The notes under the pieces: generated by a model
What the model was told of the DNA's origin: nothing
What the model saw: the letters and a program-made list of their open reading frames with translations, nothing else
The model's database searches: none
Translations under genes and position numbers: made by a program
NCBI RefSeq assembly: GCF_020037125.1
Contig: NZ_JAIQDG010000022.1
Location: forward strand, 62,001 to 126,000
Length of the DNA: 64,000 nucleotides
From: Myxococcus sp. RHSTA-1-4
GTDB lineage: Bacteria > Myxococcota > Myxococcia > Myxococcales > Myxococcaceae
Reading direction: 5' to 3'
Part shown: one piece after another, positions 1-64,000 of the stretch
How positions within the stretch are numbered: the first letter of the stretch is position 1
Layout of the letters: each line of letters opens with the position of its first letter

Positions 1-2
1 TG

Positions 3-953
3 GAGCGGGTAGGGGCCGAGCACCTCGATGAGATGCTGGCCCGGGCCTCCACCGTCTTTCCGCCTGTCTTCCTGCCCATCTTCGAGCGCGACGCCAACCT
101 CTACGCCGTTCATCTCGTTCCTGGTAGACCCTGGCGGGCGAGCGCCTGGGTGGAGCTCCCGCACGACGCCGCTGCACCGGTGTTGGTGGCCACGGCCGTG
201 CAGTATCTGCCGGCCGCACTGGTCGTCCCACCGCAGGCGTTCCCCAACTTTGTCGCCGAGATATGGCCGCAGGTGCAGGCCCTTGCCGAGGCACTGGCTG
301 GGGCTGTTTCCCCCGACCTGGAGCCTTTCCTGCAGCCTCGCGCGAAGCGGGCCCGGTTGTTGTCCGGAGTGGACCCTGGCAATGGCGCCGCCCGGAGCGC
401 GGTGGAACTGGGGGCCTGTGGCTCCTGGGAGGAGGCTGCGGAACGCGCGGAGCAGGTCTGGCGGGAAGCGCCGGAGGACACCTACCGGCTCTTCGCAGTG
501 GCAATGGCCCGCGCGAAGCGGAAACAGGGGGACGCCACGGGCCCTGCCCGGGAAGTGCTCTCGCGCGAGGTGGCCTGGGGTTTCATGCATGCAGTCAAGT
601 GGCTCATCCCTCCCAGCGACTCCGGTCCGGAGGTGCTGGAAGCCCTGAGACCTCTCGCCCTCGCGGGGCTGGAGGACGAACACCCGCTGGCGCTGCTGCG
701 CGAGTCCTCGTACCGCCAGGGGGAGACGGCGGAGCGGCTGCGCGAGGTGGCGGAAGCCTGGCGGGCCCGCGGTGACGAGCGCCAGGCCCTGAACCAGCTC
801 CGCAACGGCGCGGCGGTGGCGGGTGCGCACGGCAGCGGGCTGACACGCGTGTGGTGCGAGCGCCTCGCCGAGCAGGCCGAGCGCGTGGAGCCGGGGGGCC
901 TGTCGGCCCAGCTCGCCCGGCACGCTGGCGAAGTCTTCCACCTGGGAGCTTGA
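3..953 (+). CDS. Hypothetical protein, 5'-truncated by window edge
   Basis: The reading frame is open back to the first bases of the window, and the ATG at 33 has no Shine-Dalgarno sequence before it. The gene therefore probably starts outside, and about 316 residues are visible. I do not recognise the family. The visible part is soluble, rich in Ala, Arg, Glu and Trp, with no signal peptide or membrane segment. The second half is probably alpha-helical, with repeated E-A-E-R-A-type stretches. The stop lies 3 bases before the CIS tube gene, so it is co-transcribed with the CIS operon and could be a CIS accessory or chaperone-like protein. That role is inferred from position only. Confidence 0.6.
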   Translation, partial: ERVGAEHLDEMLARASTVFPPVFLPIFERDANLYAVHLVPGRPWRASAWVELPHDAAAPVLVATAVQYLPAALVVPPQAFPNFVAEIWPQVQALAEALAGAVSPDLEPFLQPRAKRARLLSGVDPGNGAARSAVELGACGSWEEAAERAEQVWREAPEDTYRLFAVAMARAKRKQGDATGPAREVLSREVAWGFMHAVKWLIPPSDSGPEVLEALRPLALAGLEDEHPLALLRESSYRQGETAERLREVAEAWRARGDERQALNQLRNGAAVAGAHGSGLTRVWCERLAEQAERVEPGGLSAQLARHAGEVFHLGA

Positions 954-956
954 GCC

Positions 957-1703
957 ATGCCCTCTTCGAACCCCCTCCGCCCCAAGCTCCTCAAGGGCGT
1001 CTTCGTGAAGCTGGGCGAGGCCGCCCTGGTCCCCGTGCCCGAGGTCATCCTCTTCCAGTACAACCCGGAGCTGCTCTCGCGGACGCTGGAGCCGTGGACG
1101 CCCCCGGGCGACCAGGCCAGCGACGCCCAGAAGGCCGGCAGCGCCGACACCGCCCAGCCCCAGGACCCGGGGGAGACCCTCAGCCTCTCGCTGGAGCTGG
1201 ACGCCACCGACGCGCTCGAGGAGCCCGACACCCACCCGGTGGCGGTGCTCTCCGGCGTGTCCGACCGCGTCTATGCGCTGGAGATGCTGCTCTACCCCCG
1301 GCCGGCCCCGGGGGAGGGGCTGCTCTCGAGCGCGGTGGCCTCGCTGGCTGGAGCCCTGGGCGTGAGCACCAGCACCCCGGAGGTCCCTCGCTCCGAGGTG
1401 CCCATCATCCTCTTCATCTGGGGCCCCGGCCGCATGCTGCCGGTGCGGCTCACCAGCTTCAGCGTCGAGGAGCAGGCCTTCCTGCCCAACCTCTCGCCGC
1501 TGCGCGCCAAGGTGACGGTGGGGATGCAGGTGCTCGGGCCGGCCTTCTTCGAGCAGCGCCGCAAGGCCCTGGGGACGCTCTCCAGCAGCGAGGCCCTGGC
1601 CGAGAAGGCCTACGAGGAGTCCCGCCGGATGAAGGCCCGCCTGGCCAGCCTCAACATCGCCAACTCGGTGGAGTCCGCCCTGGGGATGCTCCCCCTCTTC
1701 TAG
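957..1703 (+). CDS. CIS tube-type protein (Afp7 N-terminal-like)
   Basis: This 248-residue protein resembles the contractile injection system tube / tail-tube-initiator family, which joins the inner tube to the spike hub. Near the N-terminus (about residues 23-37) it has the family-typical VILFQYNPELLSRTLEPW, and later a WGPGRMLPVRLTSFSVEEQ-like stretch (about 159-176) before a conserved beta-rich core. A Ser/Pro/Gln-rich linker sits at about residues 50-80. The ATG follows GGGAG by 7 bases, and the gene starts 3 bases after the previous stop. In Serratia Afp7 this domain and LysM are fused; here the LysM module is the next separate gene. Family recognition is by eye. Confidence 0.8.
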   Translation: MPSSNPLRPKLLKGVFVKLGEAALVPVPEVILFQYNPELLSRTLEPWTPPGDQASDAQKAGSADTAQPQDPGETLSLSLELDATDALEEPDTHPVAVLSGVSDRVYALEMLLYPRPAPGEGLLSSAVASLAGALGVSTSTPEVPRSEVPIILFIWGPGRMLPVRLTSFSVEEQAFLPNLSPLRAKVTVGMQVLGPAFFEQRRKALGTLSSSEALAEKAYEESRRMKARLASLNIANSVESALGMLPLF

Positions 1704-1712
1704 GAGGTCCGC

Positions 1713-1988
1713 GTGTTCGATGAGAGCAGCCGCTACGCCAACGCTCCCCGCTACACCGTGTGCGACCGCCGGGGCCGCACCGTCACCGTGGTGGAGGTGC
1801 CCGCGCCCCCCGTGCAGTCGCTCGCGGGCTACCACCTCCTCAAGCAGGGCCAGCGCCTGGACCACCTGGCGCACCAGTACCTGGATGACGCCGATGGCTT
1901 CTGGCGCATCGCCGACGCGAACGACGCCCTGCAGGCGGAGTGGCTCACCGAGGCGCGCGAGGTGGCCATCCCGGGGAAGGGCCGGTAA
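1713..1988 (+). CDS. LysM-like CIS adaptor protein
   Basis: A 91-residue protein whose C-terminal half (GYHLLKQGQRLDHLAHQYL, about residues 40-58) looks like a LysM fold. This is the module used in contractile tails and in Afp7 to link the tube initiator to the hub. It has no signal peptide. The GTG start is chosen because TAGGAGG ends 5 bases upstream. The stop codon TAA overlaps the next ATG (TAATG), indicating translational coupling with the gpD-like hub gene. It probably works as a partner of the preceding CIS tube protein. Confidence 0.78.
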   Translation: MFDESSRYANAPRYTVCDRRGRTVTVVEVPAPPVQSLAGYHLLKQGQRLDHLAHQYLDDADGFWRIADANDALQAEWLTEAREVAIPGKGR

Positions 1989-3046
1989 TGGGGCTCGGGG
2001 CCCACATCGCCGTGGACGGAAGGGTGGACGCCGAGCTCGCGGGCGCCAGCCAGGTGGAGGTGTACGAGCGCCTGGGCGAGACCACCACCTTCCGCATCCG
2101 CTACGACGTGGACATCGGCAAAGGAGACCTGCCGCGGCTCGCGGACGAGCGCCTGGGGCCCGGCTCCATGCTCTCGGTGCTGGTGCCGGTGAAGGGCACC
2201 TCCCACTGCCTGGTGATGGGACCGGTCCAGGGCCAGCGCATCCACCTGGTGCACGGCGGCCCCGGCTCCTGGCTGGAGGTGCACGGCGCGGACGCGTCCT
2301 CACCGATGGACCGCGAGGACCGCTCCGCCATCTGGGCCGACGTCTCCGACAGCGAGGTGGTGGCCACCCTCGCCCAGCGCCACGGCCTCGTCCCGGACGT
2401 GGAGTCCACGAGCGCCCGGCACTCGGAGCGCCAGCACACCCTGGTGCAGCGCGAGAGCGACCTGCGCCTCGTCCGCCGCCTGGCCCGGCGCAATGGCTAT
2501 CTCTTCTGGGTCACCGCCAACGCCATGGGGGTGAAGACGGCCCACTTCAAGCGCCCGCCCCTGGGCGGCACCCCGGCCGTGAGCCTGAGCATCAACTCGC
2601 CCTCGCCCCAGGTGCGGGCGCTGGACCTCCAGTGGGACGTGGAGCGGCCCACCCGCATCGAGGCCCGGCAGCTCGACCTGAACACCAAGGAGGCCATCGA
2701 CGGTGGGGCGGAGCGCTCGCCGCTGTCCCAGCTGGGCGCGAAGGACCTGGGCTCCGTCACCGGAGAGGAGCGCTCCCTCTTCCTGTCCGCGCCCGCGGAC
2801 GACGCGGGGGGCCTTCGGGCCCGCGCCGAGGGCGCGCTCCAGGAGGCGCTCTGGTTCATCCGCGCCCGCTGCGAGGTGCGGCTGGACACGGTGGGCACGC
2901 TGGTGCGCGCGCACACGGTGGTGGAGCTGCTGGGTGCGGGCCGCCGCCACAGCGGCCGGTACCTGGTGGCGGCGGTGCGCCACACGCTCGACGCGTCGCT
3001 GCACCGCATGGAGCTGGAGCTGGCCCGCAACGGCTGGGAGGCATGA
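1988..3046 (+). CDS. Phage late-control gpD / VgrG N-terminal-like hub protein
   Basis: A 352-residue homologue of the gpD/gp27 hub, the trimer under the tail tube onto which the spike docks (N-terminal half of Afp8 or VgrG). Supporting features are QRESDLRLVRRLARRNGYLF (about residues 155-174), typical of gpD/VgrG proteins, the beta-rich N-terminal half, and its place before the spike gene. The frame extends upstream to 1940, but the ATG at 1988 overlaps the LysM stop and keeps the usual N-terminus. The spike (gpV) is a separate gene one base downstream, so this locus has a split hub and spike rather than an Afp8/VgrG fusion. Confidence 0.85.
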   Translation: MGLGAHIAVDGRVDAELAGASQVEVYERLGETTTFRIRYDVDIGKGDLPRLADERLGPGSMLSVLVPVKGTSHCLVMGPVQGQRIHLVHGGPGSWLEVHGADASSPMDREDRSAIWADVSDSEVVATLAQRHGLVPDVESTSARHSERQHTLVQRESDLRLVRRLARRNGYLFWVTANAMGVKTAHFKRPPLGGTPAVSLSINSPSPQVRALDLQWDVERPTRIEARQLDLNTKEAIDGGAERSPLSQLGAKDLGSVTGEERSLFLSAPADDAGGLRARAEGALQEALWFIRARCEVRLDTVGTLVRAHTVVELLGAGRRHSGRYLVAAVRHTLDASLHRMELELARNGWEA

Positions 3047-3047
3047 C

Positions 3048-3602
3048 ATGGAGCAGGACCTGCTGGCACAGCTGCTGGAGTGGGTGCGCGGACACTACTT
3101 CGGCAAGTACCGCGGCACCGTCACCGACAACGCGGACCCCACCCACCGGGGACGCCTCCTCGTGCGGGTCCCCGCGGTGCTCGGGGACCTGGACGTGTGG
3201 GCCATGCCCTGTGTCCCCTACGCCGGCAAGGAGGTGGGCTTCTTCTTCCTGCCCGAGAAGGACACCGGCGTCTGGGTGGAGTTCGAGGCGGGAGACGCCT
3301 CCTACCCGGTGTGGACCGGCTGCTTCTGGGCGGACCAGGAGCTGCCCGGCGAGGACCAGGCTTCCCTCAAGACGCTGCGCACCGCCTCGCTCACCCTGAG
3401 CATCGACGACGAGCAGAAGCTGCTCACCCTGGAGATGGTGGACGGCGGCAAGCTGACGGTGGGGGAGGAGATCTCGGCCGAGCGCGACAAGGCCCGCCTG
3501 GCCCTCACCGCCAGCACGGTGACCAGCGAGGTGGGCGGCAAGAAGACGGAGCTGAGCAGCTCCTCCTTCAGCGTGAACGGCGGCGCCCTGGAGGTGACGT
3601 GA
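3048..3602 (+). CDS. Baseplate spike protein gpV / gp5-like
   Basis: A 184-residue protein corresponding to the gpV/gp5 OB-fold plus beta-helix spike (C-terminal half of Afp8 or VgrG). The N-terminal part has YRGTVTDNADPTHRGRLLVR (residues 19-38) and a later WVEFEAGDASYPVWTGCFW stretch, both characteristic of gpV/VgrG OB domains. The C-terminal third alternates short strands (TLSIDDEQKLLTLEM and following), as expected for a triple-stranded spike needle. The ATG at 3048 comes one base after the hub stop, and the stop overlaps the ATG of the PAAR-like gene. The protein should trimerise and carry the PAAR tip. Confidence 0.85.
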   Translation: MEQDLLAQLLEWVRGHYFGKYRGTVTDNADPTHRGRLLVRVPAVLGDLDVWAMPCVPYAGKEVGFFFLPEKDTGVWVEFEAGDASYPVWTGCFWADQELPGEDQASLKTLRTASLTLSIDDEQKLLTLEMVDGGKLTVGEEISAERDKARLALTASTVTSEVGGKKTELSSSSFSVNGGALEVT

Positions 3603-3934
3603 TGGCCGGCTCCACCCTCACCACGGCGTCCACCCTGCAGTGCCCGCACGGCGGACAGGTGAAGATCTCCTCGTCCAACTCCAGTGCCAAGGCGGGCGGC
3701 TCGGCCATCGTCACCAAGAGCGACACCTTCAGCATCTCGGGCTGCTCCTTCGCGCTGCCCTCGGGCCCCAGCCCCTGCGTGAGCGTGAAGTGGATGGTCG
3801 CCGACATGAAGGTGAAGGCGGGCGGAGAGGTCTCGCTCAGCAAGGGCAGCGTGGGGCTGTGTCTCAGCGGGGCCCAGGTGCCACAGGGGCCGGTGGTGGT
3901 GGCCAACACGCAGGCGAAGGTGAGCAGCCGCTGA
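3602..3934 (+). CDS. PAAR-like spike tip protein
   Basis: A 110-residue Gly/Ser-rich protein. Its LQCPHGGQVKI segment (residues 13-23), spaced Cys residues (CPHG, SGCSF, SPCVSV, LCLSG) and location between spike and gp25 genes match PAAR-like caps of CIS spikes (Afp10 position). Such proteins sharpen the spike and often bind a metal ion through His and Cys. The ATG overlaps the previous stop by one base (TGATG). No effector domain is fused to it, so any toxin cargo would be delivered by another route, for example through the tube lumen. Confidence 0.75.
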   Translation: MAGSTLTTASTLQCPHGGQVKISSSNSSAKAGGSAIVTKSDTFSISGCSFALPSGPSPCVSVKWMVADMKVKAGGEVSLSKGSVGLCLSGAQVPQGPVVVANTQAKVSSR

Positions 3935-3947
3935 GAGGAGGAGTGAC

Positions 3948-4325
3948 ATGGCCGAGCGCATCCAGAGCATCCGCTTCCCCTTCGCCGTGGACGAGTCGAG
4001 CGGCCGGCTGGCCGAGGAGCCCTCCTACGAGGCGCACGTGGAGCAGCTCATCCGCCAGGTGCTGCTCACCACCCCCGGCGAGCGCGCGCACCGCCCCGAC
4101 TTCGGCTGCGGCCTGCGCCGCCTGGTGTTCGCGCCTCTCACCGACGCCACCGCCCAGCTCACGCGGGTGATGGTGCTGCAGGCGCTGGACCGGTGGCTGG
4201 GCAGCGTCCTGCGCGTGGAGGAGGTGCAGGTGCGGGCGCTCACCGAGTCCCTGGAGGTGGGCATCTCCTACTGGCTCCAGGCCCGCGGCGAGCGCCGCTA
4301 CCTCAACCTGGAGGTCACGCTCTGA
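3948..4325 (+). CDS. Baseplate wedge protein gp25 / gpW-like
   Basis: A 125-residue GPW/gp25-family protein (Afp9-like), a core baseplate wedge component that also nucleates sheath assembly. TTPGERAHRPDFGCGLRRLV (about residues 41-60) is the family hallmark, including the Arg-Pro-x-Phe-Gly motif. GAGGAG lies 5 bases before the ATG. The stop overlaps the ATG of the first baseplate-J gene. The size is normal for the family and nothing is missing. Confidence 0.9.
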   Translation: MAERIQSIRFPFAVDESSGRLAEEPSYEAHVEQLIRQVLLTTPGERAHRPDFGCGLRRLVFAPLTDATAQLTRVMVLQALDRWLGSVLRVEEVQVRALTESLEVGISYWLQARGERRYLNLEVTL

Positions 4326-6760
4326 TGGCTGCCCAGGACCGGCGCGAGCGACTGCGGGAGCAGACGCACTTCACGGGCATAGACTTCATCCTCGTGGACG
4401 AGACTCCGCGGCAGGCGCCGGGCACTCCGGCGAAGCTGCAGGTCCACCTGCTCGTCACGCCCGCTCCGCCGCTGGACGTGGACACGGTGAGGGTGTCCCT
4501 CCGCGCCCAGAGCGCTGCCGCCGATGTCCCTCCCATGCGGGTGGTGCGCCGGAGGCTGGAGGGCGGGGTGCTGCACCTGGAGACCGATGGGCCCGGAGGC
4601 TTCGCCTCGTATGTGCTGAGGCTGGAGCACGAGCGGATCGACCCCTTCTTCCGGGAGCAGGCCTTCAGCTTCAAGGTGGTCTGCCCGACCCGCCAGGACT
4701 GCCGGCCACCGGAGCTGCCCGAGGCGCCCGGGCCGGAGGTGGACTTCCCGGTGGACTACGAGGCGCGGGACTTCCAGAGCCTGCGCCGGGCCCTGCTGGA
4801 CTTCGCCTCGCAGCGCCACCCCCGCTGGGCAGACCGGCTGGAGGCGGATGCCGGGGTGATGGTGGCCGAGCTGCTCAGCGCCCTCGGGGACGAGCTGTCC
4901 TACTACCAGGACCGGCTCGCCCGGGAGGCGTACCTGGAGACAGCCACCCAGCGCCGCTCGCTCCGCCGGCACGTGGGGCTGGTGGACTACCGGGTTCATG
5001 ACGGGCGGGGCGCCACCACCTGGCTGGACGTGACAGTGAAGGCCGGAGAGCGCGGGACGCTGAAGGCCGGCGACCGCGTGTCGGCCCTCCGGGACGGGCA
5101 GGAGATCGTCTTCGAGGTGGGCCAGGGACTGGCCGAGCGCTTCTCCCGGACGCCTCTGGTGTGGCCGGTGGACGCGGAGCTCAACGGGCTGAAGGCGTAC
5201 TTCTGGGACGCCGACGTGCGGAGCCTGCCGGTGGGCGCCACCGAGCTGACGCTCGACGGGAAGCACCAGGCGCTCCTCACGAGCAACAGTCCGCCCCCGG
5301 GTGAGCCCTGGAGCCGCCAGGTGCTGCTGCGGACCACGCCGCGCAATCCCTCGGAGCCCATCCGGTCCTGGCGGGTGCGGCTGGTATCGGTGGAAGAGGG
5401 CGTGGATCCCCTCCCGCCGGCGCAGGACATCACCCACATCACCTGGGAGCCGGAGCAGGCGCTTCCGTACGAGCTGGACCTGGCCACGCTGGAGGTGCGC
5501 TGCAACCTGGTGCCCGCCACCGCGGGCAGCACCGAGGGGCCGTTCTTCTTCGCCATCCGCGAGGTGCCCGTGGGAAGTCCGGAGGGCACGGTGCTCGCGG
5601 TGGAGCGGGACGGGGTGCTGCGGGAGGCAGAGCCCAAGCCCTTCCGCGTGACCACCTTCCTCTGCTCGCTGCCCGGCTCGGAGCGCCGCGAGCTGGTGTG
5701 GCTGGGGGAGGAGCCTCGCGAGGCCCTGCCGGAGGTGTGGCTGGAGGAGGTGGAGCCGGCCTCGCCCCTGGCGCCGCGCCGCGTCTGGGAGTGGCGGCCC
5801 GCCTTCATGGGGGCTGCGGGGAGTTCGCTGCCCGACAGCGCGCACTACACGCTCGATGACGGAACCTGGCGGCGGCTGGTGGGCTTCCAGCGCCCGGGAG
5901 GCGAGGTGGTCCACGTGGACTACGCGGGCAACGAGGGCTGGACGGTGCGCTTTGGCGATGGGGAGTTCGGGCGCATCCCGGAGCCCGGCACGCTCTTCCG
6001 CGTCCACTACCGGCTGGGGGACGGCATCCGGGCCAACCTCCCGGCGGGGGCCCTCACGCGCTTCTCGGGGCTGACCTTCGTGGAGTCCATCACCAACCCG
6101 CTGCCCATCACCGACGCCCTGGCGCCAGAGAGCGCCGAGGAGGTGCGGCAGCTCGCGCCCGAGGCCTTCCGCGCGGTGACGTATCGGGCGGTGCGGCCGG
6201 AGGACCATGCAGAGGCCGCCGAGCGGCTGCCCTGGGTCCAGCGAGCGGGTGCCACCCAGCGCTGGACGGGCAGCTGGCTCACCACCTTCGTCACGGCGGA
6301 CCCGCACCAGCAGGTGGCCCTCGCTCCCGCCCGGCGTCGCGAGCTGGAGCAGCACCTGGAGCGCTTCCGCCAGGCGGGCCGGCAGGTGTGCGTGCTGGAG
6401 CCGACCTACGTGGACCTGGACCTGGAGCTCTCCGTCTGCGTGGAGCCGTCCGCCTCCGCGGGGGACGTGGAGGGGCGCGTGCTGAGGGTGCTGGTGGGCG
6501 GCCCGGACGCATTCTTCTCGCCGGAGCGCTTCACCTTCGGCACCCCGCTGGAGCTGGCGGAACTGGAGGCGCAGGTGCAGCGCGAGCCCGGGGTGCGCGC
6601 GGTGGAGGGGCTGCGGCTGCGGCGGCGCGGCTTCTTCGACTGGAAGTTCCTCTCGGGGGTCATCTTCTGGGTGGGGGCGGACGAGGTGGTGCGCGTGGTG
6701 AATGACCCGCTGCACCCGGCGCGCGGGACGATCCGCGTCAAGACACGGGGGGGGCGATGA
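4325..6760 (+). CDS. Baseplate assembly protein J-like (first copy)
   Basis: An 811-residue protein of the putative baseplate assembly family (TIGR02243-like, gpJ/Afp11-type wedge protein). The diagnostic block is at about residues 184-214: DELSYYQDRLAREAYLETA followed by RRSLRRHVGLVDYR. A second conserved part is VRFGDGEFGRIPEPGTLFRV (about 540-559). An N-terminal domain of about 140 residues precedes the wedge core. The frame is open upstream to 4193, but the ATG at 4325 overlaps the gp25 stop and gives the normal start. The wedge proteins form the ring round the hub. A second J-like gene follows with a 4-base overlap. Confidence 0.85.
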   Translation: MAAQDRRERLREQTHFTGIDFILVDETPRQAPGTPAKLQVHLLVTPAPPLDVDTVRVSLRAQSAAADVPPMRVVRRRLEGGVLHLETDGPGGFASYVLRLEHERIDPFFREQAFSFKVVCPTRQDCRPPELPEAPGPEVDFPVDYEARDFQSLRRALLDFASQRHPRWADRLEADAGVMVAELLSALGDELSYYQDRLAREAYLETATQRRSLRRHVGLVDYRVHDGRGATTWLDVTVKAGERGTLKAGDRVSALRDGQEIVFEVGQGLAERFSRTPLVWPVDAELNGLKAYFWDADVRSLPVGATELTLDGKHQALLTSNSPPPGEPWSRQVLLRTTPRNPSEPIRSWRVRLVSVEEGVDPLPPAQDITHITWEPEQALPYELDLATLEVRCNLVPATAGSTEGPFFFAIREVPVGSPEGTVLAVERDGVLREAEPKPFRVTTFLCSLPGSERRELVWLGEEPREALPEVWLEEVEPASPLAPRRVWEWRPAFMGAAGSSLPDSAHYTLDDGTWRRLVGFQRPGGEVVHVDYAGNEGWTVRFGDGEFGRIPEPGTLFRVHYRLGDGIRANLPAGALTRFSGLTFVESITNPLPITDALAPESAEEVRQLAPEAFRAVTYRAVRPEDHAEAAERLPWVQRAGATQRWTGSWLTTFVTADPHQQVALAPARRRELEQHLERFRQAGRQVCVLEPTYVDLDLELSVCVEPSASAGDVEGRVLRVLVGGPDAFFSPERFTFGTPLELAELEAQVQREPGVRAVEGLRLRRRGFFDWKFLSGVIFWVGADEVVRVVNDPLHPARGTIRVKTRGGR

Positions 6761-9063
6761 GCGAGGAGGGCTTCACCCCTGCCGCCGGGCAGGAGTCCAT
6801 CCCCCGGCAGCTCGCCACCTTCGCCGGCTTCCGCCAGGCGATGCTGGAGGCGCTGGCCGGCCCAGGGATGGGCGCGCTCGTCGGCTGGCGGGCCCGCGAG
6901 GGCGAGGACCTGGGACTGATGCTCCTGGAGATGGGGGCCTACGTCTTCGACGTGCTGGCCTTCTACGACGAGGTCATCGCCCACGAGACGTACCTGCGCA
7001 CCGCGCGCCAGCGCTCCTCGCTGCGCAAGCTGGTGGGGCTGCTCGGCTACCGGCCTCGGCCGGCGGTGGCGGCCTCGGTGCGGCTGGCCATCCTGGCCGA
7101 CGGGCGCCAGCCCCTCGTGCTGCCCCGGGGGATGGCGTTCCGCTCGGGGGGCTTCGACGGTCAGCCGCCGCAGGTGTTCGAGCTGGACGAGGACTCCCGG
7201 GTGGAGCCGCTGGCCAGCCGCTGGAGGCTCGAGTCGCAGCCGGCCTCCTCGCACTCGGCCGACCGCCAGAGCTTCCTGGCCCGGCAGGGGGTACGGCTCG
7301 TGTCCGGAGAGCGGGTGCTGTGCCTTGGCGCTGGTGGCCCCCGGGTCGCGCGGCGGGTGCAGGCCGTCACCCCGGAGCAGGGCGAGGACGGCGGGCAGTA
7401 CCTGCGCGTCACCCTGACGGACCCCACCCCCGGTGGAGCGAAGTCCCACCCGGCCAGCGATGCCGGCCCCTTGCGCCTGCTGCGCCCGGAGCAGGCGGCC
7501 GGGCTGTGGACGTTGCAGACCGACACGCACGTCACCTCCACCACCCTCACCCTCAACACCGTCTACCGGCAGCTCCAGCCCGGGGATGACGTCTTCGTCA
7601 CCGTCGGGGTCCAGACCGCGGCCTTCCAGGTGTCCTCCGTCACCGAGTCCAGCAAGTCGATCAGCGTGGGCAGCAGCACGAACAGCGACGGCAAGACCGT
7701 GTTCCACACGGCCGAGGTGCCGGTGACGGTGCTCAAGCTGAGCGGCACCTGGCCCTTTGGCAGCGTGCTCCCGGGAAAGGTAGGGGTGCACTTCGGCTTC
7801 AGCGAGGTGGCGCACGAGGCGTCACCCCTGCGCTCCACGGTGGGAGTGACGGACCCGCTCGTGCTGCAGCCCCCGGTGGAGAAGCCCGGGGTGGAGCCCT
7901 CGCGGGTGCTGGTGCGGGACGCGGACGGACGAGGGCTGGCGGCCAGGGCGTCCTTCGATTTCCGCCAGCGCCGCATCTCCACCTTCCTCCCGGAGGGGGA
8001 GCGCCCCCCCCTGCGGGTGCCGGTGGAGGTCTATGGCAACGTGGTGGACGCCAGCCGGGGAGAGACGGTGCCCCTCGAGGTGCTGGGGAGCGGGAATGCC
8101 TCGGTGCCACACCCCTCCTTCAAGCTGCAGAAGAAGCCGCTCACCTGGCGTGTCACGAAGGACGGGAAGCTGGTGAGCACCCTGCAGGTGTGGGTGGGCG
8201 GCATCCTCTGGCAGGAGGTGCCCAGCTTCTTCGGCCAGGGGCCGGACGCGCGCGTCTACGTGCTGCGGACGGACGACGAGGAGCAGACGTTCGTCACCTT
8301 CGGTGACGGCCAGCACGGGGCGCGGCTGCCCACCGGGGTGGACAACGTCGTCGCCAGCTACCGGTTCGGGGCGGGGGCCGCCAGCCCGCCGGCCGGGTCC
8401 ATCCATCAGCTCGTCCAGCCGGTGCCGGGAGTGCTGGCGGTGAAGAACCCGGTGGCGGCAGCAGGCGGCGCCGATGCCCTCCCGGCCGCCCTCATCCGCC
8501 AGTATGGGCCCCGCTCGGCGCTGGTGCTGGGGCGCGCCGTCTCCATCGCGGACATGGAGGCGGTGGCCGCGGACAGCCCCGGTGTGCGGGCGGTGCGCGC
8601 CGACTGGGACTGGAGCCCGGGCATGCAGCGGGCCGTGGTGCTCATCCGCTATATCGGCCCGGAGTCCCTGCGGGACGCGGTACGCGCCCGGGTGCGTGGC
8701 ATGTGCGAGCCCTCCACGCCCGTGGACGCGGTGCCGGCGACTGCGAGGAAGGCCGTCCTCGCGCTCGAGCTGGAGGTGGCTCCCCGCTACCAGGTGGCCC
8801 CCGTGCTGGCGGAGGTGCGCCGGGTGCTGGCGGAGCCCGTCGAGGGGCTGCTGTCGCCGGAGCGCATCGGCATTGGCGTGCCGCTCTACCGAAGCCGCCT
8901 CCTGGCGGCGGTGGTGGCGGTGGAGGGCGTCTCCAAGGTGACCGCGGTGACCTGGAACGACAAGCCCTTCAGCCAGTTCGCGCTGTCCCCGGGGACGGGC
9001 AGCTACTTCGACCTGGAGGAGCAGGGGGACCTGGTGCTCAACGGGAGGGGCCACCATGGCTGA
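6757..9063 (+). CDS. Baseplate assembly protein J-like (second copy)
   Basis: A 768-residue second member of the J-like baseplate family. It shows the same diagnostic helix (VLAFYDEVIAHETYLRTARQ followed by SSLRKLVGLLGYRPRP, about residues 66-104) and the FVTFGDGQHGARLPTG block (about 513-528). A Thr/Ser-rich insert (about 250-320) with short strands may be a surface-exposed domain. The ATG overlaps the previous stop (ATGA), so the two are translationally coupled. They are clearly diverged from each other, so they probably fill different wedge positions, as gp6 and gp7 do in T4. The C-terminus overlaps the gpI-like gene by 8 bases. Confidence 0.85.
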   Translation: MSEEGFTPAAGQESIPRQLATFAGFRQAMLEALAGPGMGALVGWRAREGEDLGLMLLEMGAYVFDVLAFYDEVIAHETYLRTARQRSSLRKLVGLLGYRPRPAVAASVRLAILADGRQPLVLPRGMAFRSGGFDGQPPQVFELDEDSRVEPLASRWRLESQPASSHSADRQSFLARQGVRLVSGERVLCLGAGGPRVARRVQAVTPEQGEDGGQYLRVTLTDPTPGGAKSHPASDAGPLRLLRPEQAAGLWTLQTDTHVTSTTLTLNTVYRQLQPGDDVFVTVGVQTAAFQVSSVTESSKSISVGSSTNSDGKTVFHTAEVPVTVLKLSGTWPFGSVLPGKVGVHFGFSEVAHEASPLRSTVGVTDPLVLQPPVEKPGVEPSRVLVRDADGRGLAARASFDFRQRRISTFLPEGERPPLRVPVEVYGNVVDASRGETVPLEVLGSGNASVPHPSFKLQKKPLTWRVTKDGKLVSTLQVWVGGILWQEVPSFFGQGPDARVYVLRTDDEEQTFVTFGDGQHGARLPTGVDNVVASYRFGAGAASPPAGSIHQLVQPVPGVLAVKNPVAAAGGADALPAALIRQYGPRSALVLGRAVSIADMEAVAADSPGVRAVRADWDWSPGMQRAVVLIRYIGPESLRDAVRARVRGMCEPSTPVDAVPATARKAVLALELEVAPRYQVAPVLAEVRRVLAEPVEGLLSPERIGIGVPLYRSRLLAAVVAVEGVSKVTAVTWNDKPFSQFALSPGTGSYFDLEEQGDLVLNGRGHHG

Positions 9064-11302
9064 GCGCGACGGCTTCGAGCGCTACTTCGCCGAGAAGCTC
9101 TGGGAGCTGCTCCCCGCCGTCTACCGGCACGAGGACGGCCAGGGCGCTCGGCCCGGGGGGCTGCGGGCCCTGGTGGAGCTGCTGGCGCAGCAGGCGGCCC
9201 GGGTGCGGCGCAGCCATGACCGGCTGTGGGAGGACCAGTTCATCGAGCTCTGCGACGACTGGGCCGTGCCGTACCTGGGGGACCTGGTGGGCACGCGGCT
9301 GCTGTCCTCCGTCAACCGGCGGGGCCAGCGGGCGGACGTGGCCAAGACCCTCTACTACCGCCGCCGCAGCGGGACACCGGCGGTGCTGGAGGAGCTCATC
9401 GCCGACATCACCGGCTGGGAGGGCTCGGTGGGGGAGCTGTTCCGCAGGATGCTGCGCACGCCGCACCTGCTGGACCCGGAGCCGGCCGCCGGGGTGGGGA
9501 GCTTCACGGCGACGCTGCCGGGAGGGCTGCCCGACCTGCGCCGGCCTCACGGGGTCGAGCGGACGGGGGGGCCCTTCGACGAGCTCCACCACACGCTGGA
9601 TGTGCGGCGGCACCAGGGGGGGATGGAAGGGCGCTACAACCTCCCCAAGCTCGCCTTCCACCTCTACCGGCTGGGCGCGTACGAGGTGCGGGGCGTGAGG
9701 CCCTTCCGGGTGGACGCGCGGCGCTTCGTCTTCGACCCCTCGGGACGGGAGGTGCCCCTCTTCATGCGCGCCAGCCGGCGCCTCTCCCTCCGGGAGACGG
9801 GGGAGCACTGGCGCCGGGCGCGGGAGTGGGAGCTGCCGGCGCCCATGCGCTGCCACGTGCTCGGTGATGCCCGCTACCAGGTGGACGAGCAGCAGGTGCG
9901 CGTGCTTCTCGATGCGGGACTGGGAGCGGCGGCCGCGGCGGAGCTGCGCACGCTCATCGGCATCGCCTTCCCGGACGAGCGGAGCCTGCGCGACCAGCTC
10001 CGGGCAATGCCCACGCTCCAGGCGGAGTTGGCGCCGCCCCCGCCTTCCCCGCGGCCCCTGTACCGGCTACTGCTGCGCGGGGCGCTGGTGGAGGAGTGCG
10101 GCAAGCGGGCGCTGCTTGCGCACTCGGTGCTCGTGGACGAGGGGGGCGGACTGCCGATGTTCCCGGAGCTGGCCGCCGCGGCCAGCCTGCGGGAGTGGCT
10201 CTCCACCCCGCGCATCGACGCGCTGCTGGCCAGCGCTCCCAGGCACCTGGCCATTGATCCGGAGCGCGGTCGGTTCCAGTTCCTGGATGTGGACCCGGCG
10301 GCGCCCGAGCTGCTGCGCGTCTCCTACCACTACGGCTTCTCCGGGGAGCTTGGGGCCGGAACGTATGGCCGGAGCGAGCGGCTGGCGCCGCCGGACTTCA
10401 GGCTCTCCAGGGGAGGTCCCCAGCCGGCCGCGCTGGCGCTGGCGCCGGACGCGACGACGCAGCTGGAGGACAGCGACACCTACGGGCCGCTGACGGACGT
10501 GCCGGACCTCACGAGGCTCACCTTCCAGGCGGCGAGCGGCCAGCGGCCCTACGTGCGCCTGGAGCGTGACTGGGTGCTCACCGGCGCCGGCCGGCAGGCC
10601 TCGCTGGTGCTGGATGGCCTCTGGCTGGGAGGGACTGGAGACCTGGTGCTCCGGGGCACCTTCCAGCAGGTGACGCTGCGAGGCTGCACCCTGGACCCGG
10701 GAGGCACCGACGTCCTGGGCGGCGCCATCCGCCCGGTCCGCCTCCTCGTGGAGGGCCACGTGGAGCAGCTGCGCATCGAGTCCTCCATCACTGCTTCCGC
10801 ACGGGTCCAGGGCATGGGAGACGTGGAGGTCCTCCACGTCCGCGACTCCATCCTCCACGTGCTCGACCCGGCGACAGGACCGGCCGTGTCGCAGCCCTCG
10901 GGAGCGCTGGAGCTGCGGCGGGTGACGGTGCTCGGAGGGCTGCGGGTGCACCGGCTTGAGGCCTCGGAGGCGCTCATCACCGGCCTCGTGCGGGTGGTGG
11001 ACACCCAGCGTGGCTGCTTCCGCTTCAGCGCCGCGCTCGAGGGCAGCATCCTGCCTCGTCCCTACGCGTCGGTCTCTCTCCCGGACGACCGCCAGCTCTT
11101 CACGTCCGACGTCTTCGGGCACCCCGGCTACGGGCAGCTCCGCGAGGCGGCGCCGGAGTCCCTCCGGCGGGGCGCAGAGAACCGCTCGGAGCTGGGCGCC
11201 TTTTGCGGACGGAACGGCCCCATCCGCCTGGACGACCTGCGCGCCAAGGTCGCCGAGTACATGCCGTTCGCCCTCATCCCCGCCATCATCCTGGAGAGCT
11301 AA
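9056..11302 (+). CDS. gpI-like baseplate/tail protein with long C-terminal extension
   Basis: A 748-residue protein. The first 200 or so residues match the phage tail protein I family (TIGR02242-like): ELLPAVYRHEDGQ near residue 20, then the conserved FIELCDDWAVPYLGDLVGT block and KTLYYRRRSGTPAVLEELI. Phage gpI is about 180 residues, whereas Afp12-type CIS proteins are much longer, as here. The C-terminal 250 residues consist of repeated short strands (VTLRGCTLDPGG, LRIESSITASARV, VLHVRDSILHVLD), suggesting a beta-helix-like fibre-attachment region. The start overlaps the second J gene by 8 bases, and the stop overlaps the next ATG. Confidence 0.82.
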   Translation: MAERDGFERYFAEKLWELLPAVYRHEDGQGARPGGLRALVELLAQQAARVRRSHDRLWEDQFIELCDDWAVPYLGDLVGTRLLSSVNRRGQRADVAKTLYYRRRSGTPAVLEELIADITGWEGSVGELFRRMLRTPHLLDPEPAAGVGSFTATLPGGLPDLRRPHGVERTGGPFDELHHTLDVRRHQGGMEGRYNLPKLAFHLYRLGAYEVRGVRPFRVDARRFVFDPSGREVPLFMRASRRLSLRETGEHWRRAREWELPAPMRCHVLGDARYQVDEQQVRVLLDAGLGAAAAAELRTLIGIAFPDERSLRDQLRAMPTLQAELAPPPPSPRPLYRLLLRGALVEECGKRALLAHSVLVDEGGGLPMFPELAAAASLREWLSTPRIDALLASAPRHLAIDPERGRFQFLDVDPAAPELLRVSYHYGFSGELGAGTYGRSERLAPPDFRLSRGGPQPAALALAPDATTQLEDSDTYGPLTDVPDLTRLTFQAASGQRPYVRLERDWVLTGAGRQASLVLDGLWLGGTGDLVLRGTFQQVTLRGCTLDPGGTDVLGGAIRPVRLLVEGHVEQLRIESSITASARVQGMGDVEVLHVRDSILHVLDPATGPAVSQPSGALELRRVTVLGGLRVHRLEASEALITGLVRVVDTQRGCFRFSAALEGSILPRPYASVSLPDDRQLFTSDVFGHPGYGQLREAAPESLRRGAENRSELGAFCGRNGPIRLDDLRAKVAEYMPFALIPAIILES

Positions 11303-14151
11303 TGGACATCACCCGATCCTCACATGATTCACGCAAGCACTACGACGCCATGCGCGCCCTGCAGGGTCGCATGTTGACGGACGACGACCTCAACGTCTCC
11401 GACATCCTCGCCAAGGAGGAGCGCCGCGCCGAGCGGGTCCACGTGATTGGACCGCACGGCAGTCCGGACGACGGCTTCTCCATCGCCAACCCGAGCCTGA
11501 CGGAGTTCGATGGGGGGACGCTGATCGACTTCGACATCCGGCCGGGCACCCTGTACGTGGGGGGGCTGCGGCTGGAGCTGGAGCCTGGCGGCGAGCGCTT
11601 CTCCGGGCAGAGGGACTGGCTGCAGCAGACGCGGAAGGACCGGACGGCCATCGGCAGGGCCTCCAGGGTGGATCTGGTCTATGTCGAGGCCTGGCAGCAG
11701 CCGGTAACCGCCACGGAGGACGGCGAACTGCTGGAGGAGGCGCTGGGCGGGGTGGACACCACGGCGCGCCTGCGCACGATGCGGCGGGTGCGGCTGTTCC
11801 AGGACGTGCGGACGGAAGATGCGCTCGTGGCCTGGGACAAGCTCAGGGACAAGCTGGGCCTGAGCGACGAAGGCGAGCGGCGCTCGGAGGCGCGGCTCAC
11901 CGTGGGCTTCGAGCAGAGCGGCCTCCCGGAGGACCTGTGTACTCCGGGGGTGGAGGGCGGCTACCTCGGCGCGGACAACCAGGCCATCCGGGTGGAGCTG
12001 GTGGGGGGCAGCAAGCTCGTCTGGGGTTATGACAACGGGGGGCCGCTGTACCGGGTGAACGTGAGCGGCGACAAGGTGACGCTGCGCACACCTCCCCGGG
12101 ACGAGGTGCACTGGCCTCGCACCGGGCAGACGGTGGAGATCATCCCCTGGTCCGCCATCCTTCCCAATGGCGAGAAGGTGGCCGAGGCGCGCGGGCCGCT
12201 CCCGCCTGATGTGGGCCCGTCCTACTTCGCCACGGTGACGAGCAGCTACGACCCCGAGACGGGCGAGCTGCGGGTGGACAAGCCCCTGCCCCAGCGCTTC
12301 AACGAGGGGGATTGGACGCGCCGCTACCCCCCGGACGTGAGCGCGGTGCTCGAGGACAGGGGGGAGGACAGGGCCTACGTGTTCATGCGGGTGTGGCACC
12401 GCGGCTCCGATGAATCCGCGCTGCCCACGAGCTATACGCCCAACGTCCCGGTGATGCTGGGCAATACCGGCCTCCTGGTCACCGTCAGCGGGGCCCAGCA
12501 GCAAGCCGGAGACCACTGGGTGATTGCCGTGCGGCCCCGGAGCGCGAGCACCGTGGTGCCCTGGCAGCTCATCGCCCCGGGGAAGCGTCCCCCCGAGGGT
12601 CCGCGCCGCTTCTACGCACCGCTGGCCCTCCTGGTGTGGAAGGACGACACGGCGGAGGTCATCGACTGCCGGGCCCGCTTCCTGCCGCTCACCCTGCTGG
12701 GCGGCAGCTGCGCCCTGACGGTCTCGCCACGCGCGGGCTGGGAGCATCTCTTCGAGCACCTGCCCGCCGGCAAGGACCTCCACCTCTGCTTCGGGCCCGG
12801 CACCTATCGGGTGCCCCGGGTACTCAAGGTCTCCGGAGGGCAGGTGAAGATTTCAGGGGCCGGCTCGGGCACGCGGCTGCTGGCGCCCGACCAGGAGTCG
12901 GTGTTCCGGTTCGAGGGCTGCAAGAGCGTCACCGTTCGTGACCTGTACGCCGAGGCGGGGCTGGCCAGCTCGGGCCAGCAGCACCTCAACGGGGTGCTGT
13001 CCTTCTCGGACTGTGGCCCGGTGACGATGGAGGGCGTCACGCTCCAGTGCGGCATGGGTGAGGAGCGCGCCGCGTCCTGCGTGTCGGTGGTGAACTCGCC
13101 AGACCACCCCCTGGTCGACGTGCCGGTGCGCATCCGAGGCTGCGATCTGCGCATCGGTGCGCAACAGGTGGGCATCCTCGTGATCAACGCGAAGCGCACG
13201 CACATCGAGGGCAACACCCTGGCGATGGCTCCGGCGCTCCTCGACGGCAAGCCACTCCGTGGGGAGGAGCTCCTGAAGTTCCGCTCGTACGTCAAGAGGC
13301 TGCGGCAGGTGCTCATGCGCAGCCTGCTCATCAATCCCGAGAGCTCTCCGGACATGTCCCTCGGCACCGTGAAGCTGGTCCTCGAATATGATCATCCGCG
13401 GCACAAGCAATTCAATGTGTTCTTCCAGACGCCTCAGGGGCTGGCGGAGCAGGAGGGCGCGGCGTGGAAGGAGGCCAAGGAGCTGTTGCCCCCGCCGCGG
13501 GAGGAAGAGCTGGGCGTGCCTTGGGTTCGGCGGATGCTGTTGTCCCTGGCCGAGGACGCGGTGCGGGGAGGCCGGGTCAGTGAGATTCCGGCGTTCAAGA
13601 ACTGGCGGACCCATGCGCTGGGGCGCCTCACGCCGGTGGCCTTGCAGGGCATCGTCGTCGGTGGCCAGGTGGCGGAGGATGTCCGCATCGTCGGCAACAC
13701 GCTACGGGACGTCCAGCAGGGCATCCACGTCGGGCTCAGCCGCAGGCAGCAGGGGATGACCCGGATCGACGTCGGCCGGGTCTTCATCCAGGGAAACAAC
13801 GTGGAGGTGCGGGTTCCGGTGGATGCAGTGCACCAGCGGCACGGCATCTTCGTCGGATCGTGCAACAACCTGGCCATCCTGGACAACCACGTCGACGTGG
13901 CGCTGGAGGCGTCCGACTTGAAAACCCAGGCCATCCTGGTGAAGGGCACGCTCGGCCGCCTGGCGCTCATCCAGCGCAACCATGTGGAGGGGGGCTCGGT
14001 GGGAATCGCGGTGACAGCCCTCAACAATGACCCAGAGGATTCGGAGTTTGGCGTCTGGAAGGCGTCGGAGAACCTCGCGGAGAAATTCGACAACACCCCC
14101 TTCGAATGGGCGAACGGGATGATTCAAGTGGACAACCGGGGGCTCGATTGA
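11302..14151 (+). CDS. DUF6519-like / right-handed beta-helix CIS-associated protein
   Basis: A 949-residue protein at the end of the CIS operon. The N-terminus (SRKHYDAMRALQGRMLTDDD, residues 10-29) matches the DUF6519-type domain found in CIS clusters. The region from about 500 to the end has recurring pectate-lyase-like coils (VTVRDLYAEAGL, MEGVTLQCGM, VRIRGCDLRIGAQ, THIEGNTLAMA, VRIVGNTLRDVQQGIHVG, VFIQGNNVEV, LAILDNHVDVAL, LALIQRNHVEGG), typical of a right-handed parallel beta-helix. An alpha-helical insert interrupts them at about 650-770. The ATG overlaps the gpI-like stop. It is probably a tail-fibre or surface-binding protein; an enzyme acting on polysaccharide cannot be excluded. 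Confidence 0.75.
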   Translation: MDITRSSHDSRKHYDAMRALQGRMLTDDDLNVSDILAKEERRAERVHVIGPHGSPDDGFSIANPSLTEFDGGTLIDFDIRPGTLYVGGLRLELEPGGERFSGQRDWLQQTRKDRTAIGRASRVDLVYVEAWQQPVTATEDGELLEEALGGVDTTARLRTMRRVRLFQDVRTEDALVAWDKLRDKLGLSDEGERRSEARLTVGFEQSGLPEDLCTPGVEGGYLGADNQAIRVELVGGSKLVWGYDNGGPLYRVNVSGDKVTLRTPPRDEVHWPRTGQTVEIIPWSAILPNGEKVAEARGPLPPDVGPSYFATVTSSYDPETGELRVDKPLPQRFNEGDWTRRYPPDVSAVLEDRGEDRAYVFMRVWHRGSDESALPTSYTPNVPVMLGNTGLLVTVSGAQQQAGDHWVIAVRPRSASTVVPWQLIAPGKRPPEGPRRFYAPLALLVWKDDTAEVIDCRARFLPLTLLGGSCALTVSPRAGWEHLFEHLPAGKDLHLCFGPGTYRVPRVLKVSGGQVKISGAGSGTRLLAPDQESVFRFEGCKSVTVRDLYAEAGLASSGQQHLNGVLSFSDCGPVTMEGVTLQCGMGEERAASCVSVVNSPDHPLVDVPVRIRGCDLRIGAQQVGILVINAKRTHIEGNTLAMAPALLDGKPLRGEELLKFRSYVKRLRQVLMRSLLINPESSPDMSLGTVKLVLEYDHPRHKQFNVFFQTPQGLAEQEGAAWKEAKELLPPPREEELGVPWVRRMLLSLAEDAVRGGRVSEIPAFKNWRTHALGRLTPVALQGIVVGGQVAEDVRIVGNTLRDVQQGIHVGLSRRQQGMTRIDVGRVFIQGNNVEVRVPVDAVHQRHGIFVGSCNNLAILDNHVDVALEASDLKTQAILVKGTLGRLALIQRNHVEGGSVGIAVTALNNDPEDSEFGVWKASENLAEKFDNTPFEWANGMIQVDNRGLD

Positions 14152-14231
14152 GACCCCGGGGCCGGGCCCGGGCCGGCTTGACAAGGTCGGCCACGAGAAG
14201 AACTTTCGGAGGAGCACCTCAGCTATATGGT

Positions 14232-14259
14232 GATAGGGGTTCGAGTCCCCAAGAGGGCA
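14232..14259 (+). other. tRNA T-arm-like remnant
   Basis: The sequence has a T loop of the form TTCGAGT at 14240-14246, flanked by GGGG and CCCC, then AAGAGGGCA resembling an acceptor 3' strand. No matching 5' acceptor, D arm or sound anticodon arm can be drawn upstream: CACC/GGTG can pair, but only round a loop of the wrong size. It is therefore at best a degenerate tRNA 3' end. A terminator follows 3 bases later. Confidence 0.35.
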
Positions 14260-14261
14260 GG

Positions 14262-14298
14262 GCGAGGTTCTCTTACGAGAGGGCCTCGCTTCTTCTTT
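14262..14298 (+). terminator. Rho-independent terminator after CIS operon
   Basis: GCGAGG at 14262-14267 pairs with CCTCGC at 14284-14289. Inside, TTCTCT pairs with AGAGGG through two wobble pairs, closing a TACG tetraloop. The 12-bp stem is followed by the T-rich run TTCTTCTTT. It lies about 110 bases after the last CIS stop and would end that transcript. Confidence 0.7.
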
Positions 14299-14606
14299 CC
14301 CGGGTCGGCTCGCCAGACATGGGGCCGTGCCGTTGAAGCGGGCGGGCCCTTCATTGGCGCGGGGGGAGGGGGCTTGCGCTGTGACGGGCCGGGGTAGGAG
14401 GCCGCTGGTGTGCGCCGCTCCCCTCGGCCAGAATGCGAGTACTTGGTGAGGCGTGCGACCACCGCCCTTGTGGGTAATGAGGTAGCTGAGAGGGGGCTCG
14501 TGTTGGGTAATTCGAGCAGCCCCCGGCGGCCAAGCAGGGCCCAAAGTGACCATGTTCCACAGTAGTTCCGGCTGGTTCCGATGGCAGCCCGAGAAGGCCC
14601 CACTCA

Positions 14607-14651
14607 TTCGTAATCAGTAGGTCCCCGGTTCAAATCTGGGTGTCGGCTCCA
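14607..14651 (+). other. 3' half of tRNA-Thr(CGT), attachment-site-like
   Basis: From 14607 the sequence reads as an anticodon loop TTCGTAA (anticodon CGT), the 3' anticodon strand, a five-base variable loop, and a complete T arm (CCCGG/CTGGG stem with one G-T pair round TTCAAAT). The acceptor 3' strand TGTCGGC, discriminator T and an encoded CCA ending at 14651 follow. The 5' half (acceptor GCCGACA, D arm) is absent from the sequence just upstream. A 3' tRNA piece beginning in the anticodon loop is the usual scar (attR) of integrase-mediated insertion into a tRNA. The element would then lie to the left, with the intact tRNA beyond the window. Confidence 0.75.
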
Positions 14652-14697
14652 GAACAAAAGAAGGCCGGTTGCGAACTTCGGTGGTTACCAGAACCGG
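14652..14697 (-). terminator. Probable terminator of the pirin operon
   Basis: On the - strand, CCGGTT (14697-14692) and AACCGG (14670-14665) form a 6-bp perfect stem with a loop of about 21 bases that can pair further (GGT/ACC). The T-rich CCTTCTTTTGTTC follows. It begins 13 bases after the pirin stop, consistent with a rho-independent terminator, though the loop is long. Confidence 0.45.
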
Positions 14698-14709
14698 AAG
14701 TAGTCGGTA

Positions 14710-15630
14710 TCACCTTACGGGAGCGGGCTCCTCGGGCAGCGGGATGAACTCCGTCTCCTGCGGTACCCGGGCGAAGCGCCCGGCCCTCCAGTCCGCCTTC
14801 GCCTCTTCCAACCGCTCCTTCGAGCTCGAGACGAAGTTCCAAAAGATGTAGCGCGGACCGTCCATGGGCTCGCCGCCGAGGAGCATCATCCGCGCCGCGG
14901 TGGAGGCCCGGATGTCAATCTCGCTCCCCGGCCGGAAGACGAGGAGCTCCCCCGGCTTGAACCCGACGCCGTCGATCTCCACCGAGCCTTCCGAGAGAAA
15001 GAGCGCGCGCTCCTCGTATTCGGCCGGAAGCACCAGGCCCGCGCCCGCCTCCAGGGCCGTGTCCGCGTAGAACATGTCCGAGAACGTCTGCACGGGCGAG
15101 CGCTTCCCATGGAGCGCTCCCGCGATGAGGTGCATGCGCACGCCCTCGCCCTCGAGGAAGGGCATCGTGTCCGCGGCGTGGTGGACGAAGGTGGGCCGGG
15201 TCTCCTCGTGCTTCTTCGGGAGCGCCACCCAGGCCTGGAGGCCGAAGAGCCGCCCGCCTGCGGCCCGCGTCTCGGGAGCCGTGCGCTCGGAGTGGACGAT
15301 GCCTTGCCCCGCGGTCATCCAGTTCACCTCGCCGGGCCGGATGGGCTGCACCACCCCGAGGCTGTCGCGGTGGAGGATTTCACCCTCGAAGAGGTAGGTG
15401 ACGGTGGCCAGGCCAATGTGCGGGTGGGGCCGCACGTCGAGCCCCTGGCCCGAGCGGAACACCGCGGGCCCCATCTGGTCGAGGAAGATGAAGGGCCCGA
15501 CCATCCGGCGCCGGGCCGAGGGCAGCGCCCGCCGCACCTCGAACCCATCGCCGAGGTCCCGCGTGCGGGAGACGATGAGGGTCTCCAGCTCCGGGTGCTG
15601 CCGCGTCTCGGTCGTCTCATCCCAGCTCAT
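14710..15630 (-). CDS. Pirin family protein (first)
   Basis: A 306-residue bicupin of the pirin family. The N-terminal cupin has the metal-binding pattern [19 protein letters not shown] (about residues 66-84) followed by HRDS and the [10 protein letters not shown] block (about 107-116), which together supply the His/Glu iron ligands. [13 protein letters not shown] (about 43-55) is also typical. The C-terminal cupin and [18 protein letters not shown] end are as in YhhW/quercetinase-like pirins. Some relatives have quercetin 2,3-dioxygenase activity, but the substrate here is unknown. It lies 21 bases after the second pirin and probably shares its transcript. It is cytoplasmic, with no signal peptide. 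Confidence 0.9.
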
Positions 15631-15651
15631 GTCTCGCTCCTTCCACGTCGG

Positions 15652-16347
15652 TCAGGCGAGGTCGAAGAGCAGCGCCTCGACAGGCTCGGAGGCCGTGAGC
15701 ACCAGCCGCGACTCCTGGGACACGGCCACGCCGTCTCCCGCCTTCAGCTCCACGCCGTCGAGCGTGCCCCTGCCGCGTGCCAGCTGAAGCCAGGCATGGC
15801 GGTCCGGTGCCAGCGTGTACTCGGCCTGCTCGCCCTTGCCCAGCAGCGTGCTGTGCAGCAACACGTCCTGGTTCACCGTGAGGCTGCCGTCGCGGGCGTC
15901 GGGGCTGGCCACCACGCGCCAGCGGCCCTGGCGCTCGGACTCGGGAAAGGACTTCTGCTCATAGCCGGGCTTCAGACCGCGGCGGCTGGGAAGGAGCCAG
16001 ATCTGCAGAAGGTGCAGCTCCTCGTCGGCGCCGTTCATCTCGCTGTGCAGGACGCCGGTGCCCGCCGTCATGCGCTGTACCTCGCCGGCGCGTAGCAGCC
16101 CCTCGCCGCCCGTGCTGTCCCGGTGCGCGACGGCGCCCGACAGTGGGTAGGTAATGATTTCCATGTCCCGGTGCGGGTGCATGCCGAAGCCCTCGCCCGC
16201 CGTGATGCGGTCCTCGTTGATGACACGCAGGGCGCGGAAGCCCATGAAGTCCGGGGCGTAATAGTCCGCGAACGAGAAGGTATGGTGGGAGTCCAGCCAG
16301 CCGTGGTTGGCATGGCCGCGCGCTTCAGAAGGTCGAACGATCATCAT
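15652..16347 (-). CDS. Pirin family protein (second, YhaK/YhhW-like)
   Basis: A 231-residue pirin. The motif block GFGMHPHRDMEIITYPLSGA (about residues 53-72), then AHRDS and GVLHSE, supplies the cupin metal ligands. The frame extends upstream to 16596, but AAAGGAG lies just before the ATG pair at 16347/16344, and MIVRPSEARGHANHGWLDSHHTFSF is the normal pirin N-terminus. It is shorter than its neighbour and matches E. coli YhhW-type pirins in length. The 133-base gap from lysR contains a palindrome also found in front of lysR, so this gene and the following pirin are probably LysR-controlled. Confidence 0.9.
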   Translation of the reverse strand: MMIVRPSEARGHANHGWLDSHHTFSFADYYAPDFMGFRALRVINEDRITAGEGFGMHPHRDMEIITYPLSGAVAHRDSTGGEGLLRAGEVQRMTAGTGVLHSEMNGADEELHLLQIWLLPSRRGLKPGYEQKSFPESERQGRWRVVASPDARDGSLTVNQDVLLHSTLLGKGEQAEYTLAPDRHAWLQLARGRGTLDGVELKAGDGVAVSQESRLVLTASEPVEALLFDLA

Positions 16348-16428
16348 GGGGTGCTCCTTTTCTTCATGGGGCCACTCCAAGATGACCGCGAGACTGGTGC
16401 TCCGCCAGATGCGAATCCAGGAAGGACC

Positions 16429-16446
16429 GTTCCATCCATGGAACAA
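16429..16446. promoter_or_regulatory. Palindromic operator upstream of pirin pair
   Basis: The sequence has the form GTTCCAT-N4-GGAACAA and is a perfect GTTCCAT/ATGGAAC palindrome round CC. It lies 81 bases upstream of the pirin start. The same 7+4+7 pattern occurs just upstream of lysR at 17411. It contains a T-N11-A core as expected for LysR-type regulators. Confidence 0.65.
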
Positions 16447-16480
16447 AGGAGCCACCTTCCCGGCATGCCGATCCGCTCCC

Positions 16481-17389
16481 TCAGCGAGCGGGGGAGCGCT
16501 CGGTTCCGGCGGGGAGGGCCGGCCAGTGCTCCCGCAGGAAGTCCACGAAGGCCGCCACCTTGGGCGAGTGGTGGCGGGTGCTGGGGTAGACGGCATGGAC
16601 GGGCGTCCCGGACGAGCTCCAGTCGGGCAGGAGGTGTTGCAGCCGCCCGGCGGTGAGGTCCGCGGCGTAGTAGAGGGCCGGGAGGAGCGAGATGCCGGAG
16701 CCGGCCCGCGTCAGCGAGCACAGCATGTCGGGCTCGTTCACGGCCATGCGCGCTCGGATTGGAACCTCGACGGATTTGCCCCCGGAGTGCAGGGTCCAGG
16801 CGCTCCGCTCCAGCTGCGTGCCGAAGAGGATGCAGTCGTGCTTCTCCAGGTCCCTGGGGGACCTGGGCGTCCCGTGGGCCTTGAGGTAGCTCGGGGCCGC
16901 CACGACGATGCGCTCGATGTTGCCGAGCTTGCGCGCGGTGAGCGACGAGTCCGCCAGCCGGCCCGCGCGCACGGCCAGGCCGAAGCCCTCCCTCATCAGG
17001 TCCACCGTGCGGTCCGTGCACACCAGCTCCAGCTGCACGTCGGGGTAGCGTTTCATGAACTCCGCGACGAGTGGCCCGAGGAAGCTGAAGGAGAGCGGCG
17101 TCGTCACGCGGAGCAGCCCGTGCGGAGCGGACTGCATGCGCGTGACGGCCAGCTCGGCCTCCTCCGCCTCGGCCACGATGCGGGCGCAGTGCTCGTAGTA
17201 GGTCTGCCCCGCGTCCGTGAGCCGCAGCTTGCGCGTCGTACGCTGCAGGAGCTGCGCGCCAATCCGCTCCTCCAGCTCGGACACCTTCCGGCTGACCGTG
17301 GACTTGGGCATCCGGAGCTCACGCGCCGCCGCCGTGAAGCTGCCGGCCTGCACCACCCTGGCGAAGACGAGGAGTTCGTTGAGGTCCAT
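16481..17389 (-). CDS. LysR family transcriptional regulator
   Basis: A 302-residue LysR-type regulator. The N-terminal winged helix-turn-helix is clear: VVQAGSFTAAARELRMPKST (about residues 12-31), then VSRKVSELEERIGAQLLQRTTRKLRLTDAG, the canonical LTTR DNA-binding block. The rest is a periplasmic-binding-protein-like effector domain (LRVTTPLSFSFLGPLVAEFM and following). The frame is open upstream to 17914, but MDLNELLVFARVV is the family-typical start, so 17389 is used. A palindrome 21 bases upstream suggests autoregulation, and the same site precedes the two pirin genes transcribed next. The effector molecule is unknown. Confidence 0.92.
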   Translation of the reverse strand: MDLNELLVFARVVQAGSFTAAARELRMPKSTVSRKVSELEERIGAQLLQRTTRKLRLTDAGQTYYEHCARIVAEAEEAELAVTRMQSAPHGLLRVTTPLSFSFLGPLVAEFMKRYPDVQLELVCTDRTVDLMREGFGLAVRAGRLADSSLTARKLGNIERIVVAAPSYLKAHGTPRSPRDLEKHDCILFGTQLERSAWTLHSGGKSVEVPIRARMAVNEPDMLCSLTRAGSGISLLPALYYAADLTAGRLQHLLPDWSSSGTPVHAVYPSTRHHSPKVAAFVDFLREHWPALPAGTERSPAR

Positions 17390-17410
17390 GTCCGTTCCCG
17401 GTGGAGGACT

Positions 17411-17428
17411 GTTCCATGGTCGGAACAA
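17411..17428. promoter_or_regulatory. Palindromic operator upstream of lysR
   Basis: GTTCCATGGTCGGAACAA, a TGTTCC/GGAACA inverted repeat with a 6-base spacer, beginning 22 bases before the lysR start codon. It matches the palindrome at 16429 in 14 of 18 positions, differing only in the central four bases. It is probably the autoregulatory LysR site. Confidence 0.65.
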
Positions 17429-17463
17429 TTCTTCCAGCCCGTTCCGTCCAGTGGACTCATCCC

Positions 17464-18588
17464 CTATTGGGTCACCGCGATGGACTTCCGGAAGAGCGCC
17501 AGACTGTAGGCGAAGAACCCGACGCCCACCGCGGCCACCATCAGGAACTGACGCCAGACCGCCTCCAGCCCGCCGCCGCGGTAGATGATGATCTGCGAGA
17601 AGCTGACGAAGTGCCGGGCAGGCAGGAGATACGTGAGGTACTGCAGCCATTTCGGCTGGCTCTCGACGGGCGTGCTCCCGCCCGAGAGAAGCATCAGCAC
17701 GAGGACCACGAGGATGATCAACAGCGCGAACTGCGCCATCGACCGTGAAATCGTCCCCAGGAAGATCCCGAGCGCCGTGGCGAAGAACAGGTAGAGCACC
17801 ACGCCGGCAAACCACAGCAACACCGAGCCCGCGAACGGCACCTTCAGCACCATATCCACGACCACGAGGAGCGAGACCCCGGTCGCGATGAGAATCACGA
17901 GGCTGTTGGCCCATACCTTCGCCATCGCGATCTCGAACGAACTCAGCGGCATCACGAGCAGGTGCTCCAGCGTCCCGTGTTCGCGCTCGCGGATGACCGC
18001 GGCCCCCGTCAGGACGACCGTCAGCAGCGTTATCTGATTGATGATGGCCACCACGCTCTTGAACCAGGAGGAGATCCCGTTGGGGTTGAACAGCTTGCGA
18101 ATCACCAACTGGACCGGCTTCGGCCCCGACTCCTCAGTGCGCTTGAGAAAGGACTCGATCCGGTCGTTGATGATGTTCCGGATGTAGCCGGCGCCAATGC
18201 CCGCCTGCTGCATGGCGGTCGCGTCGATGTTCACCTGGATATCCGGGTTGCGCCCCGCGCGGAGGTCGTGCTCGAAGCGGGGCGGAATCACGACGACGAA
18301 CATGAACCTGCCTCTGTCCATGTCCGCCTGGGCGTCCGCGGCGGTGATGATTTCGGGCAACATGAAGCGGGGCGGATAGAAGGCGTTGAGCAGCTCCTTG
18401 GACAACGCCGACCCGTCCTCGTCCACGAAGGCGATTGACGCGTTGTTCACTTCGCTCGAGGTCCCCGTCGCCTGAACGTAGATGGCCAGGGTGAACGCAT
18501 AGATGACGAACACGACCATCACCACGTCGCTCAGCAGGCTGCGAATCTCCTTGAGCCCCAGCCACAGGATGTTCAGCAGCGGTTTCAC
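17464..18588 (-). CDS. ABC-2 type transporter permease (YhhJ-like)
   Basis: A 374-residue ABC-2 permease with an N-terminal membrane segment (LLSDVVMVVFVIYAFTLAIY, about residues 17-36). A large extracytoplasmic loop follows (about 40-170), then five hydrophobic helices in the C-terminal half, starting with ITLLTVVLTGAAVIREREHGT. The EREHGTLEHLLVMPLS block (about residues 205-220) is typical of ABC2_membrane_3 proteins. GTG at 18588 is chosen because AGGAG lies just upstream and it follows the rbbA stop by 2 bases. It is the last gene of the exporter operon and, by homology to E. coli YhhJ, the partner of the RbbA-like protein. Confidence 0.9.
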   Translation of the reverse strand: MKPLLNILWLGLKEIRSLLSDVVMVVFVIYAFTLAIYVQATGTSSEVNNASIAFVDEDGSALSKELLNAFYPPRFMLPEIITAADAQADMDRGRFMFVVVIPPRFEHDLRAGRNPDIQVNIDATAMQQAGIGAGYIRNIINDRIESFLKRTEESGPKPVQLVIRKLFNPNGISSWFKSVVAIINQITLLTVVLTGAAVIREREHGTLEHLLVMPLSSFEIAMAKVWANSLVILIATGVSLLVVVDMVLKVPFAGSVLLWFAGVVLYLFFATALGIFLGTISRSMAQFALLIILVVLVLMLLSGGSTPVESQPKWLQYLTYLLPARHFVSFSQIIIYRGGGLEAVWRQFLMVAAVGVGFFAYSLALFRKSIAVTQ

Positions 18589-18590
18589 CC

Positions 18591-21389
18591 CTATTTCTCC
18601 TGCTTTCTCAAACCCATGAAGCTGATGGCCAGGAGGATGGGGATGCACGCGGCCAGAAAGAGGACGTCCCGCATGATGAGGCCCGCTCCAAGGCCCTTCG
18701 TATATGCGCCCAGACTGGCATGCATGTAGTAGGAGGCCGGCCAGATGGAACCGACGAAGCCGGCGCCCCCCTGCAGCGTGGAGACGGGCTGCAACAAGCC
18801 GGAGAACTGGATGGTCGGCACGATGGTCAGAATCGCCGTGACGAAGACGGCCGCGACCTGGCTGCCCGTGAACGTCGAGGTCACCATCCCGATACCTGTC
18901 GTCGCCGCGACGTAGAACAGCGTGCAGAGCAGCAACGTCAGGAAGCTCCCCTTGATCGGGACGCGGAATACGATCAGCGCCAGGACGGTCAGGATGACGA
19001 AGTTGACCATGCCGATTGCGATGTAGGGCAGCTGCTTTCCAACCAGGTATTCCAGCCTTCCCGTGGGCGTGACATAGAAGTTGATGATCGACCCCAACTC
19101 CTTCTCGCGCACGATGCTGACCGTCATGAGAATCGCCGGTATCAGCAGCAGCAGCAGCGCCGGGACACTCGGCACGATGGAGTAGATGCTCTCGAACGTC
19201 GGGTTGTACATGTATCGTTCTTCGATATTGGCCGCATATTCTTGAGGGACGGCCGTCCGAAGACCGCTCGCGGGATCCCGCAACAACCCGCTGTGCACCC
19301 CCTGGACATATTGCTCGACGGTATCGCCACGGAAGGTCATGGCGCCATCCACCTGCGCCAGCACCTCGGGCCCGGAGCCCCGGCGGAAATCCAGACCGAA
19401 ACGAGGCGGCATCTCCAGCACCACCGAAACATCGTCCGACTGCAGCCGGCGGAGGGCCTCGTCGGCGGAGCGGGCCGGTGGAGTCGCCTCGAAAAAGCGT
19501 CCCGCCGCGGCGAACTGCTCGAGATACGCGCGACTCTCGGGCGACTGGTCGAGGTCGAGCGAGGCATATCGGATGTGCTCGACGTCAGTCGTGATTCCGA
19601 AGCCGAAGACGAGCATCAGTAGCGCCGAACCGACAAAGGCAAAGGCCAGTCGAATCGGGTCGCGGAGGATCTGCATGGCCTCGTTGTGGGTGTACGCGAG
19701 CATCCGTCCGAGCCCCAGCCGGAGAGGGCTCTGCTCCGTTCGCGCTGGCTGGGGCGCGGGCTCTTCGGCCGCGGGCACGTGGGCGGGAGCCGTGGCCTTG
19801 CTCTCGACGGGTGGCGCGGTGCTGGCCGCGGAGTCTTCCATGTAGGCGATGAAGGCGGTCTCCAGGCTGTCGGCCCTCCGCGCCTCGATCAGCTTCTGGG
19901 GGGCATCACACGCCAGCACCTTTCCCGCGTTCATGAGGGAGATCCGGTCGCAGCGCATCCCCTCGTTCATGAAGTGTGTCGTCACGAAGATGGTGACGCC
20001 CTGCTTCCGCGAGAGGTCTATCAGCAGCTCCCAGAAGCTGTCCCGGGCGACCGGATCGACTCCCGACGTGGGCTCGTCCAGGATGAGGATCTGCGGCCCG
20101 TGCAGGACAGCGACGGCCAGCGAGAGCCGCTGGCGCAACCCCATCGGCAGGTCCTCGGCCAGGGCCTCCAGGTGCGCGCCCAGCCCGAATCGCTCGACCA
20201 GCTCCTCGATGCGCGCCTTCGCCTGCTCGGGAGGGAGATGATAGAGCCGGGCATGCAGTACCAGGTTCTGGTGGACGCTCAGCTCGCCATAGAGCGAGAA
20301 CGCCTGCGTCATGTAACCCAGGTTCTTGCGCACCTCCATGCTTCCGGCCTCGACGGAGCTGCCGAAGAGCTTCGCCGTCCCTTCCGTGGCGGGCAGAAGT
20401 CCGGTCAGCATCTTCATGGTCGTGGACTTGCCGCAGCCGTTGGAGCCCAGAAAGCCGAAGATTTCACCGCGCTCGATGGACAGCGTGACATGGTCGACGG
20501 CCGTGAAGGTGCCGAAGCGGCGCGTCAGGCCGTGGGCTTCGATGGCCATCTCGGCCTTGCCCGGGGCACGGGGCGGGATGGTGAGCACCTTGTGGCCCCT
20601 GCGCTTCTCCTCGGGCAGCAGCGTGATGAAGCACTGCTCCAGGTCCTTCGTGCCCGTGCGCTCCATCAGCGCCGCCGGTGTCCCGGTCGCCAGCACGCGC
20701 CCCGCGTCCATGGCCACGATCCAGTCCCACTGCTGTGCCTCGTCCATGTAGGCCGTGGAGATGATGACGCTCATCCCGGGGCGCCCCGCGCGAATCTCGT
20801 CGATGAGGGTCCAGAACTGCCGCCTGGAGAGCGGGTCGACCCCCGTGGTCGGCTCATCGAGGATGAGGAGGTCCGGATCGTGGACCAACGCGCCGCACAG
20901 CCCCACCTTCTGCTTCATTCCCCCCGAGAGCTTGCCGGCGGGACGATCCGCGAACCTGGCCAGTCCCGTGGCCTGGAGCAGCTCCTTGACCCGGACCTTG
21001 CGCTCCTCGGCCGACAGCCCGAAGAGCCGGGCCATGAAGTCGACATTGTCGTGAACGCTGAGCTCCAAATAGAGGTTCTTGCCCAGCCCCTGGGGCATGT
21101 ACGCGACCCGCGGGCCCACCGCGCGCCGGTGCCGGACGTCGGCGATATCCCCATCCAGGACGATGACCCGTCCCTGCTGCAGCTTCTTGGAGCCGGCGGC
21201 CAGGGCCATCAGCGTCGACTTGCCGACGCCATCGGGCCCCACGATGCCCACCATGATGCCGCTGGGAATGTCGAGCGAGATGCCGTCGAGCGCGACGACG
21301 CCGCCGTAGCGGTGTGTGACGTCCTGGATGGAAACGACGGGCTTGCCGCCGGGCCCGGCCGGAGATTCTGGAGCCGCGGATGAGACCAT
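18591..21389 (-). CDS. rbbA: RbbA-like fused ABC transporter (ATPase-ATPase-permease)
   Basis: A 932-residue protein with the E. coli RbbA/YhiH architecture of about 911 residues. It has two nucleotide-binding domains followed by an ABC-2 membrane domain. NBD1 has Walker A GPDGVGKST (about residue 50), signature LSGGMKQK and Walker B LLILDEPTTGVDP. NBD2 has Walker A GSNGCGKST, a degenerate signature (LPMGLRQRLS) and Walker B ILILDEPTSGVDP. The C-terminal third has a long extracytoplasmic loop between the first and second membrane segments. The frame opens upstream at a TTG (21413), but GGGAGG lies 9 bases before the ATG at 21389. It probably energises a drug- or lipid-type exporter with the neighbouring adaptor, permease and outer-membrane protein. 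Confidence 0.9.
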   Translation of the reverse strand: MVSSAAPESPAGPGGKPVVSIQDVTHRYGGVVALDGISLDIPSGIMVGIVGPDGVGKSTLMALAAGSKKLQQGRVIVLDGDIADVRHRRAVGPRVAYMPQGLGKNLYLELSVHDNVDFMARLFGLSAEERKVRVKELLQATGLARFADRPAGKLSGGMKQKVGLCGALVHDPDLLILDEPTTGVDPLSRRQFWTLIDEIRAGRPGMSVIISTAYMDEAQQWDWIVAMDAGRVLATGTPAALMERTGTKDLEQCFITLLPEEKRRGHKVLTIPPRAPGKAEMAIEAHGLTRRFGTFTAVDHVTLSIERGEIFGFLGSNGCGKSTTMKMLTGLLPATEGTAKLFGSSVEAGSMEVRKNLGYMTQAFSLYGELSVHQNLVLHARLYHLPPEQAKARIEELVERFGLGAHLEALAEDLPMGLRQRLSLAVAVLHGPQILILDEPTSGVDPVARDSFWELLIDLSRKQGVTIFVTTHFMNEGMRCDRISLMNAGKVLACDAPQKLIEARRADSLETAFIAYMEDSAASTAPPVESKATAPAHVPAAEEPAPQPARTEQSPLRLGLGRMLAYTHNEAMQILRDPIRLAFAFVGSALLMLVFGFGITTDVEHIRYASLDLDQSPESRAYLEQFAAAGRFFEATPPARSADEALRRLQSDDVSVVLEMPPRFGLDFRRGSGPEVLAQVDGAMTFRGDTVEQYVQGVHSGLLRDPASGLRTAVPQEYAANIEERYMYNPTFESIYSIVPSVPALLLLLIPAILMTVSIVREKELGSIINFYVTPTGRLEYLVGKQLPYIAIGMVNFVILTVLALIVFRVPIKGSFLTLLLCTLFYVAATTGIGMVTSTFTGSQVAAVFVTAILTIVPTIQFSGLLQPVSTLQGGAGFVGSIWPASYYMHASLGAYTKGLGAGLIMRDVLFLAACIPILLAISFMGLRKQEK

Positions 21390-21414
21390 GGACGAGCCCT
21401 CCCGGGTCACCAAA

Positions 21415-22416
21415 CTATTGGGGTTCAGGTTTGGGAGAGATGACGTTCTGCAGTGGGGGCGGCCAGACTGCGGATGGATTCACCTTGACGTAACCGACGC
21501 CGCGGATGCCCGTCTTGATTCGCTCGACGTAGTGGCTGGCCAGCTCCCTGGGTACCTGGATCTTCACCCGGAACATCAGCTTCTCCCGCTCGCTCTTCGT
21601 CTCGACCTGCTTGGGGGTGAACTGCGCTTCCGGGGACACGAAGCTGACGAATCCGGCGACAGCGCGGTCGGGCTCGTAGTCGACGGTGATGCGTGCCTCG
21701 GCGCCGATCTTCACGTTGGCGGCCTCGTTGGAGGGGAGGAATATCTCCATGTAGACGTCCTCCAGGTTCACGAGCGTCAGCGCTCCTCCACCGGGCTGGA
21801 GAACCTCGCCGGGCTCGGCGAGGCGATAGAGAACCCGTCCGGTCACGGGTGACTTGAGCGTCGCGTCGGTGATGCGCGTCTGGATGGTCGCGGCGTTGGC
21901 TCTCGCGACCTCGACCTGCTCCATGGAGGTCTTCAGCAGCGCTTCCACCTCCGCCAGGGTGGCCTTGGTGGTCTCCAGCTTGCTCTTTCGAACGTCCAGT
22001 TCCCGCTGCGAGCCGGCGCCCTCCGCGACCAGCTTCCGGGCGCGTTCGAGCTCGACGGTGGCGAGGTCGATCTCACTCTTCTGCTTGACGATCGACGCCT
22101 TGGACAGCGCCAGGCGTTCCTCGGCGGCCGCGACGCTCGCGTTGGCTTCGGCCAGGCTGGCCTCCAGCGTGGCGGTGTCCAGCTGCACCAGTATCTGGTC
22201 CGGCTTGACGAGGTCGCCTTCGTTCACGAGAACCTGCTTCACCCTCAGGGGTTCCTTGGCGGCGACATCGACGAGCTTCGCCTCGAGACGGCCGTTGCCC
22301 GAGATGATCCCCTCCGGCAGCTCGGCTTGCTTCGATTTCCAGTACCGGAAACCGATGAACGCGACGATCGCAACGGCGACCGCCCCAATGATCCACTTGA
22401 GCGCCTTCTTGGCCAT
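21415..22416 (-). CDS. HlyD-family membrane-fusion adaptor (YhiI-like)
   Basis: A 333-residue periplasmic adaptor. An N-terminal signal anchor (ALKWIIGAVAVAIVAFIGF, residues 4-22) precedes a biotinyl-lipoyl half-motif (LRVKQVLVNEGDLVKPDQIL). A long alpha-hairpin coiled coil follows (about 85-190, Ala/Glu/Lys-rich), then the second lipoyl half (ATLKSPVTGRVLYRLAEPGE) and a beta-barrel domain. The start at 22416 gives the normal MAKKALK membrane-anchor N-terminus; the upstream in-frame extension overlaps the outer-membrane gene. The gene lies 10 bases after that gene and 25 bases before the RbbA start. It links the ABC unit to the outer-membrane factor. Confidence 0.9.
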   Translation of the reverse strand: MAKKALKWIIGAVAVAIVAFIGFRYWKSKQAELPEGIISGNGRLEAKLVDVAAKEPLRVKQVLVNEGDLVKPDQILVQLDTATLEASLAEANASVAAAEERLALSKASIVKQKSEIDLATVELERARKLVAEGAGSQRELDVRKSKLETTKATLAEVEALLKTSMEQVEVARANAATIQTRITDATLKSPVTGRVLYRLAEPGEVLQPGGGALTLVNLEDVYMEIFLPSNEAANVKIGAEARITVDYEPDRAVAGFVSFVSPEAQFTPKQVETKSEREKLMFRVKIQVPRELASHYVERIKTGIRGVGYVKVNPSAVWPPPLQNVISPKPEPQ

Positions 22417-22426
22417 GGCGGACTCT

Positions 22427-24019
22427 CTAGTGTTTCTCCGGTGGCGAGCTCTTCGGGGGCTCCGGTTCCCGCGGCTGGGACAACATGTCGCCCCAGTCGG
22501 TCCGGGCTTCCATCTCGCTCTGCATCTGTTCCGGTACGACTGGCTGCCCCTGGCGCACCTCCCAGCCCCCGCCCAGCGCCTTGTAGAGGGCGACCAGGTA
22601 CGTGGCGATGGACGAGCTTGTCTGGGCCAGGTTGTTCTGCTGCTGGAGGAGCGAACGTTGCGCATCCAGCACGCGCTGGTAATCCACGGCGCCTTCTCTG
22701 TACTGCACCACGGAGATCTCCACCGACCTCTGGGCGGCCTTCACGGCGGCTTGCTCGAACGCCATGGCCTTCTGTGCGTTGACAAAGCCCGTCAGCGCGT
22801 CCGCTACCTCCTGGGCTGCCCTGAGCACCGTGTTGCGGTAGTCGACAAGCAGTTGCTGGAACCGCGCATCCTCGACACGCACGCCGTTCTCCAGGCGGCC
22901 GTAGTTCAGGAAGGGCCAGACAATCCGAGGACCAATGGAATAGGCCAGGCTGCTGAGGGAGAAGAGATTGGCGGAGGGAGAGCCGCTGCTGCTCGCCTGG
23001 AGCCCGATTGTTCCGAAGAGCGAGAAGCTCGGATAGAGCTCCGCCTCGGCAATGCCAATGCGGGCACACTGCGCCGCGGCATAGAGCTCGGCGCTGCGGA
23101 CGTCCGGACGCCGCCGTAGCACCTCGGCGGGCACGCCGACGGCCACCGTCGTGGGCGCCTGCGGAATCTGCTTGGGCCCCATCAGCAAGGCTTCGACGGC
23201 TCCCGTGGGCTGCCCCAGGAGCGTGCTCAAGGCGTTGCGAGCCTGCTCCAGCCCGGTTTCCAGCTGGGGGATGGTGGCCCGGGTGCTCTCCAGCAGGGTC
23301 GCCGCCTGGGCCACATCGAGCTCCGAGGTGGCTCCATTGCGGAAGCGCGACTCGGCGATCTGGAGCCCCTCCTCCTGAAGTCTGACGTTCTCCCGGGCCA
23401 GCTCGATGAGCACCTCGAACGTGCGAATCACGACATAGGTTCGCGCGACTTCCGCGGTGAGCAAGACGAGAGCGGACTGGTAGTCAGCCACCGACGCGAG
23501 CAGGCCTGCGGTACCCGCCTCCACGCCCCGCCGGTACTTGCCCCAGAAGTCCAGCTCCCATATCGCATCGAAACCCACCTGATAATCCAGGTAGTGGCGG
23601 TCGAGAGTGGCTACGTTGGCCGCGTTCTCACTGAGCCCCACCGCGGTTGCGCGGCCGGCGGCCACCTGGAGTTGCGGATACTGCTGGCCGGTGACGATGC
23701 CCAGCTGGGCGCGGGCCTCCACGATTCTCAGCCCCGCGATCTGCAGCGGCAGGTTCTGCCGGTAGGCGAGCTCGACCAGGCGATCCAGCGTTGGATCGCC
23801 GAACGCCTTCCACCACTCGGCGTCGACCGCGGCCTGCGTCGAGATTTTCGGGTCGTCGTAGGTGCGCCACTCCCGGGGCACCGTGACTTCGGGTTTCGTG
23901 AAATCGGGGCCTACAGCGCACCCGGAGAGCGCCGACAGAACGCCGAGCAGCGGCAGTGCACTGCCCAGGGGCGGAAGCCCTCCGCGCGTCCATTGCTTGG
24001 TGCTGTTCGTCCCCCGCAT
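22427..24019 (-). CDS. NodT-family outer-membrane efflux lipoprotein
   Basis: A 530-residue TolC/NodT-type channel. The signal peptide ends in a lipobox, LSALSGCAVGPDF (Cys at about residue 34), and the mature N-terminus WWKAFGDPTLDRLVELA is characteristic. Two TolC repeats carry long coiled coils (LVLLTAEVARTYVVIRTFEV; RAAQEVADALTGFVNAQKAM). The ATG at 24019 follows GAGG by 8 bases; the frame extends to 24202 but without a signal sequence. It is the first gene of a four-gene exporter operon and should form the outer-membrane exit duct. Confidence 0.9.
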   Translation of the reverse strand: MRGTNSTKQWTRGGLPPLGSALPLLGVLSALSGCAVGPDFTKPEVTVPREWRTYDDPKISTQAAVDAEWWKAFGDPTLDRLVELAYRQNLPLQIAGLRIVEARAQLGIVTGQQYPQLQVAAGRATAVGLSENAANVATLDRHYLDYQVGFDAIWELDFWGKYRRGVEAGTAGLLASVADYQSALVLLTAEVARTYVVIRTFEVLIELARENVRLQEEGLQIAESRFRNGATSELDVAQAATLLESTRATIPQLETGLEQARNALSTLLGQPTGAVEALLMGPKQIPQAPTTVAVGVPAEVLRRRPDVRSAELYAAAQCARIGIAEAELYPSFSLFGTIGLQASSSGSPSANLFSLSSLAYSIGPRIVWPFLNYGRLENGVRVEDARFQQLLVDYRNTVLRAAQEVADALTGFVNAQKAMAFEQAAVKAAQRSVEISVVQYREGAVDYQRVLDAQRSLLQQQNNLAQTSSSIATYLVALYKALGGGWEVRQGQPVVPEQMQSEMEARTDWGDMLSQPREPEPPKSSPPEKH

Positions 24020-24198
24020 TCGGAACACCTCGGTGCAGGTGGGTAATCTGTGCTTTCCGGAGTGGGGGAGGAAGTACAACTTACCGAACAACACCACAAT
24101 CCAGTCCGAGATGTCTGGTCTGGTATAGGGAACTCCGTCTGGCGGGCGAGATGGGTATTGTCCGCCGTACATGGCTGGCGTCTCGAGCAGTGAGCAGG

Positions 24199-26278
24199 TC
24201 AACGTCCAGCGCGGTGTCGGCGGCCCCGGTCCGTCCCCTCGTGCCCGTCGTCAGGCGCGGTCTTGACCCAGGCGCGCAACACCTCGGCCACGCTCCAGGC
24301 CTGGGCGACGCACCCGCGCGGCGTGAACGGCGGGTCCGCGTCGAAGATCTCCGCGATCGTGCCCAGCCCCGCCTCGCCCAGCTCCGACTCGAAGCCCTTC
24401 AGCAGCGCCCGCGCCCCCGCGCGGTCGCCGGGATGGACCCGGAGCCACGCATCGACGAGCGGCCCGGCGAGCCAGGCCCAGACGGTCCCCTGGTGATAGG
24501 CCGCGTCTCGCGAGCGCAGGTCGCCATCGTACCGGGGCTTGTAGTCGGGGTGACCCGGTGCGAGCGACCGGAGCCCCACCGGGGTGAAGAGCTGCTCCAT
24601 GACGTTCTCGAGCACCGGCGCCCAGCGGTCCTCGTCCAGCACCGGGTGCGTCAAGGACAGGGAGAGGAGCTGGTTGGGCCGGAAGGCCGCGTCGTCCCCG
24701 CGCTCACCATCCACGAGGTCGTACAGATAGCCCCTCCGCTCGATCCAGAACCGCGCGTTGAATGAGGCCCGCACGCGCGCGGCGAGCTCGGCGTACTCAC
24801 GAGCCTCCTGCTCTCCCACGAGCTCCCGCACCCAGCCCGCGAGCAGCATGAGTGCGTTGTACCAGAGCGCGTTGATCTCGACAGTCTTCCCCCTCCGAGG
24901 CGTCACCACCCAATCGCCGACCTTCGCGTCCATCCAAGAGAGCTGATATCCGCTCTGGCCCTGGCGGATGAGCCCGTCCGCGGGATCGACCCCGATGTTG
25001 AATCGGGTTCCGCGCACGTGATGCGCCACGATGTCGCGCAAGAGCGGCAGGATTCGCCGCAAGCTCTCGCGATCGCCGGTCGCCTCGTAGTACCGGGCGA
25101 ACGCGTTGAAGAACCACAGCGTCGCATCCGCGGTGTGGTAGAGGCCTTCGTTCCCACCTTCGGGAAACAGGTTCGGGATGAGGCCGTCCCTCAAGTAGAA
25201 GGCGAACGTCCGCAGGATGTCGCGGGCCTCGTTGGGCCGGCCGGTGACGAGCGTCAGGCCCTCCAGGCTGATCATCGTGTCGCGGCCCCAGTCCGTGAAC
25301 CAGTGGTAGCCCGCGATGACACTGCGCAGCTCGTCCCCCGACGCGTGAACGCGCGCGGCGTCCGCGACGCGGCCCGCGGGGGTGATGATGAATTGATCCG
25401 CGGCGAACACCAGTGGCGGACCGAGACCGCTACGCGCCGCCGGGTGCGCGGCCCGCAGCAGCCGCTCGCGCCGCACCCACTCGAAGTTCAGGGCCTGCGC
25501 CGGGCTCAGCGCGTCGATGATCTCCCAGTCCTCGGTGGATGCGACGAGGCTCGCTGGCCGCTCGAAGGAGAGCTCCACCCGGAAGCTCCCCGGGCTCCAC
25601 AGGCGCCCTCCCGAGTCATACCCACGCCGCTCCTCGATGCGGTAGTACATGTTCTCGAGCATGCGCGGGTCGCTCAAGAACGTCGACGCATGCCCCACGA
25701 ACCGCATCCGGAGCGGCGGAAACGGCTCCGGCGCTCGCAGCTCGTAGCGATCTCCCAGCCGCGTGAGGGGGTAGTCCTCGGCCACGGGGGTGTCGAGCCG
25801 GTCCTCGTGTCGTCTGAACTGCAGCGAAGGGCTCACCTCCAATGTCACCTGTCCCTTGCCGCTGACCAGCGCGTAGTGGACGTGCACCGTGTTCTGCTGG
25901 TGCAGCATGAGAATCCGCTTCTCGAGCGCGTAGCCGGCCGCCTCGTACCGCCAGACGGGCAGCCCCTGCTCGAGCCGGAACTCCTTGAGCGCGGCGAGCC
26001 CATGGACGTCCAGCCTTCCGGGCGCCTGCTCGCTTCCACCGATCACGCCCATCCGGCCATCCGGCAGGATGATGCGCTCGGTGAGCTGGTTGAGCATCAC
26101 GACCCGTCCGAGCGGGGCGGGGAGGGCGGCGACAAGGAGGGCGTGAAACCCTGCGGGTTGGAACGCCGGCGACAGTCCCGGACGCGTAGCCGCCCAGCCC
26201 ATTGGTCACAATCCACTCGCGCCCGAGCAGGACCTCGAGAGACGACTCGGCGGTCCCGCTCCAGGGCACGCGCTGCAC
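24199..26278 (-). pseudogene. Glycogen debranching enzyme (amylo-alpha-1,6-glucosidase), frameshifted
   Basis: The 3' part (24199-26148) encodes a nearly full amylo-alpha-1,6-glucosidase with HWFTDWGRDTMISLEGLTLV and NLFPEGGNEGLYHTADATLW. It matches the GDE_C family that removes alpha-1,6 branches of glycogen and releases glucose. Its expected N-terminus, REWIVTNGLGGYASGTVAGV followed by PTRR, lies in another frame at about 26153-26210. Dropping one G of the GGG run at 26149-26151 joins PTRR directly to FHALLVAALPAPLG, restoring the normal family sequence. So one extra base disrupts the gene, as a true mutation or a sequencing error. The start is uncertain; GTG at 26278 is one candidate. The gene is last in the glycolytic - strand series. 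Confidence 0.8.
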
Positions 26279-26553
26279 GACCAACCCATCCCCACCGGAG
26301 GGGGCGGGGGCGCCCCGGCGCCGTGGTAGGGACGGCTGTTCTTGTGCATGCGGGCCCGTGCCCTTCCGTGTGACCCGTGCCGAAGGACCGGGGGCACGCC
26401 GGCGTCCACTCACCGTACGTTGGTTTCGACGACTCACGATTCCTCCCACGCGTGGCTCAAGAAGTGTTGGGGCGCGGCGCTCCGGGGACAGCATCCGGGG
26501 GAAGCGTGAGCTGCCAGGATCGTTCGCCTGGTGTCGAAGCGGCGAGGGCTCGT

Positions 26554-27651
26554 TCAGTCGCCCAGGCAGATTCCCAACGCACGCGCGGTGAGCACGGTGT
26601 CGCTGTCGAGCGGCACGGACTTCATCCGTTCGATGGCCGAGGTGAGTGGGATGGTCTTCACCGTCGGAGGGTCGAGTGCGATCATCACGTTGACCTGCCC
26701 CTCCGCGAGGGTGCGCACCGCCGCGGCGCCGAAGCGCAAGCCGATCAGACGATCGAAGGTCGTGGGGCCGCCGCCGCGCTGCAGGTGCCCGAGCACCAGG
26801 TAACGCGTTTCCTTGCCCGTCCTGCGCGTGATTTCCTCGGCCACGTACTGGCCGACGCCGCCGAGCAGGACCTCACGGCCGGCCTCCTTGGGGCCGCGCA
26901 CCATCATCTGCCCCCCCTTGGGTTTGGCGCCCTCGGCGACCACCGCGATGGAGAAGTGGCGGCCGGCGCGCTCGCGCTCCATGACCTTCTCGCAGACCCT
27001 CTCGAAATCGAACGGGATCTCCGGCATCAGGATGATATCGGCGGTCCCGGCGACCCCGGAGCTCAGTGCGATCCACCCCGCGTACCGGCCCATCACCTCG
27101 ACGACCATCACCCGCTCGTGCGACTCGGCGGTGGAGTGCAGCTTGTCGATGGCGTCGGTTGCCGTGCTCACCGCGGTGTCGAAGCCGAACGTCGCCACCG
27201 TACCCGAGAGGTCATTGTCGATGGTCTTCGGCACTCCGACGATGGGGATGCCCTTCTGGATGAACTTCTGCGCGAGCCGCATCGAGCCGTCGCCGCCGAT
27301 GCAGATGAGGGCGTCGAGCTGCCTGGCGCGGAAGTTCTCGACCACCTTGTCGGAGATGTCGATGCGCCGGACACCCTCCGGTGTCTGGATGGGGTACTCG
27401 AAGGGGTTGTCCTTGCTGGCGGTGCCCAGGATGGTGCCGCCCAGGTGCGTGATGCCGCGCACGGACTCGCGGGTCAGCGGGACGAGTTCGTTGGTGTCGA
27501 TGAGGCCGCGGTAGCCGTGGCGAATGCCGTAGACCTCCCAGCCCCGTTCGATTGCCGCCAGGGTGGCCGCCCGGATGACGGCGTTGAGCCCCGGCGCGTC
27601 GCCGCCTCCGGTGTTGATGGCGATTCGTTTGATCTTCCTGGGGTCGAGCAT
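26554..27651 (-). CDS. pfkA: ATP-dependent 6-phosphofructokinase
   Basis: This 365-residue enzyme phosphorylates fructose 6-phosphate to fructose 1,6-bisphosphate. Motifs seen are the N-terminal nucleotide loop INTGGGDAPGLNAVIRA (residues 12-28), GGDGSM (about 119-124), PKTIDNDL with the catalytic Asp, MGRYAGWIAL, and the C-terminal LGHLQRGGGPTTFDR. Gly rather than Asp in GGDGS favours ATP over pyrophosphate as donor. GGGGAGG lies 8 bases before the ATG. It follows glucokinase by about 80 bases in the same direction, so glucose from the debranching enzyme could enter glycolysis here. Confidence 0.93.
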   Translation of the reverse strand: MLDPRKIKRIAINTGGGDAPGLNAVIRAATLAAIERGWEVYGIRHGYRGLIDTNELVPLTRESVRGITHLGGTILGTASKDNPFEYPIQTPEGVRRIDISDKVVENFRARQLDALICIGGDGSMRLAQKFIQKGIPIVGVPKTIDNDLSGTVATFGFDTAVSTATDAIDKLHSTAESHERVMVVEVMGRYAGWIALSSGVAGTADIILMPEIPFDFERVCEKVMERERAGRHFSIAVVAEGAKPKGGQMMVRGPKEAGREVLLGGVGQYVAEEITRRTGKETRYLVLGHLQRGGGPTTFDRLIGLRFGAAAVRTLAEGQVNVMIALDPPTVKTIPLTSAIERMKSVPLDSDTVLTARALGICLGD

Positions 27652-27732
27652 GTCCGCGCCTCCCCTTCATGTTGGCATTGTTCATGCTGGCCATTGCCCC
27701 CACCGCGAACAAGGAAGGGGCTTGCCGGCGGG

Positions 27733-28710
27733 TTAGAGAGCGAGGCGGGACGCCAGCTCCGCGGCGCCGAGCAGGCCGGCGTCGCTGTTGAGCACGACCT
27801 TCACGGGCGTCGCCTCGAGCAGGGGACTGAGCCGGCCCTTGGCGACGAAGGCGGAGCGGAAGGTTCCGTCGAGGAGCTTGGGCAGGATCTTCGGGGCGAT
27901 TCCTCCCGCGACGAAGACCCCTCCGCGCGAGACGACCTTGAGCGCGAGATTCCCCGCTTCCGCGCCGTAGATGGAGACGAACAGCGACAGCGCCTGAGCG
28001 CAGAGCGTGTCATCGCCGGCGAGCGCGTGGCGCGAGATGATCGGAGCGATGTCGCCGGACGAGCTGGCGACCTCCTCCCTCACCACGGGGGACTCGGCCT
28101 CGGGCGAGCGGCCACGCACGAACTCGTAGAGCGCCGCCAGTCCGCGCCCGCAGACGACCCGCTCGTAGGAGACGCGCGCGTGCCTCTTCAGCAGGAACCT
28201 CAACAGGTCGATCTCCAGCTCGTTTCGCGGCGCGAAGTCCGCGTGGCCGCCCTCGGAGGCGACCACGTCGTAGCCGCTCCCCGTACGGACCACCACCGCC
28301 TCTCCCAGCCCGGTCCCGGCGCCGATCAACACCCACGGCCCATTGGGGTCCGACGGCGAGTCGTTCAGGACGGCGAGGTCGGACGCTGGCAGAACGGAGA
28401 TGCCAACGGCCAGCGCATGAAAGTCATTGACCAGGGTGACGCGCGGCACCCCGAGGAAGCGTTCGAGGTTCCTCGCCTCGACGACCCAGCGCAGGTTGGT
28501 GGTCCGGCAGCTGTCCTCGCTCACCGGGCCGGCGATGCCAAAGCACGCCCGCGAGATTTCCTTGCCCCGTTGGCCCAGGAACTCGCGCACCAGCGCCTCG
28601 AGGCTCGTGAAAGCGGCGCTCGGATAGACCTTCCGCTCGATGATGGTGCCGCCTTGCACCAACGCGAGCGCTGTCTTCGTTCCGCCCACATCTCCGGCAA
28701 GCACCATCAT
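27733..28710 (-). CDS. glk: Glucokinase
   Basis: A 325-residue glucokinase of the bacterial Glk family (not ROK), converting glucose and ATP to glucose 6-phosphate. It has the phosphate loop LAGDVGGTKTALALV (residues 4-18), the substrate-binding VNDFHALAVG (Asp catalytic), IGAGTGLGEAVVV and SEGGHADFAPRNELE. The full family length is present. The start is close behind the alcohol dehydrogenase stop (21 bases). It is cytoplasmic. Confidence 0.93.
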   Translation of the reverse strand: MMVLAGDVGGTKTALALVQGGTIIERKVYPSAAFTSLEALVREFLGQRGKEISRACFGIAGPVSEDSCRTTNLRWVVEARNLERFLGVPRVTLVNDFHALAVGISVLPASDLAVLNDSPSDPNGPWVLIGAGTGLGEAVVVRTGSGYDVVASEGGHADFAPRNELEIDLLRFLLKRHARVSYERVVCGRGLAALYEFVRGRSPEAESPVVREEVASSSGDIAPIISRHALAGDDTLCAQALSLFVSIYGAEAGNLALKVVSRGGVFVAGGIAPKILPKLLDGTFRSAFVAKGRLSPLLEATPVKVVLNSDAGLLGAAELASRLAL

Positions 28711-28731
28711 GCTGCGTCACTCCTCGTGCGC

Positions 28732-29811
28732 TCAACCGTCGAAAACGAAGCACACCTTGGCGGCCTCGCCCTTGTCGGCCATCTCGTAGCCGCGCGCCGC
28801 CTCGGCCAGCGGCAGGCGGGTCGTGCAGATCTTCTCCGGGTGCAGCCCCCACCGGTCGAGGTGTTCCAGGAGATCGCTCATGTGTTTGAGCGAAGTCACC
28901 CAGGACCCGAACAGCGTGATTTGCGGATGAATCAGCAATGGCGAGACGTCGAACTCGATGGTGCCGCCTTCACCGACGAACGCGCATCGCCCCCACTGCC
29001 GCGTGCCTCGCAGGGCCAGCACTCTCCCCGGTGCCGTCCCCGAGCAATCGACGCTGGCCTCGCATCCCCGGCCGCGGGTGAGGTCCTTTATCCGGGCCAG
29101 CGCCTTGTCATCCGCTTCCAGGGCCTCGTCGACCAGGCCGAGGTCCGTGGCCAGCTTTCGCCGCACCGGCGACACCTCCGTCCCGATGACCTTGTTCGCA
29201 CCCAGTGCCTTGCCCAGCATCGCCACGCCCATGCCGACCGGCCCCAGCCCCGTCACCAGCAGGGCGTCTCCGCCGCTGACGCCTATCCGCGTCAGGGCTT
29301 CCCAGGCGGTACCGACACCGCAAGCGCACAGGGCGCCGTCAATGTAGGACAGGCTCGCGGGCAGTGGGATGCAGTCGCGCTCGTCCGCCAGCATCCACGG
29401 CGCATGGCCGCCGTGCCTTTGCCAGCCATACGCCGCCCGCGACGGGCTGGTGCAACTGATCTGATAGCCGTGGCGGCAGTCGTCGCAGACCCCACAGCCG
29501 CTGATGTGATAGACGGACACGCGGTCACCGACCCGCAACGCCTGGCACCCGGGGCCGACCGCCGCGACCTCCCCGCACGGCTCGTGTCCGGCGATGAGGC
29601 CGGGAAGGTAACGCTCGGCCCCTTCGCCGATGTGTGCCCGATAGATGGCGCGGATGTCGCTGCCGCAAATGGCCGAGGCCTTCATCTTGACCAACACCTG
29701 CCCGTGCTGCGGCTGGGGGATGGGGATCTCCCTGAACTCCACCGTCCTGTTTCCAGGCAGGATCACGCCCCGCATCATCCCTTCGTGTGGTGTGGTGGCT
29801 GCTTGTGCCAT
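28732..29811 (-). CDS. Zinc-dependent alcohol dehydrogenase, medium-chain family
   Basis: A 359-residue medium-chain dehydrogenase. Catalytic zinc ligands are in [11 protein letters not shown] (Cys about residue 49) and GHEPCGEV. The structural zinc site is the four-Cys loop [15 protein letters not shown] (about 106-120). The dinucleotide-binding motif is [13 protein letters not shown]. The substrate is not predictable: it could be ethanol, a polyol or a threonine-dehydrogenase-like substrate. Its place between pyruvate kinase and glucokinase suggests a role in reoxidising NADH during fermentation, which is inference. Confidence 0.88.
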
Positions 29812-29897
29812 GACTCATGCCCCCGAAGCGTTCTCAACGAACCTAAGGACGGCCCACCGCGTTGACGAGTGGGACGAACTCGTGAGCGCGCCCCCTG

Positions 29898-31358
29898 TCA
29901 TCGCGGAGCTTCCACTCCGGAGGCGCGGTCTCGCTCGCCCGTGCTGATGAACTCGAGGCGGTAGTTCGCCCGCGGGTCGCTCTTCGTGGGCCCCGAGACG
30001 AGCATGACCAACGGCCCGGCGGCCTGCTGCCGGCGGACCCAGTCCACCGAGAACCCTCGCCAGTCCGTCGGCTCGTCTGGCAGTTGGACCGCCAACACCC
30101 CATACGAGAATGCCAGGCCACGGCAGACCTCCGGGTCGCTGCTCGCCGCGACAGTCCACACCGCTGGCTTGAAACGGGAGAGCATCCGGGCGGTCGTCCC
30201 GCTCCGCGTTGGCACCACCACGGCCGCGCACGGGGCGGTCTCCAGCGCGTGTTCCACGACCGAGGCAATGGCCTCCGCCGCCGTCGTCGCCTTGTCTGCG
30301 GGGCTGTCCGCCCACGGGCTGGCAAACCGCCTCGCCGGGCGCTTCGCCTCGGTCGCGGCGGCGATGCTCGCCAGCATCGCGACGGCCTCCACCGGATAGC
30401 GGCCCATCGCGGACTCGCCGGACAGCATGACGCAGTCGGTGCCGTCGAGGATCGCGTTCGCCACATCCGTGGCCTCCGCGCGCGTGGGGAGGCGGCTGGA
30501 CACCATGGACTCGAGCATCTGCGTGGCGGTGATGACCGGCTTGCCCGCCTGGTTGGCCAGGGCGATCAACCTCTTCTGGAGCAAGGCAATCTCCTGGATG
30601 GGCACCTCTACGCCCAGGTCCCCGCGTGCCACCATGATTCCGTCCGCGGCGGCCAGGATCTCCTCGATGTGCTGGATGGCGCCGGCACGCTCGATCTTGG
30701 CGATGATGAAGGGCTGCTTCCCGCGCGCGGCGGCCGCCTCGCGTACCCCCCGGATGTCCGCCGCCGTCTCCACGAAGGATTGGCTGACCGCGTCCACGCC
30801 GTGCTCCAGGGCGAAGTCGAGGCAGGCGAGGTCCCGGGCGGTGAATGCGCTGATTCCCAGGTGGATTCCCGGGAGGTTCAGCCCCTTGCGGGAGCGAAGC
30901 TCGCCGCCCACCGCGACCACGCACTCCACGTCGTTGCCCGTCACGCGCTCGACGACGAGCTGGACGAGCCCGTCGTTGAGGAACAGGCGGTCGCCGGGGC
31001 TGACCACCTTCGGCAGCGCCTCGAAGCTCATCGAGACGCGTTTCGCGTTGCCGGTGATGTGCTCGGTGGTCAAGGTGAAGTGGTCGTTTGCCACGAGGTT
31101 GATCGGCTCCGGGTCGATCTTGCCGAGCCGCATCTTGGGGCCGGGCAGGTCGGCCATGATGGTGACCGGGCGCCTCACGGCCTTCTCGGCCGCCCGGAGG
31201 CGGGCAATCGTCTCGGCGTGCGCCTTGAATTCGCCGTGTGAGAAGTTCAGCCGGGCGACGTTCAACCCGGCGGCGAGCATCCGCTCGAGCACCTCGGGCG
31301 AGTCGGAAGCCGGCCCGATGGTCGCGACGATCTTGGTCTTCTGGCCAGGCAGTGACAT
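29898..31358 (-). CDS. pyk: Pyruvate kinase
   Basis: A 486-residue pyruvate kinase (phosphoenolpyruvate + ADP to pyruvate + ATP). It has KTKIVATIGPASDSPEVLER at the N-terminus, ARLNFSHGEF, and the active-site block VARGDLGVEVPIQEIALLQK with the PITATQMLESM signature. MLSGESAMGRYPVEAV follows. The C-terminal allosteric domain is present. GGAGG lies 5 bases upstream of the ATG. The D-lactate dehydrogenase gene ends 47 bases upstream on the same strand, so pyruvate formation and its reduction are genetically coupled. Confidence 0.94.
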   Translation of the reverse strand: MSLPGQKTKIVATIGPASDSPEVLERMLAAGLNVARLNFSHGEFKAHAETIARLRAAEKAVRRPVTIMADLPGPKMRLGKIDPEPINLVANDHFTLTTEHITGNAKRVSMSFEALPKVVSPGDRLFLNDGLVQLVVERVTGNDVECVVAVGGELRSRKGLNLPGIHLGISAFTARDLACLDFALEHGVDAVSQSFVETAADIRGVREAAAARGKQPFIIAKIERAGAIQHIEEILAAADGIMVARGDLGVEVPIQEIALLQKRLIALANQAGKPVITATQMLESMVSSRLPTRAEATDVANAILDGTDCVMLSGESAMGRYPVEAVAMLASIAAATEAKRPARRFASPWADSPADKATTAAEAIASVVEHALETAPCAAVVVPTRSGTTARMLSRFKPAVWTVAASSDPEVCRGLAFSYGVLAVQLPDEPTDWRGFSVDWVRRQQAAGPLVMLVSGPTKSDPRANYRLEFISTGERDRASGVEAPR

Positions 31359-31405
31359 GGGACCTCCGTGTTGAAGCTGGAAGAGCTTCCCGGTACTTCG
31401 TTCCG

Positions 31406-32422
31406 TTAGCGGGCAGCAGGCCCCGCGGTCAGCACGGAGCCGTCGACGAAGGGACGCGCCGCGGCCAGCGCCTCCAGGTTCGCCACCGTCGTCCGGGCGA
31501 TGTCCCCCAGCGCCTCCCGGGTCAGGAACGCCTGGTGGGCAGTGACCAGGACCTTGGGGAACGTCAGGAGCCGCGCCAGCTCATCGTCGTGGAGCACCTG
31601 GCCGGACAGGTCCTCGAAGAAGACGCCTTCCTCCTCCTCGTAGACGTCCAGCGCCACGCCGCCCAGCTTGTCGGCCTTCAAGGCCGCGATCAGCGCGGTG
31701 GTGTCGATCAGGCGGCCACGGCTCACGTTGATCAGGAATACCCCCGGCTTCATCAGCTCCAGCGTTTCGCCGCGAATGATGTGCCGGGTCTCGGGCGTCA
31801 GCGGGATGTGAAGCGAGATGACGTCGCTCTCGCGCGCGAGGGTCCGGGCGTCGACGTACTCCACGCCGAGCTGCCGCGCCCACTCGGAAGCGGGGAACGT
31901 GTCAAAGGCCAGGATGCGCATGCCAAAGCCGTGCAGGATCTGGGCGGTGGCACGGCCGATCTTGCCGGTGCCGAATATCCCGGCGGTCTTGCCGTGCAGG
32001 TCGGTGCCGACCAGGCCGCTCAGCGAGAAGTTCTGTTCGCGTACGCGGTTGAATGCGCGGTGGATCTTCCGATTGAGCGTCATCAGCAGGGCCACGGCGT
32101 GCTCAGCCACGGCATAGGGGGAGTACGCAGGCACGCGCGTGACGGTGATGCCCGCCTCCGCCGCGGCGGGGAGGTCGACGTTGTTGTGCCCCGTGCAACG
32201 GAGGGCCAGCAGTTTCACGCCCAGTTCGCCGAGCGTTTGCAGGCATGGCCGGTCCACCGCGTCGTTCACGAAGACGCAGACGGCCTGCGCTCCACGCGCG
32301 GTCCGCGCGGTGTCGGTGCTCAGCCGGAAGTCCCAGAACTGCCACTGGAGCGTCTCCCGAGGAGCCGCCGCGAGGAGTTGCTCACGGTCATAGGGCTTCG
32401 TGTCGTAGACGGCGGTGAGCAT
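31406..32422 (-). CDS. ldhA: D-lactate dehydrogenase (2-hydroxyacid dehydrogenase)
   Basis: A 338-residue D-isomer-specific 2-hydroxyacid dehydrogenase, of the fermentative D-LDH kind by length and N-terminus (AVYDTKPYDREQL). It has LALRCTGHNNVDLPAA, the Rossmann motif GIFGTGKIGRATAQ, the catalytic-region INVSRGRLIDTTALI and the active-site His in TAHQAFLTREALGDIA. Two in-frame ATGs are possible. GGAGG overlaps too closely with the first (32428) but is 7 bases before the second (32422), so the second is preferred. It reduces pyruvate to D-lactate with NADH, and is the first gene of the glycolytic series. Confidence 0.9.
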   Translation of the reverse strand: MLTAVYDTKPYDREQLLAAAPRETLQWQFWDFRLSTDTARTARGAQAVCVFVNDAVDRPCLQTLGELGVKLLALRCTGHNNVDLPAAAEAGITVTRVPAYSPYAVAEHAVALLMTLNRKIHRAFNRVREQNFSLSGLVGTDLHGKTAGIFGTGKIGRATAQILHGFGMRILAFDTFPASEWARQLGVEYVDARTLARESDVISLHIPLTPETRHIIRGETLELMKPGVFLINVSRGRLIDTTALIAALKADKLGGVALDVYEEEEGVFFEDLSGQVLHDDELARLLTFPKVLVTAHQAFLTREALGDIARTTVANLEALAAARPFVDGSVLTAGPAAR

Positions 32423-32660
32423 CTCCATGCCTCCATTCAGGCCCGGCGCCCGGCGGCCTGGCGCCGTTCGAGGTTCACGCTGGCGTTCGTGTCCTCGATG
32501 ATGAGCCGGTGCATCACTGAAGGTAGATGACGCCCGCGCCGATGGCAGCCCTGGGGGGGCTGCCGGCCCGGGACACGCAGCGCCGGACGGCTGTCCATGC
32601 GAGACGCGGTTTGCCGCCGGCCGGGGCGGCGACCGCCTACGAGCTGGCCGGATTGCCTCG

Positions 32661-33035
32661 TCAGCCGAGGATGTAGAGCACCAACACCGCCGCAATCAGG
32701 AGTTGCAAGGTCACCGTTCCGACCGTGACCTCCCGGAGCGGGAAGAGAAACTCCTCTCCGGGCCGCTCGCGCTCGAGCCGCGCACGCAGCTTCCGGCCCT
32801 TCTTCAACGCCGACCACATCAGCGTGTAACCCAGGACGACGAAGGCGGAGGAGAGCGTGACCACCACCCAGCGTGGCCACCCCTTGACGAGCAGATCGGT
32901 GACGAGCGCGCCACCGCCCGCAATCGCCGCTCCTGTCCTCACCAGCGCGAGCAGGGTCCGTGTCGCCGCCATGTGGGTGTTTTCGAGCGTGAGGTGGGAG
33001 GGTTTTTCGGTCGAAGGCGGAGAGGAGGTGTTCAT
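32661..33035 (-). CDS. DUF202 membrane protein
   Basis: A 124-residue protein with the DUF202/YidH signature: TRTLLALVRTGAAIAGGGAL (residues 25-44) resembles the family's E-R-T-x-L-A-W-x-R-T. Three hydrophobic segments are present (about 33-50, 56-74, 106-123) with a basic loop between. The first 20 residues are polar and Ser/Pro-rich. The ATG at 33035 follows GAGGAGGT by 2-3 bases (a shorter start at Met22 is possible). Its function is unknown. It lies about 240 bases upstream of ldhA on the same strand and could be separately transcribed. Confidence 0.75.
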   Translation of the reverse strand: MNTSSPPSTEKPSHLTLENTHMAATRTLLALVRTGAAIAGGGALVTDLLVKGWPRWVVVTLSSAFVVLGYTLMWSALKKGRKLRARLERERPGEEFLFPLREVTVGTVTLQLLIAAVLVLYILG

Positions 33036-33101
33036 GCGAGAGCCCGGCGTTGCACGCGCACAGCCCAGGGGAAATGACGAATCCTGCCTCGGTTTCCAGC
33101 T

Positions 33102-33129
33102 TGATTCGGAATGAGCAGGTCCCCGGTTC
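33102..33129 (+). other. Degenerate tRNA fragment, second copy
   Basis: An anticodon loop-like TTCGGAA is followed by a 3' anticodon strand and AGGTCCCCGGTTC, the variable loop and 5' T arm. It matches the tRNA-Thr fragment at 14606-14631 in 23 of 26 positions and the same direction, including a 13-base exact run. The homology stops in the T loop; there is no acceptor or CCA and no 5' half. With the first copy it brackets about 18.5 kb. Confidence 0.55.
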
Positions 33130-33227
33130 GGTGGAGGACGTTGCCTGCGACCGCGGGACGTTGGTCTGTCATGACGCCCTGGCCCAGTCTGCGCCGCGCC
33201 GGACCACCAGACACGGCGGGGGAAGTC

Positions 33228-34466
33228 ATGGCCAAAGTCGCACCGTTCCCGATTCGCGACACGAGCGTCACGCATGTCGTCATCGAGATTTTCGGCGGGG
33301 ACAACAACCTCACGGGCTACGTCCGTGAAGATCTCCAGGAGATGATGGCGGGCAATCGTGGGAACTTCGCGCTGCTCGCGCTGGTCGACACGGCGCGGGA
33401 AGGAGGGCAGGTCCTCGAGCTGTCGCCCCGGACCGGGGAGAGGGTGATCGAGTCCCTGGGCGAAATCGATACCGGTGACCCCGAGGTGCTCGCCCAGTTC
33501 CTGGCCCGGGCGCTGGTCAGCTACCCGAATGCGAAGAAGGCCATCGGGTTCTGGGACCACGGCTCGGGCGTCTTCGACGAGCACGACCCGAACGAGACCT
33601 TCGTGAAGAGGCTGCTGGATGCGCCTCCGCGCTGGCGCCGGGGCCGCTCGGTTCCCGCAAGGCGGCTCTTCATCCCGCGCTCCGCGCTGCTCGCGAACTC
33701 GAACCTGCGCGCCATGCTGCATGACGATACCAACGGGGGTGTGCTCACCAACCGCGAGGCCTACCACGTCCTCAAGGCGGCCTTCTCCCGCGCGGGAGTG
33801 AACAGCAAGGTCGAGCTCATCTTCTCCGACACGTGCCTCAACGGCATGGTCGAGGTCCTGGAGCAGTTCCGCGAGTTCGCGCACGTCATCGTCGCCTCCG
33901 AGGACCTGGAGCCGGGCGACGGGTGGGACTACACCGAGTGGTTCCAGCGGATGTCCGAGCAGCCTCCCACGGATGGCCTCACGTGGGGCCGTCAGGCGGT
34001 GCAGGCCTTCGGGGCCGGCTACGCGCATCGCCCCGACCAGCACCCCTGCACCCTGGCGGCCTTCAAGGCGGACAACCGGATCGTGGACGGCTTCCGCGAG
34101 CTCATCCGCGCCGTGGATGCGAACCCGCGCGAGGGCTTCCACTGGATGAGGAATGCGACGGCCTCCGCTCAGTCCTTCGCCCGGCATGACACGTTCGACA
34201 TCCGGGACTTCGCGCTCCACCTCCAGAAGACGGTGTCGGCCGCCGCCGTCAAGACGGCCTGCACGAGCCTGATCGCCGCCATCGACGAGGCGCGGGTGGA
34301 GTCCGTCGCCCTCGGGAATGCGGTGCGGGACTCCCATGGCCTGGCGTTCTGGTTCCCGACCACGAGGCATTCCTTCGAGTCGGTCGCGTCGACCTACACC
34401 GGGCTGCGGTTCGACGAGACGGTGCGCTGGGTCGACTACCTGCGCAAGCACTACCACGCGAGCTGA
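33228..34466 (+). CDS. Clostripain-like (C11) cysteine peptidase
   Basis: A 412-residue protein of the clostripain family (caspase-like fold). The catalytic dyad is visible as His111 in FWDHGSG and Cys203 in FSDTCLNG, with the hydrophobic beta-strands expected before each (KKAIGFW; KVELIFS). Clostripain peptidases usually cleave after Arg or Lys. No signal peptide is present, so it is either cytoplasmic or exported by a non-Sec route. The ATG at 33228 has GGGGGAA upstream; the frame extends to 33111 into the tRNA fragment, which argues against the longer start. The gene is oriented away from the DUF202 gene. Confidence 0.85.
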   Translation: MAKVAPFPIRDTSVTHVVIEIFGGDNNLTGYVREDLQEMMAGNRGNFALLALVDTAREGGQVLELSPRTGERVIESLGEIDTGDPEVLAQFLARALVSYPNAKKAIGFWDHGSGVFDEHDPNETFVKRLLDAPPRWRRGRSVPARRLFIPRSALLANSNLRAMLHDDTNGGVLTNREAYHVLKAAFSRAGVNSKVELIFSDTCLNGMVEVLEQFREFAHVIVASEDLEPGDGWDYTEWFQRMSEQPPTDGLTWGRQAVQAFGAGYAHRPDQHPCTLAAFKADNRIVDGFRELIRAVDANPREGFHWMRNATASAQSFARHDTFDIRDFALHLQKTVSAAAVKTACTSLIAAIDEARVESVALGNAVRDSHGLAFWFPTTRHSFESVASTYTGLRFDETVRWVDYLRKHYHAS

Positions 34467-34723
34467 GCCACCTGGCGGGCCCTCATCAGGCCGCAGGCTT
34501 CACGCCGCCTCCCCCCGGGCCTGGCCAGCCGCCAGTGCCCGGTGAGGTGAGGCTCGGGAGGGCCGGGGAGCAGAGCGCGAATGGAGGAGGCCGCGCCGGC
34601 CCTCGGCGCGCCGCATGCCCCGAGCACTTGTGAGCCTCCACGCCGCGCCGCAACTTTGCCGTGGCCGCGTGGCCGGGAAGTCGGGGCACGAGGCCGCGGC
34701 ACGGCCTGGGAGATTGAGTCAGC

Positions 34724-36127
34724 ATGGGCGCGAACGTTGTTGGAGCTCCACGGGTGCCGCACGTGGAGCCGCGGCCGGGCAGGGCCCGGAGCGGGCTCCA
34801 CCGGGCGATGCTCAGGGCTCACAACAGCTCGTGGCTTCTGGCCGCGGTGGGGGCCGTGGTCGGGGCCGGACTGGCCATTCTCTTCGTGGCCGAGCCCTTC
34901 GGCACCCACCATGGAGTGCTGCGCGGCCTGGCCTGGCATACCTCCGTGAGGGAATCCCGGACCATCCTCTCCTCGGTGCTGGGCATCGTGCTCACCACCC
35001 TGAGCATCGCCCTGTCCCTGTCCGTGCTGGTGCTGCAGAACACCGCCGGCCAGTACTCCCCCCGCCTGCTGCGCCTCTTCATGGGGGACCTGGGCTCCCG
35101 GATTCTCGTCCCCGTGTTCGTGGCCACCAGCGTCTACTGCCTGGTGGGGGTGTACGCGTTCGGCTTCGTGGAGGACACGGGCGTGGCGCCCAGACCCGCG
35201 CTCACCCTGGCCATGCTGCTGCTCGTCTGCTGCGGCGCTGCCCTCGTCTTCCAGATGACGTACACGCTCAAGATGGTACGCGCCGAGCAGATCGTCCGCC
35301 GGGTGCGGGCCTCCTCCCTGGAGGTCGCACACGAGCTGGACCGGCTGCGCCGTGGGGACTCGACGGCCCCCGCCCCGGAGGCCGGGCCTTCCGGCACGTG
35401 GCGGAGCATCTCCGCGCCCGCCTCCGGCTTCGTGCTGGACATCGAGGCGGGGGCGCTGCTCGCGTTGGCCGTGGCGCACGGAGTCTCCATCCACGTGAGC
35501 GCCGCCATCGGCGAGCCGGTGGTTCAGGGGGACTCGCTGGGCCGGGTGGTCTCGGAGGGAGCGTCACCGGAGGAGGTGGAGCGCGTCGCCCGCACGGTGG
35601 AAACGACACTCCTCATCGGCCCGTGGCGGGAGCCGGGCAGGGACCTGGCGCTGGGTGTGCAGCAGCTCGTGGACGTGGCGACCAAGGCGCTCTCGCCGGG
35701 CATCAACGACCCCGCCACGGCGGTGGAGTCCGTGGACCAGCTCACCATCCTCCTCTGCGAGCTGTCCCGGCTGCGGCAGGGCCCGCGCGTCCTGGCCGAT
35801 GCCCGGGGCCGCCCGCGCGTCTTCCTGCGCGCGCTGGAGCTGCGGGACTACCTCGTGCTGGCCACCGAGCAGATCAGCCGTTACGGCGCCAGGGAGACAG
35901 TCGTGGTGCTGCGGCTGTTCCGGCTGGCCGGCGAGCTGGGCTTGCGCGTCTCGGAGGAGCCGGACCGGCGCGCCGTCCGCGAGGTGCTCCACCAGGTGTG
36001 GGCGGACACCGAGGAGGCCCAGCCCGGCTCCTCGCACCTGCCCCTGCTGCGGCGCTACGCGGAGGAGGTGGAGCGGGCCGTGGAACGCAAGGAGCCCCTG
36101 CCGCCACTGCCCGCGCCCGGCTTCTGA
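34724..36127 (+). CDS. DUF2254 membrane protein
   Basis: A 467-residue predicted inner-membrane protein. Four transmembrane segments lie in the first 180 residues (SWLLAAVGAVVGAGLAILFV; an Ile/Leu-rich segment near 83-103; VPVFVATSVYCLVGVYAF; LTLAMLLLVCCGAALVFQM). A soluble C-terminal domain follows with the family signature DVATKALSPGINDPATAVE (about residues 315-333). The N-terminal 30 residues are basic. The function of the family is unknown. It stands alone between a 257-base gap and the convergent beta-propeller gene. A later start at Met29 is possible. Confidence 0.85.
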   Translation: MGANVVGAPRVPHVEPRPGRARSGLHRAMLRAHNSSWLLAAVGAVVGAGLAILFVAEPFGTHHGVLRGLAWHTSVRESRTILSSVLGIVLTTLSIALSLSVLVLQNTAGQYSPRLLRLFMGDLGSRILVPVFVATSVYCLVGVYAFGFVEDTGVAPRPALTLAMLLLVCCGAALVFQMTYTLKMVRAEQIVRRVRASSLEVAHELDRLRRGDSTAPAPEAGPSGTWRSISAPASGFVLDIEAGALLALAVAHGVSIHVSAAIGEPVVQGDSLGRVVSEGASPEEVERVARTVETTLLIGPWREPGRDLALGVQQLVDVATKALSPGINDPATAVESVDQLTILLCELSRLRQGPRVLADARGRPRVFLRALELRDYLVLATEQISRYGARETVVVLRLFRLAGELGLRVSEEPDRRAVREVLHQVWADTEEAQPGSSHLPLLRRYAEEVERAVERKEPLPPLPAPGF

Positions 36128-36205
36128 GCCCCGGGGACGCTGCCCGCGTCTGGACATGGGGCAGGGCGCCGCGCGGGAGCGAAGGCCCGCGCCTCCCCGG
36201 GTCTC

Positions 36206-39200
36206 CTACCTCGCGGAACGTCGGGCCGGTTGCTCGACGGCCCTCGCCCCTGCTCGCCTGCGCGGGCCTGGGGGCTGCGCGAGCGGCGAGCGCAGCGCCT
36301 CCCGCTTCACCCCCGGCGGGATGTCGATGCGAGCCATCATTCCTCCAATGATCTTCTCGTTTCGGGCGTCGAGCTGAAGAACTTCGAGTGGGAAGGACTG
36401 GCCGGGCTTCATGTTCCTGGGGCGGTCGAACCTCACGAAGAGGGTGTGCCGCTCGCCGGGAGCGAGGCGGATGTTGCCGATCTTCACTTCCTTCGAGCTG
36501 GTCGCGTTGAGCATCAGCCGCGCCGCGATGGCCTGGTTCACGTCATCGATGCGCTGCTTCGACCACTCCGCGTTGTAGGGGTGCCGGCTCTGCTGGTTCT
36601 TCTTGATCATCCTGATGTGCTCGGCGCCCCATTCCACCAGGGCATCGAAGTCCTGTCCGAGCCTTGCGCCACTCAGGTTCTTCCGCAGCTCGCCCAGCGT
36701 CCGGATCCTCGGCAGGTAGACCCCGACCTTCCCCTTGTAGCCGTTCAAGCGCAAGACGACTGAAGTGAGCAGCGCGCGGCGGTGGCTGGGATTGTGAATC
36801 CGAACCGCCATCATCAATGGAGCCTCGGGAGGCAGCGTCCCCGAGAACTCCATCACCTTCAGATTCTTGTGCGCCGCCTTGCGTTCACCCCGGCTGAGCA
36901 GGTCGGTCACGGTCTGGGCCGCGGAGAACGGGTCGGCGGCGTGATGGACCAGGGCGAGCACGCAATGGTGGTCGTTCCCCGCGAGATTTGCCGGAGGGGG
37001 AAGCATCTTCGAGTTCAGCTCGAAGGAGGCGATCTTGGGGAATCCGACCCGCACGTCATTCAACGTGGTGACCCCGATGGTCTTCCAGTCCGCTGTATTG
37101 ATCGGGTTGCCCAGCTGGACGTCGGTGGTGAATCCCACGGGCAGCGAGGGAAGTCCCGCCGAGGCATTCGCCAGGAGGCACATCACGCGGACGTTGTTCG
37201 CCGGCGTCACGCCGCGGTTGTGAACCTGGACGTAGACACGCGAGATGATTTCCGCCGAGGCGTGTGTCGCCACCTGTCGCGCGTCGTCGGAGAGGACGTT
37301 GGTGAACTGTTCGAAATCGATGGTGGTGCCCGGAGTGATGGGGAACTGGTAGTTGCCCGCCATGTCCGGTGTATCGATCTTGATATCCGGTCCGCTCCAG
37401 TGACGGACGGTTTCTCCCTGGTCTGTCGGGTCGTTCAGGAAGTTCACCGTGGTGAAGCGGCCCTGGTCGAGCTGCGTATCGCGCACGTAGAGCTCGACAC
37501 CCGCGACGGCTGCAGCGTCCAGCCGGTACTCCCAGACGCCGCGCCCGTAGGTGGACGCGCGTAGCAGCCGCCGCGCGTTGTGCAGGTCCAGGTCGAACAC
37601 GGCGGCATCAGGCAGGCCGGATGAAAACGGCGCCCAGTGGAGTCCTCCATCGGCCGAGCGCCACACGCCAATGTCCGCCCCCACGAACACGGTTCCCGGG
37701 TTGGCCGGGTCGCAAACGATGGCGTTGTGTTGCACGTCCAGCAGGGCCGCCGCGTCTCCGGCGGCCGGCCCGCTGCGAGCCGACCACGAGGTACCATCGA
37801 AGTGCCAGACGTGACGGAAATCGCCATTGCCGCCGAAACAGATGTAGATGGAGTTGCCGGTTCCATCCGCGGGGTCAATGGCGATGCTGGTAATCACACC
37901 GCCGAGGGGCAGCGCCCCGGAGGCGACGTTGTCGATGCGCGTGCGGGTCCAGCTCCCGCCGCTGGAGGTGAATCGGAACACGCGTCCGCTGGTGGTGCCT
38001 GCGTAGAGCTTCGAGAAGGACGCGAACTTCAGCGACCGGACGGGGGCGCCCAGGTCATCGGTGTTGTTGTTGGCCGGAATCGACTGCCAGCCCCCACCAA
38101 ACGCTTCGCTGATCCAGACGCGCCGGGAGCCGAAGGCCACGCGCTCCGCTTCCGCCGCCGTCCCGCTGGGGGGCGTCCCCGCGAGCGGGGCATAGAACAG
38201 GGTCTGGTCTCCCGCGGCGCCCGGGACATTGACCGGCATGTAGTTGTAACGGGTGCCGCCGTCCGTGGCGCGATTGATGCTCTTGCGAACGTACGTCGCG
38301 AGAACCTTGTAGGGGTCGGCCCAGTTGATGACGAACTCGCCGCAATCTCCCCAGACGGAGTGGTACCAGGCTTCTTCACCGGTGAAGCGGGCCCCGCCAT
38401 TGTCCTGCGTTCCCGCGAAGACCACCGCATCCTCGGTGGGGTGATGATCCACCCGATTCATCGTCATGGTCTGCAGGCCACTGTTGCGAGCCTCGAAGAT
38501 GTCTCCAGCACCGGTGGGGTTCGTCGAGTAGTAGACGCCGCCATCGCAGCCCAGCCACAGCTTGTTGGAGTCACCAGGCGCGAAGGCCAGCGCGTGGATG
38601 TCCGCGTGGACCGAGTTGCCAATGAACGTATTCGTCATCGAGAACGTGGTGGACGAACCCGAGCCGCTGCTGCTCACCACGGACCGGTAGACCGCTCCCG
38701 ACCATTCTCCGCTGGACTCCTTCGTCGATCCGCCCAGGTAGAGGCGGTTGATGTTGTTTGGATCGACCGCGATCGCCAGGTCGTAGGTGCCTTGCCCCGG
38801 AATGACGCCGGCCAGACCGAACAGGTCCGCGGGAGCACCGCTGACCTGCTTCCACTGCGTGCCGTGGAGCCGGTAGACACCGAGAATGAGGTTGTCTGAA
38901 GCCTTCGCCACCAGCGCGTAGACGACGCTCGGGTCGTCCGGCCGCACGGCGAGGCCGACACGCCCGACGTCGGCGCTTGGAAATCCGGTCCCCAGCGCGG
39001 CCCACGTGTCGCCATCGTTCGAGGAGAAGACGGGACCGTTGAATGGCGCGGCGAAGAAGGTGGTCGTCGCGCCTGAACGTGCGACGACCACGCTGGAAAT
39101 GGCGTTCGCCGGCCCCGACTTGCGGGCCCAATGAAACCCTCCCATGGGATTGGGCTCCCGGCGGTAGACGCCCAGGAAGGTACCGGCGACGACGCGGTCG

Positions 39201-40108
39201 GGGTTGTTGGGGTCGACAGCGACGGCGTTCATGGACTGCCCGCCGAGCATCGGACTTCCCGGGGCGACCGGCTCCGTCGCCCAGTTCGCGCCACCATCGG
39301 TCGACACCACGGGGCCGACACCGAAGAACATGGCTTCGTTCCCGTCGCCGGTGCCAACGAAGACCCGGTCGGGATTGGTGGGATCGATGGCGATGGACCC
39401 GCAGGCGAGCGAATCGGAGCTGAGGGTCGTGGGATTCAGGTCCCAGGCATCCATGAGCGAGCGCCAGGTCCTGCCTTCGTCGTCGGAGCGCCAGACGCCA
39501 CCGTTGGCGGCCGCGGCGTAGACGCGCATGCCGCCGTTCGCGACCGCGATTCCATTGCAGCGGCCGCTGGTCGAAGGCAGGGTTCCCCCTTGCCCCTTTC
39601 GCAACACCGAGGGCCCGAGCGGAACCCAGTTGTTCGCGGGCGGGCTCACGGGAGGCATGGGCGGTCCGGCGAGCGTGCGCCGCGCCGGGCCTGTCTCCTC
39701 ATCGTCTTCGGGCGGCTCCGGGCCCAGGAGGTCGTCCTCGGCTACTTCGTCAGGGGTACGCGCGGCGAGCTCCTCGTCCGGGCCCCGTACTCCCCGTGCC
39801 CTTTCGAGCGGAACCCGCGGCTGGCGCTCGAGCTGCTCCATCTGCCGTTTGCGGTACGCGCTGATGGCGCTCTTGCGGAAGTTGGGCTCTGGAGGAGCCA
39901 CCGCCTCGAGACCCTCGCGGCCACGGACACCGGGGGCGGGCGCCATGGTGTCGTCGGCACTCTTGGGCCCCAGTGGGGTGGTTCTCTCCTCGATGAACGC
40001 GCGCCGCCGGGCGAAGGGACCTCCTTCCGGTTCGGCTGGGTGCTTCGGCTCCTGCTTGGGCTTCGCCGGACGTCTGGACTTGGGAGGGGAGGGCTTCTTC
40101 TTCGCCAT
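36206..40108 (-). CDS. Large beta-propeller (sialidase/BNR-like Asp-box) protein
   Basis: About 1300 residues. The first 150 are disordered: basic and Pro-rich (KKKPSPPKSRRPAKPKQ), then acidic (GPEPPEDDEETGP). From about 160 to 860 it is a beta-propeller with at least four Asp boxes (SDDEGRTW, STDGGANW, SSNDGDTW, SADGGLHW) and DPxNPxRVxxG repeats, as in Ycf48/sortilin/BNR proteins. The C-terminal 430 residues contain beta-sandwich-like and helical regions. There is no signal peptide or membrane segment, unusual for this family. ATG at 40108 has GAGG about 6 bases upstream and gives an MAKKK start; ATG at 40129 is the alternative. Its role is unknown, perhaps protein or glycan binding. Confidence 0.8.
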   Translation of the reverse strand: MAKKKPSPPKSRRPAKPKQEPKHPAEPEGGPFARRRAFIEERTTPLGPKSADDTMAPAPGVRGREGLEAVAPPEPNFRKSAISAYRKRQMEQLERQPRVPLERARGVRGPDEELAARTPDEVAEDDLLGPEPPEDDEETGPARRTLAGPPMPPVSPPANNWVPLGPSVLRKGQGGTLPSTSGRCNGIAVANGGMRVYAAAANGGVWRSDDEGRTWRSLMDAWDLNPTTLSSDSLACGSIAIDPTNPDRVFVGTGDGNEAMFFGVGPVVSTDGGANWATEPVAPGSPMLGGQSMNAVAVDPNNPDRVVAGTFLGVYRREPNPMGGFHWARKSGPANAISSVVVARSGATTTFFAAPFNGPVFSSNDGDTWAALGTGFPSADVGRVGLAVRPDDPSVVYALVAKASDNLILGVYRLHGTQWKQVSGAPADLFGLAGVIPGQGTYDLAIAVDPNNINRLYLGGSTKESSGEWSGAVYRSVVSSSGSGSSTTFSMTNTFIGNSVHADIHALAFAPGDSNKLWLGCDGGVYYSTNPTGAGDIFEARNSGLQTMTMNRVDHHPTEDAVVFAGTQDNGGARFTGEEAWYHSVWGDCGEFVINWADPYKVLATYVRKSINRATDGGTRYNYMPVNVPGAAGDQTLFYAPLAGTPPSGTAAEAERVAFGSRRVWISEAFGGGWQSIPANNNTDDLGAPVRSLKFASFSKLYAGTTSGRVFRFTSSGGSWTRTRIDNVASGALPLGGVITSIAIDPADGTGNSIYICFGGNGDFRHVWHFDGTSWSARSGPAAGDAAALLDVQHNAIVCDPANPGTVFVGADIGVWRSADGGLHWAPFSSGLPDAAVFDLDLHNARRLLRASTYGRGVWEYRLDAAAVAGVELYVRDTQLDQGRFTTVNFLNDPTDQGETVRHWSGPDIKIDTPDMAGNYQFPITPGTTIDFEQFTNVLSDDARQVATHASAEIISRVYVQVHNRGVTPANNVRVMCLLANASAGLPSLPVGFTTDVQLGNPINTADWKTIGVTTLNDVRVGFPKIASFELNSKMLPPPANLAGNDHHCVLALVHHAADPFSAAQTVTDLLSRGERKAAHKNLKVMEFSGTLPPEAPLMMAVRIHNPSHRRALLTSVVLRLNGYKGKVGVYLPRIRTLGELRKNLSGARLGQDFDALVEWGAEHIRMIKKNQQSRHPYNAEWSKQRIDDVNQAIAARLMLNATSSKEVKIGNIRLAPGERHTLFVRFDRPRNMKPGQSFPLEVLQLDARNEKIIGGMMARIDIPPGVKREALRSPLAQPPGPRRRAGARAVEQPARRSAR

Positions 40109-40163
40109 GAGAGTCCTCGGCTGAGTCATTGCCTCTACTGCCCTGATTCGCCGTTACGAACCG

Positions 40164-40310
40164 TCAGCGCTTGTCGCGTCTGCCGGTCTGATTACGCCTG
40201 AGCGTGATCAACAGGAGACTTCCTGCGACGGGAATGGCGAACAGCAGGAATTCCAACATGCCGTTCCCACCATCGGGTGCGACCCCGAAGATGCGCTCAA
40301 TGAAATCCAT
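40164..40310 (-). CDS. Small single-pass membrane protein, 48 residues
   Basis: A short ORF with a strong Shine-Dalgarno sequence (AGGGAGGG, 6 bases before the ATG). The peptide has an N-terminal amphipathic part (MDFIERIFGVAPDGGNG), one transmembrane helix (MLEFLLFAIPVAGSLLLITL, residues 18-37) and a strongly basic tail (RRNQTGRRDKR). The Pro inside the helix and the basic tail resemble sorting-type C-termini, but no known signature (PEP-CTERM, MYXO-CTERM) is present. It ends 34 bases before the first possible start of the beta-propeller gene on the same strand, so the two may be co-transcribed. Confidence 0.6.
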   Translation of the reverse strand: MDFIERIFGVAPDGGNGMLEFLLFAIPVAGSLLLITLRRNQTGRRDKR

Positions 40311-40674
40311 GCAATCCCTCCCTGCGCTGCGACTGGGGCGGCAGTGTCCGGCTTTCGGATTGGCTGCCGCAACCCGTTCCATTCTCACAGTCCTCAAACA
40401 AACGAACGTCTCCGACTCCTGAATGAGGCGCTCGGCCGTGGAATTGGAGTTGTTACATGGGGTGCCCGTCACATGGGGTGATTGGGGCCGCGGAGGAGAG
40501 GTGTCATGGAGACGACAGGCCGCCCTCCACTGCTTCCCGGTCAGGCAGAGGCTCCTGCGCGTGGCCCCCTTGCCGGCGATGCTGCCGGGCTCCTTTCCGT
40601 CACCGCGATTGAACGGTCCAAGCTCGCGTGCCGCTTCCTCCGGCAGGTGCCGGTTCCCACCCTTTGAAGAGGCC
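40311..40674. other. Divergent intergenic region upstream of metal-efflux operon
   Basis: Between the - strand small-peptide gene and the + strand efflux operon. The efflux frame is open upstream to 40423 but lacks a signal peptide there. The stretch is comparatively AT-rich at 40360-40460 and holds a pair of 10-base direct repeats. I see no clear promoter hexamers or other gene. Confidence 0.55.
40455..40480. repeat. Tandem direct repeat ACATGGGGTG x2
   Basis: ACATGGGGTG occurs at 40455-40464 and 40471-40480, 16 bases apart start to start, about 195 bases upstream of the efflux operon start. It could be a regulator-binding site, but a chance repeat in G-rich DNA is possible. Confidence 0.35.
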
Positions 40675-41913
40675 ATGCTTCCGTTCCTGCTCATCTCGCT
40701 GGTTGCCGCCACCCCGGATGCGCCTCCGCCCCTGGAGCTGGAGGCGCTGCTGGCCGAGGTCTCCACGCGTGCGCCGCAAATCCAGGCCCAGCAGGCCGCG
40801 GCCGAGGTGGCGCGCTCCCGCATCGGCGTGGAGGGCGCCTGGGAAGACCCCACGGTGGAGCTGATGGCCGAGAGCATCCCCCTGCGCGGCGGCGAGGACG
40901 CACCGATGCCGATGCTCACGTGGCGCTTCACCCAGCCGCTCAACGTCTTCGGCCGAAGGGGGCTGGCGAAGGAGGCGGCGCGGGCCCAGCTCCAGGCCGA
41001 GCAGGCCCGGACACGCCGGGTGGGCTGGGATGTCCGCACCCAGGCAGTAGCGGTCTTCCTTGAACTGTGGATGAACCAGGAGATGCGCGCCCTGCTGGAC
41101 CGGCAGATCGCCACCCTGGAGCGGATGAAGGACGCCGCCAAGGCCCGCTACGTCGCCGGGATGATGATGGGGCACCACGACTTCCTGCGGGCCCAGGCGG
41201 AGCTCGCGGCGATGGAAGCCGAGAAGGCCTCCCTGGATAGCGAGCGGGAGGCCATGGCCGCCATGCTCAACGCGCTGCGCGGACGCCCCCTCGGTGAGCC
41301 CGTGGGGGAGATCGTCCTGCCGGGGCGCGGGCCACTGCCGGATGTGGAGGCGCTGCTCGCGCGCGCTGAGGAGCGTCCGGAGCTGGAGGCGATGCGGTGG
41401 ATGCGCGCGGAGATGGAGACCCGCCGCACGCTCGCTCAGCGGATGTACCTGCCCATGCCGATGGTGTCCGGCTTCTACGAGCAGCGCACGGGCGGGATGC
41501 CGGACTCGGTGGGCGGCATCGTGGGCCTCACCGTTCCGCTGTGGTGGTTCGACCGGCAGCGCAACGAGGTGCGCATGGCCGAGGCCATGGTGCAGCGCGC
41601 GCAGCGGGACCTGGAAGCCATGGAGGTGATGACGCGAACGGACCTGCGCATGGCGTGGAGCCGGGCACGCGCGGCGGACCTGACCCTCCAGGCCCTGGAG
41701 GACACGGCGCTGCCGCGCATGCGCGAGACGGTGGCCGCGAGCGAGTCCGCCTATGTCAGCGGCTCGGCGGACTTCCTGTCGCTGCTGGAGGCCACCATGG
41801 CCCGCCTGCGGCTCGAAGCCGACCGTTTGCAGGCGGTGGTCCGGCGGGAAGTCGCCCGCTACGAACTGGAGCGGCTGCTGGGGGCGTCCATCGCCCCGGA
41901 GGAGAAGCCATGA
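40675..41913 (+). CDS. TolC-family outer-membrane channel of heavy-metal efflux (CusC-like)
   Basis: A 412-residue outer-membrane factor. A short hydrophobic signal (MLPFLLISLVAATPDAPPP) has no lipobox Cys, unlike the NodT protein earlier. The core has two TolC repeats with LELEALLAEVSTRAPQIQAQ near the N-terminus and long helices rich in Ala, Glu, Arg and Met. The ATG at 40675 has AGAGG only 2 bases upstream, so a nearby alternative start cannot be excluded. The stop overlaps the adaptor ATG by 4 bases. With the next two genes it forms a complete tripartite pump. Confidence 0.85.
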   Translation: MLPFLLISLVAATPDAPPPLELEALLAEVSTRAPQIQAQQAAAEVARSRIGVEGAWEDPTVELMAESIPLRGGEDAPMPMLTWRFTQPLNVFGRRGLAKEAARAQLQAEQARTRRVGWDVRTQAVAVFLELWMNQEMRALLDRQIATLERMKDAAKARYVAGMMMGHHDFLRAQAELAAMEAEKASLDSEREAMAAMLNALRGRPLGEPVGEIVLPGRGPLPDVEALLARAEERPELEAMRWMRAEMETRRTLAQRMYLPMPMVSGFYEQRTGGMPDSVGGIVGLTVPLWWFDRQRNEVRMAEAMVQRAQRDLEAMEVMTRTDLRMAWSRARAADLTLQALEDTALPRMRETVAASESAYVSGSADFLSLLEATMARLRLEADRLQAVVRREVARYELERLLGASIAPEEKP

Positions 41914-43055
41914 AGGCGCGTGCGATGGCGCTCCTCCTCTTCTTGCTGGGGAGCACCGCGATGGCCCAGGGTGGCCATGCCGGGCATGGCGCGCCAGCGC
42001 AGCCTCCGCCCTCGGCGGGACATGAGGGCCACGGTCAGCCACCGGGCGGCACCCGCGGGCGCGAGGCTCCCGGGGGGATGCCGGAAGGCTACGCGGAGGT
42101 GCGGGTGGCGCCAGAGCGCCAGCAACTCATCGGGCTCAAGGTGGCGAAGGCCGAGCGTGGGCGGCTGACAGGGACGGTGCGCGCCTCCGCCATCGTGCAG
42201 CCGGACGAGACTCGCGAGGCCCACGTGCACTCCAAGCTGATGGGCTGGGTGCAGGAGCTGTTCGTCAACGCGGTGGGGCAGCCGGTGAAGAAGGGCCAGC
42301 CGCTGTACTCGCTGTATTCGCAGGAGCTGTTCGCCGCCCAGCAGGAGTACCTGCGCGCGAAGGCCAGCAACGCCGAGCTCGCGGCCGCCGCGCGGGCCCG
42401 GCTGCGACTGTGGGATGTCCCAGCCGACCAGGTGACGCGGATCGAGCGGAATGGACCGCAGAAGGCCGTCATCTTCCGCTCGCCCATCGACGGCACCGTC
42501 ATCGACAAGCAGGTGCTGGCCGGGCACTACGTCGAGCCGGAGATGCTCCTCTACCGTATCGCGGACCTCTCCCGCGTCTGGGTGCTGGCGGACGTGTACG
42601 AGTTCGAGGTGAACCGGCTGGACCGCAACGGGCTCGCACGCGTCGAGGTGCAGGGCGTGGCCGAGCCGGTGCAGGCCCGGGTGGACTACGTCTACCCCAC
42701 GGTGGACCCGGTGAGCCGCACCGTGAAGGTGCGCCTCGTGGTGCCCAATCCCCAGGGAACCCTGCGCCCCGGGAGCTTCGCCACCGTGGAGCTGCCCGCC
42801 CAGGCCACCGACGCACTGTGGGTCCCCGAGGAAGCGGTGGTGGACACCGGCACGCGGCAGGTCGTCTATGTGGCGCTCGGTGAGGGCCGCTTCCGGCCCA
42901 CCCTGGTGAAGGTGGGCCGGCGCGCCGGCGACCGCGTGGAGCTCCGCGAAGGACTCGCCGAGGGGGCGGCGGTGGTGGTCAGTGCCCAGTTCCTCATCGA
43001 CAGCGAGAGCCGGCTGCGCGGCACGTCCCAGCCCTCGGGGCACGGGGGCCACTGA
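41910..43055 (+). CDS. RND efflux periplasmic adaptor (CusB-like), His-rich
   Basis: A 381-residue adaptor with signal peptide (ALLLFLLGSTAMA). The mature N-terminus is rich in His and Gly (GGHAGHGAPAQPPPSAGHEG, about residues 21-40), and the C-terminus ends in GHGGH. Both are plausible metal-binding tails. The CusB-type core is clear: lipoyl half LMGWVQELFVNAVGQPVKKG, helical hairpin SQELFAAQQEYLRAKASN, RSPIDGTVIDKQVLAGHYVE and the barrel domain VWVLADVYEFEVNRL. It overlaps its neighbours (ATGA; TGATG), so all three pump genes are translationally coupled. The substrate is probably Cu(I)/Ag(I) or a divalent cation. Confidence 0.9.
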   Translation: MKARAMALLLFLLGSTAMAQGGHAGHGAPAQPPPSAGHEGHGQPPGGTRGREAPGGMPEGYAEVRVAPERQQLIGLKVAKAERGRLTGTVRASAIVQPDETREAHVHSKLMGWVQELFVNAVGQPVKKGQPLYSLYSQELFAAQQEYLRAKASNAELAAAARARLRLWDVPADQVTRIERNGPQKAVIFRSPIDGTVIDKQVLAGHYVEPEMLLYRIADLSRVWVLADVYEFEVNRLDRNGLARVEVQGVAEPVQARVDYVYPTVDPVSRTVKVRLVVPNPQGTLRPGSFATVELPAQATDALWVPEEAVVDTGTRQVVYVALGEGRFRPTLVKVGRRAGDRVELREGLAEGAAVVVSAQFLIDSESRLRGTSQPSGHGGH

Positions 43056-46000
43056 TGTTCGAGAGGTTCGTCGAGTGGTGCGCACGCAAGCGCGGGCTGA
43101 TGGTGGCGTTGGCCCTGCTGCTGGCCATCCTGGGCGGGCTGGCGCTCAGGGCGAGCCCGCTGGATGCGATTCCCGACCTGACCGACCCGCAGGTCATCGT
43201 CTTCACCGAGTGGATGGGGCGCTCGCCCCAGTTGGTGGAGGACCAGGTGACGTACCCGCTGGTGACGAGCTTCGTCTCGGCGCCGCGGGTAAAGGCGGTG
43301 CGCGGCTTCTCCATGTTCGGGATGAGCTTCGTGTACGTCATCTTCGAGGACGGCACCGACCCGTACTGGGCCCGCAGCCGCGTCCTGGAGTACCTGGCCA
43401 AGGTGTCCGGCCAGCTTCCCACCGGCGTGACGCCCACGCTGGGCCCCGATGCCACCGGCAGCGGCTGGGTCTTCATGTACACGCTGGAGGACCGCAGCGG
43501 GAAGCATGACCTGCAAGAGCTGCGCGCCTTCCAGGACTTCAACCTGCGCTATGCACTGGCCCAGGTGCCGGGCGTGGCCGAGGTGGCGTCGGTCGGGGGC
43601 TATGAGAAGCAATACCAGGTGGTGGTGGACCCGGTGCGCCTGGCCGCCTATGGCGTCAGCCTTCCGGAGGTGACACAGGCGGTCCAGGCGAGCAACCGCG
43701 ACGTGGGCGGGCGCGTCATCGAGTGGGGCGGCCGTGAGTACGTCTTCCGGGGCCTCGGCTACGTGACGTCGAAGGAGGACCTCGAGCAGGTGGTGGTGAA
43801 GGAGAGTCCGTCGGGGACGCCCGTCCGCATCCAGGAGCTGGGCAGGGTGGAGATTGGCGCCGACATCCGGCGGGGCCTCCTGGAATGGAACGGGGAAGGG
43901 GAGGCGGTGGGCGGCATCGTGGTGATGCGCACCGGGCAGAACGCGCTGGACGTCATCGACGGCGTGAAGGCCCGGCTGAAGGAACTGGAGCCCTCCCTGC
44001 CCGAGGGCGTCAAGATTCGCATCGGCTATGACCGCTCGGAGCTCATCCGCGAGGCCGTGGCCACCCTGCGCCAGGCGCTCACCCAGGAGATGGTGGTGGT
44101 GCTCCTGTTCATCGCGCTGTTCCTGATGCACTTCCGCAGCGCGCTGGTGGCCATCATCACGCTGCCGGTGGCGGTGCTCACGTCCTTCATCGCCACGTAT
44201 CTGACGGGCGTGACGCTCAACATCATGTCGCTGGGCGGCATCATCATCGCCATCGGAGACATGGTGGACGCCACGGTGGTGATGGTGGAGAACGCGCACC
44301 GCAAGCTGGAGGAGGAGGGCCATCGCCGGCCGCGGGAGGACATCATCATCGACGCGGCGAAGGAGCTGGCGCGGCCCGTCTTCAGCTCGCTGCTGGTCAT
44401 CGCGGTGAGCTTCCTGCCCGTCTTCGCCTTGCAGGCCCAGGAGGGCCGGCTGTTCCACCCGCTCGCGTACACGAAGACGTTCGCCATGACGGCGGCGGCG
44501 GTGCTGAGCGTCACCCTGGGCCCGGCGCTCATGGTGTTGTTCATCCGGGGCCGCATCCGCCCGGAGGCGTCCAATCCCATCAACCGTGCCGCCATCGCCG
44601 CCTATCGGCCGGTGCTCGGCTACGTGTTGAAGCACCGGGGGGCGGTGCTGGGCATCGCGGCGCTCGTGGTGCTGGCCACCGCGTGGCCCTTCTTCCGGCT
44701 CGGCTCGGAGTTCATGCCGCCACTGGACGAGGGCTCCTTCCTCTTCATGCCCGTGACGCTGCCCAACATCTCCATCGAGGAGTCCAAGCAGGTCCTCCAG
44801 CTCCAGGACCGCATCATCAAGTCCTTTCCGGAGGTGGAGACGGTGCTGGGCAAGGCCGGCCGCGCGGAGACGGCGACAGACCCGGCGCCGCTCTCCATGT
44901 TCGAGACGGTCATCGTCCTCAAGCCGCGCTCGCAGTGGCGCGAGGGGATGACGCGCGAGAAGCTGGAGGCCGAGCTGATGAAGGCGCTGGAGCTGCCCGG
45001 CCTCCAGAACGCGCTCACCATGCCGATACGCGCCCGGGTGGACATGCTCACCACCGGCATCCGCACTCCGGTGGGCGTGAAGATCTTCGGCGACGACCTG
45101 GCGCGCAACGAGGAGGTGGGCCGGGAAATCGAGGCCCGGTTGCGCGATGTGCCGGGAACGCGCAGCGTCTTCGCCGACCGCGAAACGCTGGGCGCGTACA
45201 TCGACTTCATCCCCGACCGCAGGGCCCTGGCCCGCTACGGGCTCCAGGTGATGGACGTCATGAACCAGGTGGAGACGGCCATTGGCGGCATGGTGGTGGA
45301 CCAGACCATCGAGGGGCGCCAGCGCTTCACCGTCAACGTGCGCTATCCCCGGGAGCTGCGCACCGACCTCGCGGCCCTGGAGCGCGTGCTGGTGCCGGTC
45401 CGGGCGGGTGCGGGGCAGGGGCAGGGCGGAGGCATGGCGGGGATGGGCGGTCCCCCGGTTGGGAGCGCGGCGGGGCAGACGGCCACCCAGGTGCCACTCG
45501 CGCAGCTCGGGCGCTTCGAGGTGCGCAGCGGCCCGCCGATGATCAAGGACGAGAACGCGTCACTGGTGAGCTACGTGTACGTGGACACGAGCGACCCGGA
45601 CCTCGGCGGATACGTGGAGCGGGCCAGGGCGGCGGTGGCCGACCTGAAGCTGCCGGCCGGCTACCGGCTCCAGTGGACGGGCCAGTACGAGTTCCTCGAA
45701 CGCATCCGCGCGCGGATGGCGTACCTCATCCCGCTGACGCTGCTGCTGGTGGTGGGCCTGCTGTACTTCGAGTTCGGCCGGCTGTCCCTCACGCTGCTGG
45801 TGATGCTGTCGGTGCCCTTCGCCATGGTGGGGAGCCTCTGGCTGCTGTACGCGCTGGGCTTCAACACCAGCGTGGCGGTGTGGGTGGGGATGATTGCCCT
45901 CATCGGCATCGCGGCGGAGACGGCCTCCGTCATGGTCATCTACCTGGAGGAGGCCTGGCGGCGCTGGACGCGGGAGGGGCGCATCCACGGCCCCGCGGAC

Positions 46001-46276
46001 CTGGTGCCGTGCGCGCTGGACGGCGCGGTGTTGCGGGTGCGCCCCCTGCTGATGACGGTGGGGATGAACCTCGTGGGACTGGCTCCGGTGATGCTCTCCC
46101 GCGGCACCGGTGCGGACGTGATGCGGCGCATCGCCGCTCCCATGGTGGGCGGACTCGTCTCTCTCACGCTGCTGACGCTCGTCATCGTCCCGGTGGCGTA
46201 CGTCAGCCTGCGCGCCTGGGGGCTCCGGCGGCCCGGGAGCACGGGCCCCGCCCCCCGAGCTCCTTCAACACCGTAG
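43055..46276 (+). CDS. cusA: Heavy-metal RND efflux transporter (CusA/CzcA family)
   Basis: A 1073-residue proton-driven HME-RND pump, normal length for CusA/CzcA. It has the N-terminal ASPLDAIPDLTDPQVIVFTE and GRSPQLVEDQVTYPL, and in TM4 the proton-relay region GGIIIAIGDMVDATVVMVEN. MPIRARVDMLTTGIRTPVGV (about residues 656-675) closely follows CusA, favouring monovalent copper or silver. Twelve transmembrane helices are expected. Unusual is a Gly/Met/Gln-rich insertion at about residues 784-810 (GQGQGGGMAGMGGPPVGSAA) in the second periplasmic domain. It is the last gene of the operon, 19 bases from the convergent DUF4136 gene. Confidence 0.93.
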   Translation: MFERFVEWCARKRGLMVALALLLAILGGLALRASPLDAIPDLTDPQVIVFTEWMGRSPQLVEDQVTYPLVTSFVSAPRVKAVRGFSMFGMSFVYVIFEDGTDPYWARSRVLEYLAKVSGQLPTGVTPTLGPDATGSGWVFMYTLEDRSGKHDLQELRAFQDFNLRYALAQVPGVAEVASVGGYEKQYQVVVDPVRLAAYGVSLPEVTQAVQASNRDVGGRVIEWGGREYVFRGLGYVTSKEDLEQVVVKESPSGTPVRIQELGRVEIGADIRRGLLEWNGEGEAVGGIVVMRTGQNALDVIDGVKARLKELEPSLPEGVKIRIGYDRSELIREAVATLRQALTQEMVVVLLFIALFLMHFRSALVAIITLPVAVLTSFIATYLTGVTLNIMSLGGIIIAIGDMVDATVVMVENAHRKLEEEGHRRPREDIIIDAAKELARPVFSSLLVIAVSFLPVFALQAQEGRLFHPLAYTKTFAMTAAAVLSVTLGPALMVLFIRGRIRPEASNPINRAAIAAYRPVLGYVLKHRGAVLGIAALVVLATAWPFFRLGSEFMPPLDEGSFLFMPVTLPNISIEESKQVLQLQDRIIKSFPEVETVLGKAGRAETATDPAPLSMFETVIVLKPRSQWREGMTREKLEAELMKALELPGLQNALTMPIRARVDMLTTGIRTPVGVKIFGDDLARNEEVGREIEARLRDVPGTRSVFADRETLGAYIDFIPDRRALARYGLQVMDVMNQVETAIGGMVVDQTIEGRQRFTVNVRYPRELRTDLAALERVLVPVRAGAGQGQGGGMAGMGGPPVGSAAGQTATQVPLAQLGRFEVRSGPPMIKDENASLVSYVYVDTSDPDLGGYVERARAAVADLKLPAGYRLQWTGQYEFLERIRARMAYLIPLTLLLVVGLLYFEFGRLSLTLLVMLSVPFAMVGSLWLLYALGFNTSVAVWVGMIALIGIAAETASVMVIYLEEAWRRWTREGRIHGPADLVPCALDGAVLRVRPLLMTVGMNLVGLAPVMLSRGTGADVMRRIAAPMVGGLVSLTLLTLVIVPVAYVSLRAWGLRRPGSTGPAPRAPSTP

Positions 46277-46295
46277 CGGCCGCCGTGCACCGCCG

Positions 46296-46874
46296 TCACT
46301 TCGCGGCCTTGGGAGGGAAGCGCGACAGCATCTCCTCCACGGCATCGCCAATGCGCTCCTGCGTGCTCGACGCGGACGGATTCTCCTGCAACTCCGCCTG
46401 GGCCGTGCCGCGCCAGACGAGCTTCTTCGCCTTCGCGTCCACGACATCGAGGATGAGCGTACCCATCTCGTACTCGCGCAGGTAGGTCGCTCCCGTCGGC
46501 CCGTAGAAGGGGTCCCAGTACGGGCCCCATCCATAGCCGTAGTAGCCGTAGTAGGCCCCCACCGTCTCGGCCGACACCTTCGAGTCGATGGCGCCCTGCC
46601 ACCCGATGAGGAAGTCCGGGGAGGCGCTCGGGTCCACCAGCCGGTAGCCGCGTCCTTGTAGCTGCTGGTCCACGGCCCGCCGCAGGTGCCCATCGATGAT
46701 GTCGTTGTAGACGCGCGGGTCCTTGCCCTCTTTCGTGGGCAGCCAGGCGTAGCTGCGATAGCTGTTGAGCTGCTGTACGGCATTGGGGTCGTAGTTGGTG
46801 TTGACATCGATGGTTGCACAGGCGGCAAACATCAGGCCCAACAGGACCGGAACGGCACGGGACAGCAGTCGCAT
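46296..46874 (-). CDS. DUF4136 lipoprotein
   Basis: A 192-residue protein with lipoprotein signal LGLMFAACATIDVNTNYDP (Cys at about residue 19) and the DUF4136 pattern LNSYRSYAWLP, then IDGHLRRAVDQQLQGRGYRL. A Tyr/Gly/Trp-rich loop (YYGYYGYGWGPYWDPFYGPT, about 109-128) precedes the conserved LILDVVDAKAKKLVWRGTAQ and ends with a helical SRFPPK tail. AAGGAG lies upstream of the ATG. The family is found at the outer membrane, and its function is unknown. It follows the beta-barrel gene by 154 bases on the same strand. Confidence 0.85.
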   Translation of the reverse strand: MRLLSRAVPVLLGLMFAACATIDVNTNYDPNAVQQLNSYRSYAWLPTKEGKDPRVYNDIIDGHLRRAVDQQLQGRGYRLVDPSASPDFLIGWQGAIDSKVSAETVGAYYGYYGYGWGPYWDPFYGPTGATYLREYEMGTLILDVVDAKAKKLVWRGTAQAELQENPSASSTQERIGDAVEEMLSRFPPKAAK

Positions 46875-47028
46875 GGGGGCTCCTTGGTTCGGCATCGGCG
46901 CACGTCGTCGGCCTCCTGACATTGCGTGTGCCGCGCGCGGGTGGCGAGCCTCGCTCGCCCGGCAGCCCCCGACGGAAGTCCCGGGAAGGGAAGCCCGCGG
47001 GCCTCCGCTTCCCGGGCTCCGTATCCGC

Positions 47029-47745
47029 TCAGTAGCGCAGGCCGAACATGAGGGGGACGTACTGGCCGTTGGCGTTGCGCGAGTTGCCGTCCGCCCCGGT
47101 GAACTCCGGGCCGAAGATGTAGTGGTAGCGCCCCTCCAGGTAGAAGCGCAGGTCTCCGTAGAGGCTGAACGTGATGCCCGCACCCGCGTTGAGCCCGAAG
47201 TCCGTGGAGCTCCGCGAGCCGAGGACTTCCGACACGGGCACCACGCTCGTCGTGCAGTAGTACAGCCAGGGGTCGCAGTACGGGACGACGGCCGTGCCCG
47301 CGAACTGGGAGACCTCCACCTTGCGGTAGTACAGGCCCGGCCCGCCGATGAGGTAGATGCCGAGGGGGCTCCTCGGCAGCAGGTTCACCACGGCGTTGAG
47401 GGTGCCGTACTGCATGTAGTGGTCACCCTCGACGCTGGTGGCATCCAGCACGTCACTCTTCACGTCATAGGCGGTGTAGAGGTACTCGGCCGTGACGCCG
47501 AGCCGCCGCATGAACTGGAAGCCGACGCCCACCTGGAAGCCGCCGCCCATCTCGAAGCGGTCTCCCGCGTCGGAGAGGGGGAAGGAGATGCCGCCGCCCA
47601 CGTTGAACATGAAGTGCCGCTCGGGGCTGACATCCTCCCCGTAGGCGACCGTGGCGGTATCGAACTCAGACGTGGACTGGGCACGTGCGCCCGGCGGCAC
47701 GGTGAGCGCCAGCAGGGCGAGAGGAACCAGGATGGGTAACCGCAT
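47029..47745 (-). CDS. Outer-membrane beta-barrel protein
   Basis: A 238-residue protein with Sec signal peptide (ILVPLALLALTVPPGARAQ) and an OmpA/OprF-like porin family barrel: alternating strands ending in aromatic residues (FMFNVGGGISFPL, FQVGVGFQFMRRLGVTAEYL, LRFYLEGRYHYIF) and a C-terminal MFGLRY ending. The two Cys in YCDPWLYYC may form a disulfide in a surface loop. GAGGAGG lies 6 bases before the ATG at 47745. It is divergent from the flavoprotein gene across a 240-base gap. The function is unknown. Confidence 0.85.
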   Translation of the reverse strand: MRLPILVPLALLALTVPPGARAQSTSEFDTATVAYGEDVSPERHFMFNVGGGISFPLSDAGDRFEMGGGFQVGVGFQFMRRLGVTAEYLYTAYDVKSDVLDATSVEGDHYMQYGTLNAVVNLLPRSPLGIYLIGGPGLYYRKVEVSQFAGTAVVPYCDPWLYYCTTSVVPVSEVLGSRSSTDFGLNAGAGITFSLYGDLRFYLEGRYHYIFGPEFTGADGNSRNANGQYVPLMFGLRY

Positions 47746-47986
47746 GACAACCTCCTCGTGGACGCGGACTGCGTGTGCCGGGAGGGTGGAGACAGCACGC
47801 CTGTCCGCACACTGCCCCTCGGGGGAAGGTCGGCCTGGGATGCGTGAGCCCGCTCCCCCGCCACCTCGCTGAAAGGCCCCAGCCCTCGCGGGGCCGCGTG
47901 CCATGCGGGCAATCACACACGCGGAGGAGAGTCCTCTGCTCCCTTCGCGGGCTCCCACTTCCATATCAACCGTATGGAGGTCGAAC

Positions 47987-49249
47987 GTGTCCAGCTCTCA
48001 GGATTCTCCCCGGGTGGAGTCACCCCCTGTCACGCACGTCCCCACGCCCGAACGGCATCGGGTCCTCATCATCGGCGGAGGCACGGCGGGAATCACCGTC
48101 GCAGCGCGGCTGAGGCGCAAGGGCGTGCACGGCGTCGCCATCATCGAGCCCTCGGCTCAACACTACTACCAGCCCCTGTGGACGCTCGTGGGCGCCGGCG
48201 CCGCGGACATCGCGCGCACCGTGCGTCCCGAGGCCGACTACATCCCGAAGGGGACGCGGTGGATACAGGACTGGGCGGAGGAGATTGACCCGGTAGGCCA
48301 GCAGGTGCGTACGCGCGGCGGCTTGCGCGTGGCCTATGACTTCCTGGTGGTCGCCCCCGGAATCCAGCTGGACTGGGACAAGGTGGCGGGCCTGCGCGAG
48401 GCGCTGGAGACGCCCTACGTGTCAAGCAACTACGGATTCAACCTCGCGCCGAAGACCTGGGAGATGATCCGCGCCTTCCGGGGCGGCACGGCCCTCTTCA
48501 CCAACCCGGGCACGCCGGTGAAGTGCGCGGGGGCTCCGCAGAAGATCATGTATCTGGCGGCGGACCACCTGCGCCGCACCGGGCTCGCGGCGCGCTCACA
48601 CGTGGTCTTCGTCTCGGCCGGCAAGGCCATCTTCGGGGTGCAACCCTTCGCGCAGATACTCGAGGGCGTGGTGAAGCGCTACGGCATCGAGACGCGCTTT
48701 GGCCACAACCTCGTCGAGGTACGCCCCGGGCAGCGCGAAGCGGTCTTCGCCGTGACAGGGGAGGGACAGCAGGAACGGGTGACCCTTGGCTACGACATGA
48801 TGCACGTCACGCCCCCGCAGAGCGCGCCTGACTTCATCAAGGCGAGCCCGCTCGCGCATCACGAGGGCCCGAACGCGGGCTGGGTGAAGGCCCACAAGTA
48901 CACGTTGCAGCACCCCGACTACCCGAACGTCTTCGCGCTCGGGGACGCGAGCGACCTGCCCACCTCCCGCACCGGGGCGGCCGTGCGTGCCCAGGCCCCG
49001 GTGCTCGTCGAGAACCTCTGCGCCGTCATGGAGGGCAAGGCTCCCACCGCCCGATACAACGGCTACGCCTCCTGTCCGGTGGCGACCGGCTACGGGAAGC
49101 TGCTGCTCGCCGAGTTCGACTACGAGGGCAAGCCCGCGCCGAGCATCCCCCTCATCAACACCCTGGAGGAGCGGTACGACATGTGGCTGCTCAAGAAGTA
49201 CGGGCTGCCGGCCATGTACTGGAACCTGATGCTGCGCGGGCGCGCCTAG
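47987..49249 (+). CDS. Sulfide:quinone oxidoreductase-like flavoprotein
   Basis: A 420-residue FAD-dependent oxidoreductase. It has the N-terminal dinucleotide fold VLIIGGGTAGITVAARLRRK and the second motif FALGDASDLPTSRTGAAV (FAD O2' site). The redox Cys residues expected in SQR sit in TPVKCAGAPQKIMYLA and GYASCPVATGYGKLLLAEFD. A C-terminal LLKKYGLPAMYWNLML amphipathic helix would attach to the membrane. GTG at 47987 is chosen because TGGAGG lies 6 bases upstream; an upstream ATG has none. It would oxidise sulfide and pass electrons to quinone, in detoxification or respiration. Confidence 0.85.
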   Translation: MSSSQDSPRVESPPVTHVPTPERHRVLIIGGGTAGITVAARLRRKGVHGVAIIEPSAQHYYQPLWTLVGAGAADIARTVRPEADYIPKGTRWIQDWAEEIDPVGQQVRTRGGLRVAYDFLVVAPGIQLDWDKVAGLREALETPYVSSNYGFNLAPKTWEMIRAFRGGTALFTNPGTPVKCAGAPQKIMYLAADHLRRTGLAARSHVVFVSAGKAIFGVQPFAQILEGVVKRYGIETRFGHNLVEVRPGQREAVFAVTGEGQQERVTLGYDMMHVTPPQSAPDFIKASPLAHHEGPNAGWVKAHKYTLQHPDYPNVFALGDASDLPTSRTGAAVRAQAPVLVENLCAVMEGKAPTARYNGYASCPVATGYGKLLLAEFDYEGKPAPSIPLINTLEERYDMWLLKKYGLPAMYWNLMLRGRA

Positions 49250-49256
49250 CACCGGC

Positions 49257-50291
49257 TCATGCCGCGAGCCCCAGATTCCGGCGCACCGTGGGCTGGCGCA
49301 CCTTCCAGATGAGGCTGTCGACGATGTAGTGGTGGAAGTTGAGCGTCTGGACCAGCAGGAGGCTCGCGGCCTCCAATGGCAGCCATCCCAATCCTCGGAG
49401 GAGGAAGAGGTAGAGGACGGCCGACAGCCCCAGGCACACCGCCATATAGGGGAGCACGCGCCGGCCCTGGCTCAGCGTGGACAGGAAGCGGTGCTGCTCA
49501 CTCACCCGGCCGCCGAAGCGGCGGTTGTTGTAAAGCCATACAACCAGGATGTACTGCGCGTTGTGCCACACATTCAGCCCCAGCCAGCCCGTCTCCAGCC
49601 TGGGAATGAGGTAGTAGCCCAGCGCGAACATTCCGGCATGCGTGGCCACGTAGAGCGTCTGCGCGGGGCTCCCGGCGCCGGAGCGCAGCGCCCGGGCCTG
49701 CAGCCAGCCCCACACGGCGAGCGCCGCCACCGCCGCCGTGGCCACCAGGTCCACCCACTGCGGCACCGGTAGCAGCCGCAACTCGAGCCCCAGGAACGTG
49801 GTGGCCCCCTGTGCCGAGCGGTGCGCCAGTCCCGCGAGGGGCAGCAGGTAGAGCACCCAGGCCGTGGCCGGGTTGGCGGCCGGTGGGCGGCGCGAGGCGC
49901 GGTCCAGGATGCGGCTGACGCCGTAGCTCTGCCGCAGGTAGTGCCAGCCCTGCCAGTAGAAGTAGAGGGACATGAGCGGCCAGACGCCACCCGCCCGGTA
50001 CAGCGCGTACGTGGCGCCGAAGATGAGCAGCGGCAGCACCCCCACGAGGAAGCGGTGCTGCTGGAAGCTCTCCCGGTCGAAGCCCAGCCGCGTGTAGGTC
50101 GACACCACGTGGTGGTAGCCCAGCAGCCACACGTCGATGGCCAGCAGCACCGGGAACAGCCGGGGCTGCACCAGCGCCGCGAGGGCAAAGACACACCCCA
50201 GCCCCGCTGTCCCCAGGATGAAGAAGAGATCGAACCGGGGGTTGCGTACCCACCCCCACGTCACACCCACGGTGTCTGCCCGAGCGCTCAT
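49257..50291 (-). CDS. Polytopic membrane protein with conserved His motifs
   Basis: A 344-residue protein with about eight transmembrane segments. Notable are membrane-embedded His clusters: LLGYHHVVSTYTRLG (about residues 56-70), YWQGWHYLRQSYG, LNVWHNAQYILVVW and NFHHYIVDSLIWKVR near the C-terminus. Repeated His pairs in membrane helices can form a di-metal or heme site, as in membrane hydroxylases and desaturases. I do not recognise the family. The gene is convergent with the flavoprotein gene (7-base gap) and divergent from the NRPS cluster, so it could be either unrelated or a tailoring enzyme. Confidence 0.75.
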   Translation of the reverse strand: MSARADTVGVTWGWVRNPRFDLFFILGTAGLGCVFALAALVQPRLFPVLLAIDVWLLGYHHVVSTYTRLGFDRESFQQHRFLVGVLPLLIFGATYALYRAGGVWPLMSLYFYWQGWHYLRQSYGVSRILDRASRRPPAANPATAWVLYLLPLAGLAHRSAQGATTFLGLELRLLPVPQWVDLVATAAVAALAVWGWLQARALRSGAGSPAQTLYVATHAGMFALGYYLIPRLETGWLGLNVWHNAQYILVVWLYNNRRFGGRVSEQHRFLSTLSQGRRVLPYMAVCLGLSAVLYLFLLRGLGWLPLEAASLLLVQTLNFHHYIVDSLIWKVRQPTVRRNLGLAA

Positions 50292-50322
50292 GGTGCGGGA
50301 AGCATATCGAGCCCAAGGCTTT

Positions 50323-50361
50323 CTGTTAGATCCTGTTTATATTGAATCTCAGGCTTAACAG
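50323..50361. promoter_or_regulatory. AT-rich divergent promoter region with inverted repeat
   Basis: CTGTTA at 50323-50328 is mirrored by TAACAG at 50356-50361. Inside, CCTG and CAGG also pair round an AT-rich centre, TTTATATTGAATC, which has TATATT (50338) as a possible -10 element. It lies between the - strand membrane gene and the + strand biosynthetic operon, and could be an operator or promoter for either. No convincing -35 element is visible. Confidence 0.4.
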
Positions 50362-50438
50362 TTTGCGCTCGGTGATGGCAGAGTAGTGGAGCCTTCCCCC
50401 CCTCGTCCTTTCGACCTCCCGCCCTCAGGAGAGTGCAC

Positions 50439-51518
50439 GTGAAGACACTTCTCGTGACCCAGGCCGACCTTCGGAAGCTCGTGCACACAGAGGGAATCGA
50501 CGCCTTGATGGACACGGTCATCGAGTCGCTCGAAGAGGCGTTCCGCTCCTTCGACGAGGAACGCACCGAGCCTCGCAAGCGCGACGGTTTCACGCTCCGC
50601 AACGAGCGCACGGGCGTGCTGGAGTGGATGCCCGTCATGCAGCGCGGCGAGTCAATTACAATCAAGGTGGTGGGTTACAACCCTGGCAATCCGCACCGCT
50701 ATGGGGTTCCCACCATCATCGCCACCAACAGCGTGTATGACTGCGCCACCGGGCGGCTGCTGGAGTTGGTGGACGGGGTGCTGCCCACGGCGTTGCGCAC
50801 GGGGGCTGCCTCGGCCATTGCCAGCAGGTACCTGGCGGACCCGGACAGCCGCGTGGTGGGGATGGTGGGCTGCGGCGCCCAGGCCGTCACCCAGCTCCAT
50901 GCGCTCTCGCGCCTCTTCCATATCGAGCGCGTGCTTGCATACGACGTGGACCTGGGGGTGCTGCGGACGTACTTGCGGCGCGTGGGCTTTCTCGGGCTGG
51001 ACGTGCACCCCGCCTCACTGGAGGAGCTGGAGGCGGAGTCGGACATCATCTGCACCGTGACGTCCGTGGGCGTGGGCGAGGGCCCCGTCATCTCGGACGG
51101 CCGCCTCAAGCCCTCGGTGCACGTCAACGCGGTGGGCTCGGACCTGCCGGGCAAGACGGAGCTGCCGCTGTCCCTGCTGGAGCGCAGCCTCGTGTGCCCG
51201 GACTTCCTCGCCCAGGCGCTCGTCGAGGGCGAGTGCCAGCAGCTCCGGCCGGAGCAGATTGGCCCCGGCATCATCGAGCTCGTCCAGCATCCGGAGCGCT
51301 TCGCGGACTGGCGCAAGCGCTCCACCGTCTTCGACTCCACGGGCTTCGCGCTGGAGGACCAGGTGGTGACCCGGGCCCTCACCCGGCGCGCGCGGGAGCT
51401 CGGGCTGGGCACGGAGGTGGAGCTGGAGAGCCTGGCGGGGGACGCGATGAACCCGTACGACGAGCTCCTGCCGGCGCGCGGCGCCCAGGTTCCCCTGCGC
51501 ACGGTCCGCGGAGACTGA
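50439..51518 (+). CDS. Ornithine cyclodeaminase / mu-crystallin family enzyme
   Basis: A 359-residue member of the ornithine cyclodeaminase family. It has VPTIIATNSVYDCATGRLLEL followed by PTALRTGAASAIASRYLADP, the NAD-binding VVGMVGCGAQAVTQLHAL, and HVNAVGSDLPGKTELPLSLL with the catalytic-site Asp. Family members cyclise ornithine to proline or lysine to pipecolate; others make different products. Two GTG starts exist; AGGAG is 7 bases before the second (50439), which is used. It is the first gene of the NRPS transcript, 90 bases before it. With proline-like A domains in the NRPS it probably supplies the cyclic amino acid. Confidence 0.82.
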   Translation: MKTLLVTQADLRKLVHTEGIDALMDTVIESLEEAFRSFDEERTEPRKRDGFTLRNERTGVLEWMPVMQRGESITIKVVGYNPGNPHRYGVPTIIATNSVYDCATGRLLELVDGVLPTALRTGAASAIASRYLADPDSRVVGMVGCGAQAVTQLHALSRLFHIERVLAYDVDLGVLRTYLRRVGFLGLDVHPASLEELEAESDIICTVTSVGVGEGPVISDGRLKPSVHVNAVGSDLPGKTELPLSLLERSLVCPDFLAQALVEGECQQLRPEQIGPGIIELVQHPERFADWRKRSTVFDSTGFALEDQVVTRALTRRARELGLGTEVELESLAGDAMNPYDELLPARGAQVPLRTVRGD

Positions 51519-51608
51519 CGCACCCCGCCCGCATCTTCGTCTCATTCCACTCACCTGGAGTTCCGGGCACGCGGAGCGCGCCCGGCGGGCTTCCTCGAGG
51601 TCAGCGCC

Positions 51609-54600
51609 ATGAAGCAGATACCTCCTCCGACGGACGATGGCATGCGACGGCGGGTGGGAGGGCCGGGACGCAGGCCTCCACTGATGCACCAGCCGCACGG
51701 GGGCGAGGCGGTGCAGTCCTTCGCCCAGCAGCGGCTGTGGTTCCTCTCGCAGCTCGACGCGGGCGGCTTCTCCTACAACGCCCCGTTCGCCGCGAGGCTG
51801 AAGGGGCCGCTGGACGTGGGAGCACTGGAAGCGGGCTTCCGGGAGGTGGTGCTCCGGCACGAGTCGCTGCGCACCACCTTCGCCGAGGTGGATGGCCTCC
51901 CCGTGCAGCGCATCCATTCGCGGGTGGAGCTGAAGCTGGAAGTGGAGGAGGTGGCGGAGGAGGAGGTGATTGCCCGTGCGGAGCAGGAGGCACGCCGGCC
52001 CTTCGACCTGGAGCGGGGCCCGCTGCTGCGGGTGCGCCTGCTGCGGGTGTCCCCCGAGGAGCACGTGCTGCTCTGGTGCGTGCACCACATCGTCTTCGAC
52101 GGCTGGTCCATGGGGGTGCTGGAGCGGGAGGTGGCCGCGGTGTACGGCGCGCGGGTGAGGGGAGAGGAGCCACGGCTGGAGGCGCTGCCGGTGCAGTACG
52201 CGGATTACGCGCGCTGGCAGCGCGAGTGGTTGAAGGGAGAGGTGCTGGAGCGGCAGTTGTCGTGGTGGAAGGAGCAGCTCGCCGGAGCGCCGCCCGTGCT
52301 GGAGCTGCCCACCGACAGGCCGCGTCCTCCCGTGCAGTCCTTCCATGGCGCGCTGCTGCGAGTGCCCCTGCCGGACGCGCTGGCGGGAGCGCTGCGGGAG
52401 CTGAGCCGCAAGGAGGGCGTGACGCTCTTCATGACGCTGCTGGCGGGGTTCCAGGCGCTGCTGGCGCGCTACAGCGGCCAGTCCGACGTCGTCGTGGGCT
52501 CGCCCTTCGCGGGGCGCGCTCTGCGTGACATGGAAGGATTGGTCGGCTTCTTCGCCAACACCCTCGCCTTGCGCGTGGACACTGGTGGCGGGGCGTCCTT
52601 CCGCGAGCTGCTGGGCCGCGTGCGCAAGGCCTGCCTGGGCGCTTTCGCCCACCAGGACCTGCCCTTCGAGCAGCTCGTGGACGCGCTCCAGTCCACTCGC
52701 GACCCGAGCCGCTCCCCCATCTTCCAGGCCGCCTTCGTGCTCCAGGGCGAGCCTGCCTCCGAGCTGAGGCTCTCGGGGGTGAGCGCCTCGGACGTCGGCT
52801 TCGAGCCCGGGGTGTCGAAGTTCGACCTGACGCTCTTCGTGCGGGACACGCCCCAGGGCCTCGCCTGCCTCTGGGAGTACAGCACCGGCCTCTTCGATGA
52901 GGCGACGGTGGCCCGCATGGCGGAGCACTACGCGCGACTGCTGTGGGCGGCGGTGAAGACGCCGGAGCGGCGGGTGTCGGAGTTGCCGCTGCTCTCCAGT
53001 GCCGAGCGTCACAGGTTGCTGGAGGAGTGGAGCGGCCCCCGGACGGAGTACCCCCGCGATGTGTGCATCCACACCCTCGTCGAGGCGCAGGTGGCGCGCA
53101 CGCCGGACGCCGTGGCGGTGGAGTACGACGGCGCGCGGCTGACGTATTCCGAGCTCAACCGGCGGGCCAACCAGCTCGCTCGGCACCTGCGGCGGAGCGG
53201 TGTGGTGGCGGGCTCGCGCGTCGGCCTGTGCGCGGGGCGCTCGCTGGAGATGGTGGTGGCCACGCTCGCCATCCTCAAGGCGGGGGGCGCGTACGTGCCG
53301 CTCGACGCCTCGTACCCGGGTGAGCGCCTGGCCTTCATGGTGGAGGACACGGGCCTCCAGGTACTGCTGGCGCAGCCCTCGCTCATCTCCCGGCTGCCAC
53401 CGGTGTGCGCCGCGGTCGTGCCGCTGGAGCCCTCGTGGGAGCCCTTCTCGCGCGAGAGTCCGGAGGACCTTGGCGAGCCGATGCCAGCCGGAGCGCTCGC
53501 GTACGTCATGTTCACGTCGGGCTCGACGGGGCGGCCCAAGGGCGTGTGCATTCCCCACCGGGGCGTGGTGCGACTGGTGAAGGGCGCCCGCTTCGTGGAG
53601 CTGGGGGAGCGCGAGGTCTTCCTCCAGCTCGCGCCCATCTCGTTCGACGCCGCGACGCTGGAGCTATGGGGCGCACTGCTCAACGGTGCGCGGCTGGTGG
53701 TCTTTTCGGAGCACGCGCCCACGCCGGAGGAGCTCGGCCGCGCGTTGGTGAGGCACGGCATCACCACGCTGTGGCTCACCTCGGCGCTCTTCGAGCAGAT
53801 GATGGCCTCACGTCCGGAGGCGCTGGCGGGCGTGCGTCAGGTACTCGCGGGCGGCGACGTGCTGTCTCCCTCGGCGGCGAGGGCACGGCTTTCCCAGGGC
53901 GGGTTGCTCGTCAACGGGTATGGCCCGACGGAGAACACCACCTTCACCTGCTGCCATCCGATGACGGGGCCGGAGCAGGTGGGGCACACCGTGTCCATTG
54001 GCCGGCCCATCGCCAACACGCAGGTGTACCTGCTCGATGACGCCCTGGAGCCGGTTCCCGTGGGCGTCTGGGGCGAGCTGTGTACGGGCGGGGACGGGCT
54101 GGCCTGGGGCTACCTCCACCTCCCGGAGTTGACGGCGGAGCGGTTCGTCCCGAACCCGTTCAGCCAGGAGCCCGGGGCCCGGCTCTACCGCACCGGAGAC
54201 AGGGCCCGCTGGCTGCCGGACGGGCGCATCGAGTTCGCGGGCCGCCTGGACGGGCAGGTGAAGCTGCGCGGCTTTCGCATCGAGCCCGGCGAGGTGGAGT
54301 CCGCCCTGCTGCGACACCCCGGCGTGCGCGAGGCGGTGGTGGTGGCGCGTGAGGATGGCCCCGGTGGCAAGCGGCTCGTCGCGTACTTCGTTCCCCGGGA
54401 GGCCGCGCCCGCGACGGCGGAGCTCCGGGCGGACATGCAAGCCCTGCTGCCCGAGTACATGGTGCCCTCGGCCTTCGTGGAGCTGCCGGCACTGCCCCTC
54501 ACGCCCAACGGCAAGGTGGATCGCAAGGCGCTGCCCGCCCCGGACCTGGAGGCCGCCGCGGGGGAGTACGTGCAGCCCCGCACCGCGATGGAGCAGGTGG

Positions 54601-57600
54601 TGGCCGGCGTGTTCGGAGCCGTGCTGGGAATGGAGCGGGTGGGAGCGGAAGGCCACTTCTTCGAGCTCGGAGGTCACTCGCTGCTGGCCACCCAGGCCAT
54701 TTCGCGGCTGCGCGAGGCGGTGGGCCGGGAGCTGCCGGTGCGTGCTCTCTTCGAGGCCCCCACCGTGATGCAATTGGCGCGGCGGCTCGAGGAGGGCGGG
54801 AAGGTGCCAGCGCCGCTGGTGCATCAACCGCACGGGGGCGAGGCAGTGCAGTCCTTCGCCCAGCAGCGGTTGTGGTTCACCTCTCAGCTCGACGCGGGTG
54901 GCTTCTCCTACAACATCCCCTTCGCCACCCGGTTGAAGGGGCCGCTGGACGTGGAGGCACTGGAAGCGAGCTTCCGGGAGGTGGTGCACCGGCACGAGTC
55001 GCTGCGCACCACCTTCGCCGAGGTGGATGGCCTCCCCGTGCAGCGCATCCATTCGCGGGTGGAGCTGAAGGTGGAAGTGGAGGAGGTGGCGGAGGAGGAG
55101 GTGATTGCCAGTGCGGAGCAGGAGGCACGCCGGCCCTTCGACCTGGAGCGGGGCCCGCTGTTGCGGGTGCGCCTGCTGCGGGTAGGGCCCGAGGAGCACG
55201 TGCTGCTCTGGTGCGTGCACCACATCGTCTTCGACGGCTGGTCCGTCGGAGTGCTGCACCGGGAACTGTCGGAGTCCTACTCTGCCCGCGTCGGGGAGGC
55301 GGAGCAGCGGCTGGAGGCGCTGCCGGTGCAGTACGCGGATTACGCGCGCTGGCAGCGCGAGTGGTTGAAGGGAGAGGTGCTGGAGCGGCAGTTGTCGTGG
55401 TGGAAGGAGCAGCTTGCCGGCGCGCCTCTCGCGCTGGAGCTGCCCACCGACAGGCCGCGTCCTCCCGTGCAGTCCTTCCGGGGCGCGCTGCTGCGAGTGC
55501 CCCTGCCGGACGAGCTGGCGGTGGCGCTGCACCCGTTCACCCGGCGCGAGGGCGCAACACTCTTCATGACGCTGCTGGCGGGTTTCCAGGCGCTGCTGGC
55601 GCGCTACAGCGGCCAGTCCGACCTCGTCGTGGGCTCGCCCATCTCCGGCCGCAACTGGCGTGAGGTGGAGCCGCTGCTGGGCTTCTTCGTCAACACGCTC
55701 GCCCTGCGCATCGACACGGGGGGCGGCGTCTCCTTCCGCGAGCTGCTGGGCCGGGTGCGCAAGGCCTGCCTGGGCGCCTTCGCCCATCAGGACCTGCCCT
55801 TCGAGCAGCTCGTCGACGCCCTCCAGCCTGGCCGAGACCTGAGCCGCTCCCCGCTCTTCCAGGTCATGTTCGTCATGCCCGGGACGCCGAGGCCACTGGC
55901 CCTGAGCGGAATCACGGCCGAGGATGTCGACTTCGAGCCCGGGGTGGCGAAGTTCGACCTCACCCTCTTCGCGTGGGACACGCCTCGCGGGCTGGAGACG
56001 TACTGGGAATACAACACCGACCTCTTCGATGAAGAGACGGTGGTGCGCATGGCGGAGCACTACACGCGGCTGTTGCAGGCCGCCGTGTCCCAGCCCGACC
56101 AGCGCGTGGAGGCACTTCCGCTGCTGGGCGAGGCCGAGCGCCGCCGCCTGCTGGTGGAGTGGGGCTCGCGCGAGGACGTCACCTACGCTCCGGGGCTCAT
56201 GCACCGCTGGGTGGAGGCCCAGGTGGCGCGCACGCCGGAGGCCGAGGCGGTGACGGACGGAACCCGCTCGCTGACCTATGCGGAGCTGGAGGCGCGCGCC
56301 AACCAGCTCGCGCATCATCTGCTGGCCCTCGGCGTTCCGCCCAATGGCACCGTGGGCCTGTGCCTGGACCGCGGCAGCCTGGACATGCCCGTGGCGGTGC
56401 TGGCCACGCTCAAGGCGGGCGCGGCCTTCCTTCCGCTGGACCCCACCTGGCCCTCCGAGCGGCTGGCGCTCATGCTGGAGGACACCGGCGCGCCGGTGGT
56501 GGTGGCGCACGGCCATCTCGTCGCGGCGGTGCCTCGCGGCTCGGGCGCGCGGCTGCTGCGCCTGGACGAAGCGGCGGACGCCATCTCCGCCTGCCCCACG
56601 TACGTGCCGCCGGTGGAGGTGTCGCCGGAGACGCACTGCTACTTCGTCTACACCTCGGGCAGCACCGGCCGGCCCAAGGGCATCGTCATGTCCCACCGCG
56701 CGGTGGGCAACATGCTGTGGTGGCTGCTCCAGCGCTCGGTGAAGCCGGACGCCACCACGCTCCAGTTCGCCTCGCTCAACTTCGACGTCTCCTTCCAGGA
56801 GATGTTTGGCACGTGGTGCCTGGGTGGCCGTGTGCTGCTCATGACGCCACCGCTGCGCCAGGACCCCACCGCCATGCTGCGCTACATGGTGCGGCACCGC
56901 GTGGAGCGGCTGTACCTGCCCTTCGTCGCCTTGCAGGCGCTCTGTGACGCCGCGCTCGGCGAGGAGGAGCTGCCGCCACTCACGGAGGTGGTCACGGCGG
57001 GGGAGCAGCTCCAGGTGACACCGGCGCTGGTGGCCTTCTTCGAGCGGCTCCCCGGCTGCGTGCTGGAGAACCAGTACGGGCCCTCGGAGGCGCACGTCGT
57101 CGCCGCCTGGCGCGCGTCCGGCCCCCCGGCGTCCTGGCCCGCGCTGCCGCCGGTGGGCAGGCCCATCCCCAACGTGCGGCTCCAGGTGGTGGACTCGCGG
57201 GGAGAGCCCTGTCCCATTGGCGTGCCTGGCGAGGTGTACGTCGCCGGGGCGAGCCTCGCGCATGGCTACCATGGGCGCCCGGACCTGACGGCGGACCGCT
57301 TCATTCCGGACACCCTGGGGGGCCCGCCCGGCGCGCGGACCTACCGCACGGGCGACCGGGCACGGTGGCTGGCGGATGGGAACCTGGAGTTCCTCGGCCG
57401 CCTGGACGGGCAGGTGAAGCTGCGCGGCTTCCGCATCGAGCTGGGCGAGGTGGAGGTGGTGCTGCGCTCCTTTCCCGGCGTGCGTGACGCCGTGGCCATC
57501 GTCCGCGAGGACGTGCCCGGAGACCGGCGGCTGGTGGGCTACGTGGTGCCTCAGGAGGGACAGCCGGTGGAGCTCGCCGGGCTTCGCGAGCATCTGCAAG

Positions 57601-60600
57601 CGAAGCTGCCCGAGTACATGGTCCCCTCGGCCTTCGTGCCGCTCGCCACGCTTCCGCTCGCGCCGACCGGCAAGGTGGACCGCAAGGCGCTGCCCGCGCC
57701 CAGGGTGGAGGGGACACAGGCGGGCCATGTCGCGCCCCGCACCGCGATGGAGCAGGTGGTGGCCGGAGTGTTCGGGCCCCTGCTGGGGATGGAGCGGGTG
57801 GGTTCCGACGGTCACTTCTTCGAGCTCGGTGGACACTCACTGCTCGCCACCCAGGCCGTCTCACGGCTGCGCGAGGTGGTGGGCCGGGAGCTGCCGGTGC
57901 GAGCCCTCTTCGAGGCACCCACGGTGGCTCAGCTCGCGCGGCGCTTGGAGGAGGTGCTGGAAGAGGAGGGGAGTGCGCCGCCACCGCCGCTCGTGCATCA
58001 GCCGCACGGAGGCGAGGCGGTGCAGTCCTTCGCCCAGCAGCGGCTGTGGTTCCTCTCGCAGCTCGACGCGGGCGGCTTCTCCTACAACATGCCCAATGCC
58101 CTGCGCCTGAAGGGGCCGCTGGACGTGGGGGCACTGGAGGCGGGCTTCCAGGAGGTGGTGCGCCGGCACGAGTCGCTGCGCACCACCTTCGCCGAGGTGG
58201 ATGGCCTCCCCGTGCAGCGCATCCACGCGCGGGTGGAGCTGAAGCTGGAAGTGGAGGAGGTGGCGGAGGAGGAGGTGATTGCCCGCGCGGAGCAGGAGGC
58301 ACGCCGGCCCTTCGACCTGGAGCGGGGCCCGCTGCTGCGGGTGCGCCTGCTGCGGGTGTCCCCCGAGGAGCACGTGCTGCTCTGGTGCGTGCACCACATC
58401 GTCTTCGACGGCTGGTCCATGGGGGTGCTGGAGCGGGAGGTGGCCGCGATGTACGGCGCGCGGGTGAGGGGAGAGGAGCCGCGGCTGGAAGCCCTGCCGG
58501 TGCAGTACGCGGACTACGCGCGCTGGCAGCGCGAGTGGCTTCAGGGCGAGGTGCTGGAGCGGCAGTTGTCGTGGTGGAAGGAGCAGCTCGCCGGGGCGCC
58601 GCCCGTGCTGGAGTTGCCCACCGACAGGCCGCATCCTCCCGTGCAGTCCTTCAACGGTGTCCACCTGCCGATGCGGCTGCCGCCTGAGCTGGCGGGAGCG
58701 CTGCGGGAGCTGAGCCGCAAGGAGGGCGTGACGCTCTTCATGACGCTGCTGGCGGGTTTCCAGGCGCTGCTGGCGCGCTACAGCGGCCAGTCCGACCTCG
58801 TCGTGGGCTCGCCCATCTCCGGCCGCAACTGGCGTGAGGTGGAGCCGCTGCTGGGCTTCTTCGTCAACACGCTCGCCCTGCGCATCGACACGGGGGGCGG
58901 CGTCTCCTTCCGCGAGCTGCTGGGCCGGGTGCGCAAGGCCTGCCTGGGCGCCTTCGCCCATCAGGACCTGCCCTTCGAGCAGCTCGTCGACGCCCTCCAG
59001 CCTGGCCGAGACCTGAGCCGCTCCCCGCTCTTCCAGGTCATGTTCGTCATGCCCGGCGCCACGGTGCCCATGACGCTGTCGGGCCTCGTGTCGGAGGAGG
59101 TCTCCTTCGAGCCGGGCATGGCGAAGTTCGACCTCACCCTCTTCGTGCGCGAGCTGCCCCAGGGACTGGTGGCGTACTGGGAGTACAACACCGACCTCTT
59201 CGATGCAGAAACGGTGGCGCGCATGGCGGGGCACTACACGCGGCTGCTGCAGGCCGCCGTGTCCCAGCCCAACCAGCGTGTGGAGGCACTTCCGCTGCTG
59301 GGCGAGGCCGAGCGCCGTCGCCTGCTGGTGGAATGGAACGCCACCGAGGCACCACGGCCCGCCGAGCCCGGCGTGCAGATGCTCTTCGAGGCGTGGGCCC
59401 TGCGCACGCCGGATGCGGTGGCCGTCCGCATGGGAGACGCGCGGCTCTCCTATGGCGAGCTGAATCGCAGGGCCAATCAGCTCGCGCACGTCCTGCGCGG
59501 CCGTGGAGTGGGACCCGACGTGCCGGTGGGCCTGTGTGTCCCGCGCTCGCTGGAGCTGGCAGTGGGCGTGCTCGGCATCCTCAAGGCGGGGGGCGCCTAC
59601 GTCCCGCTGGACCCCGCATATCCACCGGAGCGCCTGGGCATGATGCTGCGTGCCTCACGTGCGCCGCTGCTCCTCACCCTGTCCACGCTCCCAGCCGTGC
59701 TGCCCGAGGGCGAGGTGCACCGGCTGTGCCTGGACACCGGCGGCTCCATCTTCGCGGGCGCGAGCGACGCGAATCTCCCGCCGTTGGCCGGGCCGGAGTC
59801 GCTCGCGTACGTCATCTACACCTCGGGCTCCACGGGCACGCCCAAGGGCGTGGCCATGCCGCATGGGCCGCTGCTCAACCTCGTGCACTGGCAGTTGGAG
59901 TCCTCCGTCCTTCCCAGGGGCCGGACGCTCCAGTTCTCCGCGCTGAGCTTCGACGTGTGCTTCCAGGAGCTGTTCTCCACGTGGGCGGCCGGCGGCGAGC
60001 TGGTGCTCGTCTCCGAGGAGCAGCGCCGGGACGCCCACGCGCTGCTGGACCTGATGGACCAACAGGAGGTGGAGCGGCTCTTCCTGCCCTTCGTCGCGCT
60101 CCAGAACCTGGCGGAGGTGGCGGACCGCGAGGAACGCGTGCCCCGGCGGCTGAGGGAAATCATCACCGCGGGCGAGCAGCTCCGGGTGACGCCGGCGCTG
60201 CGGCGGCTCGCGCGCCGGCTGGAGGGCTGCGTCCTGCACAACCAGTACGGTCCGGTGGAGAGCCATGTCACCACGGCCCTCACCCTCTCTGGGGCCCCCG
60301 AGGCGTGGCCGGACCTGCCCTCCATCGGCCGTCCCATCGCCAACGCCCGCATCCACCTGCTGGACGAGCACCTGTCCCCGGTGCCCATCGGTGTACCGGG
60401 CGAGGTGTTCATCGGCGGCGAGGTGCTGGCGCGTGGCTACCTGCACCGTCCGGAGCTGACGCAGGAGCGCTTCGTGCCCGACCCGTTCAGCTCCCGGCCG
60501 GGAGCGCGGCTGTACCGGACGGGGGACTTCGCGCGCTACCTGCCGGACGGGTCCATCGCGTTCCTCGGGCGCAGGGACTCGCAGGTGAAGGTGCGCGGCT

Positions 60601-61985
60601 ACCGTATCGAGCTGGCCGAGGTGGAGGCGGCGCTGGCGCACCATCCGGCACTGAAGGACTGCGTGGTGGAGGCGCGCGAGGCGGGCTCGGGCCACAAGCG
60701 TCTGGTGGGCTACGTCGTCGGCGCGGGAGGGCCGCCGCCCCCCGTCACGGAGCTCCGTGCGTTCCTCAAGGAGCGGCTCCCCGAATACATGGTGCCCGTC
60801 CACTTCGTGCCCATGGACGCCTTCCCGCTCACCCCCAGCGGCAAGGTGAACCGGCGCGCGCTGCCGGCGCCCGAGGGGGCATCACACGAGTCCACGCGCG
60901 CCCGGGTCGCGCCGCGCACCTCCCTGGAGCTGCAGCTCGTCCGCGTCTGGGAAGAGGTGCTGGGCCTGCATCCCCTGGGCATCCGGGATGACTTCTTCGA
61001 GCTGGGAGGCCACTCGCTGCTGGCCGTGCGCCTGCTGGCCCGCGTCCGCGAGCTGACGGGCCACTCCCTGCCCGTGGCGGCCCTCTTCCAGGGGGCGACG
61101 GTGGAGCGCGTCGCGGAGCTGCTGCGCCGCGAGCAGGGCCCCGCCTCACCGCTGGTGTTGTTGAGGGGCGGCACGCAGAGGCGGCCCTTCTTCTGCATCC
61201 ACCCGGTGGGCGGCACGGTGCTGGCATACGCGGAGCTGGCGCACCTGCTCGGGCCCGGCCAGCCCTTCTATGGCTTGCAGTCCCCCGGACTGGAAGGGGA
61301 GGCGCCACCGTGCGACAGGCTCGAGGACCTGGCGGCCCTCTACCTGGACGCCGTGCGCGCCGTGCAGCCGCGAGGGCCGTACCTGCTGGGCGGCTGGTCC
61401 ATGGGAGGGAGCATCGCCTTCGAGATGGCCCGCCAGCTCCATGCGCGGGGGGAGGAGGTGGGGCTGCTGGCGCTCATCGACACCTTCGCGAGCGCATTCC
61501 CGGGTGGCACCGTGTCGCCGGAGTGGCTCGAGCCCGCGAGGCTGGGCGCACTCTTCTACCGCGACCTGCTCCGCGCGACGGGGGCGGACCTCCCGTGCTC
61601 GGAAGAGGCGCTCTCACGGCTGGCGCCGGACGAGGCGCTGCGCGTGCTGGAAGAGGCGGGCCGGGCGGCGGCGGCGCTCCCCGAGTCCGGAATGCAGTCC
61701 CTGCGCACGCTGCGCCAGGTATTCGAGTCCAACCTCCGCGCGGCGTGGAGCTACGTGCCCCGGCCGTATGCGGGGGCTCTGCTCTCCATCGAGGCGAGCG
61801 CGGCCTCCCGGCCGCACGGCTGGGTGGGGCTGGCCCTGGGCGGGGTGGAGGTGCACACGCTGGAGGGAGACCACTACGCCCTCTTGCGCGGCCCGGGCGT
61901 CAAGGCCCTGGCCGCGCTGCTGCGTGAAGCCCTGGCCCGGGCCCACGCGAGCGGCGCGCGGGCGCAGCGGAGCGCCTCCGCCTGA
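51609..61985 (+). CDS. Three-module nonribosomal peptide synthetase (C-A-T)x3-TE
   Basis: A 3458-residue NRPS. Module 1: C (HHIVFDG at 159-165), A (FTSGSTGRPKG at about 635), T (Ser1024). Module 2: C (HHIVFDG from 1204), A (from about 1525), T (Ser2077). Module 3: C (from 2262), A (from about 2580), T (Ser3136). The TE domain is at about 3180-3450, with GGWSMGG (Ser3264), LIDTF and GDHYALL as a likely triad. All C domains keep HHxxxDG; there are no epimerisation or methylation domains. The A pockets read by eye: A1 DALWVAGTFK (hydrophobic, unclear), A2 DVQLVAQVVK and A3 DVQLIAQVTK, close to proline's DVQLIAHVVK. A C domain at the start suggests an acyl starter or an upstream partner. Confidence 0.93.
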   Translation: MKQIPPPTDDGMRRRVGGPGRRPPLMHQPHGGEAVQSFAQQRLWFLSQLDAGGFSYNAPFAARLKGPLDVGALEAGFREVVLRHESLRTTFAEVDGLPVQRIHSRVELKLEVEEVAEEEVIARAEQEARRPFDLERGPLLRVRLLRVSPEEHVLLWCVHHIVFDGWSMGVLEREVAAVYGARVRGEEPRLEALPVQYADYARWQREWLKGEVLERQLSWWKEQLAGAPPVLELPTDRPRPPVQSFHGALLRVPLPDALAGALRELSRKEGVTLFMTLLAGFQALLARYSGQSDVVVGSPFAGRALRDMEGLVGFFANTLALRVDTGGGASFRELLGRVRKACLGAFAHQDLPFEQLVDALQSTRDPSRSPIFQAAFVLQGEPASELRLSGVSASDVGFEPGVSKFDLTLFVRDTPQGLACLWEYSTGLFDEATVARMAEHYARLLWAAVKTPERRVSELPLLSSAERHRLLEEWSGPRTEYPRDVCIHTLVEAQVARTPDAVAVEYDGARLTYSELNRRANQLARHLRRSGVVAGSRVGLCAGRSLEMVVATLAILKAGGAYVPLDASYPGERLAFMVEDTGLQVLLAQPSLISRLPPVCAAVVPLEPSWEPFSRESPEDLGEPMPAGALAYVMFTSGSTGRPKGVCIPHRGVVRLVKGARFVELGEREVFLQLAPISFDAATLELWGALLNGARLVVFSEHAPTPEELGRALVRHGITTLWLTSALFEQMMASRPEALAGVRQVLAGGDVLSPSAARARLSQGGLLVNGYGPTENTTFTCCHPMTGPEQVGHTVSIGRPIANTQVYLLDDALEPVPVGVWGELCTGGDGLAWGYLHLPELTAERFVPNPFSQEPGARLYRTGDRARWLPDGRIEFAGRLDGQVKLRGFRIEPGEVESALLRHPGVREAVVVAREDGPGGKRLVAYFVPREAAPATAELRADMQALLPEYMVPSAFVELPALPLTPNGKVDRKALPAPDLEAAAGEYVQPRTAMEQVVAGVFGAVLGMERVGAEGHFFELGGHSLLATQAISRLREAVGRELPVRALFEAPTVMQLARRLEEGGKVPAPLVHQPHGGEAVQSFAQQRLWFTSQLDAGGFSYNIPFATRLKGPLDVEALEASFREVVHRHESLRTTFAEVDGLPVQRIHSRVELKVEVEEVAEEEVIASAEQEARRPFDLERGPLLRVRLLRVGPEEHVLLWCVHHIVFDGWSVGVLHRELSESYSARVGEAEQRLEALPVQYADYARWQREWLKGEVLERQLSWWKEQLAGAPLALELPTDRPRPPVQSFRGALLRVPLPDELAVALHPFTRREGATLFMTLLAGFQALLARYSGQSDLVVGSPISGRNWREVEPLLGFFVNTLALRIDTGGGVSFRELLGRVRKACLGAFAHQDLPFEQLVDALQPGRDLSRSPLFQVMFVMPGTPRPLALSGITAEDVDFEPGVAKFDLTLFAWDTPRGLETYWEYNTDLFDEETVVRMAEHYTRLLQAAVSQPDQRVEALPLLGEAERRRLLVEWGSREDVTYAPGLMHRWVEAQVARTPEAEAVTDGTRSLTYAELEARANQLAHHLLALGVPPNGTVGLCLDRGSLDMPVAVLATLKAGAAFLPLDPTWPSERLALMLEDTGAPVVVAHGHLVAAVPRGSGARLLRLDEAADAISACPTYVPPVEVSPETHCYFVYTSGSTGRPKGIVMSHRAVGNMLWWLLQRSVKPDATTLQFASLNFDVSFQEMFGTWCLGGRVLLMTPPLRQDPTAMLRYMVRHRVERLYLPFVALQALCDAALGEEELPPLTEVVTAGEQLQVTPALVAFFERLPGCVLENQYGPSEAHVVAAWRASGPPASWPALPPVGRPIPNVRLQVVDSRGEPCPIGVPGEVYVAGASLAHGYHGRPDLTADRFIPDTLGGPPGARTYRTGDRARWLADGNLEFLGRLDGQVKLRGFRIELGEVEVVLRSFPGVRDAVAIVREDVPGDRRLVGYVVPQEGQPVELAGLREHLQAKLPEYMVPSAFVPLATLPLAPTGKVDRKALPAPRVEGTQAGHVAPRTAMEQVVAGVFGPLLGMERVGSDGHFFELGGHSLLATQAVSRLREVVGRELPVRALFEAPTVAQLARRLEEVLEEEGSAPPPPLVHQPHGGEAVQSFAQQRLWFLSQLDAGGFSYNMPNALRLKGPLDVGALEAGFQEVVRRHESLRTTFAEVDGLPVQRIHARVELKLEVEEVAEEEVIARAEQEARRPFDLERGPLLRVRLLRVSPEEHVLLWCVHHIVFDGWSMGVLEREVAAMYGARVRGEEPRLEALPVQYADYARWQREWLQGEVLERQLSWWKEQLAGAPPVLELPTDRPHPPVQSFNGVHLPMRLPPELAGALRELSRKEGVTLFMTLLAGFQALLARYSGQSDLVVGSPISGRNWREVEPLLGFFVNTLALRIDTGGGVSFRELLGRVRKACLGAFAHQDLPFEQLVDALQPGRDLSRSPLFQVMFVMPGATVPMTLSGLVSEEVSFEPGMAKFDLTLFVRELPQGLVAYWEYNTDLFDAETVARMAGHYTRLLQAAVSQPNQRVEALPLLGEAERRRLLVEWNATEAPRPAEPGVQMLFEAWALRTPDAVAVRMGDARLSYGELNRRANQLAHVLRGRGVGPDVPVGLCVPRSLELAVGVLGILKAGGAYVPLDPAYPPERLGMMLRASRAPLLLTLSTLPAVLPEGEVHRLCLDTGGSIFAGASDANLPPLAGPESLAYVIYTSGSTGTPKGVAMPHGPLLNLVHWQLESSVLPRGRTLQFSALSFDVCFQELFSTWAAGGELVLVSEEQRRDAHALLDLMDQQEVERLFLPFVALQNLAEVADREERVPRRLREIITAGEQLRVTPALRRLARRLEGCVLHNQYGPVESHVTTALTLSGAPEAWPDLPSIGRPIANARIHLLDEHLSPVPIGVPGEVFIGGEVLARGYLHRPELTQERFVPDPFSSRPGARLYRTGDFARYLPDGSIAFLGRRDSQVKVRGYRIELAEVEAALAHHPALKDCVVEAREAGSGHKRLVGYVVGAGGPPPPVTELRAFLKERLPEYMVPVHFVPMDAFPLTPSGKVNRRALPAPEGASHESTRARVAPRTSLELQLVRVWEEVLGLHPLGIRDDFFELGGHSLLAVRLLARVRELTGHSLPVAALFQGATVERVAELLRREQGPASPLVLLRGGTQRRPFFCIHPVGGTVLAYAELAHLLGPGQPFYGLQSPGLEGEAPPCDRLEDLAALYLDAVRAVQPRGPYLLGGWSMGGSIAFEMARQLHARGEEVGLLALIDTFASAFPGGTVSPEWLEPARLGALFYRDLLRATGADLPCSEEALSRLAPDEALRVLEEAGRAAAALPESGMQSLRTLRQVFESNLRAAWSYVPRPYAGALLSIEASAASRPHGWVGLALGGVEVHTLEGDHYALLRGPGVKALAALLREALARAHASGARAQRSASA
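55560..55882 (+). repeat. 323-bp perfect repeat in NRPS C domain, module 2
   Basis: This segment of the module 2 condensation domain is identical base for base to 58734-59056 in module 3 (same strand, 3174 bases apart). The flanking C-domain DNA is similar but not identical. Such identity within diverged modules points to recent duplication or gene conversion. Confidence 0.85.
58734..59056 (+). repeat. 323-bp perfect repeat in NRPS C domain, module 3
   Basis: Second copy of the block at 55560-55882. The sequence covers the region from LFMTLLAGFQALL to LFQVMFVMPG of the C domain, including the SGRNWREVEPLLGFFVNTL stretch that module 1 has in a different form (FAGRALRDMEGLVGFFANTL). Confidence 0.85.
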
Positions 61986-61993
61986 AGCGGGCC

Positions 61994-62962
61994 TCAGGGC
62001 TTCTCGGCGTACACCACCGCGTACTCGTCGCAGTTGAAGAGGGTGCTCCACTGCAGCTGCTCGGCGGGCGTCTGCCGGGCACGCAGCACGTCCTCGCGCA
62101 CCCGGGCGAGCGACGTGGCCCCGGGCTGGCGCGCCGCGGCCGTCATCCCGCGCAGCGCCACGAGCGCGGTGTTGACCGCGGGGTAGACGTCCGCCGAGAT
62201 GGACTCCAGCCGCGCCTTCTGGAATCCCGCCCGCGCCAGCTCCGCGAGGTATCGCTGCGCCGTCCAGACGTTGGCCTCCGGGAAGGCAATCCGGCCGCGC
62301 CAGTAGCGGTGGCGCAGGCGGCGGCGCAGCCCGGCGCCGGACTCCCGGTCCGTCTTCTGGCACATGTCCGCCATGACGAGCCGTCCCCCGGGCCGCAGCA
62401 CCCGGAACGCCTCACGCAGGAAGGCGTCGCGCGTCCGGAAGTGCATGGCGGACTCGAGCGCGAAGACGACGTCGAACTCGCCGGCCCGGAAGGGCATGTC
62501 CGTCGCGGAGCCCTGCAGCAGGCGAACCACCTCGTCGAGCCCCGTGAGCCGCACGCGCTCCCGGCCCACGCGGACCTGGTTCGGAGTGATGTTCAGCCCG
62601 ACGATGCGCGCCGGGCGGTACTCCTCGGCCCAGAGGATGTCCTGGTCCGCGTAGCCGAAGCCACAGTCCAACACCGCGTCGCCCGCGCCCAGGCGCGCCG
62701 TCTTCGCCAGCAGGTGCGCCATCCCCGCCTGGGCGGACCTGAACAGCTCACCCACGCGCTCGAAGTTGTTCTCGTCCACCCGCTCCACGTCGCGCCAGTA
62801 GCCGAGGTTGATCCAGTACGGCTCGCGCCCCGTGCTGACGCGGATCTCCTGGGGCGTGGGAAGGCCGGTAACCCAGGCCCCCGTCTCGTTCGTGTAGAAG
62901 CGCTCCGGATCCGCGAGGACCGCGCTCTTGAGCTGCCTTGCCACCTTCACGACGTCGAACAT
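61994..62962 (-). CDS. SAM-dependent methyltransferase
   Basis: A 322-residue class I methyltransferase. Motif I is VLDCGFGYADQDILWAEEY (about residues 94-112). IVGLNITPNQVRVGRERV, PFRAGEFDVVFALESAMHFR and EAFRVLRPGGRLVMADM follow, in the natural-product O/C-methyltransferase pattern. The ATG at 62962 has AAGGAGG 6 bases upstream; the in-frame extension to 63199 has none. It is convergent with the NRPS, the two stops being 8 bases apart; a CCTGA/TCAGG hairpin (61981-61998) spans both stop codons. It could methylate the peptide product, but the opposite orientation leaves this open. Confidence 0.88.
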   Translation of the reverse strand: MFDVVKVARQLKSAVLADPERFYTNETGAWVTGLPTPQEIRVSTGREPYWINLGYWRDVERVDENNFERVGELFRSAQAGMAHLLAKTARLGAGDAVLDCGFGYADQDILWAEEYRPARIVGLNITPNQVRVGRERVRLTGLDEVVRLLQGSATDMPFRAGEFDVVFALESAMHFRTRDAFLREAFRVLRPGGRLVMADMCQKTDRESGAGLRRRLRHRYWRGRIAFPEANVWTAQRYLAELARAGFQKARLESISADVYPAVNTALVALRGMTAAARQPGATSLARVREDVLRARQTPAEQLQWSTLFNCDEYAVVYAEKP

Positions 62963-63183
62963 CCCGGGCCTCCTTGACTCCAGCGGCGCGCAGAGCCACC
63001 AATCTCGGATTTCAGGTATCGCACGGTATGCGCGTTTGAATGCGAGGGCAGCGAAGCGGCGGGCGGCGTAGTTTTCAGCTTCTGACGATTGGACGGGCAC
63101 GCGGCGCGTCCTGCACGTACCGCGGGTGATGAGCACCTTGGAACCAGACCAGGGAGCATCCAGCTCGCGCCCAGGAGAGGCCC

Positions 63184-64000
63184 TTGTCCAAGCCCCCACT
63201 TGGAAATTCCGACTCCGCCCTGGCGCTCCGGCCCGATGGGAGGAATGGCCAGGACGCGCTTGCCCGGAGTGAGGAGCTCTGCCGTCAGGCCGTCGAGAGC
63301 ATCGAGGACTTCGCCGTCATCACCACGGACCCTCAGGGGCTCATCACCGGCTGGAACACGGGGGCGGAGCGGATCTTCGGTTACCGGAAGGAAGAGGCCC
63401 TGGGCAAGCCCGCCTCCCTCCTGTTCACACGGGAGGACCGCGAGCGGCACACGCCCGAGCACGAGCTGGAGACGGCCCTCAAGGAGGGGAAGGCCACGGA
63501 CGAGCGGTGGCTCGTGCGCAAGGACGGCAGCCGTTTCTGGGGCAGCGGAAGCACCAAGGCGCTCCGGGATGGCGAGGGCCGGCTCCTCGGCTTCGCCAGA
63601 GTCGGGCGGGACCTCACCGAGAAGAAGCTCGCCGCCGATGTGCTCGGAGCGGAGGCGGAGCAGCGGCGCCTCACCGCCATCCTCGAGGCCACCCCCGACC
63701 TGGTGGGCACCTTCGATACGGGGGGGCGGCTGCTCTACCTCAACAGCGCGGGGCGGCGGATGCTCGGCATGGGCGATGAGCCGCTCACCCGGTGGACGCT
63801 CGCCGGCATCCACCCGGAGTGGGCGGTGTCGCTGCTCCACCGCGAGGGCATCCCCGGTGCCATGCGCGAGGGCACCTGGAGCGGGGAGACGGCGGTGGTG
63901 TGCAGGAGCGGCAAGGAACTGCCCACCTCGCAGGTCATCATCGCCCACCGGCAGCCGGACGGCGCGGTGGCGTACCTCTCCACCATCGTGCGCGACATCG
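63184..64000 (+). CDS. PAS-domain sensor protein, N-terminal part (truncated by window end)
   Basis: The frame is open to the end of the window (272 codons visible). Two PAS domains are present: QAVESIEDFAVITTDPQGLI then TGWNTGAERIFGYRKEEALGKPAS (about residues 36-80), ending FARVGRDLTEKKLA, and ILEATPDLVGTFDTGGRLLY then LNSAGRRMLGMG from about 164. This layout is typical of soluble sensor histidine kinases, but the output domain lies outside. No membrane segment is seen. TTG at 63184 is proposed as the start, with AGGAGAGG about 3-6 bases upstream; no ATG or GTG occurs near the N-terminus in this frame. The gene is divergent from the methyltransferase across a 221-base gap. Confidence 0.8.
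   Translation, partial: MSKPPLGNSDSALALRPDGRNGQDALARSEELCRQAVESIEDFAVITTDPQGLITGWNTGAERIFGYRKEEALGKPASLLFTREDRERHTPEHELETALKEGKATDERWLVRKDGSRFWGSGSTKALRDGEGRLLGFARVGRDLTEKKLAADVLGAEAEQRRLTAILEATPDLVGTFDTGGRLLYLNSAGRRMLGMGDEPLTRWTLAGIHPEWAVSLLHREGIPGAMREGTWSGETAVVCRSGKELPTSQVIIAHRQPDGAVAYLSTIVRDI

Follow-up and report, generated by a model that had tools for sequence, protein, structure and literature searches.

A displaced tRNA-Thr(CGT) 3′ part beside a Myxococcus CIS operon, the probable attR of a CIME-like island

Why does the 3′ part of a tRNA-Thr(CGT) gene stand beside the operon of a contractile injection system (CIS) in Myxococcus sp. RHSTA-1-4? The DNA considered here, which we call the window, is a stretch of 64,000 nucleotides from contig C49 of the source genome (G000, 11.24 Mb); window positions are C49 positions minus 62000. 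An earlier note on this DNA took the tRNA piece for an attachment-site scar. In our reading, the fragment is the 3′ end (attR) of a tRNA-Thr(CGT) gene, displaced by site-specific insertion of a ∼32-kb CIS-bearing island, which today resembles a cis-mobilizable element (CIME). We give this reading a probability of roughly 0.83, and the best reading of the surroundings is that the island sits in a recurrent tRNA-Thr hotspot. The observation in the earlier note is confirmed and its interpretation is supported with corrections, namely that the integrase is missing, the accessory region is wider and an exact empty site is lacking.

The fragment and its intact counterpart

Searching the genome against itself shows that the fragment is part of a 53-bp direct repeat (96% identity, E 4e-18), the other copy of which lies within an intact tRNA-Thr gene.

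14602..14654, + strand: displaced tRNA-Thr(CGT) 3′ part (probable attR), repeating C49:44617-44669; from own-genome match, ARAGORN, sequence comparison and randomised contigs
14606..14636, + strand: 31 bp identical in the fragment and the intact tRNA, between the mismatches at 14605 and 14637; from sequence comparison

The intact tRNA-Thr(cgt) is called by ARAGORN at C49:44591-44666, on the same contig and strand as the fragment. It lies 17.4 kb left of the window, and the fragment is found 32 kb downstream of it. The earlier note had predicted just such a gene, upstream, in the same orientation and sharing the last ∼45 bases. The extent it gave to the fragment (14607-14651) stands as the core of a slightly longer repeat, which starts in the anticodon stem and ends three bases beyond the CCA; a repeat from anticodon stem through CCA is the standard signature of a tDNA island. 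Window positions 14607-14613 (TTCGTAA) form the anticodon loop with its CGT, the T arm is paired, and the CCA ends at 14651. No tRNA gene is called by ARAGORN in the window, and a proper 5′ half is absent, because the fragment scores 13.9 bits against the Rfam tRNA model, for which the gathering cut-off is 29. Sequence, ARAGORN and Rfam therefore agree with the description of an anticodon loop-to-CCA piece of a tRNA-Thr that has a paired T arm and lacks its 5′ half. A chance likeness to a tRNA 3′ half is refuted and its probability is negligible, because a query of the intact tRNA extended by 3 nt hits the fragment at 87.8 bits, while the top match over 100 Markov-1 randomisations of the contig is 29.2 bits.

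Both mismatches of the repeat fall outside of the 31-bp identical stretch that holds the anticodon loop, which fits a crossover at this place. From the comparison of the two copies we infer a crossover inside 14606..14636, most likely in the anticodon loop itself, where the fragments of two other genomes (G024 and G033, see below) have their start as well.

The CIS operon and other contents of the probable island

The CIS cluster had been predicted to lie between the intact tRNA and the fragment, and the operon is found there. It is a long run of plus-strand genes that extends from the sheath gene (C49:49663-52059) to the gene of a DUF6519 protein ending at C49:76151. ORFs beyond the window were chosen by a codon-position GC rule, so that gene starts outside the window are approximate. 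The products include the sheath, a gp19-type tube protein, a T4-type baseplate protein, a Pvc16_N protein, an AAA ATPase and a tape-measure-like protein, together with a CIS_tube protein, a VgrG-like hub, two baseplate wedge proteins and the DUF6519 protein. The genes that reach into the window are as follows.

1..953, + strand: CIS operon gene without a family match in profile searches, C49:61922-62953, starting before the window
957..1703, + strand: CIS tube-type protein (PF19266, profile match)
1940..3046, + strand: baseplate hub or VgrG-like spike (PF05954; PHROG tail protein; weak match to solved CIS hub chains)
3080..3934, + strand: ORF with a weak DUF4280 profile match below the curated cut-off, which we take to be PAAR-like
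4193..6760, + strand: baseplate wedge protein (family match)
6757..9063, + strand: baseplate wedge protein (family match)
9056..11302, + strand: operon gene of a family not recognised in family searches
11203..14151, + strand: DUF6519 or weakly beta-helix-like protein, the last CIS operon gene (profile match)

The operon sheath matches solved CIS sheaths, Afp2 and Pvc2 among them. In the 61 genomes searched, the only near-full-length single match to it elsewhere is in G020 (41%, ∼250 kb from the tRNA-Thr of that genome), and further sheaths match in part in many genomes, G000 included. An eCIS of the Afp/PVC-like kind lacks phage head genes and combines, in a single operon, the genes for sheath, tube and baseplate with those for an AAA ATPase and a Pvc16-type protein. 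All of these components are encoded together here, and the operon matches include no phage head genes, several ORFs being without a match. No transfer genes are among the Pfam, NCBIfam and PHROG matches in the island, where several ORFs have no match.

From the end of the DUF6519 gene to the scar there are ∼450 bp, which contain only short ORFs with poor codon statistics. At the left end of the island, the intact tRNA is followed by a short ORF, an AHH-nuclease ORF (C49:45168-45905) and ORFs without a match, and a transposase remnant lies at C49:48153-48929. The AHH-nuclease cassette is found downstream of tRNA-Thr(CGT) in nine relatives as well, at 77–82% identity (partial in G018), and, more distantly related, also in G002 and G033. 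Either such islands carry this cassette along with them, or homologous recombination has swapped the left end. The GC content of the island equals that of the left flank (0.707 for both), so there is no deviation.

Flanks, terminators and scars in related genomes

The gene left of the tRNA-Thr is the same in 27 of the 28 other loci; at the 28th, in G012, the contig stops at the tRNA-Thr and a separate contig carries the left-flank gene. In G002 and G020 the left flank is for the most part syntenic over ∼40–44 kb, in G018 less completely so. The earlier note had proposed a comparison with a related strain that lacks the CIS. Fifteen ORFs of the operon, from the sheath to the DUF6519 gene, have no tblastn match over more than 40% of their length downstream of tRNA-Thr at the 28 other loci, of which 23 could be read for at least 18 kb (the contigs of G011 and G017 end within 1.5 kb). 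By our own criterion, that the CIS genes are missing at all 28 compared loci, the island is absent from the same site in relatives. An exact empty attB is present in none of the relatives read, all of them other species than the source. Members of the clade have an uninterrupted tRNA-Thr with the clade terminator, and the G000 right flank follows it in none.

The sequences at the borders of the island bear on which side of it is old.

14649..14672, + strand: CCA and a stretch like the first arm of the clade's tRNA-Thr terminator; from terminator comparisons
14513..14605, + strand: island right end adjoining the scar, a possible attP arm, alignable with the right end of the G033 island (local score 30)

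The sequence after the fragment, CCAGAACAAAAGAAGGCCGGTTGC, is like the first arm of the tRNA-Thr terminator in G002, G010, G012, G020, G022 and G026, and 14649..14672 is probably the old chromosome side, with the second terminator arm lost. A 71-bp stretch (C49:76602-76672, 50 bp of which are tRNA) matches G002, G010, G012, G020 and G022 at 92% and G026 at 90%; the other relatives match at 85–88% over about the same stretch. When the 55 nt beyond the acceptor stem are compared on the fragment side, eight of the 28 relatives score above 14.5, the maximum of 300 shuffles. These are the six genomes just named (18–22) plus G003 (16.5) and G005 (17), which belong to another clade than G000; the other 20 score 14 or less. 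In a tree of the left flank, five of the six terminator-sharing relatives group with G000 (support 0.85, one locus), and G012 is unplaceable, its contig having no left flank. For the terminator of the intact tRNA, the ranking alone is informative, because 17 of the 28 relatives exceed the shuffle maximum of 16.0. The top scores there are those of G011 and G017 (33.5 each) and G018 (27.5), which represent two other lineages than G000, followed by G024 (23.5). The terminators at the two ends are thus discordant with respect to clade, and these likenesses together with the left-flank tree make the fragment side look like the old chromosome and the 3′ half and terminator of the intact tRNA look imported.

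The DNA farther to the right of the fragment is not the old chromosome, which the earlier note did not foresee: synteny with relatives resumes ∼94 kb past the tRNA, and the ∼61 kb that follow the fragment are further accessory DNA. Genes that lie 4–12 kb past the tRNA in several relatives are found from about +94 kb in G000 and at +62–66 kb in G020. The right flank varies within the genus, because a right-flank marker gene, present in 17 of 27 genus genomes, is in 9 of the 17 either remote from the tRNA or placed on a different contig. Two adjacent pirin genes occupy window positions 14710-16596, right of the scar. This pair was considered as the old right flank and rejected, as it lies left of the tRNA in G018 (37 kb) and G020 (57 kb). 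The accessory block at 17464-32695 encodes ABC-2 transporters, a glycogen debranching enzyme, a phosphofructokinase, a glucokinase and a 2-hydroxyacid dehydrogenase (seven proteins sampled). The gene of glycogen debranching type (24199-26202) has no close copy in 37 relatives, 23 of them congeners (best match 59%). The block is followed by a second likeness to the tRNA.

33102..33129, + strand: candidate older scar, tRNA-Thr positions 29-56, 28 bp at 89% (38.3 bits)

This score compares with the maximum of 29.2 bits in the 100 randomised contigs and corresponds to E 0.044 genome-wide. The candidate begins in the anticodon stem, as the other fragments do, but its 3′ end is missing, and the sequence upstream of it has no clear likeness to the other arms (scores of 16.0, 12.0 and 8.5). 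We consider the odds about even that it is a genuine second scar. If it is, an older island of ∼18 kb (14655-33101) would lie next to the CIS island in a tandem array formed by accretion.

Similar scars are present in two other genomes. A scan of 61 genomes (E 1e-6 or better) for tRNA-Thr fragments with a complete 3′ end, placed downstream of an intact tRNA and oriented like it, found them in G000, in G024 (9.5 kb from the tRNA) and in G033 (66 kb from the tRNA), and all three start at the anticodon stem-loop and run to the CCA. A fragment in G039 was discarded, as it lies only ∼100 bp from the tRNA, with no island. Rescanning 29 loci with all of their own 3′ ends returned the same three scars and a terminator-like copy in G025. 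The latter (locus L043) is a 43-bp likeness to the tRNA-Thr terminator, ∼1.65 kb downstream of the tRNA-Thr and without tRNA sequence. G033 belongs to another genus than G000, and genes that directly follow the tRNA in G034 are ∼88 kb from it in G033, the island itself being 66 kb. Ten proteins sampled across the two islands include a CHAT/TPR protein and a caspase-domain protein in G024, and an AHH nuclease, LysR regulators and other gene products in G033. The 9.5-kb island of G024 (L042, G024:C7:1-16000) is possibly a defence island. In that genome the intact tRNA and the fragment both carry the terminator type of their clade.

Outside of the tRNA, ∼93 bp at the right ends of the G000 and G033 islands can be aligned with a score of 30 (68 identities in 90 columns plus 14 gap columns), compared with a maximum of 20 in 2000 mononucleotide shuffles. 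Among 20,000 random real windows, one scores at least 30 with the G000 arm (86, self), and two do so with the G033 arm (the first at 90, self, the second at 33). Unanchored searches with the G000 arm have matches in 20 of 100 genomes, G000 included, and did not retrieve the G033 arm, and because of this we treat the likeness as suggestive of a shared end sequence. Two other candidate copies of the arm were set aside: a match near the tRNA in G021 lies in apparent coding sequence, and one in G072 (29 bp, 90%) is without a tRNA in the surrounding stretch examined. The end of the G024 island is unlike those of G000 and G033 (scores of 11.5, against G000, and 12.5).

The proposed insertion, its rivals and known systems

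An integrase gene had been expected beside the intact tRNA, and neither Pfam profiles nor tblastn found one. The tyrosine recombinase profile PF00589 has matches in 29 of 29 genomes but none near tRNA-Thr, the nearest on the contig of the tRNA being 264 kb away (G006); many of these genomes are drafts, and the contigs of G011 and G017 end less than 1.5 kb from the tRNA. The integrases of G000 itself are encoded on C22, C89 and C90. The serine recombinase profile PF07508 matches in five of six genomes, and near tRNA-Thr in none of the six. When 20 myxobacterial integrases (some of them partial frames) were used in tblastn searches for relics, nothing below E 0.2 was found in C49:44.6-142 kb of G000, while the control locus gave a positive result. 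At the other loci nothing fell below E 0.011, the best match (0.011) being ∼36 kb past the tRNA in G020.

Under the insertion reading, a ∼32-kb element carrying the CIS would have recombined site-specifically at the anticodon-loop region of tRNA-Thr(CGT). A new 3′ half from the attP of the element, together with the element's terminator, would have made the tRNA whole again, while the previous 3′ half would have been pushed 32 kb rightward to become the present attR. The agent was presumably a tyrosine recombinase, whose gene would later have been lost or would act in trans. The present island would then be like a CIME, having att sites and cargo without integration genes, and further accessory DNA, possibly an older tandem island, would follow in the hotspot.

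Several observations count against a simple insertion, namely that no integrase was found, that there is no empty site and no GC deviation, that the DNA right of the fragment is accessory too, and that the AHH cassette is inside the G000 island, since insertion would have pushed the cassette rightward. The G024 locus, with one terminator type at both ends and an arm unlike that of G000, and the failure of unanchored searches to recover the G000–G033 arm point the same way. One alternative is homologous recombination, in which incoming DNA with a tRNA-Thr 3′ end was exchanged via tRNA homology and a duplicate tRNA piece was left at the far end. This would accommodate a left-end AHH cassette that is common to resident loci and the lack, at every locus examined, of a recombinase gene close to the tRNA, and the portions of Geller et al. 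2021 (PMC8213781) that bear on it describe an eCIS insertion by likely exchange between identical tRNA genes. However, exchange of this kind predicts no fixed start for the fragment and no shared arm, whereas three fragments in three genomes have the same limits at the anticodon stem-loop and the CCA, and ∼93 bp of end sequence are common to two islands. We therefore regard homologous recombination as unlikely.

The close spacing of operon and scar bears on another possibility, that the CIS came to lie beside the tRNA by another route and that the fragment was left behind by another island, older or rearranged since then. The fragment is only ∼450 bp past the last CIS gene, with nothing but the short, poor-codon-statistics ORFs between them, and the deviating terminator of the intact tRNA implies that an exchange took place at that very point. 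A separate arrival is accordingly quite improbable, even though the ∼94-kb accessory region, the possible second scar and the transposase remnant would suit it. The same three features make it likely that several events have contributed to the wider region. We thus retain site-specific insertion as the preferred reading.

The Islander paper (PMC4383910), in the parts that concern definitions, describes a tDNA island as an intact tDNA plus a displaced 3′ fragment, 2–200 kb in size, with an integrase ORF, and its Table 1 assigns anticodon-centred sites to 2083 of 3919 islands. The G000 island is like these in that the tDNA and its cognate fragment are on one replicon, the fragment being downstream, in the same orientation and reaching the 3′ end, in its size of ∼32 kb and in its anticodon-centred site. 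It differs in that no integrase gene was found, and the Islander integrase filter would reject it. As far as the relevant sections of the two sources go, the closest precedents for att-flanked islands without a recombinase are CIMEs (PMC5704250), which are att-flanked and carry genes for neither integration nor transfer, and the ssrA islands of Dehalococcoides that lack integration modules (PMC3146451). Shared features are the flanking att sites, the lack of recognised integration genes and, among the ORFs with a match, of transfer genes, an accessory region downstream of the target and possible tandem arrangement. As in a CIME, attL and attR are retained, and the integration genes would have been lost (rather than never present). 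Unlike the CIMEs described there, the G000 island has CIS cargo, and an integrase-bearing partner island at the same site was not found in the genomes searched. Insertion of an eCIS between tRNA genes has already been reported (PMC8213781). In that case, as described there, and in ours, tRNA sequence at the border of a CIS operon is a sign of past horizontal transfer. The G000 case differs in that its boundary consists of a 3′ fragment followed by a terminator start like that of the clade, rather than of two identical tRNAs, and in its myxobacterial host. Among the entries listed in searches of the open-licence literature, none reports a Myxococcus CIS island or a myxobacterial tRNA hotspot.

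Operons for eCIS are thought to spread horizontally (PMC8213781, in its relevant passages), and the agents that move them have so far mostly been inferred. The CIS-bearing segment described here has both of its ends placed to a few dozen bases, and therefore excision, attP structure and cargo exchange are directly testable. The tRNA-Thr(CGT) locus is also where weapon islands could be sought in this bacterial group, and three scarred loci without a recognisable recombinase raise the question of what moves such islands. One rather doubtful answer would be that tRNA-Thr(CGT) is a dock for a family of integrase-free islands with unrelated weapon or defence cargo (such as CIS, AHH nuclease and CHAT/caspase proteins), at least two of which (G000 and G033) may share ends, and which would be moved in trans, like phage satellites, by a recombinase encoded elsewhere.

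An intact tRNA is near the CIS operon in 5 of 68 CIS loci examined. In a Gammaproteobacteria MAG, a tRNA-Thr(cgt) (L126:8211-8286) lies 1.7 kb upstream of a CIS sheath gene, oriented as in G000; this case is a lead only, because the search of that genome gave no tRNA-Thr fragment with a complete 3′ end. Among the 20 loci that supplied the query integrases, 12 contain a tRNA gene (L203, L206, L207, L208, L210, L212, L213, L214, L216, L217, L218 and L219), the tRNAs being Glu, Asp, Val, Arg, Leu, Pro, SeC and others. Most integrases of these tRNA-bearing loci are alike, which suggests one family with varied tRNA targets.
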